Assembly (NCBI GenBank): GCA_902826615.1
Contig: CADEFN010000001.1
Coordinates: 620,001-684,000 of the forward strand
Length of the DNA: 64,000 bases
Direction of reading: 5' to 3'
Origin: an uncultured Gemmatimonadota bacterium
GTDB lineage: Bacteria; Gemmatimonadota; Gemmatimonadetes; Gemmatimonadales; Gemmatimonadaceae
In this document: positions 1-64,000 of the stretch, in pieces
Layout: each line of letters begins with the position of its first letter
Numbering within the stretch: position 1 is the first letter of the stretch
Notes under the pieces: generated by a model
What the model was told of the DNA's origin: nothing
Database searches by the model: none
The model's input: the letters and a program-made list of their open reading frames with translations, nothing else
Made by a program: the position numbers and the translations under genes

Positions 1-1720
1 GTCGCGCGATGACCAGTGCGGTCAGGAGCAGTAGCGGAATCTTCGCGAGGATAATGGGCAGGAACCGCTGCACCTCGAGTTCCACCTGATGCGCGGGAAA
101 GAAGTCGTAGAGAAAGCCCCACTCCAGTGAGCCGGCAAGCCAGCTCGACGTGATGGTGAAGCTGCCCACCACGAGAAGGGCGTGCAGGAGGGTGCGGCGC
201 GAAGCGCTGGTGAGGCGAGCCTGGTTCCCGAAATGATAGGCCAGCAGAAAGAAAATGTCGGCAATCGCAAAGAGGTACAGCGGAAGCCGCAGTGTGTAGT
301 ACAGCAGCGTCTGCAGTGCCGCGATGAGCGCGATGCGTCGTGCCCATGGGGCAGGGTGCCGCCAGGCCAGCACTCCCCAAACGCCCGCCAGCGACAACAC
401 GAGGATGGGGTGGGCCAGGACGGAGAACTCCACGAGGACAATCAGTGTGTTCACGCCAGCCGCTCCCCACCATGGCGTGGCCCCCCGGTCGCGCAGTGTG
501 ACGAGTTTGGCGACAATCCCGACCGCGTAGAGCACCACCACACCGCTCAGGGGTCCCGGCCGCAGCAGCGCACCGAGCGCCGCCAATGCGTCGCGCATAA
601 CGAGTTCGGGGATAAACACCGCCAGCGCCACCAGCCAGCCTGTGGCGGTCAGTGAGGCTCCCGTGGTTCCCAGCACCAGCCACCAGGCAAGGGCGATGCC
701 CGCCGCCAGGACGACCGCGGCATACAGGTAGTCGGTGGGGACCTTGGTCCATCGCCGCGTCAGGCTATCGGAAGGCAGGGAATCGGTAGGTGTCGTGGTC
801 ACCGGTATGACGCGCGCCAGCTCCGAGATGGCGTACCGAGCGGGGCGGAGTGTCAGCCCCATGGAGTGACTGACGAGATACCGAATGTTGGTCGTCTCCA
901 GCTGCGCGGTCTCCGACCCGGGCACGACCTCGGGGCCAAGCAGGAGAGCAAAGGTGGGGATGTCGAAACCCGTTTTGTGTTCGCCGCGTTCATTGTGGCC
1001 ATGATCGCCGAGGACCAGCACGTAATCGCTGGAGTCGGCGAGTGCGGCCACCTGGGCGATCAGCGAGTCGGCATGTTTGGCGGAGGCGAAATAGCGCGGG
1101 TGTTTGATGCCGACCTCGTGCGCTACCCAGTCAAACGCCTCGTGGTGCAGCACGACGATGTCAAAGGCGCCGCTGCGCCACCCGCTGATGGCGATGTCAG
1201 GCCGTTGGGCGTCCAGCGCGTACTGGTCCAGACGTCCCTGCGGATAACGCTGCTCAAAGACGGGACCGAACTGGATGAACGGCTCACGAGCCACCACCAG
1301 CGTGCGCTTACCGAGCCCGTGTACGTCGCGAAAGAAGGACTCGATAGGCAGGGCATTGAAGCGGAAGTTCTGCACCACATTCACGAGCTGCGTTTCAGCA
1401 TATCCGCTGAAGGCCGCGCGCACCGCCGGAATGGTGAAGCCTTCGTAGACCGTGGAGAGGGGAATGGATGCGCCGCGAGTGCGCAGCGCAGCCAGCTGCG
1501 GAAAGAGCGTGGAATCCAGGGCCGACTCCTGCCGCCAGCTGTCGACGAGAAGAATGAAGAGCCGCCCATGCCGGGTCGTGTCGATCGAGGCAATGCCGGG
1601 GTCCAGCGGCCGCGGCGGACGATGGATCTGGTCGGCGGCAAGGAGAGCGACCACCGCCGCGGCCAGAACCAACAGCGTCAGTGCAGCTACGCCAACGATT
1701 CGCCTGAGCTGACCAATCAC
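1..1720 (-). CDS. membrane alkaline-phosphatase-superfamily enzyme (partial, 3' end outside window)
   Basis: The reading frame opens with a GTG at 1720, overlapping the TGA of the upstream TPR gene (GTGA), and stays open to the window edge (573 codons seen). One N-terminal membrane helix (about residues 8-29) precedes a soluble alkaline-phosphatase-superfamily domain; the expected metal-site and nucleophile residues are all visible: Asp60 (LLVDSW), Thr97 (FTIPAV), Asp197/His201 (FDWVAH), Asp239-His240 (LGDHGHN) and His248. From about residue 310 the chain becomes a series of hydrophobic helices. This order (one helix, phosphatase domain, polytopic C-terminus) is the layout of GPI-ethanolamine-phosphate transferases (PIG-N/O/G type); a sulfatase or phosphodiesterase role is also possible. 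Substrate not known; the nearby sphingolipid operon makes a lipid head-group role an attractive inference only. Confidence 0.75.
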   Translation of the reverse strand, partial: MIGQLRRIVGVAALTLLVLAAAVVALLAADQIHRPPRPLDPGIASIDTTRHGRLFILLVDSWRQESALDSTLFPQLAALRTRGASIPLSTVYEGFTIPAVRAAFSGYAETQLVNVVQNFRFNALPIESFFRDVHGLGKRTLVVAREPFIQFGPVFEQRYPQGRLDQYALDAQRPDIAISGWRSGAFDIVVLHHEAFDWVAHEVGIKHPRYFASAKHADSLIAQVAALADSSDYVLVLGDHGHNERGEHKTGFDIPTFALLLGPEVVPGSETAQLETTNIRYLVSHSMGLTLRPARYAISELARVIPVTTTPTDSLPSDSLTRRWTKVPTDYLYAAVVLAAGIALAWWLVLGTTGASLTATGWLVALAVFIPELVMRDALAALGALLRPGPLSGVVVLYAVGIVAKLVTLRDRGATPWWGAAGVNTLIVLVEFSVLAHPILVLSLAGVWGVLAWRHPAPWARRIALIAALQTLLYYTLRLPLYLFAIADIFFLLAYHFGNQARLTSASRRTLLHALLVVGSFTITSSWLAGSLEWGFLYDFFPAHQVELEVQRFLPIILAKIPLLLLTALVIAR

Positions 1721-2505
1721 TGGGCGGCGACCTTGCGTGCGAGCTGCTTCTCCAAATCATCGCGCAGCCAGTCGTCGATGGGTGTGCGCGCGGGCAGGGC
1801 GCGCAGACGCTGCATCACCTGCTGTGGATCAGTCAGGCGCCCGCGTCGCAACGCGAGGCGGGCCAGATCGACCTGTGGCGCGACGGAGAGCGAGTCGAAC
1901 CGTATGGCACGCTGGTAGTGCTGCTCCGCCGCTTCGAATGTCGCACCACGTGCCATGGTAAAGCCGCTGAAGGTGGCGATCATGGCACGCACAAACCATG
2001 GGAAGCGCGCCACGGCTTCGAGGAGACGCCCCTGAATGGCACTCGCCATCGCCGTGGTGCTGTCGATCTCCAGCGCACGGGTGGCTTCGCGCCACGCTTC
2101 GGCGCCGAGGGTGATCGCCTCGCGAAACCCCGCCCGCTGCGCGCCGCGGCCAAGGACAGCGGCCAGCCAGAGATGCGCGTCCGGACGATCGGGCTCGAGC
2201 ATAACAGCGCGCCGCGCCTGCCGGGTTGCTTCGCGATGGTGTCCATCGATCACCGAGCGATCGGCTTCGAGGACTCCGAGCGCGACGTGTGCCCGGGCTG
2301 CTCGCCAGAGCAGGTCGTAGTCGTCAGGGCGATGCCGGAGTCCGTCGTCTGCTGCCGCCAGAGCCCGCACGGCGTCTCGCTCGGCGTACCATCGGTCGGA
2401 TGCTGTCGCTGCTGAATCTGGTCGCGTCGCGGCGTGGCCCAGGTCGCCTTGTGCAGTGACCGCGAGCGGGGTGAGCAGTAAGGCGAGCAGACAGCGCGGG
2501 TTCAC
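1717..2505 (-). CDS. exported TPR-repeat protein
   Basis: The 262-residue product from the GTG at 2505 begins with a signal-peptide-like stretch (VNPRCLLALLLTPLAVTAQ), so this start is preferred over longer upstream alternatives that give Arg/Ser-rich sequence. The rest is helical, with repeats resembling tetratricopeptide units (RAVMLEPDRPDAHLWLAAVL; RAIRFDSLSVAPQVDLARLA), ending in a charged tail. TPR proteins are protein-interaction scaffolds; no enzyme motif is visible. It overlaps the next gene by 4 nt and is very likely co-translated with the membrane phosphatase-like enzyme. It is divergent from the hydroxylase-like gene, with a 131-nt shared upstream region. Confidence 0.75.
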   Translation of the reverse strand: MNPRCLLALLLTPLAVTAQGDLGHAATRPDSAATASDRWYAERDAVRALAAADDGLRHRPDDYDLLWRAARAHVALGVLEADRSVIDGHHREATRQARRAVMLEPDRPDAHLWLAAVLGRGAQRAGFREAITLGAEAWREATRALEIDSTTAMASAIQGRLLEAVARFPWFVRAMIATFSGFTMARGATFEAAEQHYQRAIRFDSLSVAPQVDLARLALRRGRLTDPQQVMQRLRALPARTPIDDWLRDDLEKQLARKVAAQ

Positions 2506-2636
2506 GTGAGGCAAGGTAGTGTGGTGCGACGTTGGGTGGCAGCACGCTGACCGATGCGCCGCACTCGCATTTCGGGAGCTGGCTGCGCATCGTTCGGCTG
2601 GTACCAGCTTTGCCTCCAGCCTCGGCCGTCTGCTGC

Positions 2637-3254
2637 ATGTCACACCGGTTCGTATCCAATCGCGACGAGACGATACCACTCTTCGAGTCGGCCTGGCTCG
2701 AACGGCTGTCACATGTGCATCCCGCCGTCCCGCTGATGGTGTACGGGCCGGTGATCGTGTGGACAGTGGTGCAGGGATGGCCACGCATGGGATGGCAAGC
2801 GTTTGTGGCGCATGCCTGTGCCGGTCTGCTCATCTGGACGCTGGTGGAGTACGTGCTGCACCGCTGGGTCTTCCACTACACGCCGCGCAGCGTGGTCGGA
2901 CGGCGGCTGCACTTTCTCGCCCATGGTGTGCATCACGACTATCCGCGCGACAGCACCCGTCTGGTGATGCCTCCGGCGGTCAGCATTCCCATCGCCCTGG
3001 TTTTCTGGTGGCTCTTTCGCGCCGTGAGTGGCGACGCTGTCCACGCCGTCTTTTGCGGCTTTGTGCTGGGTTATCTCGCGTACGACACGCTGCATTTTGC
3101 CGTGCACCACTGGCCGATGCGTGGCCGGGTTGGCGCCTTTCTCAAAGCCTATCATCTCAAGCACCACTACCACGATGACCACACCGGCTATGGTGTGACC
3201 TCGCCGCTTTGGGACGTGGTGTTCCGGTCGGTGCCCCGGCGCGACGGGTCGTAG
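2637..3254 (+). CDS. fatty acid hydroxylase / sterol desaturase superfamily membrane protein
   Basis: The 205-residue product (ATG at 2637; an in-frame ATG at 2532 would add a non-conserved leader) has hydrophobic helices and the His clusters of the di-iron fatty acid hydroxylase superfamily: LHRWVFH, HFLAHGVHH, LHFAVHHW and YHLKHHYHD. These enzymes hydroxylate or desaturate lipid chains using O2. Yeast Scs7/FA2H, which 2-hydroxylates ceramide fatty acids, belongs to the family, and the gene lies directly beside a putative sphingolipid operon, so acyl-chain or sphingoid-base hydroxylation is a reasonable inference. It is transcribed toward that operon and its 3' end overlaps the glycosyltransferase gene antisense by 67 nt (3188-3254). 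Confidence 0.8.
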   Translation: MSHRFVSNRDETIPLFESAWLERLSHVHPAVPLMVYGPVIVWTVVQGWPRMGWQAFVAHACAGLLIWTLVEYVLHRWVFHYTPRSVVGRRLHFLAHGVHHDYPRDSTRLVMPPAVSIPIALVFWWLFRAVSGDAVHAVFCGFVLGYLAYDTLHFAVHHWPMRGRVGAFLKAYHLKHHYHDDHTGYGVTSPLWDVVFRSVPRRDGS

Positions 3255-4375
3255 TGGACGGCGTATCCGTCACCAACCCACCGAATGCGTCTGGTGATGG
3301 CAAAGGATACCGGGAGGAAGCAGAGGGCGGTGAGCTGCGCGAATTGCAGAATGATCAGCTGCCGCAGAGGAGCCACAAGGGCCGCACGTTGGGTGAGCAC
3401 GGTGAAGAGCAGGGCGTCGCCCACGAGTTTGCCAACAAACCCCGGAAGCCAGCGGTCGACACCCCAGAGCCATCCGGTCGCCGTCCACACCACGACCGCC
3501 AGTCCCCAAATCAGGATCAGCGCAAGCCCGACCGCGTAGGCCGGGTGGGGTTCCACTCCGCCGCCTAACCAGCGCCGCAGCTGACTGAAGATCAGCAGCG
3601 GCCGTCCCACAGGGTGTACTCCAACCAGGGTGGGTCGATCGCCGTAGAGCTGCACCTCTCCGCCGTCGGCGCGGGCCATGGCAAACAAGGCGAGGTCTTC
3701 GGCCACCGCAAATCGCGCGCGTTCGAGACCGCCATGCCGCAGGTAGACATCACGCCGAATTCCCATATTCGGGCCGATGCAGGCAAAGGGAGCGCCAAGT
3801 CCCGCGGCCGCCAGGCTGAAACACTGCAGAAAACCCTGCAACGCCCCTTCGATGTAGCCCCACCATGGACCGGGTCGCACCACGATGGTCCCTCCCACCA
3901 TCGTAGTCGCTGGCGTCAGGCGGCCGAGCAGGTGTCGCGCCCACTCTCTTGGTACGCGAGCGTCAGCATCGGTGATGAGCACCCAATCGCCGGTTGCATG
4001 CGCGATGCCGTGCGCCAGTCCACGAGCCTTGGCTTCGAGACCGTTGGACGGCAGACGTTCGGTATGCAGCGCCACGACATGCGCATGTTGCGCAGCCGCG
4101 GCGTCGACCAGCGCGCCGGTGGCATCAGTGGAGCGGTCGTCGACCAGCACCAGCTGCAGTCGATCTCCTGGGTAGTCGAGCGCCAGCAGGGAGTCGATAC
4201 AGGCCGGCAGCTCCGCCGCCTCGTTGCGCGCGGAGACGACCACCGAAACACTGGGACACTGCGCATCATCGAGCCGGCGTGAGCGCGGGAGCCGCATCAC
4301 ACCAACCAGGAGAATGGCCACCACCACCAGGTACGAGAGCGCGAGGAGCGTCACGGCCCGGGAAGGTTGAGCCAT
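3188..4375 (-). CDS. GT2/GT21-like membrane glycosyltransferase (ceramide glycosyltransferase candidate)
   Basis: The 395-residue product from the ATG at 4375 (MAQPSRAV) has an N-terminal membrane helix (about 8-28), a GT-A domain, and three or more C-terminal membrane helices. The motif order is that of processive GT2 and ceramide glucosyltransferase (GT21) enzymes: VDD (78-80), TDADA (135-139), AED (225-227) and QLRRW (265-269, the QxxRW motif). It overlaps the preceding epimerase-type gene by 25 nt, so it is the last gene of the four-gene operon. In that context it would add a sugar to ceramide or to another lipid product. A general GT2 role in glycolipid or polysaccharide synthesis cannot be excluded. 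Confidence 0.82.
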   Translation of the reverse strand: MAQPSRAVTLLALSYLVVVAILLVGVMRLPRSRRLDDAQCPSVSVVVSARNEAAELPACIDSLLALDYPGDRLQLVLVDDRSTDATGALVDAAAAQHAHVVALHTERLPSNGLEAKARGLAHGIAHATGDWVLITDADARVPREWARHLLGRLTPATTMVGGTIVVRPGPWWGYIEGALQGFLQCFSLAAAGLGAPFACIGPNMGIRRDVYLRHGGLERARFAVAEDLALFAMARADGGEVQLYGDRPTLVGVHPVGRPLLIFSQLRRWLGGGVEPHPAYAVGLALILIWGLAVVVWTATGWLWGVDRWLPGFVGKLVGDALLFTVLTQRAALVAPLRQLIILQFAQLTALCFLPVSFAITRRIRWVGDGYAVHYDPSRRGTDRNTTSQSGEVTP

Positions 4376-5340
4376 CCATGCTCGACATACCAGTCCCTTG
4401 TGGCGGCGAGCCCGTCCGCCAGCGCGATCCGCGGGCTCCACCCCAGCGCGGGAAAACAGCTCGGCTCACAGGTCCACGCGGCGGGACGGCTCAGGGCCAG
4501 CCTCCCCGACGACAGCAGCGGGGGGCGCGAGGCCCGGGTGAGGGTCGCCCACAGGTCACCCGCCAGCGCGCCGAGCTGGAGCAGCGAGGAGGGAACGGTG
4601 ACCTGCGGTGGGGTGCGACCCAGCGCATGGCCAACGGCATTGTAGAGTTCACCCCAGGTGAGGCGATGGGCCGCAACAACTCCGGTCTGTCCCGGGGCGG
4701 CAGGGTGCGTGGCCGCAATCAGCAGTGCCTCGACGCAATCGTGGACATGGACCAGCGAGAGCTGGTAATTCGGCCGCGTGGCATGCAGCGCGACAGGACT
4801 CAGCAACTGTCGGAACACCGCCAGAAAGTCACGATCATGTGGACCGTACACGGCAGCGGGCCGAACGATGACCACCGGCACCCGGTCTTTCGCGGCCCGA
4901 AGCAACGTTTCTGCTGCCAGTTTGCTTTCGCCGTACGGCTCGATGGGATGTGGTGCGTCGCTGTCGCGCACCGGCGCCTGCAAAGCCGGTCCTGCAGCCG
5001 CAAGGGAGGACACATGGATAACGCGCGGGGCGTGATTTCTGGCTGCGGCCATTTGGGCCAGCACGCCGGTTGGGACCACGTTCGCCTCGTGGTATTGGGC
5101 CCGCGTGTGCGCGCGCGTCAGTCCCGCCAGATGAAACAGATGGGTGGCGCCATCCCACACGGGTGACGCGATCGCCGTGGCTGCGTGGCGAAGGTCGACG
5201 CGATAGACATCGGCATCAGGTGGATACGTGGCCGTCGATTCGGGTCGAGCCAGCAAGCGCACAGCCGCACCGCGCTCTCTGAGCGCCGCTACGAGATTGG
5301 TTCCGATGAAACCCGAGGCGCCGGTGACAACCGCGATCAT
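4351..5340 (-). CDS. NAD(P)-dependent epimerase/dehydratase; 3-ketosphinganine reductase (CerR-like) candidate
   Basis: The 329-residue extended SDR protein has the dinucleotide motif GASGFIG (residues 7-13), a Ser pair at 111-112, and the catalytic YxxxK as YGESK (Tyr136, Lys140). The start overlaps the stop of the GNAT gene as ATGA. Extended SDRs act on nucleotide sugars, but also reduce lipid ketones: in Caulobacter the ceramide pathway uses an epimerase-family reductase, CerR, on the 3-keto product of serine palmitoyltransferase. Lying between the SPT/ceramide-synthase genes and a lipid-type glycosyltransferase, the CerR role is the best contextual call. Sugar epimerase remains the alternative. 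Confidence 0.75.
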   Translation of the reverse strand: MIAVVTGASGFIGTNLVAALRERGAAVRLLARPESTATYPPDADVYRVDLRHAATAIASPVWDGATHLFHLAGLTRAHTRAQYHEANVVPTGVLAQMAAARNHAPRVIHVSSLAAAGPALQAPVRDSDAPHPIEPYGESKLAAETLLRAAKDRVPVVIVRPAAVYGPHDRDFLAVFRQLLSPVALHATRPNYQLSLVHVHDCVEALLIAATHPAAPGQTGVVAAHRLTWGELYNAVGHALGRTPPQVTVPSSLLQLGALAGDLWATLTRASRPPLLSSGRLALSRPAAWTCEPSCFPALGWSPRIALADGLAATRDWYVEHGWLNLPGP

Positions 5341-6491
5341 GGCTCGGCGTCAGCCGGGTCGGTCAGCGCTCGCTCGTAAAGCCGCCATTTCATCGTTGGA
5401 GTGGCGCCCATCGCTCGCATGGGTTTCACGATCATCGTGTTGTCCTCGAGCAGCCACGACGCCTCAGCGCCCGAGCGGCCGCTGGCACGGCCCCGGCGCA
5501 TGAGTTCGTGCGCAAAAAGCGCCAGCACCCCCCGCGCGCGATACGACCGGCGCACACCGAGTGCAAACACACGAAGCCCCTTCCAGCGGGAACGATGCCA
5601 CAGCAGCCGCAACAGACCAAAGGGCAGGAGACGGCCACTCCGATGATGCTGCAACGTTTCGTTGTAGTCGGGCAAGGCCAGGCAAAAACCGGCCGGCGTT
5701 CCGTCTACCGATGCAATGAAGGAGAAACCCCGCGCCAGGAGAGGCTTCATGTCCATGGCGGAGTGGAGAAACTCCTCGCGTGTCATGGGCACAAAGCCCC
5801 AGTTGCGCTCCCACGCGTCGTTGTACATCTCCCAGCACAGATCGACATCGCGGTCGTAGTGCGCCATGTCCACGTCGCGAAACGTCACCCGACCGCGGCT
5901 CTGCGTGTGTTCGACCAGTCGCCGCAGGTACGCTGGCGGTTCGTAGTTCGCTCCCTCGACCGAAAACCAGAACGCCAGCAGATCCTGGGCCTTTGTCAGA
6001 CCGGCCGCGTGACACAGTGTGTCGTAGTACGGCGGATTCCACGCCGTCATGAACTGCGGCCGACGCTCGAAGCCTTCCACCAGCAATCCGCACTCGTAGT
6101 TGGTCCCCGGGTTCATGGGGCCCAGCATGGTGCGCAATCCCTTTCGTCGCAGCCAGTCACCCGCTGCCTTGAACAAGGCGTCTGCCACGGACTGATCGTC
6201 GGCACATTCAAAGAAGCCGAAGAAACCCGTCTGATCGTCATGAAAACGATTGTGGGCGCGATTCTCGATGGCGGCAATGCGACCCACCACCACGCCCGCA
6301 CGTTTCGCGAGGAACAGTGCGCATGACGCCTCACGCCAGAAGGGATGTGACGGTGCCAGCACATCCCGCACGCTCACGCGCAGCGGCGGCACCCAGTTGG
6401 GAAACGCGTCTCGCGGAAAGAGACGGAAGGGAAGATCGATGAACACTTCCCGGTCCCCCTTTGACGTCACCTCCTGCACCACCACGCTCAC
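5337..6491 (-). CDS. GNAT-superfamily acyltransferase; bacterial ceramide synthase (bCerS/YghO-like) candidate
   Basis: The 384-residue product is a double GNAT-like protein of the YghO type. The N-terminal half has GRIAAIENRAHNRFHDDQ and LGPMNPGTNYECG; the C-terminal half has a GNAT core ending in a helix with an R-x-x-G/A-like turn (GVRRSYRARGVLALF). It overlaps the fusion gene upstream and the SDR gene downstream, each by ATGA. Bacterial ceramide synthase of Caulobacter belongs to this GNAT family and N-acylates sphinganine; together with the SPT domain and the SDR reductase this makes a complete three-step ceramide route. The assignment rests on overall family resemblance and context, not on a diagnostic residue I can name. 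Confidence 0.72.
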   Translation of the reverse strand: MSVVVQEVTSKGDREVFIDLPFRLFPRDAFPNWVPPLRVSVRDVLAPSHPFWREASCALFLAKRAGVVVGRIAAIENRAHNRFHDDQTGFFGFFECADDQSVADALFKAAGDWLRRKGLRTMLGPMNPGTNYECGLLVEGFERRPQFMTAWNPPYYDTLCHAAGLTKAQDLLAFWFSVEGANYEPPAYLRRLVEHTQSRGRVTFRDVDMAHYDRDVDLCWEMYNDAWERNWGFVPMTREEFLHSAMDMKPLLARGFSFIASVDGTPAGFCLALPDYNETLQHHRSGRLLPFGLLRLLWHRSRWKGLRVFALGVRRSYRARGVLALFAHELMRRGRASGRSGAEASWLLEDNTMIVKPMRAMGATPTMKWRLYERALTDPADAEP

Positions 6492-9400
6492 GATGTGGTG
6501 ATGCTGAGCGGTTCGCGTGCTGCCGCGACACTGGCCATCGCCTGGGCCACCACGTCACCCGCGCGTCGGAGGTCGTCGGCGGTGTGCGACGCCGACACAA
6601 AGAGCCGCAACCGGGCGGCCCCTTCGGCAACTGCCGGTGGAATCATGGGTGGCACGTTGACCCCCAGTGCCCGGACGGCGGCCGATGCCCGAACCGCCGT
6701 CTCGGTATCGCCAACGATGATGGGCACCACGCCTGCGACCCCGGCTCGGCCTGTATTGAGGCCCAAGGCTGTGCAGTGAGCAACAAGTGTCCTGACATTC
6801 GCTTGCAGCTGCCTCACGCGCTCTGGCTCCGCGTGCAGCAGGCGCAGCGCCGCCAGTGCGGCTCCAGCCGCTGCCGGTGACAGCCCGACGCTGAACACAA
6901 AACCCGGTGCTGTTGTCTTGAGGTAGTTCACCAGCCCATGCCGACCGGCGATGTATCCCCCGGTGCTGCACAACGCCTTGCTCAGTGTCCCCATCCAGAT
7001 GTCCACGCGTCGGGGATCCACACCGGCGTGCTCGGCGAGTCCGCGACCGGTGGCGCCGAGCACACCCGTCGCATGGGCTTCGTCGACCATGAGCAGGGCG
7101 TGGTGTCGCTCGCACAGCTGGAGAAAGCGCTCGAGTTCGGGGATGTCGCCGTCAGCGCTGTACACGCCTTCGATGACCACCAGGGCGCGCCGGTAGCGAA
7201 AGCGCATGCGGTGCAGCTGGTGGTCGAGCGCCTCCCAGTCGTTATGCGGGAACGACACTACACGCGCGCCCGAGAACGTGGCACCCTGCATTGCGCTGTT
7301 GTGCACCAGCGCATCGACGCAGATCAGATCGTCGCGCCCCATGAGATGCGCGATCGTCGTGACATTCGTGGCATGCCCGCCCACAAAGGTGAGCGCATCG
7401 TCCACACCCGTCAGTGCCGCCAGCTCTGCCTCGAGCGCATGGTGCACCGGACGCCCGCCGGCCACCAGACGGCTGGCAGAAACCGTGGTGCCCCACCGCT
7501 CGATGGCCTCCTGCGCTCCACGGATCACCTCGACATGTCCGGCAAGGCCAAGGTAGTCATAACTCGCAAAGTTCAGGAGCGTACGGCCTCCCACGGTCGT
7601 CATCCGGCCGCTGATCCCCTCGTGCACCTGGAAAAAGGTGTCGGGTCCGGCCACGTCGAGCAGGGCAGCGCGTCGTCGTTCTGCGGCCGCCACTTCGGGC
7701 CAGGCGTCAACATCGGCCGTCTGCGGATCGACATGTCCGTCGGAGTGCCAGGGCGATGCTCGCTCCTCGCCAACCAGGGCGTGCACCATGGCCGCGATGT
7801 CGCGATGGTCCCACAGCTCAGCGGTCGTGACACGCCGCTCGAGTCGCTCTTCGAGGGCCAGCGAGAGATGTGTGACGCCCAGCGAGTCGAGCCCGAGTTG
7901 CCGCAGGGACATGTGCGGCAGCACGGCATCGGGTTTGAGTGTCAGCTCCTGCGTGACCCAATCGATCACAAAGGCCATGAGCGACTCGGCGGGCGGCGCC
8001 GCATCGGCATTCGGTCGCCGCCAGTCGTGCACGATGTCCAGGACATCGTCGCTGCAGGCTGCTCGGCATGCCTGACGCCGAAGTTTGCCACTCGATGTTC
8101 GCGGCAAAGTGTTGGCGCGCACCAGGATCACCCGGTCTGCGCCCACACCGGTGGCACCAGCTACCGCGGAACGAATGGCGTGACAAACGGCGCCGTTCAG
8201 CTCGGGTCGGTGCTGTCTGATCACTTCGGCCACCACGATCAGTTGCTCGACCCCCTGCTGAATGGTGCTGAACGCCGCGACTCCACTGGCGCGAACCGAT
8301 GGATGCGCACGCGAGGCCGCCAGCTCGATGTCTTGCGGGTAGATGTTGCGCCCCGCGATGATCACCAGATCCTTCAGTCGGCCGGTGACCACCAGCTGCC
8401 CCGCCTCGAGCGTGCCGAGGTCGCCCGTCTTCAGCCAGTGCCGAGTATCGTCAGGCAGGCGGGCGTGAAAGGTGGTCGCGCTCAGCTCGGGGCGAGCCCA
8501 ATAGCCCCCGGCTACGCTGCCACTCGATACCCAGATCTCGCCGACGCTCCCTTCATTAAGAGGCATCCCGCTATCCGGATCGACGATGGTGACGGCAACC
8601 TCGGGATCGGGGGTGCCGCACGAAACGGCCGCGTCGTCAGTTGCTGCGGCATGTGCGGCGACGCCACCGGCGACGAGGAGCGTGGCTTCGGCCAGGCCGT
8701 AACACGGAAAGAGCACGTCGCGCCCCAAACCAGAGGCAGCAAAACACTGGTAGAAGCGCTCGATCGTTTCCGCCCGCACAAACTCGGCGCCATTAAAGCC
8801 CACACGCCATGCCGAGAGATCGAGCGACCGGCGCTCCGCCTCCGAGATGCGATCGACGCAGAGGTCGTACGCCGAATTCGGGGCACTGGTGGTTGTGGCG
8901 CGCGTCGCGGACATGGCCTCGAGCCACCGCGCGGGCCGCTGCAGAAAGGTGGCCGGCGCCATGAGCGTGGCCGGGACATGAGCATACACCGGCTGGATGA
9001 TGCCCCCGATGAGCCCCATGTCGTGAAAGGGCGGCAGCCAGAAAACTGCCCGGTCGCCTTCACGATGCGCGGTGACGCGATGAATGATGCGCGAGTTGTG
9101 GAGCAGGTTGTCATGCGTGAGCATGACGCCACGCGGCTCGCTGGTGGAGCCAGACGTGTACTGCAGCATGGCGAGTGTGCCACCGGTGATCTGGGCGCGT
9201 TCGGTGGGACCTGGTGCCGGCTCGGTGATGAGACGGTGAATGTCGAGCGTTCGAAGCGTGCGAAGTGCGGTGGCCCCCGACAACCATCCCTCACCTCGGG
9301 ACAACAGGGCGCGAGTGACGAGGGCTATGCGCGCATCGCAATCGGTGACGAGATGCGACAGTCGTGGATCGCCGCGCCGCGGATGGGGTGGGTAGGCCGG

Positions 9401-9703
9401 GACCGCTACCACGCCCGCCACCAGACAGCCAAAAAACGCGACGATGTACTCCAGCCCCGGCGGCACCAGGAGGAGGACACGCTCGCCCGGGACCGTGTGC
9501 TCCCTCAGGTGGGCGGCGACGCGATGGGCCTGTGTGTCGAGCTCCTGGTACGTGAGTGTGCCGTCGGTAATGCCGTCGCCAACCAGGAAGGTGAAAACCG
9601 TATCGTTAGGCTGTCGAGCAGCCCGGTAGGCGAGCACGTCCACAAGAGTGCGGACGCCAGCGGCTCGCGCATCGTCTGGCAGCAGGGGCGGGGGCATGTG
9701 CAT
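6488..9703 (-). CDS. trifunctional fatty acyl-AMP ligase - acyl carrier protein - serine palmitoyltransferase-like fusion
   Basis: One 1071-residue chain (ATG at 9703, a second ATG at 9697) carries three domains. Residues 1-570 are a fatty-acyl-AMP ligase: QYTSGSTSEPRG (181-192), WLPPFHDMGLIGG, the YGLAEA motif (335-340) and a C-terminal subdomain with SGKLRR. Residues 575-645 are an acyl carrier protein with LGLDSLG, phosphopantetheine Ser607. Residues 680-1071 are a PLP alpha-oxoamine synthase (SPT/KBL/AOS family) with VDEAHATG (Asp874, His877) and the Schiff-base Lys909 in GTLSKALCSTGG. A fatty acid would be activated as AMP ester, loaded on the ACP and condensed in cis with an amino acid, probably serine, to a 3-keto-amine. 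The first gene of the operon; usually these are separate proteins. 8-amino-7-oxononanoate-like or secondary-metabolite synthesis is the alternative. Confidence 0.85.
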   Translation of the reverse strand: MHMPPPLLPDDARAAGVRTLVDVLAYRAARQPNDTVFTFLVGDGITDGTLTYQELDTQAHRVAAHLREHTVPGERVLLLVPPGLEYIVAFFGCLVAGVVAVPAYPPHPRRGDPRLSHLVTDCDARIALVTRALLSRGEGWLSGATALRTLRTLDIHRLITEPAPGPTERAQITGGTLAMLQYTSGSTSEPRGVMLTHDNLLHNSRIIHRVTAHREGDRAVFWLPPFHDMGLIGGIIQPVYAHVPATLMAPATFLQRPARWLEAMSATRATTTSAPNSAYDLCVDRISEAERRSLDLSAWRVGFNGAEFVRAETIERFYQCFAASGLGRDVLFPCYGLAEATLLVAGGVAAHAAATDDAAVSCGTPDPEVAVTIVDPDSGMPLNEGSVGEIWVSSGSVAGGYWARPELSATTFHARLPDDTRHWLKTGDLGTLEAGQLVVTGRLKDLVIIAGRNIYPQDIELAASRAHPSVRASGVAAFSTIQQGVEQLIVVAEVIRQHRPELNGAVCHAIRSAVAGATGVGADRVILVRANTLPRTSSGKLRRQACRAACSDDVLDIVHDWRRPNADAAPPAESLMAFVIDWVTQELTLKPDAVLPHMSLRQLGLDSLGVTHLSLALEERLERRVTTAELWDHRDIAAMVHALVGEERASPWHSDGHVDPQTADVDAWPEVAAAERRRAALLDVAGPDTFFQVHEGISGRMTTVGGRTLLNFASYDYLGLAGHVEVIRGAQEAIERWGTTVSASRLVAGGRPVHHALEAELAALTGVDDALTFVGGHATNVTTIAHLMGRDDLICVDALVHNSAMQGATFSGARVVSFPHNDWEALDHQLHRMRFRYRRALVVIEGVYSADGDIPELERFLQLCERHHALLMVDEAHATGVLGATGRGLAEHAGVDPRRVDIWMGTLSKALCSTGGYIAGRHGLVNYLKTTAPGFVFSVGLSPAAAGAALAALRLLHAEPERVRQLQANVRTLVAHCTALGLNTGRAGVAGVVPIIVGDTETAVRASAAVRALGVNVPPMIPPAVAEGAARLRLFVSASHTADDLRRAGDVVAQAMASVAAAREPLSITTS

Positions 9704-9979
9704 GGGTCGACAGCAAAGGTAGCCATCCAGCGGGCCTGGTGAGGTGACGCCGTTGTGCCCGACATCACGACTCTCATCACAGCTCCCATCACCCCGCCGA
9801 GGACCGACACGACCCCGCGCGCGGCCCAGTCCGGTACGGGCGCGTGGCAGGTGACCACCTCCGCGCGCCATCGGCCACCTGGCCGGGGAGGCACGGCCAT
9901 CCTGACCGCTCTGTTGCAGAAGGAGAGAAACGGCGTCGATACCTGAGATCATAGAACCCCAACCCAATCACGCACCCGC

Positions 9980-10960
9980 ATGAAAAAGTCTGTCCTCTTC
10001 CTTCTCACCCTGGGTGCCGCCTCCCCGGTCCTGGCACAGTCGGCGTCGTTGTCACCGAGCTGCGTCTCGGCATCGGCCATCACCCAGGATGCCTGTCAGA
10101 AGACCATCGATCTCTTCGAGACCATGGCCCCGCAATTTGGCACCAGCTTGTCGGCGGGGGCCGGCGTGCTCGGCCAGCCTGAGGCGTTAGGCGCGCTCGG
10201 CCGCTTTGCCATCGGGGTGCGCGTGAACGGGATGCGTGGCGCCCTTCCGCTGTTTGCTGATGTGGCGCCGTCGGTCACGGGAGCCGTGGCCTCTGCCTAT
10301 GGCTCGCAGGAACAGGTGATGGGCTTTGCCACCGTTGACGGCGCCTTCGGCATCTTCAAGGGATTTGCCACGCCGGCGGTGAGGTTCCTGGCGATTGATG
10401 CGCTCGCCAACGCGTCGTACATCCCGTCGCTCGAACTCGGCAGCGTCTCACTCAGCACGGTGGCCAAGTCGGTGCGCATGGGATACGGCGCGCGTGTGGG
10501 CGTGATTCAGGAAGGGCATGCCACGCCGGCGCTGTCGGTGGTGTACCTGCGCCGCGGCACGCCCGGGATCAACCTCTCGGTTCGCCCAGGTGACGACGAG
10601 CTCAGAGCCTCGGACATCGGCTTTGATGTCTCTTCGATTCGCGCCACACTCGGCAAGACCTTCGGGCCGATCGGCCTGCTCGTTGGAGCGGGGAGCGATC
10701 AGATGGAAGGGCAGGCGACAGTGTCGGCGCGCGTCACGCATCAGGGGGTGACGGTACAAGCCGATCCTTTCCAGGTGTCGCAGGATCGCAAGGAAACCAG
10801 CTTCTTCGGTGAGGCGTCGCTGCGCATGGGCCCGCTGCACCTGGTGGGCGGTGTGGGGCGTAACAACGGCTCCGCCGTCGCGACCTACAACACGTATGAT
10901 GCCGCGACCACGGGCACCTCGCGCAACTTCGCCACGCTGAGCCTGGTGATCGTGCGCTAA
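9980..10960 (+). CDS. predicted outer-membrane beta-barrel protein
   Basis: The 326-residue product has a clear signal peptide (MKKSVLFLLTLGAASPVLAQ, cleavage after LAQ) and then a Gly/Ser/Ala-rich, alternating hydrophobic pattern ending in a C-terminal strand (NFATLSLVIVR), as in small outer-membrane barrels. Two Cys near residues 29-40 could form a disulfide. I recognise no named family. It is divergent from the sphingolipid operon; the 276-nt region between them must hold both promoters, though I see no convincing consensus there. A strong hairpin follows its stop. Confidence 0.7.
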   Translation: MKKSVLFLLTLGAASPVLAQSASLSPSCVSASAITQDACQKTIDLFETMAPQFGTSLSAGAGVLGQPEALGALGRFAIGVRVNGMRGALPLFADVAPSVTGAVASAYGSQEQVMGFATVDGAFGIFKGFATPAVRFLAIDALANASYIPSLELGSVSLSTVAKSVRMGYGARVGVIQEGHATPALSVVYLRRGTPGINLSVRPGDDELRASDIGFDVSSIRATLGKTFGPIGLLVGAGSDQMEGQATVSARVTHQGVTVQADPFQVSQDRKETSFFGEASLRMGPLHLVGGVGRNNGSAVATYNTYDAATTGTSRNFATLSLVIVR

Positions 10961-10974
10961 CACGGCGTCATGTG

Positions 10975-11019
10975 GGGCCCGGAGGTTACTCGCTCAGCCA
11001 GAGCGAGCCCTCCGGGGCC
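10975..11019. terminator. bidirectional hairpin between convergent genes
   Basis: The arms GGGCCCGGAGG and CCTCCGGGGCC enclose a second perfect stem, CTCGCTC/GAGCGAG, around a short AGCCA loop, giving a long near-continuous helix with one mismatch near the base. It lies between two convergent genes. There is no T tract on either strand, so it may act as an RNA-stabilising or factor-assisted terminator. Confidence 0.6.
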
Positions 11020-11030
11020 GCACAACGCAA

Positions 11031-13973
11031 TCAGTTCATCCAGACGTCTTCGAGCACGGTCACGGTCTTGGTGAACTCCTTGCCATCGACCGTCAGGGTC
11101 ACGAGGTAGGCTCCCGGCTGAGCCAGTGTGCCAATGCGCGGGCCACCCTGACCGCCACCCCCACCGCCACCGCCTCCGAAGCCGCCACCGCAGGCGTTGC
11201 CACCACCACCGCCGCCACCGCCGAACCCACCACCCTGGCCCGGTTGAACCTGGCGCAAGTCGCTGCAGAGATTCCACTGCACGCGATTCATGCCAGCGGT
11301 TTTTGTCCCATCGATGTTGCGGACAAACCCGCCGTTGCCAAGATCGCGAATGGCGATCTTCACATCGCTGGCCGGGTTTTTCAGGTGGTACGCGATCGCC
11401 GTGCCCGCCGGCGCGTTGCTGCCTTCGTAGTTCTTGTTCCCGGTCACCGAGCGTCGCATGCGAATGTCTTCCCTCCAGCGCACGGCATTCCGTGGCTCGA
11501 AGAGTGTCACGTCCTGCTGCATGACGGCGGGCGTGAGCTGCTGCAGGGCGCTGACATCATCCATGATCCAGACACTGCGGCCGTGCGTGGAGAGGACGAG
11601 GTCGTTGTCGCGCGGATGAACAATCACATCGTCGATGCGCACCACCGGCAGGTTGGTCATGAACTTCTTCCAGCTGCGCCCTTCGTCGAGCGAGGTGAAA
11701 AAGCCGTACTCGGTGGCGGCGTACAGCAGGTCCTTGTTGCGTGGGTCCTGGCGGATGGAGTTCACATTGCCGAACGACGGCAGATTGCCGATGATCGGGC
11801 TCCAGGTCGCGCCATAGTCACGTGTTACGTAGATGTAGGGCTTGAGGTCGTCGTGGCGGTGACCATCGAGCGAGACAAAGGCGGTGCCGAGTTCGAAGTG
11901 CGAGGGTTCAACCCGCGAGACGTAGTACTCGCGCGTCCCGCCCGGGATGTTCTTGCCGACTTCGGTGAACGTCTTCCCGCCGTCACGGGTGACCTGGACG
12001 TTGCCGTCGTCCGAGCCCACCCACATCACGTCAGCAGAGATGTGCGATTGTGCCACGGTAATGATGGTGCCGTAGAATGAGACACCATCGTTCTTGGCGT
12101 TGATGCAGGTGCCGGCCCGCTGCCGGTTGCAGGACGGGAGCGATCCCTTGAGCCCCATGATTTCGCGATCGTCGCGATTGACCGATTTGGTGAGGTCCCC
12201 GCTGGTCCACCAGGTCGCGCCGCGGTCACGGGAGATGAAGAGGCGATTGGCGCCGGTGATGATGGTGCTGGCGTCGTGCGGGGAAATTTCGATGGGCGTA
12301 TTCCAGTTCCAGCGCAGGACGGCACCTGGCTCGAGGGGCGGAAAGACGTTAGGCGCACCACCACCGGGGCCGCCAAAGTTCACGCCACCATCGGGCCCGC
12401 GCTGCGGAGCACGCGGCCGGATACTCACCGACGTTCCGGCGCGCAGGTCGAGCCGGTTGATGTTTCCGTTCTGCGACTCGCTGTACATGATGTTCGGGTC
12501 GGTGGGATCGACCTGGGTGTAAAAGCCGTCACCGCCTCCCACGCGATACCAGTCCTGCAGCAGGATCGGCCCCGAACGCACCGAGCTGGGTCCGCACCAC
12601 GATCCATTGTCCTGGAGACCTGTACAGACGGTGTAGGGGCGCTTCATGTCGACCGACGCGTGATAGGGCTGCCCCACCGCCCACGAGCGCAGTGACTCCC
12701 AGGTGTCACCGCCATCCCAGGAGACGTCGACTGAACCATCGTTGCCGTACATCACGTGCTTGCCGTTGGACGGATTGATCCAGATGGCATGGTGATCCAC
12801 GTGCCCCTGGCCCTGCAGGGGCTTGAAGCTCTTGGCGCCGTCCACCGACTTCTGCGAGTTCACGCCACCGACAAAGACGATGTTCTCGTCGCTGGGGTCC
12901 ACGCGAATCTGCGAGAAATACATCGGGCGCTGATTTTCATTGCTGCGGAACTGCCAGTTGCGTCCACCGTCATTCGAACGCCAGATACCACTCACGTTCT
13001 CGTCAGGCGGAAGGTTCTGCTGCTGCCCGAAGCCGCCCCCGCCCCCGCCCCCACCGCCCCCACCAGCCTGTGGCTGACCCGAACGGGTGCCGGCCTGGAT
13101 CGGCTCGGCGCTTGGGCCCACTTCCATCTGGGCGTAGATCACCGACGGATTCGAACGCGACCAGTCGAGCGCGATGCGCCCCGTGACGCCGCGTGGAAGC
13201 CCGTTACCGCTCACCTTCGACCACGATTGCCCGCCATTGGTGCTGCGGTAGATCCCGTTCTCCGGTCCACCCGACGCAAATCCCCACGACGTGCGCCGCC
13301 GAGTGTACATGGCGGCAAAGAGGATGTTCGGGTCGCGCGGGTGGATGATGAGGTCCGTGGCACCCGTGTTTTCATCGATGTAGAAGACCTTCGTCCAGCT
13401 CGCCCCGCCGTCTGTGGTCTTGTAGATGCCACGCTCCGGATTGGGCCCGAAGAGATGCCCGACTGCGGCCACCCACACCGTGTTGGGGTCGCGCGGGTGC
13501 ACAATCACGCGAGCAATCGACTGCGTCTCGCGCAACCCGATCTGCGTGAAGGTCTTGCCACCATCGGTGGTTTTGTACATCCCATCGCCAAAGGAGGAAC
13601 TCTGCCGATTGTTAGGCTCCCCCGTGCCGATGTAGATGATGTCGGGATTCGACTGGGCGATGCCGATGTCGCCGACCGAGTGCGTGGAGTACGTGTCGAA
13701 GATGGGTGTCCACGTGGTGCCCATGTTGATGGTCTTCCACAACCCGCCGGTGGCAAATCCCACGTACTGAATGGACGGATTGTTCTCGACCACCGCGATG
13801 TCGTTGACGCGGCCGCCCTGCCCGACGGGTCCGATCGATCGCCAGCTGAATCCGCGCAGCAGGGGGTCGTCGGCAGCGTTGAGCAGCGGCGCGGCGGGAG
13901 TAGTGGGGCCCTGGGCGGCGGCCGGCAAGGCCGCGGCGAGGGCGAGGAGCGAGAGGGCGACTCTTCGGAACAT
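11031..13973 (-). CDS. exported sortilin/BNR-repeat beta-propeller protein
   Basis: The 980-residue product starts at the ATG at 13973, with a GGAG site six bases upstream and a signal peptide (LSLLALAAALPAAAQ). It contains many Asp-box (BNR) units of the S-x-D-x-G-x-x-W type, for example TDGGKTFTQI, TDGGASWTKV, NDGGRNWQF, RDRGATWW and LDEGRSWKK, which form one or two large propellers of the VPS10/sortilin, xyloglucanase-like class common in this phylum. The C-terminal about 130 residues form an Ig-like strand region preceded by two long poly-Gly tracts; another poly-Gly tract lies inside the propeller (from codons at about 13034-13066). Probably a secreted or surface glycan- or protein-binding protein; substrate unknown. 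Confidence 0.8.
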   Translation of the reverse strand: MFRRVALSLLALAAALPAAAQGPTTPAAPLLNAADDPLLRGFSWRSIGPVGQGGRVNDIAVVENNPSIQYVGFATGGLWKTINMGTTWTPIFDTYSTHSVGDIGIAQSNPDIIYIGTGEPNNRQSSSFGDGMYKTTDGGKTFTQIGLRETQSIARVIVHPRDPNTVWVAAVGHLFGPNPERGIYKTTDGGASWTKVFYIDENTGATDLIIHPRDPNILFAAMYTRRRTSWGFASGGPENGIYRSTNGGQSWSKVSGNGLPRGVTGRIALDWSRSNPSVIYAQMEVGPSAEPIQAGTRSGQPQAGGGGGGGGGGGFGQQQNLPPDENVSGIWRSNDGGRNWQFRSNENQRPMYFSQIRVDPSDENIVFVGGVNSQKSVDGAKSFKPLQGQGHVDHHAIWINPSNGKHVMYGNDGSVDVSWDGGDTWESLRSWAVGQPYHASVDMKRPYTVCTGLQDNGSWCGPSSVRSGPILLQDWYRVGGGDGFYTQVDPTDPNIMYSESQNGNINRLDLRAGTSVSIRPRAPQRGPDGGVNFGGPGGGAPNVFPPLEPGAVLRWNWNTPIEISPHDASTIITGANRLFISRDRGATWWTSGDLTKSVNRDDREIMGLKGSLPSCNRQRAGTCINAKNDGVSFYGTIITVAQSHISADVMWVGSDDGNVQVTRDGGKTFTEVGKNIPGGTREYYVSRVEPSHFELGTAFVSLDGHRHDDLKPYIYVTRDYGATWSPIIGNLPSFGNVNSIRQDPRNKDLLYAATEYGFFTSLDEGRSWKKFMTNLPVVRIDDVIVHPRDNDLVLSTHGRSVWIMDDVSALQQLTPAVMQQDVTLFEPRNAVRWREDIRMRRSVTGNKNYEGSNAPAGTAIAYHLKNPASDVKIAIRDLGNGGFVRNIDGTKTAGMNRVQWNLCSDLRQVQPGQGGGFGGGGGGGGNACGGGFGGGGGGGGGQGGPRIGTLAQPGAYLVTLTVDGKEFTKTVTVLEDVWMN

Positions 13974-14090
13974 GGGCACTCCGGACGTTTTGAGGTGCTG
14001 GCGAACGGCACGACGACATACGTCCGGGACGTGCGAAACGCTAGGGCGAGCGGGGGCGCGAACGGGCTTCCCGGCACGCCGGACCGACAA

Positions 14091-14104
14091 CGCCGCTAAC
14101 GGCG
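14091..14104 (-). terminator. short hairpin containing the GMC gene stop codon
   Basis: CGCCG and CGGCG arms (5 bp) surround a CTAA loop; on the minus strand the loop TTAG includes the TAG stop of the GMC oxidoreductase gene. It is small and has no T tract, so a terminator role is only possible. Confidence 0.3.
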
Positions 14105-15589
14105 GTAGTCCTCCCGGATTCCTTCGGCGACCCTGTCGGCGAGCGCCATGATCGTGAGATACGGATTGATCTCGAGGGAGTCGGGGAACAATGAGGCGTC
14201 GGCCACCCTGAGCCAGGGGACGCCGTAGACACGGCCCCGCGAGTCGGTCACCCCTTTGCCAGGCGGCCCCATGCCACACCCGCCCATGAGGTGCGCCGCG
14301 GAGATGGAAAGCCGGCCGGGAATGAAATGCTCCTCGAGAATAAGATCGTCGAGGCGGTAGGCGTCCTGCCGGTCGATCAGGCAGGGGTCCGCTGGTGGCG
14401 CATGGACTCGTTTGGCACCCGCCGCAAAGAAGATCCGCGCCGACATGCGTGTGGCCGCCACCATCGAGCGTCGTACGGCCGGTGTGAAGGTGTAGTGCAC
14501 CACAGCCTTCCCCGATTTGTCTACGGTGATCCGGTTTTCAGGAACCGCCTTGTCGCACGCCAGCACCAGGATCATCTGCAGGCGGGGAAACGCCGTCATG
14601 AATGCGCTGTGATCGGGCCCGAAGCCGGTGAGGTTCTTGGCTGTCACAAAGGGGAAGTACATGCATGTCTCGAGGACAAACCCTTCCTGGCGCGCCCGAT
14701 CGAGGTAGTAACTCTTGGGATGCCCTACATCGTTAGTGATGTCGCGGTCATGCTCTGCCACCAGAATCTGCGCCGGATGACAGGTAAATCCCCGCCCCAG
14801 CCCGGGCACTCCCGCCGTCACTGCTGAACGCAGCAACAATGCGCTCGTGCCCACCGACCCGGCACATGAGACCACCTGTCGGGCGTTGATCCGGTACTCG
14901 CCAGGGGCCCATTCCGGCTCGCGACCTTTGGCACCAGGCGGTTTGGCGTGTACCCGCACCACCGCAGCCTTTTCCTCCAGCCGAATCACCTCGGTGCGTG
15001 TGATGACCTCGACCCCCTGTCGCTCGGCGTCCGGCAGCTGCACCCGATGGGTGCCCATCTTGGCGGAGTTGGGGCACCCCAGGTTGCATAACGAGGATCC
15101 CTTGCAGCCATGCACATTGAGCGGGAACTGCTCGGCCTTGAGTCCCAGCCGGTGGCACCCCGTGAAGAAGAGTTTGTTGTTGTCGTTGAGGAGCACGCGG
15201 GGGAGGTAGTGCACATGGTTTTGCGCCATGTACTTCCGGCAGCGTTGTTCGATGTCGGCATGCTCGAGGCCGGGCACGTACCACTCGCGAATGACATGAT
15301 CAGGCGCCACCAGCGATGTGCCGGTATACACCACCGTCGAGCCGCCAAAGAGGCGACCCATGGCGAGGGTCATGGTGCCGTCGGCGGTCAGGAACCCACC
15401 CTGATCCTCGTACAACGCACCTGCCATGTCGCCTTCCGAGCCTGTGAACTCGTGCGGGTCGAGACGCGGCCCCTGTTCGAGCACCAGGATGCGCACACCC
15501 TGCGACACCATCGGAGCCAGTGCCGCGGCCATGGTGCCTCCACCCGCGCCCGATCCGACGACGACAATGTCGTACTCGCGCGTTTCCAT
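14096..15589 (-). CDS. GMC-family FAD-dependent oxidoreductase
   Basis: The 497-residue flavoprotein (ATG at 15589, overlapping the preceding stop by one base) begins with the FAD-binding VVVGSGAGGG (about 9-18). It has the cysteine-rich CKGSSLCNLGCPNSAK segment typical of the choline-dehydrogenase/gluconate-dehydrogenase branch of GMC enzymes, and ends with the active-site regions SAAHLMGGCG (His) and EINPYLTIMALADRVAE (Asn). The companion small-subunit gene just upstream supports a membrane- or periplasm-linked dehydrogenase that passes electrons to a cytochrome. The alcohol or sugar substrate cannot be read from the sequence. Confidence 0.87.
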   Translation of the reverse strand: METREYDIVVVGSGAGGGTMAAALAPMVSQGVRILVLEQGPRLDPHEFTGSEGDMAGALYEDQGGFLTADGTMTLAMGRLFGGSTVVYTGTSLVAPDHVIREWYVPGLEHADIEQRCRKYMAQNHVHYLPRVLLNDNNKLFFTGCHRLGLKAEQFPLNVHGCKGSSLCNLGCPNSAKMGTHRVQLPDAERQGVEVITRTEVIRLEEKAAVVRVHAKPPGAKGREPEWAPGEYRINARQVVSCAGSVGTSALLLRSAVTAGVPGLGRGFTCHPAQILVAEHDRDITNDVGHPKSYYLDRARQEGFVLETCMYFPFVTAKNLTGFGPDHSAFMTAFPRLQMILVLACDKAVPENRITVDKSGKAVVHYTFTPAVRRSMVAATRMSARIFFAAGAKRVHAPPADPCLIDRQDAYRLDDLILEEHFIPGRLSISAAHLMGGCGMGPPGKGVTDSRGRVYGVPWLRVADASLFPDSLEINPYLTIMALADRVAEGIREDYRR

Positions 15590-16041
15590 CAGAGATCGGT
15601 GGGAACGGCGCCGTCCGACGCGGCCTCTTCGCCGCCTCGTCTTCGTGCGCTCCATCCGTCCGGGTGCGCGCGATAGCCGAGTCGACCCTGCACGGCTGGC
15701 TGCCCGTAGTATCCCATGAAAATGAGGGTGCGGAGCCCCCACAAGCCGCGACGGATCAGCAGACGCGGTGATCGCTCCAGGCGGCGGCAGATCGCGAGAC
15801 GCGCCGCGAGGTCCAAACGCGAAAAGCGCCCTCGATGTGACAGGAGCGGGAGGTACTCGATTACCCGAAGGAAAAGGACGAGCTGCCGACGCATCGTCTC
15901 GGGGCGCTGAGACAACGCCGCTTCAACGCCACGCTCCAGCACCTCCCACTCCTTCGGTTCCAGCGCGGCCGTCTCTGGCACCACGGTCATCGCCACCGCC
16001 CGAAACGTCGCGCCTACGGGCAGTAGCACCGCAGCGGTCAT
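15589..16041 (-). CDS. small helical subunit of GMC dehydrogenase (gluconate 2-dehydrogenase subunit 3-like)
   Basis: A basic, helical protein of about 150 residues that ends with the segment FMGYYGQPAVQGRLGYR, a pattern found in the small partner proteins of GMC dehydrogenases. The stop overlaps the GMC start by one base, so the pair is translationally coupled. ATGs at 16068, 16041 and 15990 are all in frame; 16041 is chosen because it gives a hydrophobic N-terminus without overlapping much of the divergent HD-GYP gene. No heme or cofactor motif is visible. Confidence 0.65.
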   Translation of the reverse strand: MTAAVLLPVGATFRAVAMTVVPETAALEPKEWEVLERGVEAALSQRPETMRRQLVLFLRVIEYLPLLSHRGRFSRLDLAARLAICRRLERSPRLLIRRGLWGLRTLIFMGYYGQPAVQGRLGYRAHPDGWSARRRGGEEAASDGAVPTDL

Positions 16042-16087
16042 GGCTTTCGTGAGTTGCAGGTCGCACAAGGTACCGGCCGGTGTGTGG

Positions 16088-17560
16088 ATGAGCCACCCCG
16101 GCCATCGGGTTCAGCCGCCGACGCAAAGTGTCACGCTCCGGGAAAAGGAGGGAGGTGGTGCCTCGTCTCAAAGTGTGCATCTGTCATCCGTCGAGAATCC
16201 GGCTGTAGCTACCTCCCCCGGCGTGGCGGCATCGGGGGTGCTCGCGGCCCTTTCCCGCGCCCTCGACCTCACCGAAGGGCAACCGCTCGGACATTCCATG
16301 CGCGCCTGCCTCATCGGCATGCGCCTCGGGCAGGAGCTGGGGCTCGGGGAAGAGGACCTTGCCGCGTTGTACTATGCTCTGCTCCTCAAGGACGCCGGCT
16401 GCTCCAGTAACGCGGCCCGGATGGCGTCGATATTCGGCAGTGATGATCAGGTCATCAAGCCCCGCATGAAGGTGGTGGATTGGGATGACCGCATGCAGCT
16501 GGCCGTAGCCACCTGGCGCAGTTCGGGGCAGGGGCGCTCGTTAGGTGACCGGATGCGCCACTTTCTGGGGATCGCCCGGCAGGAGCACCTCACCCGTGAC
16601 CTGATTGCGACCCGCTGCGAACGGGGCGCCGACATCGCCCGTCGCCTCGGCTTTCCCGAAGGCACGGTCGAGGCCATTCGCTCGCTCGACGAACACTGGA
16701 ACGGGCAGGGACACCCCGAAGGCAAACGCGGTGACGAAATCCCTCTGCTCGCGCGCATTCTCAACATCGCCCAGACGGCCGAGGTGTTCTGGGTCACTCA
16801 GGGCCCCGACGCCACGCAGGCGATGTTGCTGGAGCGGCGCGGGCGCTGGTTCGATCCTCGACTGACCAACATCGTACTCGGCTGGATGCACGACCTCACG
16901 TTCTGGGGACAGGTGTCCAGCCTGGAAATCGAGTCGCACGTGGTGTCGCTGGAGCCCGCCAAGTGGGTGCGGCATGTGGACGAAGCGGGGCTGGACGAGA
17001 TCGCCCAGGCCTTTGCCGACATCATCGACGCCAAGTCGTCGTTCACCTACCGGCACTCGTCGCAGGTCGCGATGTATGCGGGCGCCATAATGGAGGCCCT
17101 GGGTACGCGCCCGGCGGATGTGGTGCTCACCCGGCGGGCCGGGCTCCTGCATGACATCGGGAAGGTGGGGATCTCGAGCCGCATTCTCGACAAGACCGGT
17201 GCCCTGGACGCCGAAGAGCGTGCGGCGATGCAGCGGCACCCGGAGTTCACCCTGGAGATCCTCCAGAACGTATCCGTGTTTTCCGAGTTTGCGCGCCGCG
17301 CCGCGCTGCACCACGAAAAACTGGACGGGACGGGGTATCCATGGGGTGTCGGGGCGGACGAACTCGATCGAACGGCGCGCGCGCTGGCGGTGGCGGATAT
17401 CTACGAAGCACTCACTGCTGACCGTCCGTACCGGGCCGGGATGCCGGTGGGCCGTGCCCTGGGCATTCTCGAATCAGAGAAGGGCACCAAACTCGACGCC
17501 GAAGCGGTAGATACCCTGGCCGGGCTGGTGACCGAGGGCGAGGTGCCGCTGGCGCTGTAA
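16088..17560 (+). CDS. HD-GYP domain cyclic-di-GMP phosphodiesterase with an extra N-terminal HD-like domain
   Basis: The 490-residue product has a C-terminal HD-GYP domain with the complete catalytic set: HDIGKVGI (His355, Asp356), HHEKLDGTGYP (Gly416-Tyr417-Pro418) and ADIYEALTADRPYR. These hydrolyse c-di-GMP. The N-terminal half is HD-like too (LGHSMRACLIGMRLG, LYYALLLKDAGC, LDEHWNGQGHPEG) but lacks a canonical HD pair, so it is probably a degenerate copy with a sensory or structural role. Start uncertain: ATG at 16088 is used; a strong AAGGAGGGAGG at 16145-16155 lies 19 nt before an in-frame GTG at 16175, too far for normal use. No REC or PAS domain is present. Confidence 0.85.
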   Translation: MSHPGHRVQPPTQSVTLREKEGGGASSQSVHLSSVENPAVATSPGVAASGVLAALSRALDLTEGQPLGHSMRACLIGMRLGQELGLGEEDLAALYYALLLKDAGCSSNAARMASIFGSDDQVIKPRMKVVDWDDRMQLAVATWRSSGQGRSLGDRMRHFLGIARQEHLTRDLIATRCERGADIARRLGFPEGTVEAIRSLDEHWNGQGHPEGKRGDEIPLLARILNIAQTAEVFWVTQGPDATQAMLLERRGRWFDPRLTNIVLGWMHDLTFWGQVSSLEIESHVVSLEPAKWVRHVDEAGLDEIAQAFADIIDAKSSFTYRHSSQVAMYAGAIMEALGTRPADVVLTRRAGLLHDIGKVGISSRILDKTGALDAEERAAMQRHPEFTLEILQNVSVFSEFARRAALHHEKLDGTGYPWGVGADELDRTARALAVADIYEALTADRPYRAGMPVGRALGILESEKGTKLDAEAVDTLAGLVTEGEVPLAL

Positions 17561-17702
17561 ACGGCAGCAGCCCGTGGGCGTGGTGCACGGCCACCCGCGG
17601 AGCCATCTCCCTTGCTTCGGGCTCGGGCTCATGCGAGGTTCTGCGCGACGTCCGCCGCCCGCGCCTAACGTGGCTTGTGCGGTTCCCCAACGCCCGCGCC
17701 CT

Positions 17703-17975
17703 GTGACCGATCGCCATGAACGCCTGCGGCAGCTCGCCGCCCGCCGCTTGCGGTTTGCCAGCGTCCTCACTGGCGCCATGATTGTGCTCTACTTCGGCTT
17801 CATCCTCTCCATCGCCTTCAACAAGGAGCTCATGGGCCGGCTCCTGCGCCCGGGTCTCAGCCTCGGCATCCTGGCCGGCGCGGTGGTGATCGTGGCGTCC
17901 TGGCTCATGACCTGGGTCTACATCCGCTGGGCCAACAACACCTACGACCGTGAGCTCGCGGAGCTGCAGCAATGA
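17703..17975 (+). CDS. yjcH: DUF485 small membrane protein, partner of the acetate symporter
   Basis: The 90-residue protein from the GTG at 17703 (VTDRHERLRQLAARR) has two membrane helices (about 20-42 and 54-77) and ends in WANNTYDRELAELQQ, matching DUF485/YjcH. These are almost always encoded just before actP, as here, with a stop/start overlap ATGA. The precise role is unknown; it is thought to assist or regulate the symporter. Longer in-frame starts (17631, 17574) add Arg/Pro-rich sequence and are unlikely. Confidence 0.85.
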   Translation: MTDRHERLRQLAARRLRFASVLTGAMIVLYFGFILSIAFNKELMGRLLRPGLSLGILAGAVVIVASWLMTWVYIRWANNTYDRELAELQQ

Positions 17976-19552
17976 ACGCACTGCTGCAGGCCGCGGTCGC
18001 CGACTCGCTCCGGCCGGTCACAAAAATCGGTGAGCCCAACGGCGTGGCGATGGCCTTCTTCTTCGTCTTCATCGCCATCACACTCGGCATTACGTACTGG
18101 GCCGCACGGAAGACCCGCACCACAGAAGACTTCTACGCGGCCGGGCGTTCGATCACTGCTGGCCAAAACGGTTTTGCGCTCGCCGGTGACTACATGAGCG
18201 CAGCCAGCTTTCTGGGTATCGCGGGCCTGGTCTCCACCACCGGCTTCGATGGCCTGATCTACTCGACCGGGTGGCTGGTGGGCTGGCCCGTGGTGCTGTT
18301 CCTGATCGCCGAACCCCTGCGCAATCTGGGCAAGTACACCTTTGCCGATGTGCTCGCCGCGCGCCTCAAGCAGACGCCAGTGCGCATCGCGGCCGCGATT
18401 GGCACCCTGGCCACCGTGATCTTCTATCTCATCGCGCAGATGGTCGGTGCCGGTGGGCTCATCAAGCTCATGTTCGGGCTCACCTACGAAACGGCCGTGA
18501 TGATCGTCGGCGCGGCGATGATTGCCTATGTGTTGTTTGGCGGGATGATTGCCACCACCTGGGTCCAGATCGTGAAGGCGGTGCTGCTGCTCGGTGGGGC
18601 CACCCTGCTCGCCCTGATGGTGCTGTCGAAGTTCGGCTTCAGCCCCGTCGCGTTGTTCGCCGCCGCGGCGGCGCAGTACGGTGATGCCATGCTGGCTCCC
18701 GGCAAGCAGGTGGCCAACCCCTGGGATGCGGTGTCGTTAGGTATGGCGCTCATGTTCGGCACGGCCGGGCTCCCGCACATCCTCATGCGGTTCTACACCG
18801 TGCCCGACGCCAAGGCGGCCCGCAAGTCGGTCTTCTACGCCACGGGTCTCATCGGATTCTTCTACCTGATGACCTTCATCCTCGGCTTCGGGGCAATGGT
18901 GCTCGTGGGGCCTGACGCCATCAAGGCCGTGGACAAGGGCGGCAATATGGCCGCGCCACTCCTCGCCGAAACGTTAGGCGGCACGCCATTCCTCGGCTTC
19001 ATCGCGGCCGTCGCCTTTGCCACCATCCTCGCCGTTGTGGCCGGTCTCACCTTGTCGGGAGCGGCGGCGCTGTCGCACGATCTGTGGGTGAGCGTGGCGC
19101 GAAAGGGTCAGGCCACTGCCCACGAACAGCTGCGCGTTGCGCGCATTGCGACAGTGGTCCTCGGTGTCATCGCGGTCGGTCTGGGGATCATCTTCAAGGG
19201 CCAGAACGTCGCATTCATGGTTTCGCTGGCCTTTGCCATTGCCGCCAGCTCCAACTTTCCCGCACTCCTCCTCGCCATCTTCTGGCGACGGGTGACCACT
19301 ACCGGAGTGGTCACGTCGATGGTGCTTGGTACCGCTTCCACACTGCTCCTCATCTGGTTTTCACCCACCATTCAGGTGGACATCCTGAAACACGAAGGGG
19401 CCTGGTTCGCGCTCAAGAACCCGGCCCTGGTCACGATCCCGCTCTCGTTCCTCACGGGGATCGTCGGCTCATTGCTCACGTCCGATCGGGTCGCCGCCGA
19501 AAAGTTTGACGCCGTGGAGCGACGGATGCACCTGGGTGAAGCCACCCCCTGA
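17972..19552 (+). CDS. actP: cation/acetate symporter ActP (sodium:solute symporter family)
   Basis: The 526-residue SSS-family permease has about 13 membrane helices and family segments such as TTEDFYAAGRSI, NGFALAGDYMSAASFLG, AGLPHILMRFYTVPDAK, SGAAALSHDLW and ASSNFPALLLAIFW. It is close to E. coli ActP in length and pattern and imports acetate and related short carboxylates with Na+ or H+. Co-transcribed with the DUF485 gene (4-nt overlap). Two of the CGTTAGGY motifs fall inside it, each coding Leu(TTA)-Gly. Confidence 0.92.
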   Translation: MNALLQAAVADSLRPVTKIGEPNGVAMAFFFVFIAITLGITYWAARKTRTTEDFYAAGRSITAGQNGFALAGDYMSAASFLGIAGLVSTTGFDGLIYSTGWLVGWPVVLFLIAEPLRNLGKYTFADVLAARLKQTPVRIAAAIGTLATVIFYLIAQMVGAGGLIKLMFGLTYETAVMIVGAAMIAYVLFGGMIATTWVQIVKAVLLLGGATLLALMVLSKFGFSPVALFAAAAAQYGDAMLAPGKQVANPWDAVSLGMALMFGTAGLPHILMRFYTVPDAKAARKSVFYATGLIGFFYLMTFILGFGAMVLVGPDAIKAVDKGGNMAAPLLAETLGGTPFLGFIAAVAFATILAVVAGLTLSGAAALSHDLWVSVARKGQATAHEQLRVARIATVVLGVIAVGLGIIFKGQNVAFMVSLAFAIAASSNFPALLLAIFWRRVTTTGVVTSMVLGTASTLLLIWFSPTIQVDILKHEGAWFALKNPALVTIPLSFLTGIVGSLLTSDRVAAEKFDAVERRMHLGEATP

Positions 19553-19564
19553 ATCAGGGGTGGC
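19541..19564. terminator. hairpin containing both stop codons of two convergent genes
   Basis: The arm GCCACCCCCTGA and the arm TCAGGGGTGGC pair over 11 bp with one bulged C and almost no loop. The TGA of actP (19550-19552) and the stop of the minus-strand cytochrome gene (19554-19556) are both inside it. A compact bidirectional terminator candidate with no T tract. Confidence 0.6.
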
Positions 19565-20075
19565 TGTCGTTCATCCGCACCTGATCGATTCCCGCGCTAT
19601 GACACGCGACACACGCGGCACCTCGACCTGCAATGCCGGTTTGGGGTGAGCCGTCGGGGGCGTAGTAGGCCCAGAGCCAGCCGCCTGTGCCGGCATTGGC
19701 CGACCCACGCAACTTGTACATCACCGCGTACCGATTCAGCTGCCCGGCAATGATCAGCTCCTTCACGATGAGCGAGGAGTCGGCGAACGACGCACCGGCG
19801 CGCACCTTGCCCGCCGCATCGAGTTGCGCGGCCGCCTTGACGTTGAAACGTGTGCGCAGCCGCGCCTCCGTGTGACCCGAGCCCGCCGAGCGGAGCAGGG
19901 TGTCCGCGCGGTTCTTGTAGTAGGTCCATCCGGTGGTAGCGCGGGCGAGGGTGCTCAGTGCGGCATCGGTGATTTCGGTCGCCGGTGGTGGCTGGGTGCC
20001 GGGACCATCGTCGTCGCTGCCGCACGCAGAGACAACCGGCAGAATGAAGAGCACAAGCGGAAGAATGCGTTTCAT
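19554..20075 (-). CDS. c-type cytochrome lipoprotein, cytochrome P460-like
   Basis: The 173-residue product starts at the ATG at 20075, behind a GAGGA site. A lipobox (LPVVSAC, Cys18) predicts a lipid-anchored periplasmic or outer-membrane protein. The C-terminus carries one heme c motif, CVACH (Cys155, Cys158, His159), and the body (KVRAGASFADSSLIVKE, WLWAYYAPDG) resembles the cytochrome P460 family. P460 enzymes oxidise hydroxylamine or detoxify NO and need a Lys-heme crosslink, which I cannot verify here. Monocistronic, convergent with actP. Confidence 0.7.
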   Translation of the reverse strand: MKRILPLVLFILPVVSACGSDDDGPGTQPPPATEITDAALSTLARATTGWTYYKNRADTLLRSAGSGHTEARLRTRFNVKAAAQLDAAGKVRAGASFADSSLIVKELIIAGQLNRYAVMYKLRGSANAGTGGWLWAYYAPDGSPQTGIAGRGAACVACHSAGIDQVRMNDSHP

Positions 20076-20427
20076 CGTCGTCCTCGTTTCAGCTGAGAAT
20101 GACCGCAAGGTAGTGCGCGTGTGAGTGAAACACGGTGATGAAACGTCCGCCGACGCTGGGTGCCTGCCGAGCAGGTGAGCGAGTGCACCCGCTCTCTGTC
20201 TGAAATCGGGCAGCGTCGTTCCGTCGCGGCGTTCCAATCGTGACGTGCTGTTTCGTGGAACACGTCGCGCTGGTCGCATGGTACCTGCCACAAGGTGCGC
20301 AACTGCTTGTGGGCGAAGGAGATGCCCGCAGCGACGCAGGCGCCGGACGGCATGGGCCCGGAGTGTGCCTTTCACCACCTCGTGCGCCGCACCGCGGCGA
20401 TCATCCCAAACTCTTTCCAGAGGCCCC
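20076..20427. other. divergent intergenic region
   Basis: 352 nt between the minus-strand cytochrome and the plus-strand lactonase-like lipoprotein, so it should hold both promoters. I see no convincing -35/-10 pair. The only structure noted is a weak inverted repeat GTTCCA...TGGAAC around 20230-20260. Long open frames across it read as Arg/Ala-rich noise. Confidence 0.4.
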
Positions 20428-21555
20428 ATGCGTTTCACCAGACTCCTCCCCTTTGCTGCCGCGCTTGCTGCGTGTGCATCCCCAGATGGAACCGCTGACG
20501 CCCCCCTAGCGCCGACGCTCGACCTCAGCAGCAGTGCCGCAGTTGGCCAGGTGTACACGATGAGTAACCAGGTCGCCGGCAACGAGGTGCTGGCCTTCAA
20601 CCGCGCGGCTGACGGCTCGCTCACACCGCTGGGTTCCTTCTCCACCGGCGGCACCGGCACTGGTGGCGGGCTTGGCAATCAGGGGGCGCTGGTGTGGTCC
20701 TCCAACGGGCAACACCTGTTCACCGTGAACGCGGGCAGCAACAGCATCTCGTCCTTCGCCGTCAAGCCGAATGGCCGTCTGCAGCTCGCTGGTACGTGGC
20801 CGTCCGGGGGCATGACACCGGTCAGCATCACGGTGCATGGCGGTCTTGCCTACGTACTCAATGCAGGTGGCAGCGGCAACATTACCGGGTTCCGCCTGCA
20901 GAATGGGCAGCTCACCATGATCCCGGGGTCGAGCCGTCCCCTGTCCAGTGGGGCTGCGGGTGCCGCACAAGTGCAGTTTGCACGCTCAGGGACCGTCCTC
21001 ATCGTGACCGAAAAGGCAACGAATGCCATCAGCACCTACCGGGTAGATGCAGCCGGTATGGCGACCGGCCCGCGCGTGACCGCATCCAATGGGCAGACCC
21101 CGTTCGGCTTCGGGGTTCGCGAGAGGTTCCTGGTGGTATCTGAAGCCTTTGGTGGCGCACCGGGCGCCAGTGCCGCATCGTCGTACGAAATCGGCGTGAA
21201 CGGGGTGCTCCGGTCCATCAGCCCGACCGTCGGTACGACACAAACAGCGGCGTGCTGGATTGCCATCACCAATGACGGTCGTTTTGCCTACACGACCAAC
21301 ACGGCCAGCGGAACGATCTCGGCCTTCTCGCTGCAGCAGGGTGTCCTCACACTGCTCGGAAACGGGGTGACGGCAACCACCGACGCCGGCCCGATCGACC
21401 TCGCCTTCTCGCGCAACAGCCAGTTCATCTATTCGTTGAATGCTACCGCGCACACCATCACCGGGTTTGCGGTTGGACCCAATGGTGCGCTGACTGCGGT
21501 GAGTGGTGGCGCCGCTGGTCTGCCGGTGGGAACGAACGGCCTCGCGGCTCGCTAA
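20428..21555 (+). CDS. lipoprotein with 6-phosphogluconolactonase-like seven-bladed propeller
   Basis: The 375-residue product starts at the ATG at 20428, five bases after an AGAGG site. A lipobox (ALAAC, Cys16) predicts lipid anchoring. The rest repeats short blades of the type NSISSFAVKPNGRLQLAG, GNITGFRLQNGQLTMI, GTISAFSLQQGVLTLLG and HTITGFAVGPNGALTAV, the pattern of the lactonase (Pgl-type) propeller family. Lipoprotein members of this family are seldom proven lactonases; a binding or structural role is equally likely. Confidence 0.75.
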   Translation: MRFTRLLPFAAALAACASPDGTADAPLAPTLDLSSSAAVGQVYTMSNQVAGNEVLAFNRAADGSLTPLGSFSTGGTGTGGGLGNQGALVWSSNGQHLFTVNAGSNSISSFAVKPNGRLQLAGTWPSGGMTPVSITVHGGLAYVLNAGGSGNITGFRLQNGQLTMIPGSSRPLSSGAAGAAQVQFARSGTVLIVTEKATNAISTYRVDAAGMATGPRVTASNGQTPFGFGVRERFLVVSEAFGGAPGASAASSYEIGVNGVLRSISPTVGTTQTAACWIAITNDGRFAYTTNTASGTISAFSLQQGVLTLLGNGVTATTDAGPIDLAFSRNSQFIYSLNATAHTITGFAVGPNGALTAVSGGAAGLPVGTNGLAAR

Positions 21556-21619
21556 GTTGATTCTGGTGCTGGGGCCCCGTGCTGGGCGCCCCGGCACTCC
21601 CCCTTCATTGAACATCAGA

Positions 21620-23419
21620 GTGACGGCGCGCCGCGTTCCCCTCAACACCGTACTTCTCGCAGCCATCGTGCTGACGATCCTCGTGGGCCTCGTGCCTGCG
21701 GGGATTGTGCTCGACCGGCGTATTGCGGAAGCCCTGGTGGAGCGTGCGCGAGCTGATCTGCAGCTTGCGCCACGGGTGCTCAACGATCGGAACGCGGCAT
21801 ACTCCGATGCCCTCATGATGCACGCCAAGGAGCTGGCGCATGTGCCGGGCTTGGCGGCGGCGGTCGCCCGTGGCGATCGGCCCACCACCATCTCCATCGT
21901 CGAGTCAGTCCGGGGCTCGTTAGGTCCCGGTCAGCCCCTGGTCAGTGCCGCCGCGGCCGGGGTGCATCTCGGGCCGGTACCTGCGACGCCGATGGTGGAG
22001 GAAACACGCGATGGTCGCATGCCGGTGAAGTTGTCGAGCGACGGCGATGTGATCCGCAATATCGCACTGGCGCCACTCGAGTACGGCGGCCAATGGCTCG
22101 GTGCCGCTGGTGTCGCCAGTCCACTCGATGCCACCGAGGCCGCAGGGCTCAAGGGACTGACACGCTCCGAAGTCACCATCACCTCGCTGACCGGGACGAT
22201 GGTGACCGCCTCCACGCTCGATTCAGCGACTGCACTCGCCATCGCGCAGGCGGTTCATGCCCCTGGCTTCTCCGGCTATGAGGTGACCATCGGTGAGGCC
22301 CGATACCTAGTAGCGCGCACCGCCCTCGGTGACGCGGGATGGGTGATATTCGCCAAGTCGGTGGAGGAGGAACTGGCGCTCCTTCCATCGCTGCGAAAAA
22401 CGGCGGCCCTATCAGCGTTAGGCGCCGGCGTGCTGGCCCTGGTGCTCGGTGCGCTGCTGGCGCGACGTGTCTCGCGGCCGGTGCGCCAGCTCGCCACCGC
22501 CGCGACGGCCATGCGGCAGGGGAGCTTTGATGCCCCCCTTCCCGACTCGCAGATCACCGAAGTCGCGCGGGTAGCCGAGCGATTCGACGAGATGCGGCTC
22601 GCCCTTCGTCAGCGACTGGCCGAGCTGCATGAGGCGAACGCGGCTCTGCAGGACCGCAACGCGCGTCTCACCGCCCTGCAATCCGACCTGATGCAGCGCG
22701 AGCGGCTCGCGGCGGCGGGTCGTCTGGTCGCGCAGCTCGCACACGAAATCCGCAACCCGATTGCCGCGCTCCGCAACTGCCTCGAGATCGTGCGACGGCG
22801 CGTGGCCGACGATCCCGAGGGACGCGAGTTTGCCGACCTCGCCATCGATGAACTGCTGCGCATGCACGAACTGGCGGAGCAGATGCTCGATGTGTCGCGA
22901 CCGCGGCCCGGTGCGATCGCGCGCTGCGCGCCGATGCCCGTGGCGCGCGACGTGGCGCGTCTCATTACCGCCGGCGTTCCAGAACACGACCTGTCCGTGC
23001 AGATCGATGGCCCTTCGGATTTGTACGTGACCATGGCGGCCGACGCACTCAAGCAGGTGCTCCTCAACCTCATCCAGAATGCGCGCGAAGCGGTCAGGAG
23101 TGGTACACCGGTGCGTGTCACGGTGAGTGCGCGTCGTGTCGACGACCATGTGCAGCTCGAGGTGTGCGACAATGGCCCGGGAATTCCGGCCGCCATTCGC
23201 GAGCGCATTTTCGACCCCTTCTTTACCACCAAAACCGCATTGCACGGCGTGGGGCTTGGCCTCTTTGTGGCCGAGGGTCTTGTGCGTGGCGCCGGGGGAC
23301 AGCTTCGGGTGATGGACGACAGCAGTGATGCGGGCGGTGCGCGCATCATCATCGCACTCCCCGAATCGCACTCAGTCGTAGAAGGCGAGATGCTGGCATC
23401 AGGAGTGGCCTCGAGTTGA
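21620..23419 (+). CDS. sensor histidine kinase, membrane-bound, with HAMP
   Basis: From the GTG at 21620 the protein is 599 residues (a TTG at 21608 is an alternative). Two membrane helices flank a periplasmic sensor domain of about 220 residues, double-Cache-like in size. HAMP follows (RRVSRPVRQLATAATAM), then a coiled stretch, HisKA with phospho-accepting His375 (QLAHEIRNP), and the ATPase with N-box NLIQNAREAV, DNGPGIP and GVGLGLFVAEGLV. The C-terminal end overlaps the response-regulator gene by TTGA. NtrB/AtoS-like kinases pair with sigma-54 activators exactly this way. Confidence 0.88.
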   Translation: MTARRVPLNTVLLAAIVLTILVGLVPAGIVLDRRIAEALVERARADLQLAPRVLNDRNAAYSDALMMHAKELAHVPGLAAAVARGDRPTTISIVESVRGSLGPGQPLVSAAAAGVHLGPVPATPMVEETRDGRMPVKLSSDGDVIRNIALAPLEYGGQWLGAAGVASPLDATEAAGLKGLTRSEVTITSLTGTMVTASTLDSATALAIAQAVHAPGFSGYEVTIGEARYLVARTALGDAGWVIFAKSVEEELALLPSLRKTAALSALGAGVLALVLGALLARRVSRPVRQLATAATAMRQGSFDAPLPDSQITEVARVAERFDEMRLALRQRLAELHEANAALQDRNARLTALQSDLMQRERLAAAGRLVAQLAHEIRNPIAALRNCLEIVRRRVADDPEGREFADLAIDELLRMHELAEQMLDVSRPRPGAIARCAPMPVARDVARLITAGVPEHDLSVQIDGPSDLYVTMAADALKQVLLNLIQNAREAVRSGTPVRVTVSARRVDDHVQLEVCDNGPGIPAAIRERIFDPFFTTKTALHGVGLGLFVAEGLVRGAGGQLRVMDDSSDAGGARIIIALPESHSVVEGEMLASGVASS

Positions 23420-24753
23420 CAACACAGCGACTGCTGGTGGTCGACGACGACCGGGCCTTCCGGCTCTCCACCTCCGCGCTCCTGCGTGCCGAGGGCTATG
23501 AGGTCGATGATGCCGCCGACGGGCGGATTGCGGCCGACATGCTCCGCGAGCGACGGTATGACCTGCTCCTGCTGGACCTGAAGATGCCGGGAGTCGATGG
23601 GCTGCAACTCGTGGAAGCACTCCGCATTTGGGGTATGCAGCTCCCCATCCTCATGATCAGCGGGGTCGGCACGGTCGATCTGGCCGTGCGATCACTGCAT
23701 CTGGGCGCGGACGACTTCCTGACCAAACCGGTGGAGCCGTCGGTGCTGGTGTCGCGTGCCGCCGAATTGCTCGACCGGCGTCCGCAACGCGACGGCGCTC
23801 CGGCACCGACCGGGATGGTCGGTCGATCGGCACCGCTGCGGGACATGCTGGCGCAGGTGGCGCGCGTGGCCCCGACCGAAACCACCGTGCTCGTCACGGG
23901 AGAAACCGGGGCCGGCAAGGAACTGGTGGCGCGTGCGGTTCACCGGCTTTCACCTCGGGCCCACGGGACATTCCAGGCCGTGAATTGCGCAGCACTCAGC
24001 GAGAGCCTCCTGGAGAGCGAGTTGTTCGGACACATTCGCGGGGCGTTTACGGGTGCGGTGCGGGATCGGGTTGGGGTGATCGAGGCAGCCGAAGGCGGGA
24101 CCCTCTTTCTCGACGAGGTCGGAGAGATGAGTCTCTCCCTGCAGCAACGGCTGCTGCGCGTGCTGCAGGAGCGTGAGGTCACGCGCGTGGGGGCGGTGCA
24201 GGCCCGCCCGGTGGACATCCGCATCGTGACTGCGACAAACCGCGACCTGCAGGCGGAGGTGCGGGCGGGCCGTTTTCGGGAAGACCTGTACTATCGGCTG
24301 GCGGTGTTCACGATTGCGGTGCCTCCGCTTCGTGAGCGTCGCGACGACATTCCCATGCTGGTGGAGTTCGCGCTGTCGCGCCTCAAGTTGCGTGTGGCCA
24401 GCTGGACAGAGCTGAGCTGTTCACCCTTCGCCATGCGGGCGTTGCGCGCCTTTGGATGGCCGGGCAATGTGCGTCATCTCCTTGGTGCGGTGGAGAGTGC
24501 GGCCGTAGAAGCAGGCGGGCGGCGCATAGAGGTGCAGCATCTCCCGGCAGAAGTGCGGGAGGCGATGGATGGATTTCCGCAGCCGAGATATCGCGCGACG
24601 GGCGACGACGAGGCTGAACGGGCGCGGATCGTCTGGGCGCTCGATGCCAGCGAAGGGTCCCTCACCCGTGCCGCCGACCTGCTGGGGATGGGTCGTACCA
24701 CACTCTGGCGGAAGATGAAGTCCTTGGGGGTGGAGTCGCCGGGATCGGTCTGA
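23416..24753 (+). CDS. NtrC-family sigma-54-dependent response regulator
   Basis: The 445-residue protein starts at a TTG that overlaps the kinase stop. The receiver has Asp10-12, phospho-Asp54 (LLLLDLKMPG) and Lys104 (TKPVEP). The AAA+ domain has Walker A GETGAGKE (162-169), the sigma-54-contact loop GAFTGA (209-214) and Walker B FLDE (231-234). A Fis-type helix-turn-helix ends it (TRAADLLGMGRTTLWRKMK). With the upstream kinase it forms a complete two-component system controlling sigma-54 promoters; the target genes cannot be inferred. No -24/-12 element was recognised in this window. Confidence 0.92.
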   Translation: MTTQRLLVVDDDRAFRLSTSALLRAEGYEVDDAADGRIAADMLRERRYDLLLLDLKMPGVDGLQLVEALRIWGMQLPILMISGVGTVDLAVRSLHLGADDFLTKPVEPSVLVSRAAELLDRRPQRDGAPAPTGMVGRSAPLRDMLAQVARVAPTETTVLVTGETGAGKELVARAVHRLSPRAHGTFQAVNCAALSESLLESELFGHIRGAFTGAVRDRVGVIEAAEGGTLFLDEVGEMSLSLQQRLLRVLQEREVTRVGAVQARPVDIRIVTATNRDLQAEVRAGRFREDLYYRLAVFTIAVPPLRERRDDIPMLVEFALSRLKLRVASWTELSCSPFAMRALRAFGWPGNVRHLLGAVESAAVEAGGRRIEVQHLPAEVREAMDGFPQPRYRATGDDEAERARIVWALDASEGSLTRAADLLGMGRTTLWRKMKSLGVESPGSV

Positions 24754-24809
24754 GCCGGAGCGCGAAATGGCGCTGGACGTCGGGCGGCCCATCCTTCGAG
24801 ATTGCGGGC

Positions 24810-26222
24810 ATGTCCACTGACCCATCCCTCGACAAGTCCTTCGCGCTGCTCAGGGAGACCATCGACGCCGTCTATCATGGCGTGCGCGATCTCCCGGTTA
24901 CGCCGACGGTGACCGTGCCGGCACTGCGCGCGCTGGTCGCCCAACGCATTGATCTGCGGCACGCGCACCCACTCCCCGCGCTGATGCAGACGGTGATCGA
25001 TTTGCTGCGAGAGCACTCGCTGCACATCACGCACCCGCGGTACTTCGGGCTCTTCAACCCGAGTGTGCATCCCTCCGGGGTGATGGCCGACGCCTTGGTG
25101 GCCCTCTTCAATCCGCAGGTGGCGGGCTGGTCGCATGCACCGGCGGCGAACGAGATGGAACGCCTGGTGCTGCGCCACATCGTCAAGTCGTTAGGTCTTG
25201 AGCCCGACGTCACAGCGGCGCATTTCACCAGTGGGGGTAACGAGGCCAATCATACGGCGGTGATTGCATGTCTCGCCTGGCGATACCCGGAGTGGGGCAC
25301 CAGCGGCGTGCGTGCCTGTCCGCGGCCACCAGTGATCTACCTCTCGGAGGAAAGCCATCACTCGTTCATCAAAGTGGCGCGAGCCACCGGACTCGGCACC
25401 AATGCGTTGCGGCATATCCCGGTGGATGCGCAGTTCCGGATGATTCCAGCGCGCTTGGCGGAACAGGTGGGTCACGACCGGGCGGCTGGACTCGAACCAC
25501 TGATGGTGGTGGCGACCGCAGGGACCACGGGCACGGGTGCCATCGATCCCTTGCCGCGCATCGCGGAGATTGCTGAGCGTGAAAGCCTGTGGCTGCATGT
25601 GGACGCTGCTTGGGGCGGGGCTGCGGCGTTGTCGCCGGCGTTGCGTCCGCATCTGCGCGGCATCGAACGCGCCGACTCCGTGACGATCGACGCCCACAAG
25701 TGGCTGTCCGTGCCCCTTGGGGCGGGCATCGCGATCTGCCGCCATCACGAGGCGATGCATCGGGCTTTTGGTGTGGACACCGGCTACGTGCCACCCACTG
25801 AAGCCGGCGCCGAGGATTTGTACAAAACTTCGCTGCAGTGGTCTCGCCGTTTCATGGGTCTCAAGCTCCTCTTCACCTTTGCGGAACTCGGAGCGGAGGG
25901 CATCGCCCAGCAGCTCGAACATCAGGCCCGGATGGCCAGCAGGCTCCGCGAGATGCTGGGTAATGCCGGGTGGGAGGTGTCGAATGAGACGCCCTTCCCG
26001 CTGGTCTGCTTCACGCACAGCTCCCTTGCCGCCGATGAGGTGTCGACGCGCCAGCTGGTGGAGAGCGTCCTCAAGCGGGGCCGGGCATGGGTGAGTCCTG
26101 TGCGACTCCCCGATAGCCGCTGGGTTGTTCGTGCCTGCATCACGTCGTGGCGCACCAACCAGGACGACCTGGCCATCCTCGTCGACGAGATGGAGTTCGC
26201 CCGCCGATCAGTGATGGTGTAA
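24810..26222 (+). CDS. group II PLP-dependent amino acid decarboxylase
   Basis: The 470-residue protein has the features of pyridoxal-dependent decarboxylase family II (glutamate, aromatic amino acid, tyrosine and related): HPRYFGLFNPS, FTSGGNEANH, HVDAAWGG (Asp265, PLP N1) and DAHKWLSVP (Schiff-base Lys297). The substrate cannot be read from sequence; aromatic L-amino acid, glutamate or aspartate are all possible. It stands alone after the two-component system with a 56-nt gap. A second, more distant member lies at 61447-62886. Confidence 0.85.
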   Translation: MSTDPSLDKSFALLRETIDAVYHGVRDLPVTPTVTVPALRALVAQRIDLRHAHPLPALMQTVIDLLREHSLHITHPRYFGLFNPSVHPSGVMADALVALFNPQVAGWSHAPAANEMERLVLRHIVKSLGLEPDVTAAHFTSGGNEANHTAVIACLAWRYPEWGTSGVRACPRPPVIYLSEESHHSFIKVARATGLGTNALRHIPVDAQFRMIPARLAEQVGHDRAAGLEPLMVVATAGTTGTGAIDPLPRIAEIAERESLWLHVDAAWGGAAALSPALRPHLRGIERADSVTIDAHKWLSVPLGAGIAICRHHEAMHRAFGVDTGYVPPTEAGAEDLYKTSLQWSRRFMGLKLLFTFAELGAEGIAQQLEHQARMASRLREMLGNAGWEVSNETPFPLVCFTHSSLAADEVSTRQLVESVLKRGRAWVSPVRLPDSRWVVRACITSWRTNQDDLAILVDEMEFARRSVMV

Positions 26223-26223
26223 C

Positions 26224-26237
26224 CCGCAACCGCGGGC
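26224..26237. terminator. small hairpin between convergent genes
   Basis: CCCGC and GCGGG (5 bp) flank an AACC loop in the 18-nt gap between the decarboxylase gene and the HTH gene. Too short to be confident; no T tract. Confidence 0.3.
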
Positions 26238-26240
26238 CGC

Positions 26241-26438
26241 CTAACGCTCCTCGGTACTGAAGATCGCCTCGATCGACTGCTGGAACGCCGCAGCGATCTT
26301 GAAAGCAAGCGTCAGGCTTGGTTCGTATCGCTCGGTTTCGATCGAGTTCACCGTCTGGCGCGACACGCCCAGACGTGCCGCCAACTCGGCTTGCGACCAC
26401 CCATGCTCGCCGCGCAGCTCACGCACCCTGGACTTCAT
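26241..26438 (-). CDS. XRE/Cro-type helix-turn-helix regulator
   Basis: The 65-residue protein is a minimal HTH domain (LRGEHGWSQAELAARLGVSRQTVNSIETERYEPS...), the YozG-like class that is usually encoded with a small membrane protein. Its start overlaps the stop of the upstream membrane-protein gene (ATGA). It is likely to bind the inverted repeat at 26875-26906 in the promoter of this two-gene operon and repress it; that is inference. Its TAG stop is part of a CGTTAGGC motif. Confidence 0.87.
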   Translation of the reverse strand: MKSRVRELRGEHGWSQAELAARLGVSRQTVNSIETERYEPSLTLAFKIAAAFQQSIEAIFSTEER

Positions 26439-26842
26439 GCCTCATACCGATATCGGCGTCTGGCCACAAACAGCCCGATGACATAAAAGAGCACCAGGAA
26501 CTGCCACACATGGCGAAAGCTCCAGTTGTCGGGATTCAGGGGACGCGCCGCCTCGAACAGGCCAAGGGTCATGATCAACACGAGGGTGAGCGGGAAGGCC
26601 ACTCCCAACGCCTCCAACTGGATTCGCCGCTGCAACTCGTCCATGGCCCGCATTTCCCGGAGAAGCCCCACCAGCCACATGAGGAAGAAGGGGAGCGGGA
26701 GCAGCGCGACCACATAACGGACGCCTCCGGATCCCCCAACGCCGGCCTCGGCAACCACACCAACTGCCATATATGAAAGAGCCCAGAGGACAAACCCCCA
26801 GAGGAGCAGGGGATTCAAGCTGCGGATAGATCGACGTGACAT
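26435..26842 (-). CDS. four-helix integral membrane protein, partner of HTH regulator
   Basis: The 135-residue product from the ATG at 26842 has four predicted membrane helices, a loop with MRAMDELQRRIQLEALG between helices 2 and 3, and ends in RRRYRYEA. This arrangement, including the D-E-x-x-R-R segment, is found in small membrane proteins paired with YozG-like regulators. Function unknown. First gene of the operon. Confidence 0.75.
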   Translation of the reverse strand: MSRRSIRSLNPLLLWGFVLWALSYMAVGVVAEAGVGGSGGVRYVVALLPLPFFLMWLVGLLREMRAMDELQRRIQLEALGVAFPLTLVLIMTLGLFEAARPLNPDNWSFRHVWQFLVLFYVIGLFVARRRYRYEA

Positions 26843-26869
26843 GGTCGGCACGCTGAAGAAGGTAGGAAG

Positions 26870-26906
26870 AAAGTAAAGCATACTTGTCTTATGTCAAGCA
26901 TGCTTT
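26870..26906 (-). promoter_or_regulatory. promoter with overlapping inverted-repeat operator for the membrane protein/HTH operon
   Basis: On the minus strand a consensus -35 TTGACA (26892-26897) is followed after 16 nt by TACTTT (26870-26875), 28 nt before the ATG. An inverted repeat, AAAGCATACTTG (26875-26886) and CAAGCATGCTTT (26895-26906), 11 of 12 positions paired with an 8-nt spacer, covers the spacer and the -35. This fits repression by the small HTH protein of the same operon. Confidence 0.6.
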
Positions 26907-26956
26907 CCGTAACCGCTTGCGAATTATTTCGGACCTGCGCGTCCCAGAGGGGCCGT

Positions 26957-26962
26957 TATAAT
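26957..26962 (+). promoter_or_regulatory. -10 element of glgP, leaderless spacing
   Basis: A perfect TATAAT ends 8 nt before the glgP ATG. A start site about 7 nt downstream would fall at or next to the ATG, giving a leaderless mRNA; there is no Shine-Dalgarno site between. No good -35 is visible at the usual distance. Confidence 0.5.
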
Positions 26963-26970
26963 CAGCGGCT

Positions 26971-29127
26971 ATGGCACAGAACAACGACAAAATCCCGTAC
27001 CTGCCCCAGCGGATCGAAGGCCTCGGGGCCGTAGCCACCAACCTGAGTTGGAGCTGGAATCGCAACGCGCGCCGTCTCTTCGGCATGCTCGACGAGTCGC
27101 TCTGGCACCTCACCCGGCACAACCCGATCGCTCTACTCAGGCGGATGGACCCGAGCCAGCTGAGTGAGGCTGCACGGAATCCCCAGTTTCTCAACCTCTA
27201 CGACCGCGTGATGGAGGAATTCCATCGCGAGCAGTCGTTCTCGGATACCTGGTTCTACCAGCAATACGCCGATCTCAAGGACCGCCAGATCGCCTACTTC
27301 TGCGCCGAGTTCGGGTTGCACAACTCGGTCCCCATTTACTCGGGTGGTCTTGGCGTGCTCGCGGGGGACCACTGCAAATCATCCTCCGATCTGGGCGTTC
27401 CGCTGGTCGGCATCGGCCTCTACTACCAGAAGGGGTACTTCGACCAGAAGCTGAACCTCGAGGGGATGCAGGAGGACTCCGACGAGCAGTTCGACGTCGC
27501 TAACACGCCACTCGAACGGTTGTACGGACCAGGCCGCGAGCCTTACCTCACGAAGGTCAGCACCTTTGGCCGCGACATCTACGTCGGCGCGTGGCGCATG
27601 CATGTCGGGCGGGTGCCGGTCTACCTGCTGGACACCGATCTCGAACAGAATGATCCGGCCGATCGCGATCTGACGTCGAAGTTGTACACGGGTGGACCCG
27701 AGGTGCGGCTGCGGCAGGAGTGGATTCTTGGCGTCGGTGGCGTGCGGGTGCTGCGGGCCGTTGGAGTTACGCCGTCAGCATGGCATGCCAACGAGGGACA
27801 TGCGGCCTTCATGCTGGTGGAGCGAATCCGCGAGTTATGCGTAGCGGGGACGCCGTTCGAGGAGGCCGTGCAGCAGGTTCGCGCCCACAGCATTTTCACC
27901 ACCCATACCCCGGTGCCAGCCGGTCACGACGCCTTCGATTTCGGCAAGGTGGAGCAGTGCACGGGCCCGGTGTGGAATGAGATGTCGATTCCGAAGGAAA
28001 CGTTCTTCGGCATCGGCCAGCACCCGACCGAGAATCGCTCGCAGTTCCAGATGACGGTGTGCGCGCTGCGGCTGTCGCGTTACGTGAATGGCGTCGCACG
28101 CAAACATGGTGAAGTTTCGCGCGAGATCTGGGCGCCCCTCTGGCCTGATCGCGACGTCACCAAGGTGCCCATCGGCCATGTCACCAACGGTGTGCACAAG
28201 GCCACCTGGATGGCGCGCGAGCTGATGGATCTCTTCGATCACGAGTTCGGGCACGAATGGCCGAATCACGTGGGCGACGTGTCGTTCTGGGAGCGGGTCC
28301 TCGACATCGATGATGTGAAGCTCTGGAATCTCCACACAGAGCTCAAGAGCGGCATGATGACGTTTGTGCGCGAAGAGGCTCGGCGACGCTGGGCGCGGTA
28401 CTGGAAAGAGGCGTCACACGTGGTCGGCGCTGGAACGTTGCTCAACCCGAGTGCGCTCACCATCGGCTTCGCGCGCCGGTTTGCCACCTACAAACGCGCC
28501 AACCTGATCTTCAAGGACGCCGAACGACTGCGCGCCCTGCTGGTGAATGCCACCCGCCCGGTGCAGATCATTTTCGCCGGCAAGGCACATCCCGCCGACA
28601 ACCCGGGCAAGGAAGTCCTGCGCTCGGTTTTCTCCTACACGCGTGATTCCCGCTTCGAAGGCCGTGTGGCCTTCATTGAAGACTACGAACTGCATCTGGC
28701 GCATCGCCTGGTGCAGGGCGTCGACCTGTGGCTCAATCTCCCGCGCGTGCCGCTCGAGGCGAGCGGAACGAGTGGCATGAAGGCGGCCCTGAACGGTGTG
28801 CCCCAGCTCTCCACTCTTGATGGCTGGTGGCACGAGGGCTACGACGGTCTCAACGGATGGGCAATTCCCCCGGCATCATCGCGGGCGACCCCTGACGACT
28901 GGGACGCCGACCACTTCTATCGTTTGCTCGAGGAGCAGGTGGTGCCGCTCTACTATGAGCGGAACGACCGGGGGGTCCCGCACGGGTGGATTCAGAAAAT
29001 GAAGCACGCGATCCGTGTGGCTGGACAACAGTTCACTTCCCGGCGCATGCTCATGAACTACGGTCGGCTCTACTATGTCCCGGCAATGCGCGGGGACCTG
29101 GGGTCGGACGATCCGCCCACGGCATGA
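26971..29127 (+). CDS. glgP: alpha-glucan (glycogen) phosphorylase, GT35
   Basis: The 718-residue protein is of the shorter alpha-glucan phosphorylase subfamily (TIGR02094 type), with AYFCAEFGLHNSVPIYSGGLGVLAGDH split over residues 109-135, SAWHANEGHAAF, RFATYKRANLI and the PLP-binding GTSGMKAALNG (Lys604). It removes glucose units from storage glucan as glucose-1-phosphate. It heads an operon with glycogen synthase and two GH57 enzymes, so both breakdown and synthesis are encoded together. The promoter looks leaderless. Confidence 0.93.
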   Translation: MAQNNDKIPYLPQRIEGLGAVATNLSWSWNRNARRLFGMLDESLWHLTRHNPIALLRRMDPSQLSEAARNPQFLNLYDRVMEEFHREQSFSDTWFYQQYADLKDRQIAYFCAEFGLHNSVPIYSGGLGVLAGDHCKSSSDLGVPLVGIGLYYQKGYFDQKLNLEGMQEDSDEQFDVANTPLERLYGPGREPYLTKVSTFGRDIYVGAWRMHVGRVPVYLLDTDLEQNDPADRDLTSKLYTGGPEVRLRQEWILGVGGVRVLRAVGVTPSAWHANEGHAAFMLVERIRELCVAGTPFEEAVQQVRAHSIFTTHTPVPAGHDAFDFGKVEQCTGPVWNEMSIPKETFFGIGQHPTENRSQFQMTVCALRLSRYVNGVARKHGEVSREIWAPLWPDRDVTKVPIGHVTNGVHKATWMARELMDLFDHEFGHEWPNHVGDVSFWERVLDIDDVKLWNLHTELKSGMMTFVREEARRRWARYWKEASHVVGAGTLLNPSALTIGFARRFATYKRANLIFKDAERLRALLVNATRPVQIIFAGKAHPADNPGKEVLRSVFSYTRDSRFEGRVAFIEDYELHLAHRLVQGVDLWLNLPRVPLEASGTSGMKAALNGVPQLSTLDGWWHEGYDGLNGWAIPPASSRATPDDWDADHFYRLLEEQVVPLYYERNDRGVPHGWIQKMKHAIRVAGQQFTSRRMLMNYGRLYYVPAMRGDLGSDDPPTA

Positions 29128-29138
29128 GGTAATCGGGA

Positions 29139-30899
29139 ATGCCAGCACGCAAGAAGTCACCGCCCCCTGCCGGGGACGCGGCGCCAAAAGCGAGGAAGAA
29201 AACGCCCAAGCAGTCGGCGGCAATTCCCGAACCCCAGGTCGTCGTGCCCGTCGAGCCGGCCAAACTTCCGGTGGTAGCCGAGCCGGTGAAGCCGGCGGCA
29301 CCGCCGGCCAAACGGCCCGCTCGCAAAGTTGCCAGCAAGACGCCAGCGCCCGCTGCCGACAAAGCGGCGGCAGCCCACGTGGGTGCGGCGGTGGTGCCGG
29401 AGCCCACGTATCCACTCGTGTCTCCGGCCGGCGAGCCGGTGCACGTCGTCCATGTGGCCGCCGAACTGGCACCATTTGCCCGCACCGGTGGACTCGGCGA
29501 GGCAGTGGCAAACCTTGCGCTGCAGCAGATCCAGTCCGGGCTCAAGGTGGCGATCATCATGCCACTGTACAAACAGGCGCGTGATGTGGTGAGCGACTTC
29601 GTGGCGGTGGGCGAACCCTTCCAGGTGCCGATTGCGGGACGGACAGAGACGGCGCAGCTGTATGAGTCCGAGGGGCTGCGCGCACGCCAGGGCGAGGGCA
29701 AGCCGCGTGTGTACTTCGTGGCCAATGGTCACTACTTCGATCGCGAGGGCATCTATGGCGACAAGCAGGGTGACTATGGCGACAATGCCGAACGCTGGGG
29801 CTTTTTCGCTCTGGCAGCACTCAACGTTCTGCCACTGGTGGCCGAAGCCCCGGTGATGCTGCACCTGCATGACTGGCATACCGCGCTGGCAGCGGCGTAT
29901 CTGCGCGCCTTTGACTCCGGCAAACCGTTTTACCGGAAGACCTGGGTGACCCTCACCGTGCATAACGCGGGGTATCAGGGGCACTTCCCGCCAGAGACAA
30001 TGGCCACCGTCGGTCTCCCGTGGGAGTTCTACAATCAGCACATGTTCGAGTGGTATGACCGCATGAACCTGCTCAAGGGCGGTCTGGCCTGTGCCGACGT
30101 GGCCACAACGGTGAGCCCCACACATGCCCACGAGTTGCGAACACCCGCCGGAGGCTTTGGCCTCCACGGACACTTCATCGCCATGCGCGAGCGATTTGTC
30201 GGGGTGCTCAACGGCATCGACAACAACGACTGGAATCCGGCCACCGACCCGCACATCGCCGCGAACTATTCGCTCGACAGCCTCAGCAACAAGCGGAAGT
30301 GCAAAGCGGCGCTGCAGAATATCTTTGGACTCCCGCAGCGACCAGGCACGCCGATCATCGGCATGTCGGCGCGGATGGTGGCACAGAAGGGGCTCGACCT
30401 CATCCTCGGCTCCCCGGCGTTTCTCTCGCTCGATGCCCAGTTCATTTTCCTCGGGCAGGGCGAAAAGCGATACATCGACGTGTTGCGAGAGCTGGCGGCG
30501 TATGCCCCCGGCCGCATTGGTGTGCAGACAAACTTCACGGTGGAAGTCGAGCATCGCCTTCTTGCGGGCGCCGACATGATCGTGATGCCCTCGCAATACG
30601 AACCGTGCGGCCTCACGCAGATGCGTGCCCAGCGGTATGGCACCATTCCGATTGCGCGTCGCGTGGGTGGTCTGGCGGACACCATCGATGACAACGTGAC
30701 CGGGTTCCTCTTCGACGAGTACACCTCGCAGGCCTTTCTCAACGCCTGTGCCCGGGCCATCGACCACTATCGGTACCCGCAGGTGTGGACGTCTATGGTG
30801 CGTGAGGCCATGGGCCGCGACTTCGGCTGGCACAAGTCCGAGGCGCGATACCGCGACCTCTACCGGCGAGCCATCGCCTCGCCACGCTGGAGACGTTAG
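29139..30899 (+). CDS. glgA: glycogen/starch synthase, GT5, with N-terminal Ala/Pro/Lys extension
   Basis: The 586-residue product is about 100 residues longer than E. coli GlgA: residues 1-97 are a low-complexity Ala/Pro/Lys-rich extension, likely flexible. The GT5 core follows, with HVAAELAPFARTGGLGEAV, LHLHDWHTALAA, LTVHNAGYQG, GMSARMVAQKGLDL and YEPCGLTQMRAQRYGT. The nucleotide-sugar-binding K-x-G-G-L motif reads RTGGL (Arg115), so the usual Lys is Arg, which could affect ADP- versus UDP-glucose use. Second gene of the glycogen operon; its TAG stop lies in a CGTTAGGC motif. Confidence 0.92.
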   Translation: MPARKKSPPPAGDAAPKARKKTPKQSAAIPEPQVVVPVEPAKLPVVAEPVKPAAPPAKRPARKVASKTPAPAADKAAAAHVGAAVVPEPTYPLVSPAGEPVHVVHVAAELAPFARTGGLGEAVANLALQQIQSGLKVAIIMPLYKQARDVVSDFVAVGEPFQVPIAGRTETAQLYESEGLRARQGEGKPRVYFVANGHYFDREGIYGDKQGDYGDNAERWGFFALAALNVLPLVAEAPVMLHLHDWHTALAAAYLRAFDSGKPFYRKTWVTLTVHNAGYQGHFPPETMATVGLPWEFYNQHMFEWYDRMNLLKGGLACADVATTVSPTHAHELRTPAGGFGLHGHFIAMRERFVGVLNGIDNNDWNPATDPHIAANYSLDSLSNKRKCKAALQNIFGLPQRPGTPIIGMSARMVAQKGLDLILGSPAFLSLDAQFIFLGQGEKRYIDVLRELAAYAPGRIGVQTNFTVEVEHRLLAGADMIVMPSQYEPCGLTQMRAQRYGTIPIARRVGGLADTIDDNVTGFLFDEYTSQAFLNACARAIDHYRYPQVWTSMVREAMGRDFGWHKSEARYRDLYRRAIASPRWRR

Positions 30900-30910
30900 G
30901 CGCCGGGAGC

Positions 30911-32599
30911 ATGGCGCAGACGGACTTTGTGCTCATGCTCCACAGCCACCTGCCGTACGTGCTCAACCACGGCCGGTGGCCCCACGGCAGCGACTGGCTC
31001 TGCGAAGCCGCGCTCGATACCTACCTTCCGCTCCTCGAGCAGCTGCAGGCCCTCGAGGCGCGCGGTGTTGCGGCACCCGTCACGCTGGGCTTCACCCCGG
31101 TGCTCGCGGCCATGCTCGCGCATCCGACGTTTTGGCAAGAGCTGGACGACTACCTCGCACAGCGGCTCGATGCCTGTGCCAGCGCCCCGGCTGCCTTTAC
31201 CGCGACCGACGACGAAGTCCTGCTGCCGGTGGTTCGCTGGTGGGAGTCGCGGTTGCGCCGACTGCGCACGCTGCGGGACTCCATCGATGGCAACCTGATC
31301 GCGGCCTTTCGTGGTCTGCAGGATCGTGGACGGCTGGAGATCACGTCGTCCGCGGCCACCCATGGCTTTCTCCCTCTCCTCGGTCGCGACGAAAGTATTC
31401 GGCTGCAGCTGCTGCTTGGACGTGCCGAACACCGCGCCCACTTCGGTCGCGACCCCGAGGGATGCTGGGTCCCCGAGTGTGCGTATCGTGGCGCCGGGGA
31501 GTGGCACCCCTATCCGCATGCCGTCAACACCGGTTTCCGACGCGGGCTGGAATCGCATCTGGCCGACACCGGCTATCGCTACTTCTTTGCCGATTCGCAC
31601 ATGGCGCGGGCCGGTGAGCCGTTAGGCGTGTATGGAGCGCGGTTCGGGTTGCCCCCCGATTTGCGAAAGCCGGCCGGGAATGGCGAGCTGCGGCAGCACA
31701 CCCCACATGTCGCGTACCGGGTCACCGGCATCGACGATGCTCGTCAGGTGGCGGCCTTTGTGCGCGATCCCCGGTCATCGGAGCAGGTGTGGAATCGCTA
31801 CGGCGGATACCCTGGTGACGGAGTGTATCTCGAGTTCCACAAGATTCGTTGGCCCGAAGGACTCCGCCTCTGGCGCGTGACGTCACGCGAGCACGACCTG
31901 GGTGACAAGGCCGTGTATGTGCCTGACGAGGCGGTGGCGCGCACGCGCACACACGCGGCGCACTTCGCCGCACTCCTCGGCGAGCTGCACGACGTCCGCC
32001 CGCGCCACGAGGGCTCGGTGATCGTCGCGCCCTTCGATACGGAACTGCTCGGCCACTGGTGGTTTGAAGGCCCGGAGTTCCTCGGAGCGCTCTACAGTGC
32101 GCTCCCCGAGCAGCACGGCATTCGGGCAGCAACCGCGGCGCAACATCTCGATCAGCATGGCACACCGGCGGCCCTCCCACTGGTGGATGGATCGTGGGGC
32201 AAGGACGGGGACTACTCCATGTGGATGAGCGACGAGGTCGCCTTCACCTGGCCAGTCATCTGGGAGCTCGAGAACAGATTCTGGAACACTGCACGTCAGG
32301 CGCTGGCGGTTCCTTCGCTTCATGGCGTGCTGGCACAGGCTGCCCGATCACTTCTTCTCCTGCAGTCCTCCGACTGGCAGTTCATCATCACCACTGGCGC
32401 CGTCGCGGATTACGCCACAGCGCGGTTTGAGGGACATGCCGCAGACTGCACCGAGTTGTTGGGCATTCTCGCCGATGGTCTGGCGGGTCACGATGTGGGG
32501 CGTGGCGTCGCGCGTGCGGCCGAGCTTCATGCGCGCGACGATCTCTTTCGCGACATCCTCCCTTCAATAGAGCAGGCGCTCAGGGTTTCCGTCTCGTGA
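30911..32599 (+). CDS. GH57 1,4-alpha-glucan branching enzyme
   Basis: The 562-residue protein has the GH57 signatures of the TK1436-type branching enzymes: HSHLPY (11-16), catalytic Glu189 in GCWVPECAYRG, the acid/base Asp376 in APFDTELLGHWW, and a C-terminal helical domain with LLLLQSSDWQF. It would make alpha-1,6 branches in glycogen. It follows glgA by 11 nt and overlaps the next GH57 gene (GTGA). Confidence 0.88.
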   Translation: MAQTDFVLMLHSHLPYVLNHGRWPHGSDWLCEAALDTYLPLLEQLQALEARGVAAPVTLGFTPVLAAMLAHPTFWQELDDYLAQRLDACASAPAAFTATDDEVLLPVVRWWESRLRRLRTLRDSIDGNLIAAFRGLQDRGRLEITSSAATHGFLPLLGRDESIRLQLLLGRAEHRAHFGRDPEGCWVPECAYRGAGEWHPYPHAVNTGFRRGLESHLADTGYRYFFADSHMARAGEPLGVYGARFGLPPDLRKPAGNGELRQHTPHVAYRVTGIDDARQVAAFVRDPRSSEQVWNRYGGYPGDGVYLEFHKIRWPEGLRLWRVTSREHDLGDKAVYVPDEAVARTRTHAAHFAALLGELHDVRPRHEGSVIVAPFDTELLGHWWFEGPEFLGALYSALPEQHGIRAATAAQHLDQHGTPAALPLVDGSWGKDGDYSMWMSDEVAFTWPVIWELENRFWNTARQALAVPSLHGVLAQAARSLLLLQSSDWQFIITTGAVADYATARFEGHAADCTELLGILADGLAGHDVGRGVARAAELHARDDLFRDILPSIEQALRVSVS

Positions 32600-34644
32600 A
32601 GCGACATCTCATCATTCACTCGCACTTCTACCAGCCGCCGCGCGAGAATCCGCTCTTCGACGACGTGGACGCCGAGCCGAGTGCTGCGCCCTACCACGAC
32701 TGGAACCAGCGCATCGAACGCGAGTGTTACCGTGCCGTGACAGCGGCCCGCATCAATGCCGATCAGGGCCGCATCATCAGGGTGGTGAACACGCTCGAGT
32801 GGATGTCGTTCAACGTCGGGGCCACGTTGTTCGAGTGGATGGAGCAACACGCCACCGACACGTATCAGCGCATTCTCGAGGCCGATCACGCGAGTGTGGT
32901 CCGACTCGGCTACGGGAACGCGATGGCGCAGCCCTACCACCATGTCATTCTCCCGCTGGCTTCACGCCGGGACAAGGTCACAGAAGTGCGCTGGGGCAAG
33001 GCCGACTTCCGCCGCCGCTACGGTCGTGACCCGCAGGGCATGTGGCTTCCCGAGACCGCCGTCGATGACGAAACCCTCGATGTCCTGGCGCAGGAAGGGA
33101 TCACCTTCACGGTCCTGGCACCCTACCAGGTGAAAGCAGTTCCTCCTGACGGACGCCCGGGCCGATATGTGACGGAAAACGGGCGGGAGATTGCGCTCTT
33201 TCCATACCATGGCGACATGTCGCATGGCATCGGCTTTGGTGGTCTGGTGCGCGACACCGGGGCGTGGCTGCAAGCCATCCACGGTCAGTCACCATCAGCC
33301 CGCGCCGAAGGCGATGCGCCCGCCACGTCAAACGATCCTCTGCTTGTTTCGGCCGCCACCGATGGTGAGACCTACGGGCACCATCACAAGTTTGCCGAAA
33401 TGGCATTGGCCTATGTGCTGGAGCAGTCGCGGGCACGCGGCACCGTGGTGACCAACTACGCGGCATTCCTCGCCCAGTATCCCGCAACACACGAGGTGGA
33501 GCTGGTGGCGCCGAGTGCGTGGAGCTGCGCGCATGGTGTGGAACGGTGGCGCTCAAACTGCGGCTGCCGCATGGACACACGCGCCAACCCCAGCCAGGAG
33601 TGGCGCACTCCGCTCCGTGACGGTCTCGATGCGCTGGCCGCGGGACTGCACGACGTGTTCGAGAAGGAAGGCGCGTCCTGTTTCACCGATCCCTGGACGG
33701 CACGGGACCACTATGGCGAGATCGTCGGATCGCGCGATCCCCATGTGCGCAACACGGTCCTCGGTCGTCTCATGCGTCCCGGTCTTTCGGCCGAGGCGAG
33801 GGCGCGTGGTGTGGAGCTGCTGGAGATGGAACGCGATGCGCTGCGGATGTTTACCTCGTGCGCCTGGTTTTTCGACGACATCGGGGGGATCGAGCCGCGT
33901 CAGGTGTTGCGGTATGCCTCACGTGCGGTGGCGTTGTCGGGGGCGGCGGCCACGCTGGAACCACCACTGCGCGCCACGTTAGGCACGGCGACCAGCAACC
34001 AGACATCTGTGGGCAATGGCGCGCGGGTGTATGACGAGATCGCACACGCCATCGCTGCCCCGGTGCGTGTGGCGGCCGCGGCGGCAGCGCTGCGGGCCTT
34101 CGCCCTCGATGTGGAGCATCACCTTCCCCCGGGTTACGATGCCACCGTGGACGGCCACGTGGTGCACGTGGTGTCGCGGCAAACCGGACGCGCAGAAACC
34201 TTTCAGGTGTCGGAGATGCGACGTTCGGCCGCCGATGTTGCCTACCGCGTCACCGCTGGCACCTCGGTCACCGAAGTGCCCCTGGGCGAGCTGCCCGAGC
34301 GGGCGCGACTGGGTGTGCGGGGCGCATTGCGGCGCGCGTTATTGCCCAGGTGTCTCACGGCACACGAACTGGATCATCTCGCCAGCGGAGAGGCCTCATT
34401 CCGTGGTCTGGTCGCCGTCGCGCTCACCCGCGCCGTCTCCCGCCTGAGTGGGGGAATTACCCACGACCGACTGGACGTCGCCGACGCTGCGCTCGACCTC
34501 TTCGTCCAGCTCGAGACCAACATTCCCTTCGACGCACAGACCGCTTTCTGGACGGTGTGGCAGCGGGCGTCAGCGACAGATAGGACTCGCATCCAATCGC
34601 TTGGTCTCAGACTCGGCTTTCAGGCGTCGGAAACGGGCCGATGA
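32596..34644 (+). CDS. GH57 family glycosidase with DUF3536 C-terminal domain
   Basis: The 682-residue product starts at a GTG overlapping the previous stop. The N-terminal half is GH57: HSHFYQPPRENP, Glu153 in GMWLPETAVD and Asp256 in SAATDGETYGHH. The C-terminal half, with CSCAHGVERWRSNCG-like Cys-containing residues near 300-320 and an all-helical tail, matches DUF3536 proteins, which accompany bacterial glycogen genes. Probably an alpha-amylase, 4-alpha-glucanotransferase or debranching-like activity on glycogen; no member activity is assumed. Last gene of the glycogen operon. Confidence 0.82.
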   Translation: MKRHLIIHSHFYQPPRENPLFDDVDAEPSAAPYHDWNQRIERECYRAVTAARINADQGRIIRVVNTLEWMSFNVGATLFEWMEQHATDTYQRILEADHASVVRLGYGNAMAQPYHHVILPLASRRDKVTEVRWGKADFRRRYGRDPQGMWLPETAVDDETLDVLAQEGITFTVLAPYQVKAVPPDGRPGRYVTENGREIALFPYHGDMSHGIGFGGLVRDTGAWLQAIHGQSPSARAEGDAPATSNDPLLVSAATDGETYGHHHKFAEMALAYVLEQSRARGTVVTNYAAFLAQYPATHEVELVAPSAWSCAHGVERWRSNCGCRMDTRANPSQEWRTPLRDGLDALAAGLHDVFEKEGASCFTDPWTARDHYGEIVGSRDPHVRNTVLGRLMRPGLSAEARARGVELLEMERDALRMFTSCAWFFDDIGGIEPRQVLRYASRAVALSGAAATLEPPLRATLGTATSNQTSVGNGARVYDEIAHAIAAPVRVAAAAAALRAFALDVEHHLPPGYDATVDGHVVHVVSRQTGRAETFQVSEMRRSAADVAYRVTAGTSVTEVPLGELPERARLGVRGALRRALLPRCLTAHELDHLASGEASFRGLVAVALTRAVSRLSGGITHDRLDVADAALDLFVQLETNIPFDAQTAFWTVWQRASATDRTRIQSLGLRLGFQASETGR

Positions 34645-34717
34645 CGCGGTAGCCCGGGAGGCTTCCCCCTGAACCCGGATCGTGCCACCTTCGACCACTC
34701 GACCGAGCCCGGTATCC

Positions 34718-35932
34718 ATGCCGTTTGTCATCTTTGCCGCCCCGCTCCTCTCGGACAACGCGTTTCGCATGATCGATGCGGCCGCGAACCTGCCCGACGT
34801 GCAGCTCGGGGTGATCACCCAGGACGGCGACGACAAGATGCGCCACCTGCGGGGCCGCGCCGCGCACTGGCGTGTCGACAACATCCTCGATGTGAACCAG
34901 CTGCTGTGGGCTGCCCGCGAACTGCAGACCCGGCACGCACCGATCCACCGGTTGTTCGGCGCCTTTGAACATTTGCAGGGGCCACTCGCCGAAGCGCGTC
35001 AGGCACTCGGCATCCCGGGCATGACAGCCGACGTGGCGGCCAACTTCCGCGACAAGGCGCGCATGAAGACCTTGCTGCGGGAGGCGGGTTTGCCCTGCGC
35101 ACGTCATCGGCTGGCGGCGTCGCTGGCCGAGGCCGTCGCGTTCGCCGAACATTCCGGCTTTCCGATTGTTGTCAAACCGCCGGCCGGTGCGGGGGCGGTG
35201 TCGACCTACCGCGTGGAGTCACTCGATCAGCTGCGACGCGCGCTGACCCAGTCGCCACCGAGCGCCGCGAACCCGGTTCTGCTCGAAGAGTTTGTGGTGG
35301 GCGAGGAACACTCGTTCGAGACCATCACGATCAATGGGAAGCACGTCTGGCACTCGTTGTCGCACTATTACCCCACTCCACTCACGGTCATCGAAAATCC
35401 CTGGGTGCAGTGGAGCATTGTGCTGCCACGCGAAGTCGACGAGAAGGAGTACGACGATATCCGCGCGGCCGGACGCAGCGCCCTCGATGTGCTGGGGATG
35501 CAGACAGGGATCACGCACATGGAGTGGTTCCGCCGCAAGGACGGATCGATCGCCATTTCCGAGGTAGCGGCTCGGCCCCCCGGTGCACAGATCACGACGC
35601 TGATGTCACGGGCCAACGAGTTCGATCTGGTGCAGGAATGGACCCGGACGATGGTGTACGACGAGTTCCGCGCGCCGCAGCGCAAGTACGCGGCCGGGGC
35701 CGCCTTCCTGCGTGGCCAGGGTCAGGGCCAGGTGGTCAAGGTCCATGGGGTCGCCGAGGTGCAGCGCGCAGTTGGAGATCTGGTTGTCGATTTCAAGATG
35801 CCCCAGATCGGCGCCACGCCGTCAACGAGTTATGAAGGGGACGGCTATATCATCGTCCGGCATCCAAAGACCGAACGTGTAGAGCAGGCCATAATGAAGA
35901 TCATCAGCACCATCCGTGTAGAATTGGGCTGA
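34718..35932 (+). CDS. ATP-grasp ligase 1 (carbamoyl-phosphate-synthase-like fold)
   Basis: The 404-residue protein (ATG at 34718) is an ATP-grasp carboxylate ligase of the PF13535-like class: pre-ATP domain, GFPIVVKPPAGAGAVSTY (ATP-binding Lys), LLEEFVVGEEHSFETI and the catalytic end HMEWFRRKDGSIAISEVAARPPGA. Such enzymes activate a carboxylate as acyl phosphate and couple it to an amine or thiol. The usual metal-binding E-x-N is E-V-A here (Glu282, Ala284). It is a paralogue of the next gene and starts the amidoligase cluster, 73 nt after the glycogen operon, same strand. Substrates unknown. Confidence 0.83.
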   Translation: MPFVIFAAPLLSDNAFRMIDAAANLPDVQLGVITQDGDDKMRHLRGRAAHWRVDNILDVNQLLWAARELQTRHAPIHRLFGAFEHLQGPLAEARQALGIPGMTADVAANFRDKARMKTLLREAGLPCARHRLAASLAEAVAFAEHSGFPIVVKPPAGAGAVSTYRVESLDQLRRALTQSPPSAANPVLLEEFVVGEEHSFETITINGKHVWHSLSHYYPTPLTVIENPWVQWSIVLPREVDEKEYDDIRAAGRSALDVLGMQTGITHMEWFRRKDGSIAISEVAARPPGAQITTLMSRANEFDLVQEWTRTMVYDEFRAPQRKYAAGAAFLRGQGQGQVVKVHGVAEVQRAVGDLVVDFKMPQIGATPSTSYEGDGYIIVRHPKTERVEQAIMKIISTIRVELG

Positions 35933-35948
35933 GATTGTTTTCGCCCCG

Positions 35949-35984
35949 CGTGCTTCCCATGCCACCCGTGCCACCCGTGCTTCC
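35949..35984. repeat. 9-bp tandem repeat, CGTGC(C/T)(A/T)CC, four units
   Basis: Units CGTGCTTCC, CATGCCACC, CGTGCCACC, CGTGCTTCC lie end to end in the 58-nt gap between the two ATP-grasp genes. Related arrays occur at 39343-39388 (reverse orientation) and 40346-40390. Confidence 0.8.
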
Positions 35985-35990
35985 GATCTT

Positions 35991-37208
35991 ATGAATGTCA
36001 TCATGCTCGCCCCGGGGTATCCCGGCGAAATGCCCTACTTCTGCCGCGGACTCTCGCTGCACGGCGCCAAGGTCTACGGCGTCAGCGATGTCCCCGAGCA
36101 GGATCTTCCCGCGCTCACACGGCAGCATCTCTCGGGCTACCTCCGCACACCCAATTTCACCGACGAAGATGCGGTGGTACGCCAGATTGTGGCTGGAGTG
36201 GGCAATCACACCATCGATCGTGTGGTGTGCATGTGGGAACCGGGTGTGGTGATGGCGGCCAAAATCCGTGAAGCGCTGGGGATTCCGGGGATGGGTGTTG
36301 AGCATGCCAACACCTTCCGCAACAAGGACCTGATGAAGCAGGTGGTGGTGAAGGCGGGCATTCGCACGGCCCGTCACGCCTCGGCCACTTCGATTGCGCA
36401 GGTGCGTGAAGCTGCTGAGCAGATCGGTTTTCCCGTCATCGTCAAACCGATTTCCGGCGCGGGATCCATGGACACCATTCGCGCCGGGTCAATGGAAGAA
36501 CTCGACGCGGCGTTGTCCCGCGTGACCACGTACGACGAGGTGAATGTCGAGGAGTTCATCGAGGGTGATGAGTACACCTACGACACCATCTGCATCGATG
36601 GCCGCATCGTCTACGAAAATGTCTGCTACTACCGCCCCAACCCGCTCGTGGCACGCAGCACCGAGTGGATTTCACCGCAGACCATCGCCTTGCGCGATCT
36701 GTCCACACCCATTGTGCAGCAGGGGATCGCGCTGGGGCATGACGTGCTCAAGGCGATGAATTTCGGGACGGGTTTCACGCACATGGAATGGTTCTACACG
36801 CCGAAAGGCGAAGCCATCTTCGGGGAGATTGCCGCGCGCCCGCCCGGCGCGCACACCGTCGATCTCATGAACTACGTGGGGGACGTCGATCTCTACACCG
36901 GGTATGCCGAGGCCGACCTCAAGGGCACGTTCTCGGTCTCGACCGAACGGAAGTACAACGTCACCAACATCTTCAAGCGCGCCGAGGGGCAGGGGCGCAT
37001 TCAGCGCATCGAGGGCTTGCAGCATCTGCTGGAGCGTTACGGGGAACATGTCGTCCATATGGATCTGCTTCCCATCGGCGCGCCACGCCGCAACTGGATC
37101 CTGACGCTGGTGTCTGACGGCTATGTCACGGTCCGTCACCCCGATCAGCAGGCCTGTTTCGACATGTCCGATGCCTTTGGCACCGACCTGCGTCTCTACG
37201 CCAGCTGA
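35991..37208 (+). CDS. ATP-grasp ligase 2, paralogue of ligase 1
   Basis: The 405-residue protein has the same layout as its neighbour: GIPGMGVEHANTFRNKDLMK, FPVIVKPISGAGSMDTI, NVEEFIEGDEYTYDTI, THMEWFYTPKGEAIFGEIAARPPGA. As in ligase 1, the metal-binding E-x-N appears as E-I-A (Glu279, Ala281) followed by ARPPG, so the change is shared by both and not an error. Presumably a sequential carboxylate-amine ligase in the same pathway. A 590-nt non-coding gap follows. Confidence 0.83.
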   Translation: MNVIMLAPGYPGEMPYFCRGLSLHGAKVYGVSDVPEQDLPALTRQHLSGYLRTPNFTDEDAVVRQIVAGVGNHTIDRVVCMWEPGVVMAAKIREALGIPGMGVEHANTFRNKDLMKQVVVKAGIRTARHASATSIAQVREAAEQIGFPVIVKPISGAGSMDTIRAGSMEELDAALSRVTTYDEVNVEEFIEGDEYTYDTICIDGRIVYENVCYYRPNPLVARSTEWISPQTIALRDLSTPIVQQGIALGHDVLKAMNFGTGFTHMEWFYTPKGEAIFGEIAARPPGAHTVDLMNYVGDVDLYTGYAEADLKGTFSVSTERKYNVTNIFKRAEGQGRIQRIEGLQHLLERYGEHVVHMDLLPIGAPRRNWILTLVSDGYVTVRHPDQQACFDMSDAFGTDLRLYAS

Positions 37209-37238
37209 GAGGGTTGCCGGCATCCTGCTCGCGTGAGC

Positions 37239-37310
37239 GTCCGCCAGCAGCATTGAGGTAGACCTTTGAATCGTTGAGTTCGCCACGAGCTCTTGAGCTT
37301 GCTGGCGGAC
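37239..37310 (+). terminator. long-loop inverted repeat followed by CTTTTG
   Basis: Perfect 11-bp arms, GTCCGCCAGCA (37239-37249) and TGCTGGCGGAC (37300-37310), are followed by TTTTG. The 50-nt loop itself contains AGCTC-TT-GAGCT. It lies 30 nt after the stop of ATP-grasp 2 and could end that transcript, or be a structured RNA element. Confidence 0.4.
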
Positions 37311-37784
37311 TTTTGATCCCACCTGGTTGCCTTCGGTGATTGGTGTGCCAACTAACGATTGGGCCCTTGTCGGGTCCGCGTGTTCACGCCAGAAGCTGAG
37401 CCAACCTCTGATGTCCATTGAACGCTGTGCAGTATCACCAGGCACCTCCGCGATGTTGATGGCTGCCGCGGTGGCCGGATGCCGGACCAGTGAGGAGCTC
37501 TCCAGCCGCCCCGGTTCTGACGGGGCTGTCCTCGTGCTCGTCCAGGACAGCCTCACCGGCACCCCTCGGATGAGGTGTCGGTGAGCGCGCCTGGGTACGC
37601 GACGTGGCGCCGAAATGCCGTGCGCGAAAACAGGGATCGATGCGGGGTGGTCCCCGTGAGGCTGCTCGCCAGGCTAGTCAGGTAGAAGGGCCCACGGAGC
37701 CGAGGGGTCGGCTTGTCGGGAACCCCACCACGGGCACTCCACGTTTCGCCAGGGCAGGGTGGTACCGGCGCGACTGAGGCGCGT

Positions 37785-37790
37785 TATCAT
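37785..37790 (+). promoter_or_regulatory. -10-like TATCAT, leaderless spacing before esterase gene
   Basis: TATCAT ends 8 nt before the ATG at 37799, the same spacing as the TATAAT of glgP. No Shine-Dalgarno site lies between. No clear -35. Confidence 0.4.
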
Positions 37791-37798
37791 GCGTCTCG

Positions 37799-38614
37799 AT
37801 GACCCTCAGCAAGAGTTTTGTTGACAAGTGGTCGGCGCGAGGGAAACCCGCTCCCGGGACACTCGACGTCATTCACGACGTCTACAGTCCGGAGCTCGGC
37901 AACCGCCGCGATGTCCTCGTCTACACCCCGGCCTCCTACGCGCGCGGGGATCGCCCATTCCCCGTCATTTACATGCACGACGGGCAGAACCTCTTTGACC
38001 CCTCCACCAGCTTTGCGGGGGAATGGGGGGTGGATCATGCGCTGGCTCGGGCGGCGCGGCGCGGGCGGCGCGCAATTGTGGTCGCCATCCCCAACATGGG
38101 CGTCGACCGCATGAAGGAGTACTCCCCCTTCCATGATCCCCGACATGGAGGCGGTGGGGGCGACGCCTACGTCGACTTTCTGCTGCACACCCTCAAGCCG
38201 ATGATCGACGCTCGCTATCGGACCCGCCCGGACCGCGAGTCCACCGGCATCGTCGGTTCGTCGCTGGGCGGGCTGATCTCGCTCTATGCGTTTTTCCGCG
38301 CCCCTGGTCGCTTTGGCTTTGCCGGCATCATGAGTCCCGCGCTCTGGTTCGCCGAGGGGGGGATCTTCCCCTATGTGAAGGAAGCGCCCAACGTTCGCGG
38401 ACGGATCTACCTCGATGTCGGGATGAAGGAAGGGGCGGGGACTCTGGCCAACGCCAGGGCCATGCGGGACTTGCTCCAGACGAAGTTCAACGAGCCAGGT
38501 CGCGACCTGATGTGGGTGGAGGACAAGGAAGGCATGCATAACGAGGCAGCGTGGGGCCGCCGGCTCCGCACTGCACTCCCGTTTCTGCTTAACGAACACG
38601 ACGACGAAGCATGA
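37799..38614 (+). CDS. alpha/beta-hydrolase, esterase D-like (PF00756) 1
   Basis: The 271-residue protein has the putative-esterase fold signatures VIYMHDGQNLFD (oxyanion region), nucleophile Ser155 in GSSLGG, and a C-terminal His in EGMHNEAAWGRR. The family includes S-formylglutathione hydrolase, enterobactin esterase (Fes/IroE) and mycolyltransferases. No signal peptide, so cytoplasmic. It overlaps a second esterase gene by ATGA, both being embedded among amidoligases; hydrolysis or transfer of the cluster product is the contextual inference. Confidence 0.83.
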   Translation: MTLSKSFVDKWSARGKPAPGTLDVIHDVYSPELGNRRDVLVYTPASYARGDRPFPVIYMHDGQNLFDPSTSFAGEWGVDHALARAARRGRRAIVVAIPNMGVDRMKEYSPFHDPRHGGGGGDAYVDFLLHTLKPMIDARYRTRPDRESTGIVGSSLGGLISLYAFFRAPGRFGFAGIMSPALWFAEGGIFPYVKEAPNVRGRIYLDVGMKEGAGTLANARAMRDLLQTKFNEPGRDLMWVEDKEGMHNEAAWGRRLRTALPFLLNEHDDEA

Positions 38615-39342
38615 GCACGCGAGTCCCCGGACATCATCATTCGTGGTACAGCCCGTCGGTGGGGCGACACATGCACGTGCGCTGGTTCGGCTGGGGTGGG
38701 GCCCGTCTGATTGCCTTCCCGACAACGATGGGCAATCACAACGAATGGCCCAACCGCTACATGCCGGACGTGCTCCGTGAACATCTGGCGCGCGGGTGGT
38801 TGCAACTCTGGTGTGTCGACACCAACCACGACGCCAGCTGGTATGACAAAAAGCGGCATCCCGGCGATCGTGCGTGGCAGCACTTGCGATACGATGCCTA
38901 CATCCGCGACGAACTGCTCCCCTTCACGCAGCATGTCAACGGCAATCCCTTTGTGATTGCGACCGGCGCGAGTTTCGGTGCCTTTCACGCCATGAGCATC
39001 GGCCTGCGCAATCCCGGGCATTTCCATCGCATCATCGGGATGAGCGGGATGTACGACATCGACGGCATGGTGGGCGGGTACAGCGATCAGAATGTGCATG
39101 CGGCCAATCCTGCGTCGTTTGTCTCCTTCGAGAACGATCATGGCCGGCTCTCGGCCATGCGCCGGCAGGACATCATTATCGCCATCGGCAAACACGATCC
39201 GCACTACGAGCAGAACAAGAGCTTCTCCGGAATGTTGTGGGGCAAGGGGGTCGGGAATGCGCTGCGCGAATGGGAAGGCAACGCCCACGACTGGCCGTAC
39301 TGGGAGAAGATGATTGTACAGTATGTGGGGGGGCACGACTGA
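38611..39342 (+). CDS. alpha/beta-hydrolase, esterase-like 2
   Basis: The 243-residue protein is distantly related to the preceding one. Nucleophile Ser121 lies in TGASFGAFHA, with Asp in GKHDPHY and His in NAHDWPYW giving a plausible triad. It has an unusual His/Trp-rich N-terminus (HHHSWYSPSVGRHMHV). Translationally coupled with esterase 1, so the two may form a heteromeric or sequential pair. No signal peptide. Confidence 0.78.
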   Translation: MSTRVPGHHHSWYSPSVGRHMHVRWFGWGGARLIAFPTTMGNHNEWPNRYMPDVLREHLARGWLQLWCVDTNHDASWYDKKRHPGDRAWQHLRYDAYIRDELLPFTQHVNGNPFVIATGASFGAFHAMSIGLRNPGHFHRIIGMSGMYDIDGMVGGYSDQNVHAANPASFVSFENDHGRLSAMRRQDIIIAIGKHDPHYEQNKSFSGMLWGKGVGNALREWEGNAHDWPYWEKMIVQYVGGHD

Positions 39343-39388
39343 GAAGCACGAGAGGCACGGGAGGCACGGGAAGCACGAACAGGCACGG
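39343..39388. repeat. 9-bp tandem repeat, G(A/G)GGCACGG type, reverse orientation
   Basis: Units GAAGCACGA, GAGGCACGG, GAGGCACGG, GAAGCACGA and a 10-nt variant follow directly after the esterase stop. These are the reverse complement of the CGTGCCTCC-type units at 35949-35984 and 40346-40390. Confidence 0.8.
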
Positions 39389-39408
39389 AACCAGATAACG
39401 AGGACGCG

Positions 39409-40341
39409 ATGACGAAACGTGTTGGGCTGGTAGTGGGCCGCGAGTGGAGCTGGCCTCCTGCATTCATCGAAGAAGTCAACAAACGCGACCAGGGTGTGGT
39501 GGCCGAGTTTGCCGTGATGGGCGGCGATCACCACGACGGGCCGGTGCCCTATGACGTGCTGATCGATCGGATCTCGCACGAGGTGCCGATGTACCGCTCC
39601 TACCTCAAGAAGGCGGTCCTCGAGGGGCGCACGGTCATCAACAACCCCTTCATGTGGACCGCCGACGACAAGTTCTTCGGTGCCGCGCTGGCGCACAAAC
39701 TCGGAGTGGCATCACCCAAGACGGTCGTGCTGCCGAACAAGGCCTACGTGCCCGGCATCATTCCCGGTGAGTCGCTGCGCAATCTCCGCTTTCCCCTCGA
39801 CTGGAACGAGATTGCGGAGTATGTGGGGATGCCCTGCATCCTCAAGGACGCACACGGCGGCGGATGGAAGGAAGTGTATGTCTGCCACACCGTCGAAGAG
39901 CTCATTCGCAACTACGACGACTCCGGGCTGCTCACCATGATCGTGCAGGAGATGGTGCAGTGGGAGCAGTTCGTGCGGTGTCTCTGCCTGGGGCAGGAAG
40001 AGGTGCTGGTGATGCAGTACGATCCCCGTGCCCGCAAGTACATCGTGGACGACGACTACCTCACGCCGACCATGAAGGACCGGGTCGTGCGCGATTGCCG
40101 CACACTCTGCGGTGCGCTTGGCTACGACATGAACTCGCTCGAGTTCACGATTCGCGATGGAGTGCCTTATGCCATCGACTTCATGAACTGCGCGCCGGAC
40201 ATGGACATCTATTCGCTGACGCCGACGTACTTCGAGTGGGTGGTGACACACATGGCCAATCTCGCCATCAAGCTGGCGAAGAACCCTCGCCGTACGGCGG
40301 TGGAAGCCAAGTGGAGTGCCCTCTTCACCGCCGGTCGATAG
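39409..40341 (+). CDS. ATP-grasp ligase 3, RimK/GshB-like
   Basis: The 310-residue protein resembles the glutathione synthetase/RimK ATP-grasp group: a pre-ATP domain with VINNPFMWTADDKFFGAAL, GMPCILKDAHGGGWKEVYV (ATP-binding Lys), MIVQEMVQWEQFVRCLCLG, and a catalytic end YAIDFMNCAPDMDI, in which Asp and Asn are one residue further apart than in the usual E-x-N. It would add an amino acid or amine to an activated carboxylate. It has the size of a cytoplasmic stand-alone ligase. Flanked on both sides by 9-bp repeats. Confidence 0.82.
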   Translation: MTKRVGLVVGREWSWPPAFIEEVNKRDQGVVAEFAVMGGDHHDGPVPYDVLIDRISHEVPMYRSYLKKAVLEGRTVINNPFMWTADDKFFGAALAHKLGVASPKTVVLPNKAYVPGIIPGESLRNLRFPLDWNEIAEYVGMPCILKDAHGGGWKEVYVCHTVEELIRNYDDSGLLTMIVQEMVQWEQFVRCLCLGQEEVLVMQYDPRARKYIVDDDYLTPTMKDRVVRDCRTLCGALGYDMNSLEFTIRDGVPYAIDFMNCAPDMDIYSLTPTYFEWVVTHMANLAIKLAKNPRRTAVEAKWSALFTAGR

Positions 40342-40345
40342 CCCG

Positions 40346-40390
40346 CGTGCCTCCCGTGCCTCCCGTGCCTCCCGTGCTTCCCGTGCCTCC
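40346..40390. repeat. 9-bp tandem repeat, CGTGCCTCC, five units, overlapping a start codon
   Basis: Five units, four CGTGCCTCC and one CGTGCTTCC, are in one reading frame with the following gene, so each unit supplies an in-frame GTG. The last GTG (40383) is the closest to the conserved sequence; changes in copy number would alter the N-terminus by three residues (Val-Pro-Pro) per unit without shifting the frame. Confidence 0.8.
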
Positions 40391-41735
40391 GCTCGCCGAC
40401 GCCTGGCATGCACTGCTCACGCCAGAAGTGGCTGAGGCAACACATGCCCACATCGAGTCGGCGCTCGCAAGACGCGGGCTGACCTTTGGCGGGCGTGCGC
40501 TGTGCACCGTGCTGCGCCCCCGGTTGACAACCCCAACCGAAGTGCAGCAGTTGCAGCACCGGATCGTGCCGCTCATGCATGCGTTCCAGAAGGCGTACGA
40601 CCGCGCCATTCAGGACTCTGCCTTCCGGGCGCAATTCGGATTGCTCGACTGGGAAGAGACTCTGCTGGGTGACCCGCTGCGGTACGCGCACCCCAGCCCG
40701 ACCTCGCGACTCGACTTCTTCTACGTGCCGGGGGGAAGTGGATCGCTTGGCCTCACCGAGTACAACGGAGAGACGCCGGCGGGCGCCGCCTACTGTGATG
40801 CACTCGCCGAGGCGTTTCTCGATGCGCCGGTGACTCGTGCATTTGCGGCAACACACGATGTGATGACGCTGCCTGCCACCCCTGGTGTGGTCGGTGCGGT
40901 CCTCGGGGCATGGCATCAGTTCAGTGGAAGCCGCCGCGCGCCGCGGATCGGCATTCTGGACTGGGACGACGTGCCGACGCGGAGCGAGTTCGAGTTGTAT
41001 CAGGAGCACTTCCGCAAGCTGGGGCTCGAAGCCGTCATTGATGACCCTCGCCGTTGCGAGTACCGAGGCGGCAAACTCTGGAGTCAGGGCGCCCCGATCG
41101 ATCTCATCTACAAACGGGTACTGATCTCGGAACTCATCGAGACCTGCGGGATGGAGCACGATGTCGTGCGCGCCGTCCGCGACGGTGCGGTGTGTATGGT
41201 CGACGGCTTCCACTGCAAGATCCTGCACAAGAAGGCGTCATTGGCCGTGCTGAGCGACGAAGCCAATGCCAGCACCTTCACCGCCGAGGATCTCGACGCC
41301 ATCCATGCCTGCATTCCGTGGACGCGGGTTGTCGCCGAGCGCCGGACGACCTACGGCGGGGTAACGGTCGACCTCGTGCCCTGGATGCATGCGAACCGCG
41401 AACAGCTGGTGCTCAAGCCGAACGACGACTACGGAGGTAAGGGCATCACGTTAGGCTGGACGGTGGACGACAGCGAATGGGAAAGGGCGGTGCAGGATGC
41501 CCTGCGGTTGCCATTCATTGTGCAGGAAAAGGTGCCTATCCCCGCCGAGGCGTATCCCAGTTGGGTGGATGGTGCTTTGCACACCTATGACCGGATGCTC
41601 GACACCGCGCCCTTCATTACGAATGGCCGGTACATGGAGGGGATTCTGACGCGCCTCTCAACCGCCAAGCTGCTGAATGTCACGGCCGGCGGTGGCAGCA
41701 CCGTCCCCACTTTTGTGGTGCAACCCAGGAGCTGA
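40383..41735 (+). CDS. ATP-grasp ligase 4, glutathionylspermidine-synthase-like/circularly permuted type
   Basis: From the GTG at 40383 the protein is 450 residues. Segments GSLGLTEYNGETPAG, RIGILDWDDVPTRSEFELYQEHF, LIYKRVLISEL, VDGFHCKILHKKASLAVLSDE and the ATP-binding VLKPNDDYGGKGITLGW place it with the glutathionylspermidine-synthase-like and circularly permuted ATP-grasp ligases, which amidate peptide carboxylates. The start is unclear because of the repeat upstream. It is followed after only 3 nt by the GCS2 gene, so the two are co-expressed. Partner substrate unknown. Confidence 0.78.
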   Translation: MPPLADAWHALLTPEVAEATHAHIESALARRGLTFGGRALCTVLRPRLTTPTEVQQLQHRIVPLMHAFQKAYDRAIQDSAFRAQFGLLDWEETLLGDPLRYAHPSPTSRLDFFYVPGGSGSLGLTEYNGETPAGAAYCDALAEAFLDAPVTRAFAATHDVMTLPATPGVVGAVLGAWHQFSGSRRAPRIGILDWDDVPTRSEFELYQEHFRKLGLEAVIDDPRRCEYRGGKLWSQGAPIDLIYKRVLISELIETCGMEHDVVRAVRDGAVCMVDGFHCKILHKKASLAVLSDEANASTFTAEDLDAIHACIPWTRVVAERRTTYGGVTVDLVPWMHANREQLVLKPNDDYGGKGITLGWTVDDSEWERAVQDALRLPFIVQEKVPIPAEAYPSWVDGALHTYDRMLDTAPFITNGRYMEGILTRLSTAKLLNVTAGGGSTVPTFVVQPRS

Positions 41736-41738
41736 CGC

Positions 41739-42851
41739 ATGAAGGCCCCCAGCCTGACCATCGGTGTCGAAGAAGAGTACCAGATCATCGACCCCAAGAG
41801 CCGCGCGCTCACGTCGTACATCACCCAGATCCTCGAGGCCGATCACCTCATCCTCGGCCAGGTGAAGCCCGAACTCCACCAGAGCATTGTGGAAGTGGGC
41901 ACGACCGTCTGCAGAACACCGCAGGAGGTGAAGGCCCAGCTGGTGGAGCTGCGCAAAGGCGTCATGGAGCTGGCGGCCCGCAAAGGCTACAAGATTGCAG
42001 CGGCGGGCACACACCCGTTTTCCCACTGGGCCGACCAGGAAATCACGCAGCTCGACCGCTATGTGGGGACAAAGGAAGCCATGCAGCAGCTGGCGCAGCA
42101 GCTGCTGATCTTCGGCACCCATGTCCACATCGGTATCGAGGACAAGGACTTCCTGATCGACGCCTGCAACGTGTCGCGGTACTTCCTGCCGCACATCCTC
42201 TGTCTCTCGACCAGCTCACCCTTCTGGATCAACCGGCTCACCGGTCTCAAGTCCTATCGGAGCGCGGTGTTTCGCGCGTTCCCGCGCACCGGTGTGCCGC
42301 GGTTCATTCCGTCGTGGACCGAATACGAACAGTACCTCAAGACGCTGGTCGACACCGGGTGCATACCTAACGGCTCAAAGATCTGGTGGGATGTTCGCCC
42401 GCATCACACCTTCCCGACGCTCGAGTTCCGCATCTGCGACGTGTGCACGCGGGTGGACGAGGCGGTGTGTATCGCCGCCATCCTGCAGGCCCTCGTGTAC
42501 AAACTCTGGAAGATGCGCCGGGACAACACCACGTTCCGCGTGTACAGCTCGGAACTCATCGACGAGAACAAGTGGCGTGCGGTGCGCTACGGGCTCGACG
42601 GCAAGCTCATCGACTTCGGCAAGGGCGTCGAACTGCCGGCCGGGCAGCTCATCCAGGAATTGATCGAGTGGTTCATTGGCGATGTGCTGGATGAGCTGGG
42701 GACCCGCCAACAAGTCGAGTACGCCTACACGATCCTCAAGGAGGGATCGAGTGCGGACCGGCAGATCAAGGCGTACCACGCGGCCGGAAACGACACGAAG
42801 GCGGTGGTGGATCAGCTGATCCGGGAGACAGAAGAGGGCGTGCTGACCTAG
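41739..42851 (+). CDS. GCS2-family carboxylate-amine ligase (YbdK-like)
   Basis: The 370-residue protein has the GCS2 signatures: [10 protein letters not shown] (9-18, metal-binding Glu), [12 protein letters not shown]-like region at 44-55, [11 protein letters not shown] and [13 protein letters not shown]-like residues near 225-235. These enzymes, related to plant-type glutamate-cysteine ligase and EgtA, make gamma-glutamyl or similar amides with ATP. Most YbdK members are only weakly glutamate-cysteine ligases, so the substrates are open. Last gene of the amidoligase cluster. Confidence 0.87.
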
Positions 42852-43275
42852 CGAGGGGCCGTGAGTGATACCTACGGTCGATTCGCCCTGACTACTTCGG
42901 CTGCTGGCTTCAAGGTGGCCGTCTGGGTCCTGAGCCACCTTATCCAGTAGCGACCATCCCGGCGCCAGATAGCGGCTGTACTGGCCTCATGGATAGTCCA
43001 TGATGCCGCCATGGTGTCGACATGCGTGTGGCAGCGAACGCGCGCTGGAATGTCGAGTCAACGGACGTCCCGGCGCGCCGCCAGCTGTGAAAGGTCCGCG
43101 GAGACGGGCCGGAAGCGATCGACGGGTCGATCCCAGGCACAGCTGCATACCTGATCCGACAACGGAACGGCCGCGCTTCGCGTTGCGTATTGCTGGCCCG
43201 CGCCCTCTATTGTATGGCCTGTGACGAACCGATCCGCACGCCTCTCCTGAAGAAGGAGAGGGGAGACGCTACTGC
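42852..43275. other. 424-nt intergenic region with a palindromic site
   Basis: No supported gene. TCATGGA-TAG-TCCATGA (42987-43003) is a perfect 7-bp inverted repeat with a 3-nt spacer, an operator-sized site. Near the end a TATTGT (43208-43213) could serve as a -10 for the next gene, with a weak TTGCGT 19 nt upstream. A purine-rich stretch (GAAGGAGAGGGGAG, 43251-43264) provides the ribosome site. Confidence 0.45.
42987..43003. promoter_or_regulatory. perfect 7-bp inverted repeat, operator-like
   Basis: TCATGGA and TCCATGA around TAG, 273 nt upstream of the DUF1592-type cytochrome gene. No regulator gene adjoins it, so the binding protein is unknown. Confidence 0.4.
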
Positions 43276-45699
43276 ATGAAACTGGTGCTGGCTGTTGCAG
43301 CGGTTGGCGCTGCACTCGCGCTGACGTCCGAAGGGGCACCACCCAGGCCGCGGTTGCCGTTGACCGGCCATTCTCCCTCGCGTCGCGCGGCTGACGTGGC
43401 CGCGTTGGACGACGTGGTGCAGCGGTACTGCGCCGCGAGTTGCCACAGCGCCACGCAGAAGCGCGGGAATCTTTCCCTGGCGGGCTTCTCGGTGGGTGGT
43501 GCGCACAGCAACGTCGTTGTCTCTGAAAAGATCATCCGCAAACTGCGCGCGGACATGATGCCTCCACCGGGTTCGCGGCGGCCAAAGGGCGACAGCCTTG
43601 CCTCGCTGGCCACGACGCTCGAGGAGACGATTGATCGGGCGGCGCCGGTGAACCCGGGGAGCCGGCCATTTCAGCGGATGAATCGCCCCGAGTACGAGCG
43701 CGCGATTCGCGACCTGTTCGGCGTGGAGATCAGCGCCGGTGACTATCTCCCGCTCGACACCAAAAGTGCCAACTTCGACAACATCGCCGATGTCCAGGCG
43801 ATGTCGCCGACCCTGCTCGAGGCCTACCTCAACGCAGCCGCCGCGGTTTCGCGCATCGCCGTGGGCGATCGCAGTGCGGCCCTGACGCAGGGGGTCTACA
43901 AGACTTCTCCCTTTGCGTCGCAACATCCGTGGGATCACGTTGAGGGCACACCGTATGGCGCCCGCGGTGGGATTGCCATGACCCACAGCTTCCCCGCAGA
44001 CGGTGAATACGAGTTCAAGATCAACATCGGGGGTGGCACTGCGGGCCGCTTCGAGGACATCGACATCACGATCGACGGGGTGCAGGTCGCCCAGCTGATG
44101 TACGAAAAGGGGATCGCGCGCAACGGTGCGTCGGCCGATGCCCCGGCGGGAGCCGACTGGGTGCGCAGCGAGCCGCTGAAAATCGCCGCTGGGCAGCACA
44201 AGGTGTCGGTGGCCTTCATTCGCCGTTCCGAAGGCCCGTACGAAGATCTCATCAAGCCGCACGACTGGTCACGCGCATCGGCCGGCACGGCCAGCACGGG
44301 AAGCACCGAGTTGCCTAACGTGATGGAAGTGGCCATCACGGGCCCGCGCAACGTGACGGGCATCTCCGAAACCGAAAGTCGACGCCGCATCTTCACCTGC
44401 CGGCCCACCGGCAAGGCGGCACAACGTGCCTGCGCCGCGCAGATCATCTCGCGGCTCGGCACTCGCGCCTGGCGGCGTCCCCTCACCGAACGTGAGCGGA
44501 GCAGCCTGCTTGGGTTCTACGATCGCGCGGCCGCGGCCGGAACGCCGGTGGCCTTCGAGGATGGGGTGCGCACGGCACTGCAGGCGATGCTGGCCAGTCC
44601 GCAGTTTGTCTTCCGTTTCGAGCCGGTGCCGGCCGGTCTGGCGGAAGGGTCGGATTACAAGCTCAACGATTTCGAGCTCGCCTCGCGGCTCTCGTTTTTC
44701 CTATGGGGGACGATTCCCGACGACCGGCTGCTGACCCTCGCGCGAGAGAAGCGACTGTCGGCTCCGGCCGTCTTCGAGCGCGAGGTCAAACGCCTCCTGG
44801 CCGATGCGCGCGCCGAAGCACTGTCCACACGCTTCGCCGCCCAGTGGTTGCGTCTCCAGGACCTGGAGAAGGTGCACCCAGATGCCTTCTTCTTCCCCGA
44901 TTTCGACCTGCAGCTGGCCAACGCCATGCAGCGCGAGACCGAACTGCTCTTCAATGACATCGTCCGCAGTGACCGCAACGTGCTCGACCTGCTCACGGCT
45001 GACTACACTTTTGTCAACGAGCGGCTGGCCCGTCACTACGGCATTCCGGACGTCGCAGGTCCCGAGTTCCGGAAGGTGATGTACCCCGACGAGTCACGTC
45101 GTGGTATTCTCGGTCATGGCAGCATCCTGGTGCAGACCTCGTTAGGTAATCGCACCTCGCCGGTGCTTCGCGGCAAGTGGGTGATGGAGGTGCTGCTGGG
45201 CACACCCCCACCGCCACCACCGCCCAACGTGCCGGACCTCGAGCAGACCGTGGGATCCAAAGACGGCAAGGTGCTCACCACGCGGCAGCGCATGGAGATG
45301 CATCGCGCCAACCCGACGTGCAAATCGTGTCACCAGTACATGGACCCACTCGGCCTGGCCCTCGACAACTTCGATGTCACGGGCAAACTGCGCTATCGGG
45401 AGAACGGCGCCGCGCTCGACACGCGGGGCCAGACCTACGACGGCACCAACGTCGCCACCGCGGCCGAACTGAACCGCTGGCTGGTGTCACGCCCCGCGCC
45501 GCTGGTCCGCTCGTTCACGGAGAACCTCATGGCCTACGCCATCGGACGCCGCGTCGAGGACTACGACCAGCCGACGGTCCGCGCGATCACCCGCGACGCC
45601 CAGGCCAGGCAGTATCGCTTTTCATCGTTTGTGATGGGTGTAGTCAACAGCCAGGCCTTCCGCAGCAAGCGAGTGGAGGCGGTGGCGGATTCTCCGTAG
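43276..45699 (+). CDS. DUF1587/1592/1588/1585-type cytochrome-like protein
   Basis: The 807-residue exported protein matches the planctomycete-type multi-domain family: an N-terminal cytochrome-like segment with YCAASCHS, then DUF1587 (MNRPEYERAIRDLFG), DUF1595 (GTRAWRRPLTERER), DUF1592 (ELASRLSFFLWGTIPDD; DFLLTADYTFVNERLARHYGI-like), DUF1588 (RTSPVLRGKWVMEVLLG; CKSCHQYMDPLGLALD) and DUF1585 at the C-terminus. The first motif is C-x3-C-H (Cys52, Cys56, His57), not the usual CxxCH. It is first in an operon with a DUF1552 protein, the standard partner. The role of the pair is unknown; a periplasmic redox function is suggested. Confidence 0.87.
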   Translation: MKLVLAVAAVGAALALTSEGAPPRPRLPLTGHSPSRRAADVAALDDVVQRYCAASCHSATQKRGNLSLAGFSVGGAHSNVVVSEKIIRKLRADMMPPPGSRRPKGDSLASLATTLEETIDRAAPVNPGSRPFQRMNRPEYERAIRDLFGVEISAGDYLPLDTKSANFDNIADVQAMSPTLLEAYLNAAAAVSRIAVGDRSAALTQGVYKTSPFASQHPWDHVEGTPYGARGGIAMTHSFPADGEYEFKINIGGGTAGRFEDIDITIDGVQVAQLMYEKGIARNGASADAPAGADWVRSEPLKIAAGQHKVSVAFIRRSEGPYEDLIKPHDWSRASAGTASTGSTELPNVMEVAITGPRNVTGISETESRRRIFTCRPTGKAAQRACAAQIISRLGTRAWRRPLTERERSSLLGFYDRAAAAGTPVAFEDGVRTALQAMLASPQFVFRFEPVPAGLAEGSDYKLNDFELASRLSFFLWGTIPDDRLLTLAREKRLSAPAVFEREVKRLLADARAEALSTRFAAQWLRLQDLEKVHPDAFFFPDFDLQLANAMQRETELLFNDIVRSDRNVLDLLTADYTFVNERLARHYGIPDVAGPEFRKVMYPDESRRGILGHGSILVQTSLGNRTSPVLRGKWVMEVLLGTPPPPPPPNVPDLEQTVGSKDGKVLTTRQRMEMHRANPTCKSCHQYMDPLGLALDNFDVTGKLRYRENGAALDTRGQTYDGTNVATAAELNRWLVSRPAPLVRSFTENLMAYAIGRRVEDYDQPTVRAITRDAQARQYRFSSFVMGVVNSQAFRSKRVEAVADSP

Positions 45700-45710
45700 G
45701 GGCGTATCCA

Positions 45711-45731
45711 GACGGCAGACGGCAGACGGCA
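45711..45731. repeat. 7-bp tandem repeat GACGGCA, three units
   Basis: Three exact GACGGCA units plus a degenerate fourth (GAAAGGCA) sit in the 106-nt gap between the DUF1592 and DUF1552 genes. Same heptamer at 49268-49288, 49371-49398 (reverse) and 50441-50482. Confidence 0.8.
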
Positions 45732-45805
45732 GAAAGGCAGCCCGAGCCATCGGGAGTTGGTGGTGCGAGACCGGCATTCGTGAACCATTCACCAGGATCA
45801 AGGCG

Positions 45806-47203
45806 ATGTCCTACTTGAGCAACAAGACGCTGCACCGGCGCACGTTTCTGCAGGGCGTGGGCGCCAGCGTCGCGCTCCCCTATCTCGACGCCATGAAGCC
45901 GGTCGGGCGCCTCTTCCGGTCTCCGGCTGCAGCGGCGGCGGCAGACAAGACCCGCATGGTCTGCATCGAGTTTGTGCATGGTGCCGCCGGCAGTAGCGCC
46001 TGGGGGGCGAGCAAGAACCTCTGGGCCCCTGCCGAAGTGGGCCGCCAGTTCACGCTCAACCCCGAAGGTGCGCTCCAGCCGCTGGAAGCCTGGAGGAAGT
46101 ACCTCACGATCGTCAGCAACACCGACGTGCGGATGGCCGAGGCGTTTGATGCACCCGAAATCGGGGGCGATCACTTCCGCTCGAGCGCGGTGTTCCTCAC
46201 ACAGTCACACCCCAAACAGACACAGGGATCCGACGTCTACGTCGGCACCTCGTTCGACCAGATCGTGGCCCGGCGCATTGGTGGCGACACCGCGATCCCG
46301 TCGATGCAGCTGTGCATCGAGAACCTCGATCAGGCCGGCGGGTGTTACTACAACTACGCCTGCGCCTACACCGATACCATCAGCTGGGCCTCGCCGACCG
46401 AGCCGCTGCCGATGATTCGCAATCCGCGGGTGGCATTCGACATGTTGTTCGGCGCCGGTGCCAACAACTCCGATCGAGCCGCCCGCCGCAAGGAAAACGG
46501 CAGCATCCTCGACTGGATCGTGAGTGAGGCCGCGTCGCTCAAGCGCGAACTGGGCGCCAGCGATCGCGTGCGCCTCGACCAGTACCTGGAAAACATCCGC
46601 GAGCTCGAGCGCCGCATCCAGCAGGTGGAAGCACGCAACCGCAGTGGCGAGGAACGTCTCCTCCCCGAAGCGCCGGCCGGCGTGCCCGACTCCTTCGAAG
46701 AGCACATGAAGCTGATGTTCGACTTCCAGGTGCTGGCCTTCGAGTCGGATATGACCCGGGTGTTCTCCTTCAAGACGGGGCGCGACTCGTCGAGCCGCAC
46801 CTACCCCGAAAGCGGCACAAACAAGGGATATCATCCGGCATCGCACCATGGTGGACGTGAAGCGGCCATTCTCGACTTCAACACGATCAACAAGTACCAC
46901 GTGGCCATGCTGCCGTACTTCATGGAGAAGCTGAAGAACGTGCAGGAAGGGGACAGCACACTCCTCGACAAAACGATGATTGTGTACGGCTCGCCCATGG
47001 CCGACGGGAATATCCACAATCACCGTCGCTGCCCGCTCCTGCTCCTTGGTGGTGGGAATGGTCGCCTGAATGGCAACCTGCATCTCAAGGCACCCGATGG
47101 CACGCCGATGGCCGACGTCTTCCTGTCGATGCTGCACACGCTGGGCATGGACGACATCAAGACCTTTGGTGACAGTACCTGCTCCTTCTCTCTGAACGGT
47201 TAG
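45806..47203 (+). CDS. DUF1552 exported protein
   Basis: The 465-residue product begins with a Tat-like signal (LHRRTFLQGVGASVALPYLDA) and matches DUF1552: CIEFVHGAAGSSAWG, GSDVYVGTSFDQIVARRIG, FEHMKLMFDFQVLAFESDMTRV-like region near 300-320, PASHHGGR and VYGSPMADGNIHNHRRCPLLLLGG. The His-rich conserved region resembles the DUF1501/sulfatase-like fold, but no activity is established. It pairs with the DUF1592-type protein upstream, as in many Planctomycetes, Gemmatimonadota and related genomes. An ankyrin-protein gene follows 11 nt later. Confidence 0.87.
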   Translation: MSYLSNKTLHRRTFLQGVGASVALPYLDAMKPVGRLFRSPAAAAAADKTRMVCIEFVHGAAGSSAWGASKNLWAPAEVGRQFTLNPEGALQPLEAWRKYLTIVSNTDVRMAEAFDAPEIGGDHFRSSAVFLTQSHPKQTQGSDVYVGTSFDQIVARRIGGDTAIPSMQLCIENLDQAGGCYYNYACAYTDTISWASPTEPLPMIRNPRVAFDMLFGAGANNSDRAARRKENGSILDWIVSEAASLKRELGASDRVRLDQYLENIRELERRIQQVEARNRSGEERLLPEAPAGVPDSFEEHMKLMFDFQVLAFESDMTRVFSFKTGRDSSSRTYPESGTNKGYHPASHHGGREAAILDFNTINKYHVAMLPYFMEKLKNVQEGDSTLLDKTMIVYGSPMADGNIHNHRRCPLLLLGGGNGRLNGNLHLKAPDGTPMADVFLSMLHTLGMDDIKTFGDSTCSFSLNG

Positions 47204-47214
47204 GAGACACGGCC

Positions 47215-49263
47215 ATGGCGATGGCGACGAGACAGTGGGCACTGGCCGGAGTGATTCTGGTGGCCGGTGCTCGGGTGGCAGAGGGGCAGCAGGGTGACGT
47301 GGTGCGTGCACGTCCGGTGGTGGCCGCGCGCGCGAATGTCAACGCGACGTCGGGCGATGGCATGACACCACTGCATCTCGCCGCCGAGCGCGGTGATGCG
47401 GTGATGGCCGAGGCGCTCATCAAGCAGGGCGCCAACCTCAAGGCGACCACTCGGCTCGGCGCCTACACACCCCTACACGTGGCCAGCCGAAAGGGTCAGG
47501 CCGGTGTGATGCGCGCCTTGCTCAAGGCCGGCAGTGACCCGAATGTGCTGTCTGGCAGTGGGGCGACCCCGTTGCATCTTGCGGCCGCGTCGGGAAATGC
47601 CGAAGCGGTGCGTGCGCTCATCGATGCCAAGGCTGACGTGAACGCGCTGGAGAAGGAGTGGGGACAAACTCCGCTGATGTTTGCCGCCGCCGCCGATCGT
47701 GCGGCGGTCATCAAGACACTGCTCGCGGCAAAGGCCGATCCCTCGATTCGCACGAGAACTGTTGATCTGGCCGCTGAAGAAGCGCGCGAAGCAGCGGCGA
47801 CTCGCAAGCGTAACGAGACGCTGCTGGCCCTGTTGCCGGAAAAGACACGCGATTCGATCAAGGCCGCACAGGTGGCAGCCGCTGCGGCTGCGGCCGCCCA
47901 GCGTCCAGGGGGTCCGCCGCGTCCGGCGGCTGCGGCTCGTCCTGATTCGGCGAACGCCGCCGCGCCTAACGCTGCTGCCACGCCGGCCCCCGCTCCGTTT
48001 GGTCCACGCGCGGGGATGGAGGCGCCACCAACGAATGCCCTCACCGCGACACAGATTCAGCAGGCCATCGCGGCCGGACGGGCTGCGCTCACCGAGAAAG
48101 CTTCCGGACCCCTCGCCGCCGTCGCGGAAGACACCTCCGACGGTCAGGTGGCCGGATTTGCGAAGACCGTGGGCAACATGGGTGGGCTGAGCGCGCTGCA
48201 TCACGCGGCGAGGCAGGGCAACATGGCGGCGGCCCTCGCACTGATGGATGGCGGCGCCGACCTCAACCTTGTCAGCGGCAGCGACAGCACCACTCCGCTC
48301 CTGCAGGCGATATTCAGCGGCCACTTTGACCTTGCCATGCAGATGATTGCGCGTGGCTCGAATGTGAACATCGCCAACAACACAGGTGCAGCACCGCTGT
48401 ACTCGACGATCAACACCGCATACCTGCCTCGGTCGCGGTATCCGCAGCCGCAAGCGGTCCAGGTTCAGAAGACGTCACACATCGAGCTGATGGAGGCGTT
48501 GCTGGCCAAAGGCGCCGATGTGAACGTGCGTCTCAAGAAGAATCTCTGGTTCTTCGGGTACAACAACTGCGGCAACGGCAATTGCGGTTTGGAGTACCTC
48601 GACGGCACCACGCCCTTCTGGCGTGCCGCCTATGCGCTCGATGTCGAGGCGATGCAGCTGCTCAAGAAACATGGAGCAGACCACACCATTCCCTCGTTCC
48701 GTCAGGTGGCAGCTCGTGCTCCGCGCGGCAATCCCGCGGCGGCCACCGGGGCACCACCTGCTGACTCAGCGACGCGTGCACGTGCGGCTGCCGCGCCGGC
48801 GCGTCCCGCCTTTGCAGGGGGTGGCTTTGATGGACCCCCGGTGCGACTGAGCCCCGAAATGGATTCGGCGTCGAAGGCGGTACCACCAGGCATTGGTGTG
48901 TATCCCATTCACACCGCAGCGGGTGTGGGCTACGGAAATGGTTTCGCCGGCAACGCCCATCGTCACGCCCCCGAGGGGTGGATGCCCACCCTCAAGTACC
49001 TGGTGGAGGAGCTGGGCGCTGACGTGAATCAGCGTGACAACAACGGATACACGGCCATGCATCACGCGGCGGCCCGGGGCGACAACGAGATGATTCTCTA
49101 TCTCGTCAGCAAGGGAGGCGACGTAAAGGCGGTGGCCCGCAACGGACGCACAACGGTGGACATGGCTAACGGTCCTGTGCAACGCCTGCGTCCGTTCCCC
49201 GAGACGATCGCCCTGCTGGAAAAGCTCGGCGCGAAGAACAACCATCGCTGCGTGGCCTGTTAA
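47215..49263 (+). CDS. exported ankyrin-repeat protein
   Basis: The 682-residue product has a signal peptide (LAGVILVAGARVAEGQ) and an AGGAG site eight bases before the ATG. Ankyrin repeats occur in three blocks: about residues 40-190 (DGMTPLHLAAERGDAVMAEALI and similar), about 320-420 (GLSALHHAARQGNMAAALALMD) and 600-660 (NGYTAMHHAAARGDNEMILYLV), separated by Ala/Pro-rich linkers. A Cys-containing loop (NNCGNGNC) and a C-terminal HRCVAC could form disulfides. It is co-transcribed with DUF1592 and DUF1552 genes and ends in a strong terminator, so it is likely a periplasmic partner or scaffold for them. Confidence 0.85.
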   Translation: MAMATRQWALAGVILVAGARVAEGQQGDVVRARPVVAARANVNATSGDGMTPLHLAAERGDAVMAEALIKQGANLKATTRLGAYTPLHVASRKGQAGVMRALLKAGSDPNVLSGSGATPLHLAAASGNAEAVRALIDAKADVNALEKEWGQTPLMFAAAADRAAVIKTLLAAKADPSIRTRTVDLAAEEAREAAATRKRNETLLALLPEKTRDSIKAAQVAAAAAAAAQRPGGPPRPAAAARPDSANAAAPNAAATPAPAPFGPRAGMEAPPTNALTATQIQQAIAAGRAALTEKASGPLAAVAEDTSDGQVAGFAKTVGNMGGLSALHHAARQGNMAAALALMDGGADLNLVSGSDSTTPLLQAIFSGHFDLAMQMIARGSNVNIANNTGAAPLYSTINTAYLPRSRYPQPQAVQVQKTSHIELMEALLAKGADVNVRLKKNLWFFGYNNCGNGNCGLEYLDGTTPFWRAAYALDVEAMQLLKKHGADHTIPSFRQVAARAPRGNPAAATGAPPADSATRARAAAAPARPAFAGGGFDGPPVRLSPEMDSASKAVPPGIGVYPIHTAAGVGYGNGFAGNAHRHAPEGWMPTLKYLVEELGADVNQRDNNGYTAMHHAAARGDNEMILYLVSKGGDVKAVARNGRTTVDMANGPVQRLRPFPETIALLEKLGAKNNHRCVAC

Positions 49264-49267
49264 CTCA

Positions 49268-49288
49268 GACGGCAGACAACAGACGGCA
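49268..49288. repeat. 7-bp tandem repeat GACGGCA, three units
   Basis: GACGGCA, GACAACA, GACGGCA, directly after the ankyrin gene and before its terminator. Confidence 0.7.
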
Positions 49289-49294
49289 GGAAGA

Positions 49295-49326
49295 AACGGG
49301 GGCCCAAGTTGGCTCCCGTTCTTTTT
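49295..49326 (+). terminator. rho-independent terminator of the DUF1592-DUF1552-ankyrin operon
   Basis: AACGGGGGCC and GGCTCCCGTT pair over 10 bp (one G-T) around a CAAGTT loop, followed by CTTTTTG. The best classical terminator in the window. Confidence 0.8.
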
Positions 49327-49370
49327 GACGGCGTGCGATCAGGCAGGTAGGCCTCCGGGCGAGGCTCTCG

Positions 49371-49398
49371 TCTGCCGTCTACCGTCTACCGTCTACCG
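49371..49398. repeat. 7-bp tandem repeat TCTACCG, four units
   Basis: TCTGCCG followed by three TCTACCG, a reverse-orientation relative of GACGGCA/CAGACGG. It runs into the 3' end of the minus-strand EF-hand gene and supplies its TAG stop (49393-49395). Confidence 0.8.
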
Positions 49399-50364
49399 CA
49401 CCATGAACCCCACGTGCTCCTGCACTTGCTGGAGCCCCCCTTCCTTTTCGTCCCAGGTGATTCGCCCGTCGGCGTTGGCGTCCACACCGGCAATAATCTG
49501 CTGGGCAATCGACAGCACCTGGCCGATCAGCGCAGCGGCGGCGTCGGCGCTTGTTGCCGACTGCACCTGACGAGCGAGGGCAATCGCCTGATCGGCGCGG
49601 GCCTGGGCGCCTTTGCACGCGGCCAGGACATGCACGATGTGTGTGGTGACGGCACCCGGAGCGCCCGGCGCCTTTGCTGCGAGCTCCGCGTGTGAGGCTA
49701 CTGCGGCTGCGGCGCGTTTGACACCGTAGCCACGTCCTGGTCCCATGGTGACAATCGTCGGGTCCAGGGCGTGGATCACGTGGCCCGCATGGAGCTTGAG
49801 CGCGTCGAGATTCGACGGGTTGCGTGAGGCGAGTTCGGCATGCTGCACGGCAATGCGGGCTTCGGCGAGTGCGGCGGGCAGAAGACCCATACCGTCGGGT
49901 GTGTCGCTGAACGCATTGAGCACATGGCCCAGATGTGTGCCGGCCTCTCCCGCGGGCACGGCGATAGCGGCAGGGCGAGCCACCTGTCCCGGAAGTGGTG
50001 CACCTGTGAGTTGGGCGATGACCTGATCGAACTCCTTTCGCGCATCGTTGTCAGTGCTCATGACGTAGCGACGGCGCTGGTACTCGGCGTCAGAGAGTCC
50101 GTGCTTCTGCAACACACGCGACACCTGCTCGCGGAGCTGTTCACGCAGCCGCTGCTGCATGTCGGCGGTCTTGTTCTTCGCTTGCGCAAGTCTGGCGTCG
50201 GCCGAGTCGAGGACCTGCGAGATCTCGAGGTGCACAACGGCAAAGGCCTTGATGTCCGCCGAACTCAACTTCGGGGGCGGGTCCTGAGCCCGGAGGATGA
50301 TTGGCAGCGTGACGATCGCAAAAGCGAGCGGCCACCATCGGCGCAGCTGGGGCAGGGCGAACAA
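49393..50364 (-). CDS. exported protein with His-rich helical repeats and a C-terminal EF-hand
   Basis: The 323-residue product starts at a TTG (50364) with a CGGAGG site eight bases upstream; longer frames upstream read into a heptamer repeat. A signal-like hydrophobic segment (12-25) precedes a DUF4142/DUF4168-like helical region (VLQKHGLSDAEYQRRRY). The middle repeats His-containing helices: THLGHVLNAF, VQHAELA, HAGHVIHAL, SHAELA and HIVHVLAAC. The C-terminus holds a canonical EF-hand loop, DANADGRITWDE (295-306), with all Ca ligands. The His pairs look metal-binding (small metal-binding protein-like), so this may be a periplasmic metal buffer or sensor. Function inferred only. Confidence 0.7.
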   Translation of the reverse strand: MFALPQLRRWWPLAFAIVTLPIILRAQDPPPKLSSADIKAFAVVHLEISQVLDSADARLAQAKNKTADMQQRLREQLREQVSRVLQKHGLSDAEYQRRRYVMSTDNDARKEFDQVIAQLTGAPLPGQVARPAAIAVPAGEAGTHLGHVLNAFSDTPDGMGLLPAALAEARIAVQHAELASRNPSNLDALKLHAGHVIHALDPTIVTMGPGRGYGVKRAAAAVASHAELAAKAPGAPGAVTTHIVHVLAACKGAQARADQAIALARQVQSATSADAAAALIGQVLSIAQQIIAGVDANADGRITWDEKEGGLQQVQEHVGFMVR

Positions 50365-50778
50365 GCGATTTGCCTCCGGAACGGATCGGAATGGGTATTG
50401 CCGCCGGAAGTGTACAGGTGAGCGCGGCACGAGGCGAGACAGACGGCAGATGGCAGACGGCAGATCGCAGACGGCAGATGGCAGAACACACACGGGAACT
50501 TGCTTCACTTTGGGAAGACTGGACGGTCCAGTAGGGGAACTCTCGGATTGCCAGGCAGGTGGTCGATACTCATCCTGAGCGCGGAGTAACCCGCCACGGT
50601 TTCGCGGAGTCTGGTGATGGAGAAATGGTTACCGACGTGTGACCGGGGTACTAAGTTCTGCCCGGCACGTGAAGTGCACGGCAGAAGTGCTGTGCGGGAT
50701 GGGACTGGCAGGTGGGAGGTCGATCCGGCGACCCCGGAGTCGGCGTAACTCAATACCAGATGAGGGTTTACCACGACG
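50365..50778. other. 414-nt intergenic region with heptamer array
   Basis: Divergent region between the EF-hand gene and the class I amidotransferase-like hydrolase gene. It holds the seven-base repeat at 50441-50482 and no credible gene. No clear -35/-10 pair; a GAGGG lies 15 nt before the ATG at 50779. Confidence 0.5.
50441..50482. repeat. 7-bp tandem repeat AGACGGC/AGATGGC, six units
   Basis: AGACGGC, AGATGGC, AGACGGC, AGATCGC, AGACGGC, AGATGGC in a row, with a degenerate seventh AGAACAC. The longest of the heptamer arrays. Confidence 0.85.
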
Positions 50779-51540
50779 ATGTCCAAACGTCCGATCATCG
50801 GCGTCACGACGCAGACGCTGCAGGCCATAGATGGAATTCCGGCCGGACTGCCGCAGTCCGATGTGATGAACCAGCGGTACTACATCGCGGTCGCGCTTGC
50901 TGGCGGTGCGCCGATTCTCGTGCCACTGCTCGACGACGAGCCCGAAGCCCTGCGTGGGGCGTACGAAGCCTGTGACGGCGTCCTGATTCCCGGCGGCGTG
51001 GATGTCGATCCCAAGTACTTCAACGAAGACCCGCATCCCAAGCTCGGCCGTATCGACGGGGCCCGTGACCGCGTCGAAATGCAGATGACACGGTGGGCCG
51101 TGGAAGACAGCAAGCCCCTCCTCGGGCTGTGCCGCGGGCTGCAGGTCATCAACGTGACGTTAGGCGGATCGCTCTACCAGGATCTCGAGGACCAGTATCC
51201 CGAGGCCATCAAACACGACTACTTCCCCACCTACGGGTACGATCGCGACCATCTGGCGCACGAGGTCACGCTCACGAAGGGCTCGCGTCTGCGGCACCTG
51301 ATGGAGATGGAGCGTATTCCGGTGAACAGCATGCACCATCAGGGCGTAAAGACTCTCGCGCCGTCGCTCATGGCGTCCGCGATCGCTCCGGATGGTTTGA
51401 TCGAGGCGGTGGAGTCGACCAGCGATCACTTTCTGGTTGGTGTGCAGTGGCATCCGGAGGTGTTCGAGATGACCGACCCGCACACCCGGCATGTTTTCCG
51501 CGAGTTCATCAACGCCTCAGCGCGCTTCGGAGGCAAGTAG
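50779..51540 (+). CDS. class I glutamine-amidotransferase-like gamma-glutamyl hydrolase (peptidase C26, PuuD-like)
   Basis: The 253-residue protein has the C26 catalytic triad: nucleophile Cys118 in GLCRGLQ, and His225/Glu227 in GVQWHPE, plus GVLIPGGVDVDP and NSMHHQGVK. The family hydrolyses gamma-glutamyl amides such as gamma-Glu-GABA; no synthetase partner for an amidotransferase role is fused. It precedes a GCS2-type ligase gene by 154 nt, so synthesis and hydrolysis of gamma-glutamyl bonds sit side by side. A terminator lies directly after, so they may be separately transcribed. Confidence 0.88.
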   Translation: MSKRPIIGVTTQTLQAIDGIPAGLPQSDVMNQRYYIAVALAGGAPILVPLLDDEPEALRGAYEACDGVLIPGGVDVDPKYFNEDPHPKLGRIDGARDRVEMQMTRWAVEDSKPLLGLCRGLQVINVTLGGSLYQDLEDQYPEAIKHDYFPTYGYDRDHLAHEVTLTKGSRLRHLMEMERIPVNSMHHQGVKTLAPSLMASAIAPDGLIEAVESTSDHFLVGVQWHPEVFEMTDPHTRHVFREFINASARFGGK

Positions 51541-51543
51541 TCC

Positions 51544-51564
51544 CGGGGACGGCCCCGTGTTTTT
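51544..51564 (+). terminator. rho-independent terminator after the C26 hydrolase gene
   Basis: CGGGG and CCCCG pair around an ACGG loop, followed by TGTTTTT. Short stem but a good T tract. Confidence 0.65.
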
Positions 51565-51694
51565 GCCGGGGTCGCCACGTCCGAGGTTCCCGCGCGTCTG
51601 ATCAGGGAATCTCCCCTCCTCGTCGCCGTCGGTTGGGCCCATCGTGCAGTCCCGAGGCCCTCCGGCTCGGCCGACTCGCGCAGAGGAGCTCATC

Positions 51695-53173
51695 GTGGCC
51701 CGCGACCTCAACACCGATCAGTTCACTGACGCCGACTTCGCGCGTTTTGCTCAACGGCTGACCACCCAACTCGGGCAGCTTCGCGCGGTCCTCGACACTC
51801 CCGGATTCGGGGAGGGCGCTACCACCCTTGGCGCCGAGCTGGAGCTCTGCATCATCGATCGTCATGGCAAAGCGCTCCCGGTGAATCGGGCGCTGCTCGC
51901 CAAACATCTCGATCCGCATCTCACCCTCGAGATCGACCGGTTCAATCTCGAGTACAACCTGACGCCGGTCGCCGCGCGCGGCCGGCCATTCGCGGCACTG
52001 CAGCTCGAACTGCACAATGCGCTGGCCTCACTCAATCGCACGGCGACGACCTTCGACGGCCGCATCGTTCCCGTGGGCATACTCCCCACGCTGACGGAAG
52101 ACGATCTCTCCCAGGATGCGCTGACCGACCTGCCGCGATACCGCGCCCTCAACGAAGGGCTGCGTCGTATCCGCCACGCGCCGTTCGAAGTGCGCATCGA
52201 CGGCGAGGACCCGCTCACACTCCATTCACCTGACATCGCCCTCGAAGGCGCGAACACCTCGTTTCAGGTGCATCTGCGAGTTGCGCCCTCAGACTTCGCC
52301 AGGATGTACAACGCGGCGCAGCTGGCCACCCCGATTGCGCTCGCCGTGTCCGCCAACTCGCCGATCTTTCTTGGCCATCAGCTCTGGGACGAAACGCGGG
52401 TGGCGCTGTTCAAGCAATCGCTCGACTATCGTGATCTCGACGCCACGCGCTGGCGTGCGCCCGCTCGTGTGGGCTTCGGTCATGGCTGGGTGCGTCGAGA
52501 CGTGTGGGAAGTGTTCGCTGAATCGGTGGCGCTTTTCGCCCCCATCCTGCCTCTCTGCGAAGATGGACTTGCTGACACCGGCAGCGTTCCCGCGCTCCGC
52601 GAGTTGCGGCTGCATCAGAGCACCGTCTGGCGGTGGAATCGGGCGATCTACGACCCCGGTGAGGGCGGCCACCTTCGCATCGAGATGCGCGCGCTCCCGG
52701 CTGGTCCGACACCCCTCGATATGGCAGCGAACGCGGCGTTCCTCATCGGGCTGACGGTGGGACTGTCGTCACGCGTCGATGATCTCCTGTCCGGCCTCCC
52801 GTTCGCGCTGGCCGAGTGGAACTTCTATCGTGCTGCGCAGCATGGCGTGGACGCGCGGGTGGTGTGGCCAACGGCCACGGCGCCCTCTCCGGTGGAACGC
52901 AGTGTGTCGACCCTGGCGCGCGAGCTGCTCCCCGTGGCTGAGGAGGGGCTCAACTCGTTAGGTGTGGAGGAGGAGGAGATCACGCGTCTCCTGCGTGTAA
53001 TTCGCGAACGGATCGAGAGCCGGCAGACGGGCGCGCGATGGATGCGTGCGGGGCTCGATCGGGCGCGCCGAACCCACGATGTGCCGGCGGCGCTGGCCGA
53101 TGTGGTGGAGGGGTATGTGGCTCGCGCGGCAACCGGCCGGCCCGTGCACGAATGGGAAGCGTTAGGCGGCTGA
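51695..53173 (+). CDS. GCS2-family glutamate-cysteine-ligase-like protein
   Basis: Starts at GTG 51695 behind a GAGGAG site seven bases upstream (longer frames start at 51644). The 492-residue protein has GAELELCIID (46-55, metal-binding Glu), EIDRFNLEYNLTPV, NTSFQVHLRV and GHLRIEMRALPAGPTP, all GCS2-type. It is longer than the YbdK-like enzyme at 41739 and closer to bacterial glutamate-cysteine ligase-like proteins with a helical C-terminal tail. It likely makes a gamma-glutamyl amide; the amine partner is not known. It ends with a CGTTAGGC motif two codons before the stop. Confidence 0.83.
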   Translation: MARDLNTDQFTDADFARFAQRLTTQLGQLRAVLDTPGFGEGATTLGAELELCIIDRHGKALPVNRALLAKHLDPHLTLEIDRFNLEYNLTPVAARGRPFAALQLELHNALASLNRTATTFDGRIVPVGILPTLTEDDLSQDALTDLPRYRALNEGLRRIRHAPFEVRIDGEDPLTLHSPDIALEGANTSFQVHLRVAPSDFARMYNAAQLATPIALAVSANSPIFLGHQLWDETRVALFKQSLDYRDLDATRWRAPARVGFGHGWVRRDVWEVFAESVALFAPILPLCEDGLADTGSVPALRELRLHQSTVWRWNRAIYDPGEGGHLRIEMRALPAGPTPLDMAANAAFLIGLTVGLSSRVDDLLSGLPFALAEWNFYRAAQHGVDARVVWPTATAPSPVERSVSTLARELLPVAEEGLNSLGVEEEEITRLLRVIRERIESRQTGARWMRAGLDRARRTHDVPAALADVVEGYVARAATGRPVHEWEALGG

Positions 53174-53174
53174 G

Positions 53175-54875
53175 TCAGGAGCCCGGGGCCAGCCGCACGA
53201 CAACGCCCACAACGCCTCGATCGGGCACCTTCAGCAGCTGAGCGGGTTCGCTTCCACCACCGGGGCGCGCTACCACGACGTAGATCTCAAGTCCCGAATC
53301 GAGGCCGCACATCGACAGGCGGCCATTGCTGTCGGTAAGCAGCTCGCGTGTTTGTGGCCCTGCTTCAATACCCATGGAACGATTGCGCTTCGCCATCCAG
53401 CTGAGCGCCACCGGCAAACGTTGCACAATCGAATCGCCCACTGCCGTCCGCACGGTGACCCGAATCGCCCCATACCCGTATCGTGCGGCGTCACCGGCAC
53501 AGACACGCTGGTACATGAGCCGGTTGTTGATGGCCCGCAGCGTCACACGTGAATCCGATCGCTCGTTCAGCTCGATGACCGACTCGGCTGCCACCAGGCC
53601 TAACGCGTCATAACCCTCCGACTCGGCGAGGATGGTCCATGAGCCGAAGGGAATGGAGTCGAGTGTGAACGACCCCGTCGGGCTACTGACGGTGGTGTAA
53701 CGTGTGCCGGCCACACGCACCTGCGCCCCGGCGAGGGGGCGATCGCTGCTGTCTCGCACCATTCCGCGGACACTGACCGTGGAGTTCTGGAGCACCAGCG
53801 CCTCCGCGGACACATCGCCCCCTTCCTCACGCAGCTGCAGGGTCACAGGCCGTACCAGCACCCACGGAGCCGAGGAGGGTCGCGAGGACACCGGTGCCGT
53901 GGGTCGCGCGACCACCGGAAGCCGAATGAACCACTTCCGGATGATCCAGGCCCCACTGGGGAGACGGGCGAAGTGCACTTCGCCGCCCGACGTCGTGGAA
54001 TCGGTGCCCGCAGGGACCGGGCGATAGCCAAACTCCACAAAGCGCAGCTCGGACGATCGTTCGTCGAGCCACATGGTGCCGACGATGTCCGCTGTGGAGC
54101 GCCCGGACACAGGCTCGAAGCGAATCCCCACCATGCCGCGCCGCTCGCGGCGGTTGCGGACTTCGCGAAAGCAGTGGTCGCGGACAAACGTTTCGGAGAG
54201 CAGCACGTCGGCGTCAGGGCCATAGTAGATGAACCCACCGTCGGACGCTGGCTGCCAGTAACCCCGGGCCGAGAGCGACTCGGCGCTGACGGCGCTTTGG
54301 AAGGGGCGTGCGACCACGCCAGTGGCCTGGCTGCGTGTTTCGCTGAGGACCTTTCGACTCCGCGGCTCCAGCTCGCGCACATAACGGGTGACCCAGGCCT
54401 TGAAAAGCTCGTCGCGGAGGGAGATCTGGGTGGCAAACAACGCCGTGCGCACATCGTCCCACAACGCACCAATGCGCGCGCCTTCCTTTGCATCACCGGA
54501 GCAGGTGGCGGTCCCCAGCACGGTGACCTCGGGGAGGGCATACGACAACGCGTCGATCATCAGGTTCTGCACGACGGTTTCGCCTTCGCCCACCTGAAAC
54601 GTGGCACTGACAAAGCGTTTCACGCCGATGCGCTTGGCGGTGATCGTGACGGGCCCGGACGACGACAGCCTGATGGCATAGCTGCCATCGCGTGCGGAAA
54701 GGGCGGAGCCGAGGCGTGTCCCGGTGTTGAGCGGGCCCGCACCCAGCAGTTCAAGAACCACTCCGGCGAGTGGCGCGTCGGTCACACGCTCGGTGACACG
54801 ACCACGCACCACCTGCGCGCCCGCGGGACCGCCGGCAAACATCAACAGCACGGCAAGAGCGCGACGCACGCTCAC
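53175..54875 (-). CDS. exported protein with carboxypeptidase-regulatory-like domains (paralogue B)
   Basis: The 566-residue product starts at a GTG overlapping the upstream stop (GTGA), with a signal peptide (LAVLLMFAGGPAGAQ). It has an N-terminal carboxypeptidase-regulatory-like domain (VVRGRVTERVTDAPLAGVVLEL), a central region with GFIYYGPDADVLLSETFVRDHCF and LDERSSELRFVEFGYRPVP, and a second regulatory-like beta domain (VRGMVRDSSDRPLAGAQVRVAG). Without a barrel it is a soluble or surface-bound protein, common in this phylum. A paralogue of the gene just upstream. No enzymatic motif recognised. Confidence 0.8.
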   Translation of the reverse strand: MSVRRALAVLLMFAGGPAGAQVVRGRVTERVTDAPLAGVVLELLGAGPLNTGTRLGSALSARDGSYAIRLSSSGPVTITAKRIGVKRFVSATFQVGEGETVVQNLMIDALSYALPEVTVLGTATCSGDAKEGARIGALWDDVRTALFATQISLRDELFKAWVTRYVRELEPRSRKVLSETRSQATGVVARPFQSAVSAESLSARGYWQPASDGGFIYYGPDADVLLSETFVRDHCFREVRNRRERRGMVGIRFEPVSGRSTADIVGTMWLDERSSELRFVEFGYRPVPAGTDSTTSGGEVHFARLPSGAWIIRKWFIRLPVVARPTAPVSSRPSSAPWVLVRPVTLQLREEGGDVSAEALVLQNSTVSVRGMVRDSSDRPLAGAQVRVAGTRYTTVSSPTGSFTLDSIPFGSWTILAESEGYDALGLVAAESVIELNERSDSRVTLRAINNRLMYQRVCAGDAARYGYGAIRVTVRTAVGDSIVQRLPVALSWMAKRNRSMGIEAGPQTRELLTDSNGRLSMCGLDSGLEIYVVVARPGGGSEPAQLLKVPDRGVVGVVVRLAPGS

Positions 54876-56593
54876 CGTGGCTTCAGCACCAGTGCCTGGA
54901 TGCCGCCGGCGGGGAGCGTCACCTGCTGCCGTACCGGTTCTCGTTTACCATCCACCGTGGCTTCGATGCGTACGGGTTTACGGGCCGCAACGTTACAGAA
55001 CATGAGGGCGCCACCGGCGTCCGTCTCACCCTCCAGGAGTTTGGGCCTGGTGACGATCGAATTGGGCGTTGGTCCGGACTCGAAGGTGTCGAATCCGATG
55101 CGCACTCGCGTCGCGGCTTGCGGCGCCCCCGCGGTGTCGGTCACCACCACGCGGAGGACACCCGTTTCCTCGGGGAACTCGAGGATATCGCAGAGCGTGC
55201 GAAGCAGCTGCACTGTCCGCGAGGCCTGCAGCACGGTGATGGCTCGCGCTTGCGGCGCCACCTCCAACTCTTGCTCCGCGGCGGGGAGCGCCAGTGAGTC
55301 GTAACCTGGGTGCTCGAGGCGTAGTGTATAGACGCCACCGGGGAGAGAGTCGATCGTGAAATGCCCATCGGAACGCACCCGCGCGCGGTACTCGGTACCG
55401 GACACACGAACTGTGGCGCCGACCAGCGGGCGCGAGCCCGTGCTGTCCAGCGCTCGGCCCGTGATGGAGGCAACTCGGACCAGGTCGGCGGCGCCGTCTG
55501 GTGTGACGTCGCCGCCCTCTTCCTTGTAGCGGACCACCTCGAGGCGTGTCCCGCCCGGCACGCCGGCTGATGCGTCACTGCGGCCAAACTCCGGCATGCG
55601 GATGAACCAGCGCGAGACGTACCAGGTGCCCTTGGGTGACACGGCGAAGTGGACCTCTCCCCGCGCCTCCCCGCGGCTGATCGACTCCGGCACGTTGATG
55701 TATCCGAAGTCCACCAGTCGCAGTTCACGCGTGGCGCTGTCGATCCAGAACGAACCGCGCACATCGGGAAGCCGACGGGTCCTTACCGGCGCGAAGGCCA
55801 GGCCGATGAGCCCGCGGCGGTTGCGGCGATCGCTGGCGAGCGAGAAGCAGTGGTCGCGCAGGAACTCCGGGGCCGCCAGCACCTCGGCGTCCGGCGCATA
55901 GTAGATGTTGCCACCGGTGCGTTCGGCCTGGATGAAGCCGTCCGCCGAAAGGGCCGACGCCTCGAGTGAGCGGAAGGGGCGCTCGGTCACACCACGACGC
56001 ACGGACTGGTTTTCCTGCTGGACGCGCAGAGTCGTCGGGGCCAGGAAGCGGGTATAACCGACGATGCTTGCCTTGAACGCCCGGTCGCGAATGGCGAGCC
56101 GGCTCGCCGTGAGCGCGGTGCGCACCTCGTCCCAAATGGCGGCAACACGCGTGGCTTCGTCGGACTTGGAAGCGCAGGGCGTGTCAGCGGTGACGGAGAC
56201 ACGGGGCAGGGTGATGCTGAAATCGATGGGCTCGAGCGTCACGTCGAAGCGGCGTGTTTCTCCAGCGCCCAGTTGGAAGGGTTCCGACTCGAAGCGGCGA
56301 AGGCCCACACGCTTGACGGTGAGCACAAAGCGTCCGCTGCGCGTGGCGTTGACCGAGAAGGTCCCCTTTTCGTCGGAGAGCGAAGAGAGCGCAAGGGCGG
56401 CCTGGGTGCGCGGCAGCGCCGCACCATCGGCCGCGACCTCATCGATGGATACGATGGCGCCCGCGATGGGCGTTTGCGTGCGCGAATCGCTCACCGACCC
56501 GCGCACCACCTGCGCCTCCGCATGCCATGGAGCGGTGGTGGCGCACAATCCGATCATCACCAACAGATAATGCCAACGTAATCCGCGATTCAC
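54872..56593 (-). CDS. exported protein with carboxypeptidase-regulatory-like domains (paralogue A)
   Basis: The 573-residue product from the GTG at 56593 has a signal peptide and aligns with its downstream neighbour over its length: VVRGSVSDSRTQTPIAGAIV, NIYYAPDAEVLAAPEFLRDHCF, DSATRELRLVDFGYINVP and a second domain ITGRALDSTGSRPLVGATV. The two are a tandem duplication that has diverged at most positions while keeping the frame: regulatory domain, DHCF region, second regulatory domain. They share one promoter region with the divergent TonB-like gene. Confidence 0.8.
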   Translation of the reverse strand: MNRGLRWHYLLVMIGLCATTAPWHAEAQVVRGSVSDSRTQTPIAGAIVSIDEVAADGAALPRTQAALALSSLSDEKGTFSVNATRSGRFVLTVKRVGLRRFESEPFQLGAGETRRFDVTLEPIDFSITLPRVSVTADTPCASKSDEATRVAAIWDEVRTALTASRLAIRDRAFKASIVGYTRFLAPTTLRVQQENQSVRRGVTERPFRSLEASALSADGFIQAERTGGNIYYAPDAEVLAAPEFLRDHCFSLASDRRNRRGLIGLAFAPVRTRRLPDVRGSFWIDSATRELRLVDFGYINVPESISRGEARGEVHFAVSPKGTWYVSRWFIRMPEFGRSDASAGVPGGTRLEVVRYKEEGGDVTPDGAADLVRVASITGRALDSTGSRPLVGATVRVSGTEYRARVRSDGHFTIDSLPGGVYTLRLEHPGYDSLALPAAEQELEVAPQARAITVLQASRTVQLLRTLCDILEFPEETGVLRVVVTDTAGAPQAATRVRIGFDTFESGPTPNSIVTRPKLLEGETDAGGALMFCNVAARKPVRIEATVDGKREPVRQQVTLPAGGIQALVLKPR

Positions 56594-56673
56594 CGGCGTT
56601 TCATCTCGCTGGTCGACGTTAGGGGTAAGAACTCACGGGCACCCTGCCCAGGACCCTTACCCCGGAGATCCCC

Positions 56674-57375
56674 ATGCGTCTCAAACTCCCCGAGTCGGCA
56701 CGACAGCGCAAGCGGTCGCTGGGCGGTGCCGCGGTATCCACACTCATCCATGGCACGTTGATCGCCACCGCGGTGGTCGGCACCAGTTTTGCCTCGGAGC
56801 CGCAGGCGGAAGTTCGACGCGAACGGCCCCTGATATTCGTCGAACCCCCGCGGCGCACACCACCTCCGCCAGAACAGACACGCCCGCAGCAGCAGATCGC
56901 CACCAACGAGGTGCCAAGCCAGCCGACGGTCAATATGCCCCCCATCGATCTCACGGTGGTACCCGATCATCTCCCGCCCACCGATGCCCGGATCGGCACC
57001 ATCTCGGAGGAGGAGTTCAAGACGGCGCCGCGGGATACGACACCCATCGGGCCGTCAGTGTCTGCGCCGGAGTTGTTCACCGAGCTGATGGTGGAGAAGT
57101 CGGTGCAGGCGCTCTCCGGCAATCCGGCGCCGCGTTACCCCGGCTTTCTGGCCAGCGCTGGCGTGGAAGGGGATGTCAGCGCGCAGTTTGTCGTCGACAC
57201 TGCCGGGAGAGTGGAAGGGGCGTCGATCAAGTTCCTGCGCAGCGATCACGAGCAGTTCGAACGTGCCGTGCGCGACGTGCTGATGCGTTCGCGCTACGTG
57301 CCGGCTGAGGTGGGAAACCGGCGTGTTCGTCAGCTGGTGGAGCAGACCTTTGCGTTCGCGCTCAAACGCGAGTGA
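56674..57375 (+). CDS. TonB-like energy transducer
   Basis: The 233-residue protein has an N-terminal membrane anchor (about 16-38), a Pro-rich linker (PPRRTPPPPEQTRPQQQ) and a C-terminal TonB domain (ALSGNPAPRYPGFLASAGVEGDVSAQFVV...), with the YP-x9-G pattern. A GGAG site lies seven bases before the ATG. It is likely to energise outer-membrane receptors such as the SusC-like protein at the window end. No ExbB/ExbD genes are nearby. Confidence 0.85.
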   Translation: MRLKLPESARQRKRSLGGAAVSTLIHGTLIATAVVGTSFASEPQAEVRRERPLIFVEPPRRTPPPPEQTRPQQQIATNEVPSQPTVNMPPIDLTVVPDHLPPTDARIGTISEEEFKTAPRDTTPIGPSVSAPELFTELMVEKSVQALSGNPAPRYPGFLASAGVEGDVSAQFVVDTAGRVEGASIKFLRSDHEQFERAVRDVLMRSRYVPAEVGNRRVRQLVEQTFAFALKRE

Positions 57376-57393
57376 CGTGAAGGGGGTAAAGGG

Positions 57394-57425
57394 GCGAGCG
57401 CGTCACCAGGCTCGTGCGCGCTCGC
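57394..57425. terminator. perfect 9-bp inverted repeat between convergent genes
   Basis: GCGAGCGCG (57394-57402) and CGCGCTCGC (57417-57425) around a 14-nt loop, between the TonB-like gene and the minus-strand NUDIX gene; the right arm is inside the NUDIX coding end. No T tract. Confidence 0.5.
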
Positions 57426-57981
57426 TCCTCACCTTTCCGATCATCCGGTGGACACTGCCATCAGTGGTACGCTCCATCGCCTGCTCGAGCGTGAACCACT
57501 CGGCCGCCACATCTTCGTCTCCACTGGGCGCTACCGCATCGGGGAGTTGGGCCAGGAACCGCAGATCGAAGTGCAGATGGGCCGGCGCCGAGCCGCGCGC
57601 CGGGATGGTATGGACGTCGATGTCGAACAACACGTCGGAAAGCTCGGCAATCAGGCCCGTTTCTTCACGCACCTCGCGTTGTGCACCCTCACGAGGTGAG
57701 AGGTCGCCCGGCTCGATGTGTCCCCCCGGTTGCAGCCAGAGCCCGAGGGTTGGGTGCTCAATCAGAAGAACCCGGGAACGATCCGAGGTGATGACAAGCG
57801 CACTCGCCGTAAAGTGGCCGGGTTCGTATTGGGTGCGGGAGAACGGCTCGCGCGTTGTTGCCAGGAGCTCCTGCATCCCTTGCAGGTATGCGGCCTCCTG
57901 AGGATCACCAGCGGCGTAGGCGTCGAGCAGTTCCATGGTCAGCCAGCCGCGAGGGTCGGCCGTGAGCACGCGGATGGTCAT
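57403..57981 (-). CDS. NUDIX hydrolase
   Basis: The 192-residue protein has a Nudix box with REVREETGL preceded by GGHIEPGDLSPREGAQ; compared with the standard G-x5-E-x7-REUxEExGU there is one extra residue, a variant seen in some family members. It would hydrolyse a nucleoside-diphosphate derivative; the substrate is not readable. It lies 23 nt after the DUF853 ATPase gene and is probably co-transcribed with it. Confidence 0.87.
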   Translation of the reverse strand: MTIRVLTADPRGWLTMELLDAYAAGDPQEAAYLQGMQELLATTREPFSRTQYEPGHFTASALVITSDRSRVLLIEHPTLGLWLQPGGHIEPGDLSPREGAQREVREETGLIAELSDVLFDIDVHTIPARGSAPAHLHFDLRFLAQLPDAVAPSGDEDVAAEWFTLEQAMERTTDGSVHRMIGKVRSERARAW

Positions 57982-58004
57982 GTCGGTTCCGCTGATCTGC
58001 GCGC

Positions 58005-59531
58005 TCAGGAACGGCGCCGGCGTTGTGGTTTGCCCACCAGCGCGCCGAGCATGCCTCGGGCGAGCGATCCCACCGCAACCGTCACGAATGTGCGCATGGC
58101 ACTCTTCGCGACCTGGTTGAGCATACTGGGCGCTTCCTTTGGTGCGCGTGCCTTGGGTGCTGCCGCGGCTTCTTCCTCGGCGTCGGGCGCTTCGGCCATT
58201 CGCGCTTCGAGCATCTCGCGCGCGCTCTCGCGGTCGATCGCTTGCGCGTACTTCTTCACCTGGGGCGTGCTGGTGCGCTGCTGCATTTCCGGCTCGGTGA
58301 GCGGTCCCATCCTGGACTGTGGCGGGATCATGCGGGAAATGAACGGCTGGGTGGGCGCTCCGGTGGGCTGCAGTGTGACGACCATCGCCTCGCCGATGCC
58401 TAACGATGTGAGGGTGGCCTGCACATCGTAGAAGGCGGTCTTCGGGAATGTGCGTGAGGCGGCGCGCAGGTTCTTCTCGTCATCGGGGGTGAAGGCACGC
58501 AGGGCGTGCTGCACACGGTTGCCGAGCTGGGCGAGCACCGTTTCGGGAATGTCCTTGGGGCTCTGGGTGATGAAGAACACCCCGACGCCTTTGGAGCGGA
58601 TCAGGCGCACCACTTGCTCGATCTGCTGCAGCAATGCGTCGTTGGCGTCGCTGAAGAGCAGGTGGGCCTCGTCAAAGAAGAACACCAGCTTTGGTTTATC
58701 GATGTCCCCCACTTCGGGAAGCTCGTTGTACAGCGAGGCGAGCATCCACAGCATGAAGGTGGAGAAGAGGGCAGGGCGGGTCTGCACATCCTGGAGGGAG
58801 AGCACACTGACCAGGCCCCGACCATCACGTTCCACCTGCAGCAGGTCGTCGAGGTCGAACATCGGCTCGCCGAAGAACTTCTCGGCACCCTGCTGTTCCA
58901 GCTCGACCATCTCGCGCAGCAGCACACCCACCGTGGCCTTCGACATCATGCCGTACGCCTTGAGTTCGTCGGCGCCGTCGTCGGAGAGATACTGGAGGAC
59001 CGCCCGCAAGTCACTCAGGTCGAGCAAGAGCAGCCCCTTGTCGTCGCAGTACTTGAAGACCATCGACAACACACTGGTTTGTGTGTCGTTGAGTCCCAGT
59101 ACCTTGGCCAGGAGGAGAGGGCCGAAACTCGAGATGGTGGCGCGGAGTTGTGCCCCACGCGCGCCGGTCAGCGAGAGGAACTCGACGGGAAAGCCGGCCG
59201 CGTGCCAGGTGTAGCCTGTATCGGTGGCGCGTTTGCTCACCTTGTCGCTCGATTCCCCCGCCACAGCGATGCCAGACAGATCACCTTTGAGGTCCGCGAG
59301 AAAGACCGGAACTCCCTGGGCGCTCAGTTGTTCGGCGATGAGCTGCAGGGATTTTGTCTTCCCGGTGCCGGTGGCGCCGGCGATGAGACCATGCCGGTTC
59401 ATCATGGCCAGGGGAATGCGCACCAGTGGTTCGGCGTGACATTCCGACTCGTGCACCACGGCACCCAGCGTAATGCCATGAGGAGCGCCGCCAAAGGCGG
59501 CGCGGGCGGCTTCGATGACCTTCGGGTCCAT
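58005..59531 (-). CDS. DUF853/HerA-like P-loop ATPase
   Basis: The 508-residue protein matches the DUF853 family: Walker A GATGTGKT (52-59), DLKGDLSGIA, FFFDEAHLLF (Walker B), a long TQSPKDIPETVLAQLGNRVQHALRA-like segment around residues 315-340 and a C-terminal Ala/Glu-rich linker ending in a basic tail. Related to HerA/FtsK-type DNA translocases but usually encoded without nuclease partners; E. coli YjgR is the namesake. Its job in cells is not settled. Middle gene of a three-gene minus-strand operon. Confidence 0.85.
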   Translation of the reverse strand: MDPKVIEAARAAFGGAPHGITLGAVVHESECHAEPLVRIPLAMMNRHGLIAGATGTGKTKSLQLIAEQLSAQGVPVFLADLKGDLSGIAVAGESSDKVSKRATDTGYTWHAAGFPVEFLSLTGARGAQLRATISSFGPLLLAKVLGLNDTQTSVLSMVFKYCDDKGLLLLDLSDLRAVLQYLSDDGADELKAYGMMSKATVGVLLREMVELEQQGAEKFFGEPMFDLDDLLQVERDGRGLVSVLSLQDVQTRPALFSTFMLWMLASLYNELPEVGDIDKPKLVFFFDEAHLLFSDANDALLQQIEQVVRLIRSKGVGVFFITQSPKDIPETVLAQLGNRVQHALRAFTPDDEKNLRAASRTFPKTAFYDVQATLTSLGIGEAMVVTLQPTGAPTQPFISRMIPPQSRMGPLTEPEMQQRTSTPQVKKYAQAIDRESAREMLEARMAEAPDAEEEAAAAPKARAPKEAPSMLNQVAKSAMRTFVTVAVGSLARGMLGALVGKPQRRRRS

Positions 59532-59555
59532 GAGATGGCGTTGGGTATTGGAGAA

Positions 59556-59900
59556 CTAAGTGGCGGAAGCTGCTGCGGCGTGTCGTTGGCGCTGGACGGA
59601 GGTGGCCATCAGACTGATGTCGCCGGCGGGTCCCAGCGGAGCGTCGCTGGCAAGGCTCGCGATGTCCCATCCCAGACCCTTGAGTGGGTTGTGCCAGAGT
59701 ACCTGGCCGGAGTCGGGAGCGAGGCAGAAAATCTCTCCGCGGGCGGCGGCGTACAGATACTCCTCGTCGCGGAACACCTGCACAAAGGAGCTCCCCTTGA
59801 GCTCCGTCTTCCACACTTCGTCGCCCGTGAGGCGATTGAGCGCAATTACGTGCCCCTTGATGCCAAGGTAAACCAGGGATGAGCTTCGGCGGCGCGCCAT
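59556..59900 (-). CDS. small PQQ-like beta-propeller fragment protein
   Basis: The 114-residue protein carries two or three PQQ/quinoprotein-like blades (GHVIALNRLTGDEVWKTEL; GEIFCLAPDSGQVLWHNPL) and no signal peptide, too few to close a propeller. It may be a cytoplasmic single-sheet member of the family or need oligomerisation. It precedes the DUF853 gene by 24 nt. Confidence 0.7.
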   Translation of the reverse strand: MARRRSSSLVYLGIKGHVIALNRLTGDEVWKTELKGSSFVQVFRDEEYLYAAARGEIFCLAPDSGQVLWHNPLKGLGWDIASLASDAPLGPAGDISLMATSVQRQRHAAAASAT

Positions 59901-60038
59901 AAGAGAATGATGAGGTGGAAGGGGAAGTGAACCGCCCGTAACTTGGCGTCGAGTGGCTGCTGGTCGCTACGCCCTTTCGGAGCCTGGCATGTGATGGCGG
60001 CCTCCAGGAATCGACCCTGATCGCACGGAGTGTCAGAC

Positions 60039-61412
60039 ATGACTGGACCCCGGATTTCTCGTCGTGAGCTTGTGGGAGGGCTCGCGGCCGCGGCAATGGT
60101 CTCGCAGGCGCGGTCCGTGCTTGCGCAACGCACGGCACAGCCCGGGAACCCCTATCTCTCGGCGGCGGACGAGGCTGCACGCTGGCTCAGGTCGGTGGTC
60201 ATCGAAACACCAGCGGGTGTGACCTGGGCAGCCGATCCGCGCGACCCCAAGTCGGTGCAGACCAGTCTGTACAGCGGGAGCCCCGGGGTGGTGCTCTTTC
60301 TGCTCGAGCATGCGGTCGCTCGCGGCGACGCCCAGTCGCTGACCCTGGCCCGTCGTGGCGCGGCGCACATGGCGTCGTGGATGCAGACAGCGGCGGCGGA
60401 CGAGCTGACCGGTGAGGGGGCGGGGCTCTACACCGGCCTCGCTGGGGTGGCCTTTGCGCTCGAGCGAGCCGGGTATGCCACGGGCGATGCCGGCCTGCGG
60501 CGCGCCGCCGCGGACGCCATGACAACGGTCATGCGCCGCGCCACGGTGAAGGAGGGGCAGGCGACCTGGAACGATTCCAACGACATCATTTCAGGCACCG
60601 CCGGCATCGGCCTCACCCTGCTTTGGGCGGAGCGAACGTTAGGCACGCGCGGGGCAGGCGCCATGGCGGCGCAGGCCGGACGTGCACTCCTCGCTCGCGG
60701 AGCACGCGCCGCCACGGGCATGACGTGGAGTATCTCGCCGGCTGTCCCTCGCCGGTATCCCAATTTCTCGCACGGGGCTGCGGGGGCCGGGTATTTCCTG
60801 GCCACCCTCCATGCCGCGACACGGGAGAAGGCATTTCTGGATGGCGCGCTGCAAGCCGCCGCGTACCTGCAGTCGGTGGCCACCACCACGCCTAACGGTG
60901 GTCGCATGGTGTTTCACAGCGAACCGGGGAATGAGCAGCTCTTCTACCTGAGCTGGTGCCATGGGCCTTCGGGCACCGCCCGTCTCTTCCATCGGCTTCA
61001 CGAAGTGACGAAGGAGCGATCGTGGAGCGTGTGGGCCGACCAGCTCAACATTGCCACCCGTGACATGAAAGTGCCGGAGCGCTCGCCCGGCTTCTGGAAC
61101 AACGTGTCACAGTGTTGCGGCAACTGCGGCGTGGTGGAGCATCTGGTGGCGTTGCACGACCGCCAGGGCGATTCCCGGTCGCTGGACTACGCACGCCGCA
61201 TTGCGGACGACGTCATTGCCCGCGGTACCCGAGATGCCAATGGGCTGCGGTGGGTGCAGGCCGAGAATCGCACGCAGCCAGATGTCCTCGTGGCACAAAC
61301 CGGATTGATGCAGGGTGCAGCTGGTGTGGGACTGGCCATGCTGCATCTCGAGGGTGCATCCAGCAAGAGACGCCCATTGGTGGTGCTCCCGGACTCCCCG
61401 TACTTCGCGTGA
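60039..61412 (+). CDS. Tat-exported LanC-like protein
   Basis: The 457-residue product starts at ATG 60039 (GGAG eight bases upstream; a GTG at 60030 is also in frame) with a twin-arginine signal (ISRRELVGGLAAAAMVSQA). The rest is an alpha/alpha toroid of the LanC type, with repeated G-x-x-G turns: GLYTGLAGVAFAL, IISGTAGIGLTLL, SHGAAGAGYFL, WCHGPSG and QGAAGVGLAM. Zinc-site positions: Cys307 in WCHG and Cys359-Cys360 in CCGNCG, where lantibiotic cyclases have Cys-His. There is no lanthipeptide precursor or LanB nearby, so a periplasmic LanC-like or glycoside-like function rather than lanthionine formation is likely. Confidence 0.75.
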   Translation: MTGPRISRRELVGGLAAAAMVSQARSVLAQRTAQPGNPYLSAADEAARWLRSVVIETPAGVTWAADPRDPKSVQTSLYSGSPGVVLFLLEHAVARGDAQSLTLARRGAAHMASWMQTAAADELTGEGAGLYTGLAGVAFALERAGYATGDAGLRRAAADAMTTVMRRATVKEGQATWNDSNDIISGTAGIGLTLLWAERTLGTRGAGAMAAQAGRALLARGARAATGMTWSISPAVPRRYPNFSHGAAGAGYFLATLHAATREKAFLDGALQAAAYLQSVATTTPNGGRMVFHSEPGNEQLFYLSWCHGPSGTARLFHRLHEVTKERSWSVWADQLNIATRDMKVPERSPGFWNNVSQCCGNCGVVEHLVALHDRQGDSRSLDYARRIADDVIARGTRDANGLRWVQAENRTQPDVLVAQTGLMQGAAGVGLAMLHLEGASSKRRPLVVLPDSPYFA

Positions 61413-61446
61413 GCCGTCGCTCACCTCAACAACATTGCCTCACTCG

Positions 61447-62886
61447 ATGCCTGACAGCACTCCGTTACAGCTGAGCCACGCCGACATGAAAGCGTTAGGG
61501 GAGTACGCCCTGAGCGCGGCCATGCGCCACGTCGAAACGCTGCGGGATCAGCCTGTGTCGCGCCGTCTCCTGTCGCGCGAAGAGACCGAGGCACTGTTGC
61601 GGGTGCCGATGCCCGAACACGGCACTGACCCTCGGCAGCTCATCGATCAGCTGGTGCGGGACGTCTTTCCCCATGTGCTCCACGCCGATCATCCACGCTT
61701 TTACGCGTTTGTCCCCAGTCCCACCAACTGGGTGTCGATACTCGCGGACCTCCTGGTCAGCGCCCACAATGTCTTCACGGGTCACTGGCTGGCTGGCCCC
61801 ACCGCATCACAGGTGGAGCTGGTTGTGGTTGACTGGCTGAAGTCACTCTGCGGGCTCCCGGAGAGCGGAGGCGGGATCATGGTGAGCGGCGGGTCGATGG
61901 CCAACCTCACTGGTGTGGCTGCCGCACGCGAGGCCAAACTGGGCGGACCCGACGAACGGGGAACCCTGTACTGCAGCGACCAGACCCACTCCTCGATGGC
62001 CAAGGGGGTGCGACTCCTCGGCTTTCGCCGTGAGCAGCGGCGCACCGTACCGACCGACGACAGGTTGCGGCTTTCGGTGCCGGCTCTCGAGGCGATGATT
62101 CGTGACGACCGGGCGGCGGGGCGGCGTCCATTTTGTGTGGTGGCCAATGGCGGGACGACAAACACCGGAGCTGTAGACCCGCTGCACGAGATCGCGGATG
62201 TGTGTGAGCGGGAGGGCCTCTGGATGCACATCGATGGTGCGTACGGCGCTGCTGCCGTGATTGTCGATCGTGGGCGAGAGGCGCTGCGCGGGATGGAACG
62301 CGCCGACTCCATCACCCTCGACCCTCACAAGTGGCTCTTTCAGCCCTATGAAATCGGCTGTCTCCTGGTGCGCGATGCCCGCACGCTGCGTGCCGCGTTC
62401 CGGCTCAATGATGATGACCACGCCGACTACCTCACCGACGTGGTCCGGCACATTTCGGACGAGGTGAACCTCTACGAGATGGGGCCGCAACTCACGCGCT
62501 CGTTCAAGGCAGTCAAGCTCTGGCTCTCGCTGCGTGCCTTTGGGCTCTCCGAGTTCCGCCGCGCGGTTGATGTGGGCTTCGACATGGCCGATGAGGCGGA
62601 GCGCTGTTTGCGCGAGGACAGCCGGTGGGAGATTGTGACACCGTCGCAGATGGGGGTGGTGACTTTCCGCTGGCGCGGGGACGGCTCGCTGTCCGATGCC
62701 GAGCGCGATGCACGGACTCCGCACGTGGTGGACGCCATGCGTGAGGACGGGTACGCACTGATCATGTCGACGCAGCTCAAAGGGCGGCCAGCATTCCGCA
62801 TTTGTGCAATCAACCCGGCCACCAACGCCCAGGAGATTCGTGAGGCCATTCGCCGGCTCGCGGGGTTCGCCGAGCGGCTTGGCTGA
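61447..62886 (+). CDS. group II PLP-dependent amino acid decarboxylase (second)
   Basis: The 479-residue protein (ATG 61447) has ALGEYALSAAMRHVETLRD, FYAFVPSPTNW, HWLAGPTASQVEL, MVSGGSMANL, HIDGAYGA (Asp263) and DPHKWLFQPYE (Schiff-base Lys295), the pattern of the aromatic-amino-acid/tyrosine/glutamate decarboxylase group. It differs clearly from the paralogue at 24810, so the two probably use different substrates. It follows the LanC-like gene by 34 nt on the same strand. Confidence 0.85.
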   Translation: MPDSTPLQLSHADMKALGEYALSAAMRHVETLRDQPVSRRLLSREETEALLRVPMPEHGTDPRQLIDQLVRDVFPHVLHADHPRFYAFVPSPTNWVSILADLLVSAHNVFTGHWLAGPTASQVELVVVDWLKSLCGLPESGGGIMVSGGSMANLTGVAAAREAKLGGPDERGTLYCSDQTHSSMAKGVRLLGFRREQRRTVPTDDRLRLSVPALEAMIRDDRAAGRRPFCVVANGGTTNTGAVDPLHEIADVCEREGLWMHIDGAYGAAAVIVDRGREALRGMERADSITLDPHKWLFQPYEIGCLLVRDARTLRAAFRLNDDDHADYLTDVVRHISDEVNLYEMGPQLTRSFKAVKLWLSLRAFGLSEFRRAVDVGFDMADEAERCLREDSRWEIVTPSQMGVVTFRWRGDGSLSDAERDARTPHVVDAMREDGYALIMSTQLKGRPAFRICAINPATNAQEIREAIRRLAGFAERLG

Positions 62887-62895
62887 ACCCTCAGC

Positions 62896-64000
62896 CTACA
62901 TGCCAACAACAAGCGAGAGTGCGAGGGACCGCATGCGGGGAAAGGGGTTCTGGGCCAGGCCGCGCTGCCCTACCGAACCCATCGAACGAGCGGATGCGTC
63001 ATATCCTTCGAGGGTGCTGAGGAGAAGCAGGTTGCGGCCCGCCAGCTCAACCCGGGTGCCATCGGGAATCCATCGCCCGGCCTTTCCGATGTTGCGCGAG
63101 AGCACGACTTCGCGCAGCACCGTGTATGAACCGTCCTGCAGGTAGTTCGCGCCTGGGCCATTCCGCCGCGCCAGTCCGCCGTCGGGGAGAGGGGACTGCA
63201 GCGAGCGATCACGAAGAATCTGCATGAAGTTCATCATGTCACCCCCATGCTCCCCGTCGATCTGTGTGGAGAGGGTCCAGCCGCGCCACGACACGCGATT
63301 TCGATTCGAGAAGACGTAGTCTGGTGCGAGGTCGCCGACCTTTTCCCCGGTATTGGCATCCCGAATGCTCGTGAAGGAGGCTCCGGCCTCCACAGCACGC
63401 CGGAGACTCTGGTCGCCAAAGGAGTAAGCGGTGGGGAAGAAGATGTTCCCGGCAAGAAACCGGGCGTAGGAGCGACCGGCCATGAACGATGCGCTCCACG
63501 GCACGCGGGCACTGCGCCGGGAGACAACCACAAGCTGTGCATCGATTCCACGATTCTGCAACCGCCCCGCTGCAATCGGAAAATTGGCGGAAGGAGGAAA
63601 GCTGGGTGAGGGCGGACCCGCCGAGTCTGAACGGCTTTGAAAAGCGTTCACGGACATGGTGACACGGTCGTGCGCGAGTTGTGCGACCAGCCCGCCTTCG
63701 ATATCGCGGCGCACCTCGCGCACGAAGCCTCGTCGAACAAAGGAGCCGATGAGAGACGGTCCCAGAACACTCTGAAGGTCGAGTGACGCACCTGAGGCTC
63801 GAGCGTGCAGCGCGCCCCAACCACCACGCAGCACACGCCACGATCCGGAGATCATGAATGCATGAAGCGGATCTGGGTCCTCTCCGACCCCTGAGGGTTC
63901 GTCGCGCCGAGCCGAGAGTGCAACAAGGGCACGCTCATCGGGTGCGGATGCCACGCTGCTGGCCCACCAACCGGACCACCCGCGCTTTGAGGAGTACGTC
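62896..64000 (-). CDS. SusC/RagA-type TonB-dependent receptor, C-terminal part (5' end outside window)
   Basis: The frame is open to the window edge, so the coding start is beyond 64000. The 367 codons seen are beta-strand-rich barrel sequence with SusC-type features: APDYVFSNRNRVSWRGWTL, a GANYLQDGSYTVLREVVLSRN turn segment, GTRVELAGRNLL and the C-terminal NPFPRMRSLALSLVVGM. These receptors import glycans or peptides with TonB energy; the TonB-like protein at 56674 may serve it. Its stop is 10 nt from the convergent decarboxylase stop. Confidence 0.85.
   Translation of the reverse strand, partial: TYSSKRGWSGWWASSVASAPDERALVALSARRDEPSGVGEDPDPLHAFMISGSWRVLRGGWGALHARASGASLDLQSVLGPSLIGSFVRRGFVREVRRDIEGGLVAQLAHDRVTMSVNAFQSRSDSAGPPSPSFPPSANFPIAAGRLQNRGIDAQLVVVSRRSARVPWSASFMAGRSYARFLAGNIFFPTAYSFGDQSLRRAVEAGASFTSIRDANTGEKVGDLAPDYVFSNRNRVSWRGWTLSTQIDGEHGGDMMNFMQILRDRSLQSPLPDGGLARRNGPGANYLQDGSYTVLREVVLSRNIGKAGRWIPDGTRVELAGRNLLLLSTLEGYDASARSMGSVGQRGLAQNPFPRMRSLALSLVVGM

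Follow-up and report, generated by a model that had tools for sequence, protein, structure and literature searches.

A FAAL-ACP-AOS fusion that probably replaces SPT in a predicted ceramide-type operon of the Gemmatimonadaceae

The potential of bacteria to make sphingolipids is usually called from homologs of SPT. In Caulobacter, E. coli B and Sphingomonas, SPT is part of a tripartite AasR-AcpR-SPT system that operates together with CerR and bCerS/YghO; AasR acylates AcpR only, not CoA, and SPT prefers acyl-AcpR (PMC9386255). The order proposed for the ceramide pathway is acylation followed by reduction (PMC11087976), and distant 'Spt-like' proteins have already been accepted when bCerS and CerR are encoded nearby (PMC11334938), a group to which the fusion described here may or may not belong. 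In E. coli BL21, yghO adjoins an operon of a fatty-acyl-AMP ligase (FAAL), an epimerase (cerR), an acyl carrier protein (ACP) and spt.

Here we describe a four-gene operon from an uncultured member of the Gemmatimonadaceae, found in a window of 64,000 nucleotides (the whole stretch of DNA that was analysed), whose proteins match those of E. coli BL21 one-to-one. Its ligase, carrier and condensing domains, the last a PLP-dependent alpha-oxoamine synthase (AOS), form one chain. The operon is probably a ceramide-type cassette in which this FAAL-ACP-AOS fusion replaces SPT, its reactions, amino acid, sugar and product being predictions.

The operon and its gene products

All four genes lie on the minus strand, in the order fusion (6488-9703), GNAT (5337-6491), SDR (4351-5340) and glycosyltransferase (3188-4354), and all three junctions are overlaps of 4 nt, the last of them counted with the glycosyltransferase start at GTG 4354 (388 aa), not with the longer ORF start at 4441. 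This arrangement, like the 1071-residue FAAL-carrier-AOS chain that heads it, was part of the original prediction, and the coordinates, Pfam domains and junctions all bear it out. Read from its ATG, the fusion ORF encodes 1071 aa, or 1159 aa if translation began at the in-frame TTG at 9967. The FAAL domain spans approximately residues 1-570 (AMP-binding, E 4.6e-68), the carrier 575-652 (PP-binding, 5.9e-9) and the AOS 680-1071 (Aminotran_1_2, 1.9e-46), an assignment drawn from Pfam, NCBIfam, a check of positions, PDB sequence matches and the E. coli BL21 operon proteins. The carrier serine and the PLP lysine are where they had been predicted, at Ser607 (in LGLDSL) and Lys909 (in GTLSK), when both positions are checked in the sequence. 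The FAAL domain is 34% identical to the FAAL of the E. coli BL21 operon (E 2e-75), and its best PDB matches are all FAALs (7r7g, 3kxw, FadD32, FadD23 and 3pbk), with CoA synthetases such as 8weu scoring far below them; the carrier domain gives a short match to the ACP of the same E. coli operon that is not significant by itself. The fusion is present in a single copy in the 5.9-Mb genome. Misassembly was ruled out, as other Gemmatimonadaceae genomes contain the fusion in full or nearly so, in most cases at 55-58% identity.

The proteins predicted to act after the fusion are, as originally proposed, a YghO-like GNAT, an extended SDR and a GT21-like glycosyltransferase, on which homology and Pfam domains agree. 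The GNAT (384 aa), a predicted ceramide synthase of the YghO/bCerS type, is 34% identical to E. coli YghO over residues 1-376, i.e. nearly its full length (E 2.5e-67), and also gives a weak match to Pfam Acetyltransf_1. It is the only YghO-like GNAT in the window genome, and a search of the PDB with it gave no useful match. The SDR (329 aa, with a YxxxK motif), a predicted 3-keto reductase, is 29% identical to the CerR of the E. coli operon (E 1e-19), a relation that is pairwise and not a placement in a CerR tree, and is the best CerR match in its genome (64 bits, compared with 38 for the next). The membrane glycosyltransferase carries a QxxRW motif and is best called GT2/GT21-like: its match to Glyco_transf_21 (PF13506; 2.2e-11, 44 bits) exceeds the cut-off of 21.7 bits, and Glycos_transf_2 (PF00535; 6.5e-24) scores higher. 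A search on bacterial GT21 returned nothing.

Convergent with the operon lies a gene absent from the gene list of the original prediction (2532-3254, plus strand), which encodes an SCS7/FA2H-type fatty-acid/ceramide hydroxylase. It matches Pfam FA_hydroxylase (PF04116, 1.4e-15), its only significant PDB matches are to the yeast ceramide hydroxylase SCS7 (4zr0 and 4zr1, E 7e-28 and 3e-28), and its sequence holds the histidine clusters HX4H, HX3HX2HH, HX3HH and HX2HH. Homologs occur in five of the 43 Gemmatimonadaceae genomes tested, all five of which have yghO, and in two of the 12 genomes with a fusion; one relative (L056) repeats the whole arrangement of the operon, convergent hydroxylase included. 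Farther along the window, on the plus strand, lie genes of glycogen/maltodextrin type (26971-34644: a phosphorylase, a starch synthase, a GH57 branching enzyme and a DUF3536/GH57 protein) and, at 43276-47203, a gene for a DUF1592/1588/1587/1595/1585 protein with one for a DUF1552 protein after it.

Lineage and occurrence of the condensing enzyme

The PLP domain of the fusion belongs to a carrier-linked AOS lineage and is not by descent the SPT that had originally been supposed. In a maximum-likelihood tree of 68 AOS sequences, the known SPTs and the stand-alone SPTs of Gemmatimonadota form one clade (support 100/99) without the window domain, which falls into another (100/100) made up of FAAL-ACP fusions from Gemmatimonadaceae, Planctomycetota and others together with PKS-linked AOS. 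An AU test rejected the grouping of the fusion AOS with SPTs (p 6e-37, the comparison having been framed after the tree was seen), and in an earlier tree the window domain likewise lay outside the SPT clade. It also lies outside the BioF, KBL and ALAS groups, which rules out these identities; the other AOS of the window genome groups with KBL. Among the groupings that had been named as arguing against a sphingolipid role, those with BioF or KBL are thus not observed, whereas the domain does cluster with FAAL- and PKS-linked synthases, a placement that in part counts against the original prediction. It is 32% identical to the SPT of E. coli BL21 (E 2e-52) and reaches 284 and 270 bits with the two best-scoring NCBIfam SPT models, whose cut-offs of 640 and 500 bits are also missed by Gemmatimonadota SPTs placed by the tree (485-542 and 406-421 bits, respectively). 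The catalytic residues, i.e. those aligned with K265 (PLP lysine), H159 (stacking His), D231 and H234 (Asp/His pair) and R390 (carboxylate Arg) of Sphingomonas SPT, are all kept and are common to all AOS.

What occupies the position of SPT in related genomes? The canonical spt-yghO-cerR operon is widespread in Gemmatimonadota. YghO-like genes are found in 210 of the 395 sampled genomes of the phylum, the order SPT-GNAT-SDR at seven Gemmatimonadota loci (L181-L183, L185, L186, L193 and L194), and GNAT and SPT neighbours without an adjoining SDR at five more, in Gemmatimonadaceae. Within this family, yghO is borne by 23 sampled genomes from 14 genera; 12 of them carry the fusion without a canonical SPT (genera g1, g2, g4, g7, g9, g10 and g26; best other AOS at most 275 bits), 11 have a canonical SPT and no fusion (genera g3, g8, g15, g20, g22, g28 and g29; SPT at 452-995 bits), and none has both, with the proviso that some of these assemblies are fragmented and that a missing gene is not proven absence in every genome. 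If independence is assumed, so complete a division would arise by chance with a probability of 7e-7 when genomes are counted and 3e-4 when genera are, both values being weakened by relatedness. The GNATs of the fusion loci and the SPT-adjacent GNATs of Gemmatimonadaceae form a single clade (support 100/100). Nine of the 12 fusion genomes have the GNAT on the same contig as the fusion and ten have an SDR homolog there, and a homologous glycosyltransferase adjoins the fusion in four. Because fusion and canonical SPT are mutually exclusive in the sampled yghO-bearing genomes of the family, the former can be taken to stand in for the latter, in what appears to be a non-orthologous displacement of canonical spt.

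Two further observations concern YghO-like genes. Four of them (L191, L192, L196 and L197) fall into the clade of the window GNAT with no AOS within the stretch examined, and in two relatives a beta-ketoacyl synthase gene adjoins the GNAT of the fusion locus (L118:10971-12329 and L041:7754-9199).

Proposed pathway and its alternatives

Taken together, we would give a probability of roughly 0.75 to the reading that a glycosylated lipid of the ceramide type is the product of the operon, with the fusion doing the job of SPT from another AOS lineage and having displaced canonical spt. Against this reading weigh the position of the AOS domain outside the SPT clade, its better score with the BioF model than with SPT models, its altered pocket, its PKS-linked relatives and the small number of fusion genomes with an adjoining homologous glycosyltransferase (four of 12) or with the hydroxylase (two of 12). 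The sphingolipid cassette of the original prediction is thereby retained in its gene set (YghO/bCerS and CerR homologs, FAAL with ACP, and a glycosyltransferase), gains an SCS7-like hydroxylase and loses its SPT, so that the support for a sphingolipid comes from gene context and not from the identity of the PLP domain. Each reaction in the following scheme, along with the amino acid, the sugar, the transfer in cis and the lipid itself, is predicted from what the sequences show, namely domain content, homology, the order of the genes, the position in the tree and an occurrence that excludes canonical SPT. A free fatty acid would be adenylated by the FAAL domain and transferred to the phosphopantetheine arm of the carrier domain of the same polypeptide, after which the AOS domain would condense the carrier-bound acyl thioester with an amino acid, for which serine is the likeliest candidate, to yield CO2 and a 3-keto long-chain base. 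This base would next be N-acylated by the YghO-like GNAT, its ketone reduced by the CerR-like SDR and its 1-hydroxyl glycosylated by the glycosyltransferase; hydroxylation of the acyl chain may fall to the SCS7-like enzyme encoded convergently.

Could the amino acid be one other than serine? With alanine, glycine or cysteate, the sphingoid-like base would end up in 1-deoxy- or sulfono-type N-acyl lipids and the glycosyltransferase would act on some other acceptor. The AOS family accepts several amino acids, and the pocket of the window domain carries clade-specific changes relative to SPTs (Ala160 for Asn, Tyr/Phe135 for what is mostly His, and Ser392 for Phe), by reason of which serine is not readable from the sequence. 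Furthermore, 1-deoxysphingolipids have been reported in bacteria (PMC11334938). We nevertheless regard a non-serine product as unlikely, since within the Gemmatimonadaceae GNATs of a single clade are accompanied now by the fusion, now by canonical SPT, which suggests an equivalent product, and since a ceramide glycosyltransferase requires the 1-hydroxyl that serine supplies.

Less likely again, and by a good measure, is a secondary-metabolite cassette, in which acylation, reduction and glycosylation would turn the aminoketone into a specialised metabolite instead of a membrane sphingolipid. Close relatives of the window AOS do adjoin polyketide synthases, its clade holds PKS-linked enzymes (from Paraburkholderia and in large frames of Streptomycetaceae), and PKS, AOS, SDR, YghO and GT21 are combined at one locus of a distant Gemmatimonadota genome; occurrence is moreover patchy, three congeners having no YghO match. 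However, no PKS or NRPS gene adjoins the window operon, and full-length bCerS and CerR homologs, a canonical-like gene order, exclusivity with spt and the SCS7-like neighbour all speak for a membrane lipid. Finally, that the AOS domain is the BioF of biotin synthesis among incidental neighbours is scarcely credible: BioF is indeed the top NCBIfam model for the isolated domain and no BioF-like AOS apart from it came up in the genome under the thresholds applied, but the score (363 bits) is below the BioF cut-off (426), the domain is outside the BioF group in the tree and fused to a lipid-type FAAL, and the operon contains no biotin gene.

If the glycosylated ceramide-type lipid is indeed the product, a ceramide operon that is ordinary in other respects employs a condensing enzyme that does not belong to the clade of known SPTs, and surveys based on SPT may therefore miss or misname producers. 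In that case the AOS superfamily has probably evolved SPT function on more than one occasion. Do bacteria make sphingoid bases directly from a free fatty acid on a dedicated carrier? The fusion would be a simple system in which to test this, and the Gemmatimonadaceae hold both versions, fusion and canonical SPT, for comparison.

Relation to other fusions and to known systems

The original prediction overstated its case, in that the unfused AasR-AcpR-SPT system already provides a CoA-free route (PMC9386255) and the architecture also occurs in other organisms. A search for FAAL-ACP-AOS proteins recovered them from Gemmatimonadaceae relatives and from public genomes of several other phyla, and among 14 named genomes of other phyla that match a FAAL or the fusion, 11 have a YghO-like gene. 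In five planctomycete-type regions examined (up to 14 kb), no AOS was found beside a YghO-like gene. Replacement of SPT by the fusion was not adopted for Planctomycetota, as the genome of Blastopirellula marina contains, in addition, a CerR-like SDR with a stand-alone AOS next to it (L201).

Three loci of this wider group depart from the window arrangement. In one relative, a 1649 aa frame (L119:7600-12546, plus strand) reads FAAL-ACAD-ACP-AOS, and the acyl-CoA dehydrogenase unit that separates FAAL from ACP in it suggests desaturation on the carrier before condensation. In a distant Gemmatimonadota genome (L122:497-15441, plus strand), genes for a PKS, a carrier-clade AOS, an SDR, a YghO-like GNAT, an outer-membrane efflux protein and a GT21 are consecutive, and a possible product is a polyketide-primed sphingoid lipid. 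On a plasmid of Paraburkholderia dioscoreae (L161:172-10824, plus strand), a type I PKS and an LpxC-like deacetylase are found with an AOS 54% identical to the window domain and a GNAT. The inserted unit of the first locus and the PKS upstream in another lead us to raise, tentatively and with more doubt than conviction, the idea that the FAAL-ACP-AOS clade consists of separate assembly-line long-chain-base synthases, in which the carrier-bound chain would be modified before condensation to give bases, possibly from another amino acid, that canonical SPT does not make.

How, then, does the window operon compare with what has been described? In the set of papers searched, none names FAAL and SPT together, although descriptions outside that set may exist, and the text of the eLife survey of FAALs does not mention aminotransferase or oxoamine synthase partners. 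Fusions of the same domains in the same order, with an AOS of the window clade, occur in Planctomycetota and Chloroflexota, and cyanobacteria have a FAAL and a separate AOS of that clade; unlike the window operon, none of these has yghO within the flanks examined (<=6 kb), and the planctomycete fusions examined are surrounded by housekeeping genes. BioWF (PMC9544090) is likewise a natural fusion of an acyl-activating enzyme (pimeloyl-CoA synthetase) with an AOS domain (AONS), but it works through a CoA thioester in the biotin pathway and has no carrier domain. The canonical Gemmatimonadota spt-yghO-cerR operon shares with the window a related GNAT, a CerR-like SDR and the condensing enzyme in first place, and differs in having a stand-alone SPT instead of the fusion, with no FAAL or ACP homolog in the adjoining stretches examined. 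All five components of the AasR-AcpR-SPT system, namely acyl-AMP ligase, carrier, enzyme of decarboxylative condensation, GNAT and epimerase-family reductase, have counterparts in the window operon, in which, by contrast, a single chain holds ligase, carrier and condensing enzyme, the last of non-SPT lineage, and a glycosyltransferase gene is included. The CoA-free, acyl-ACP logic is thus already known from AasR-AcpR-SPT; the fusion would concentrate it in a single chain.
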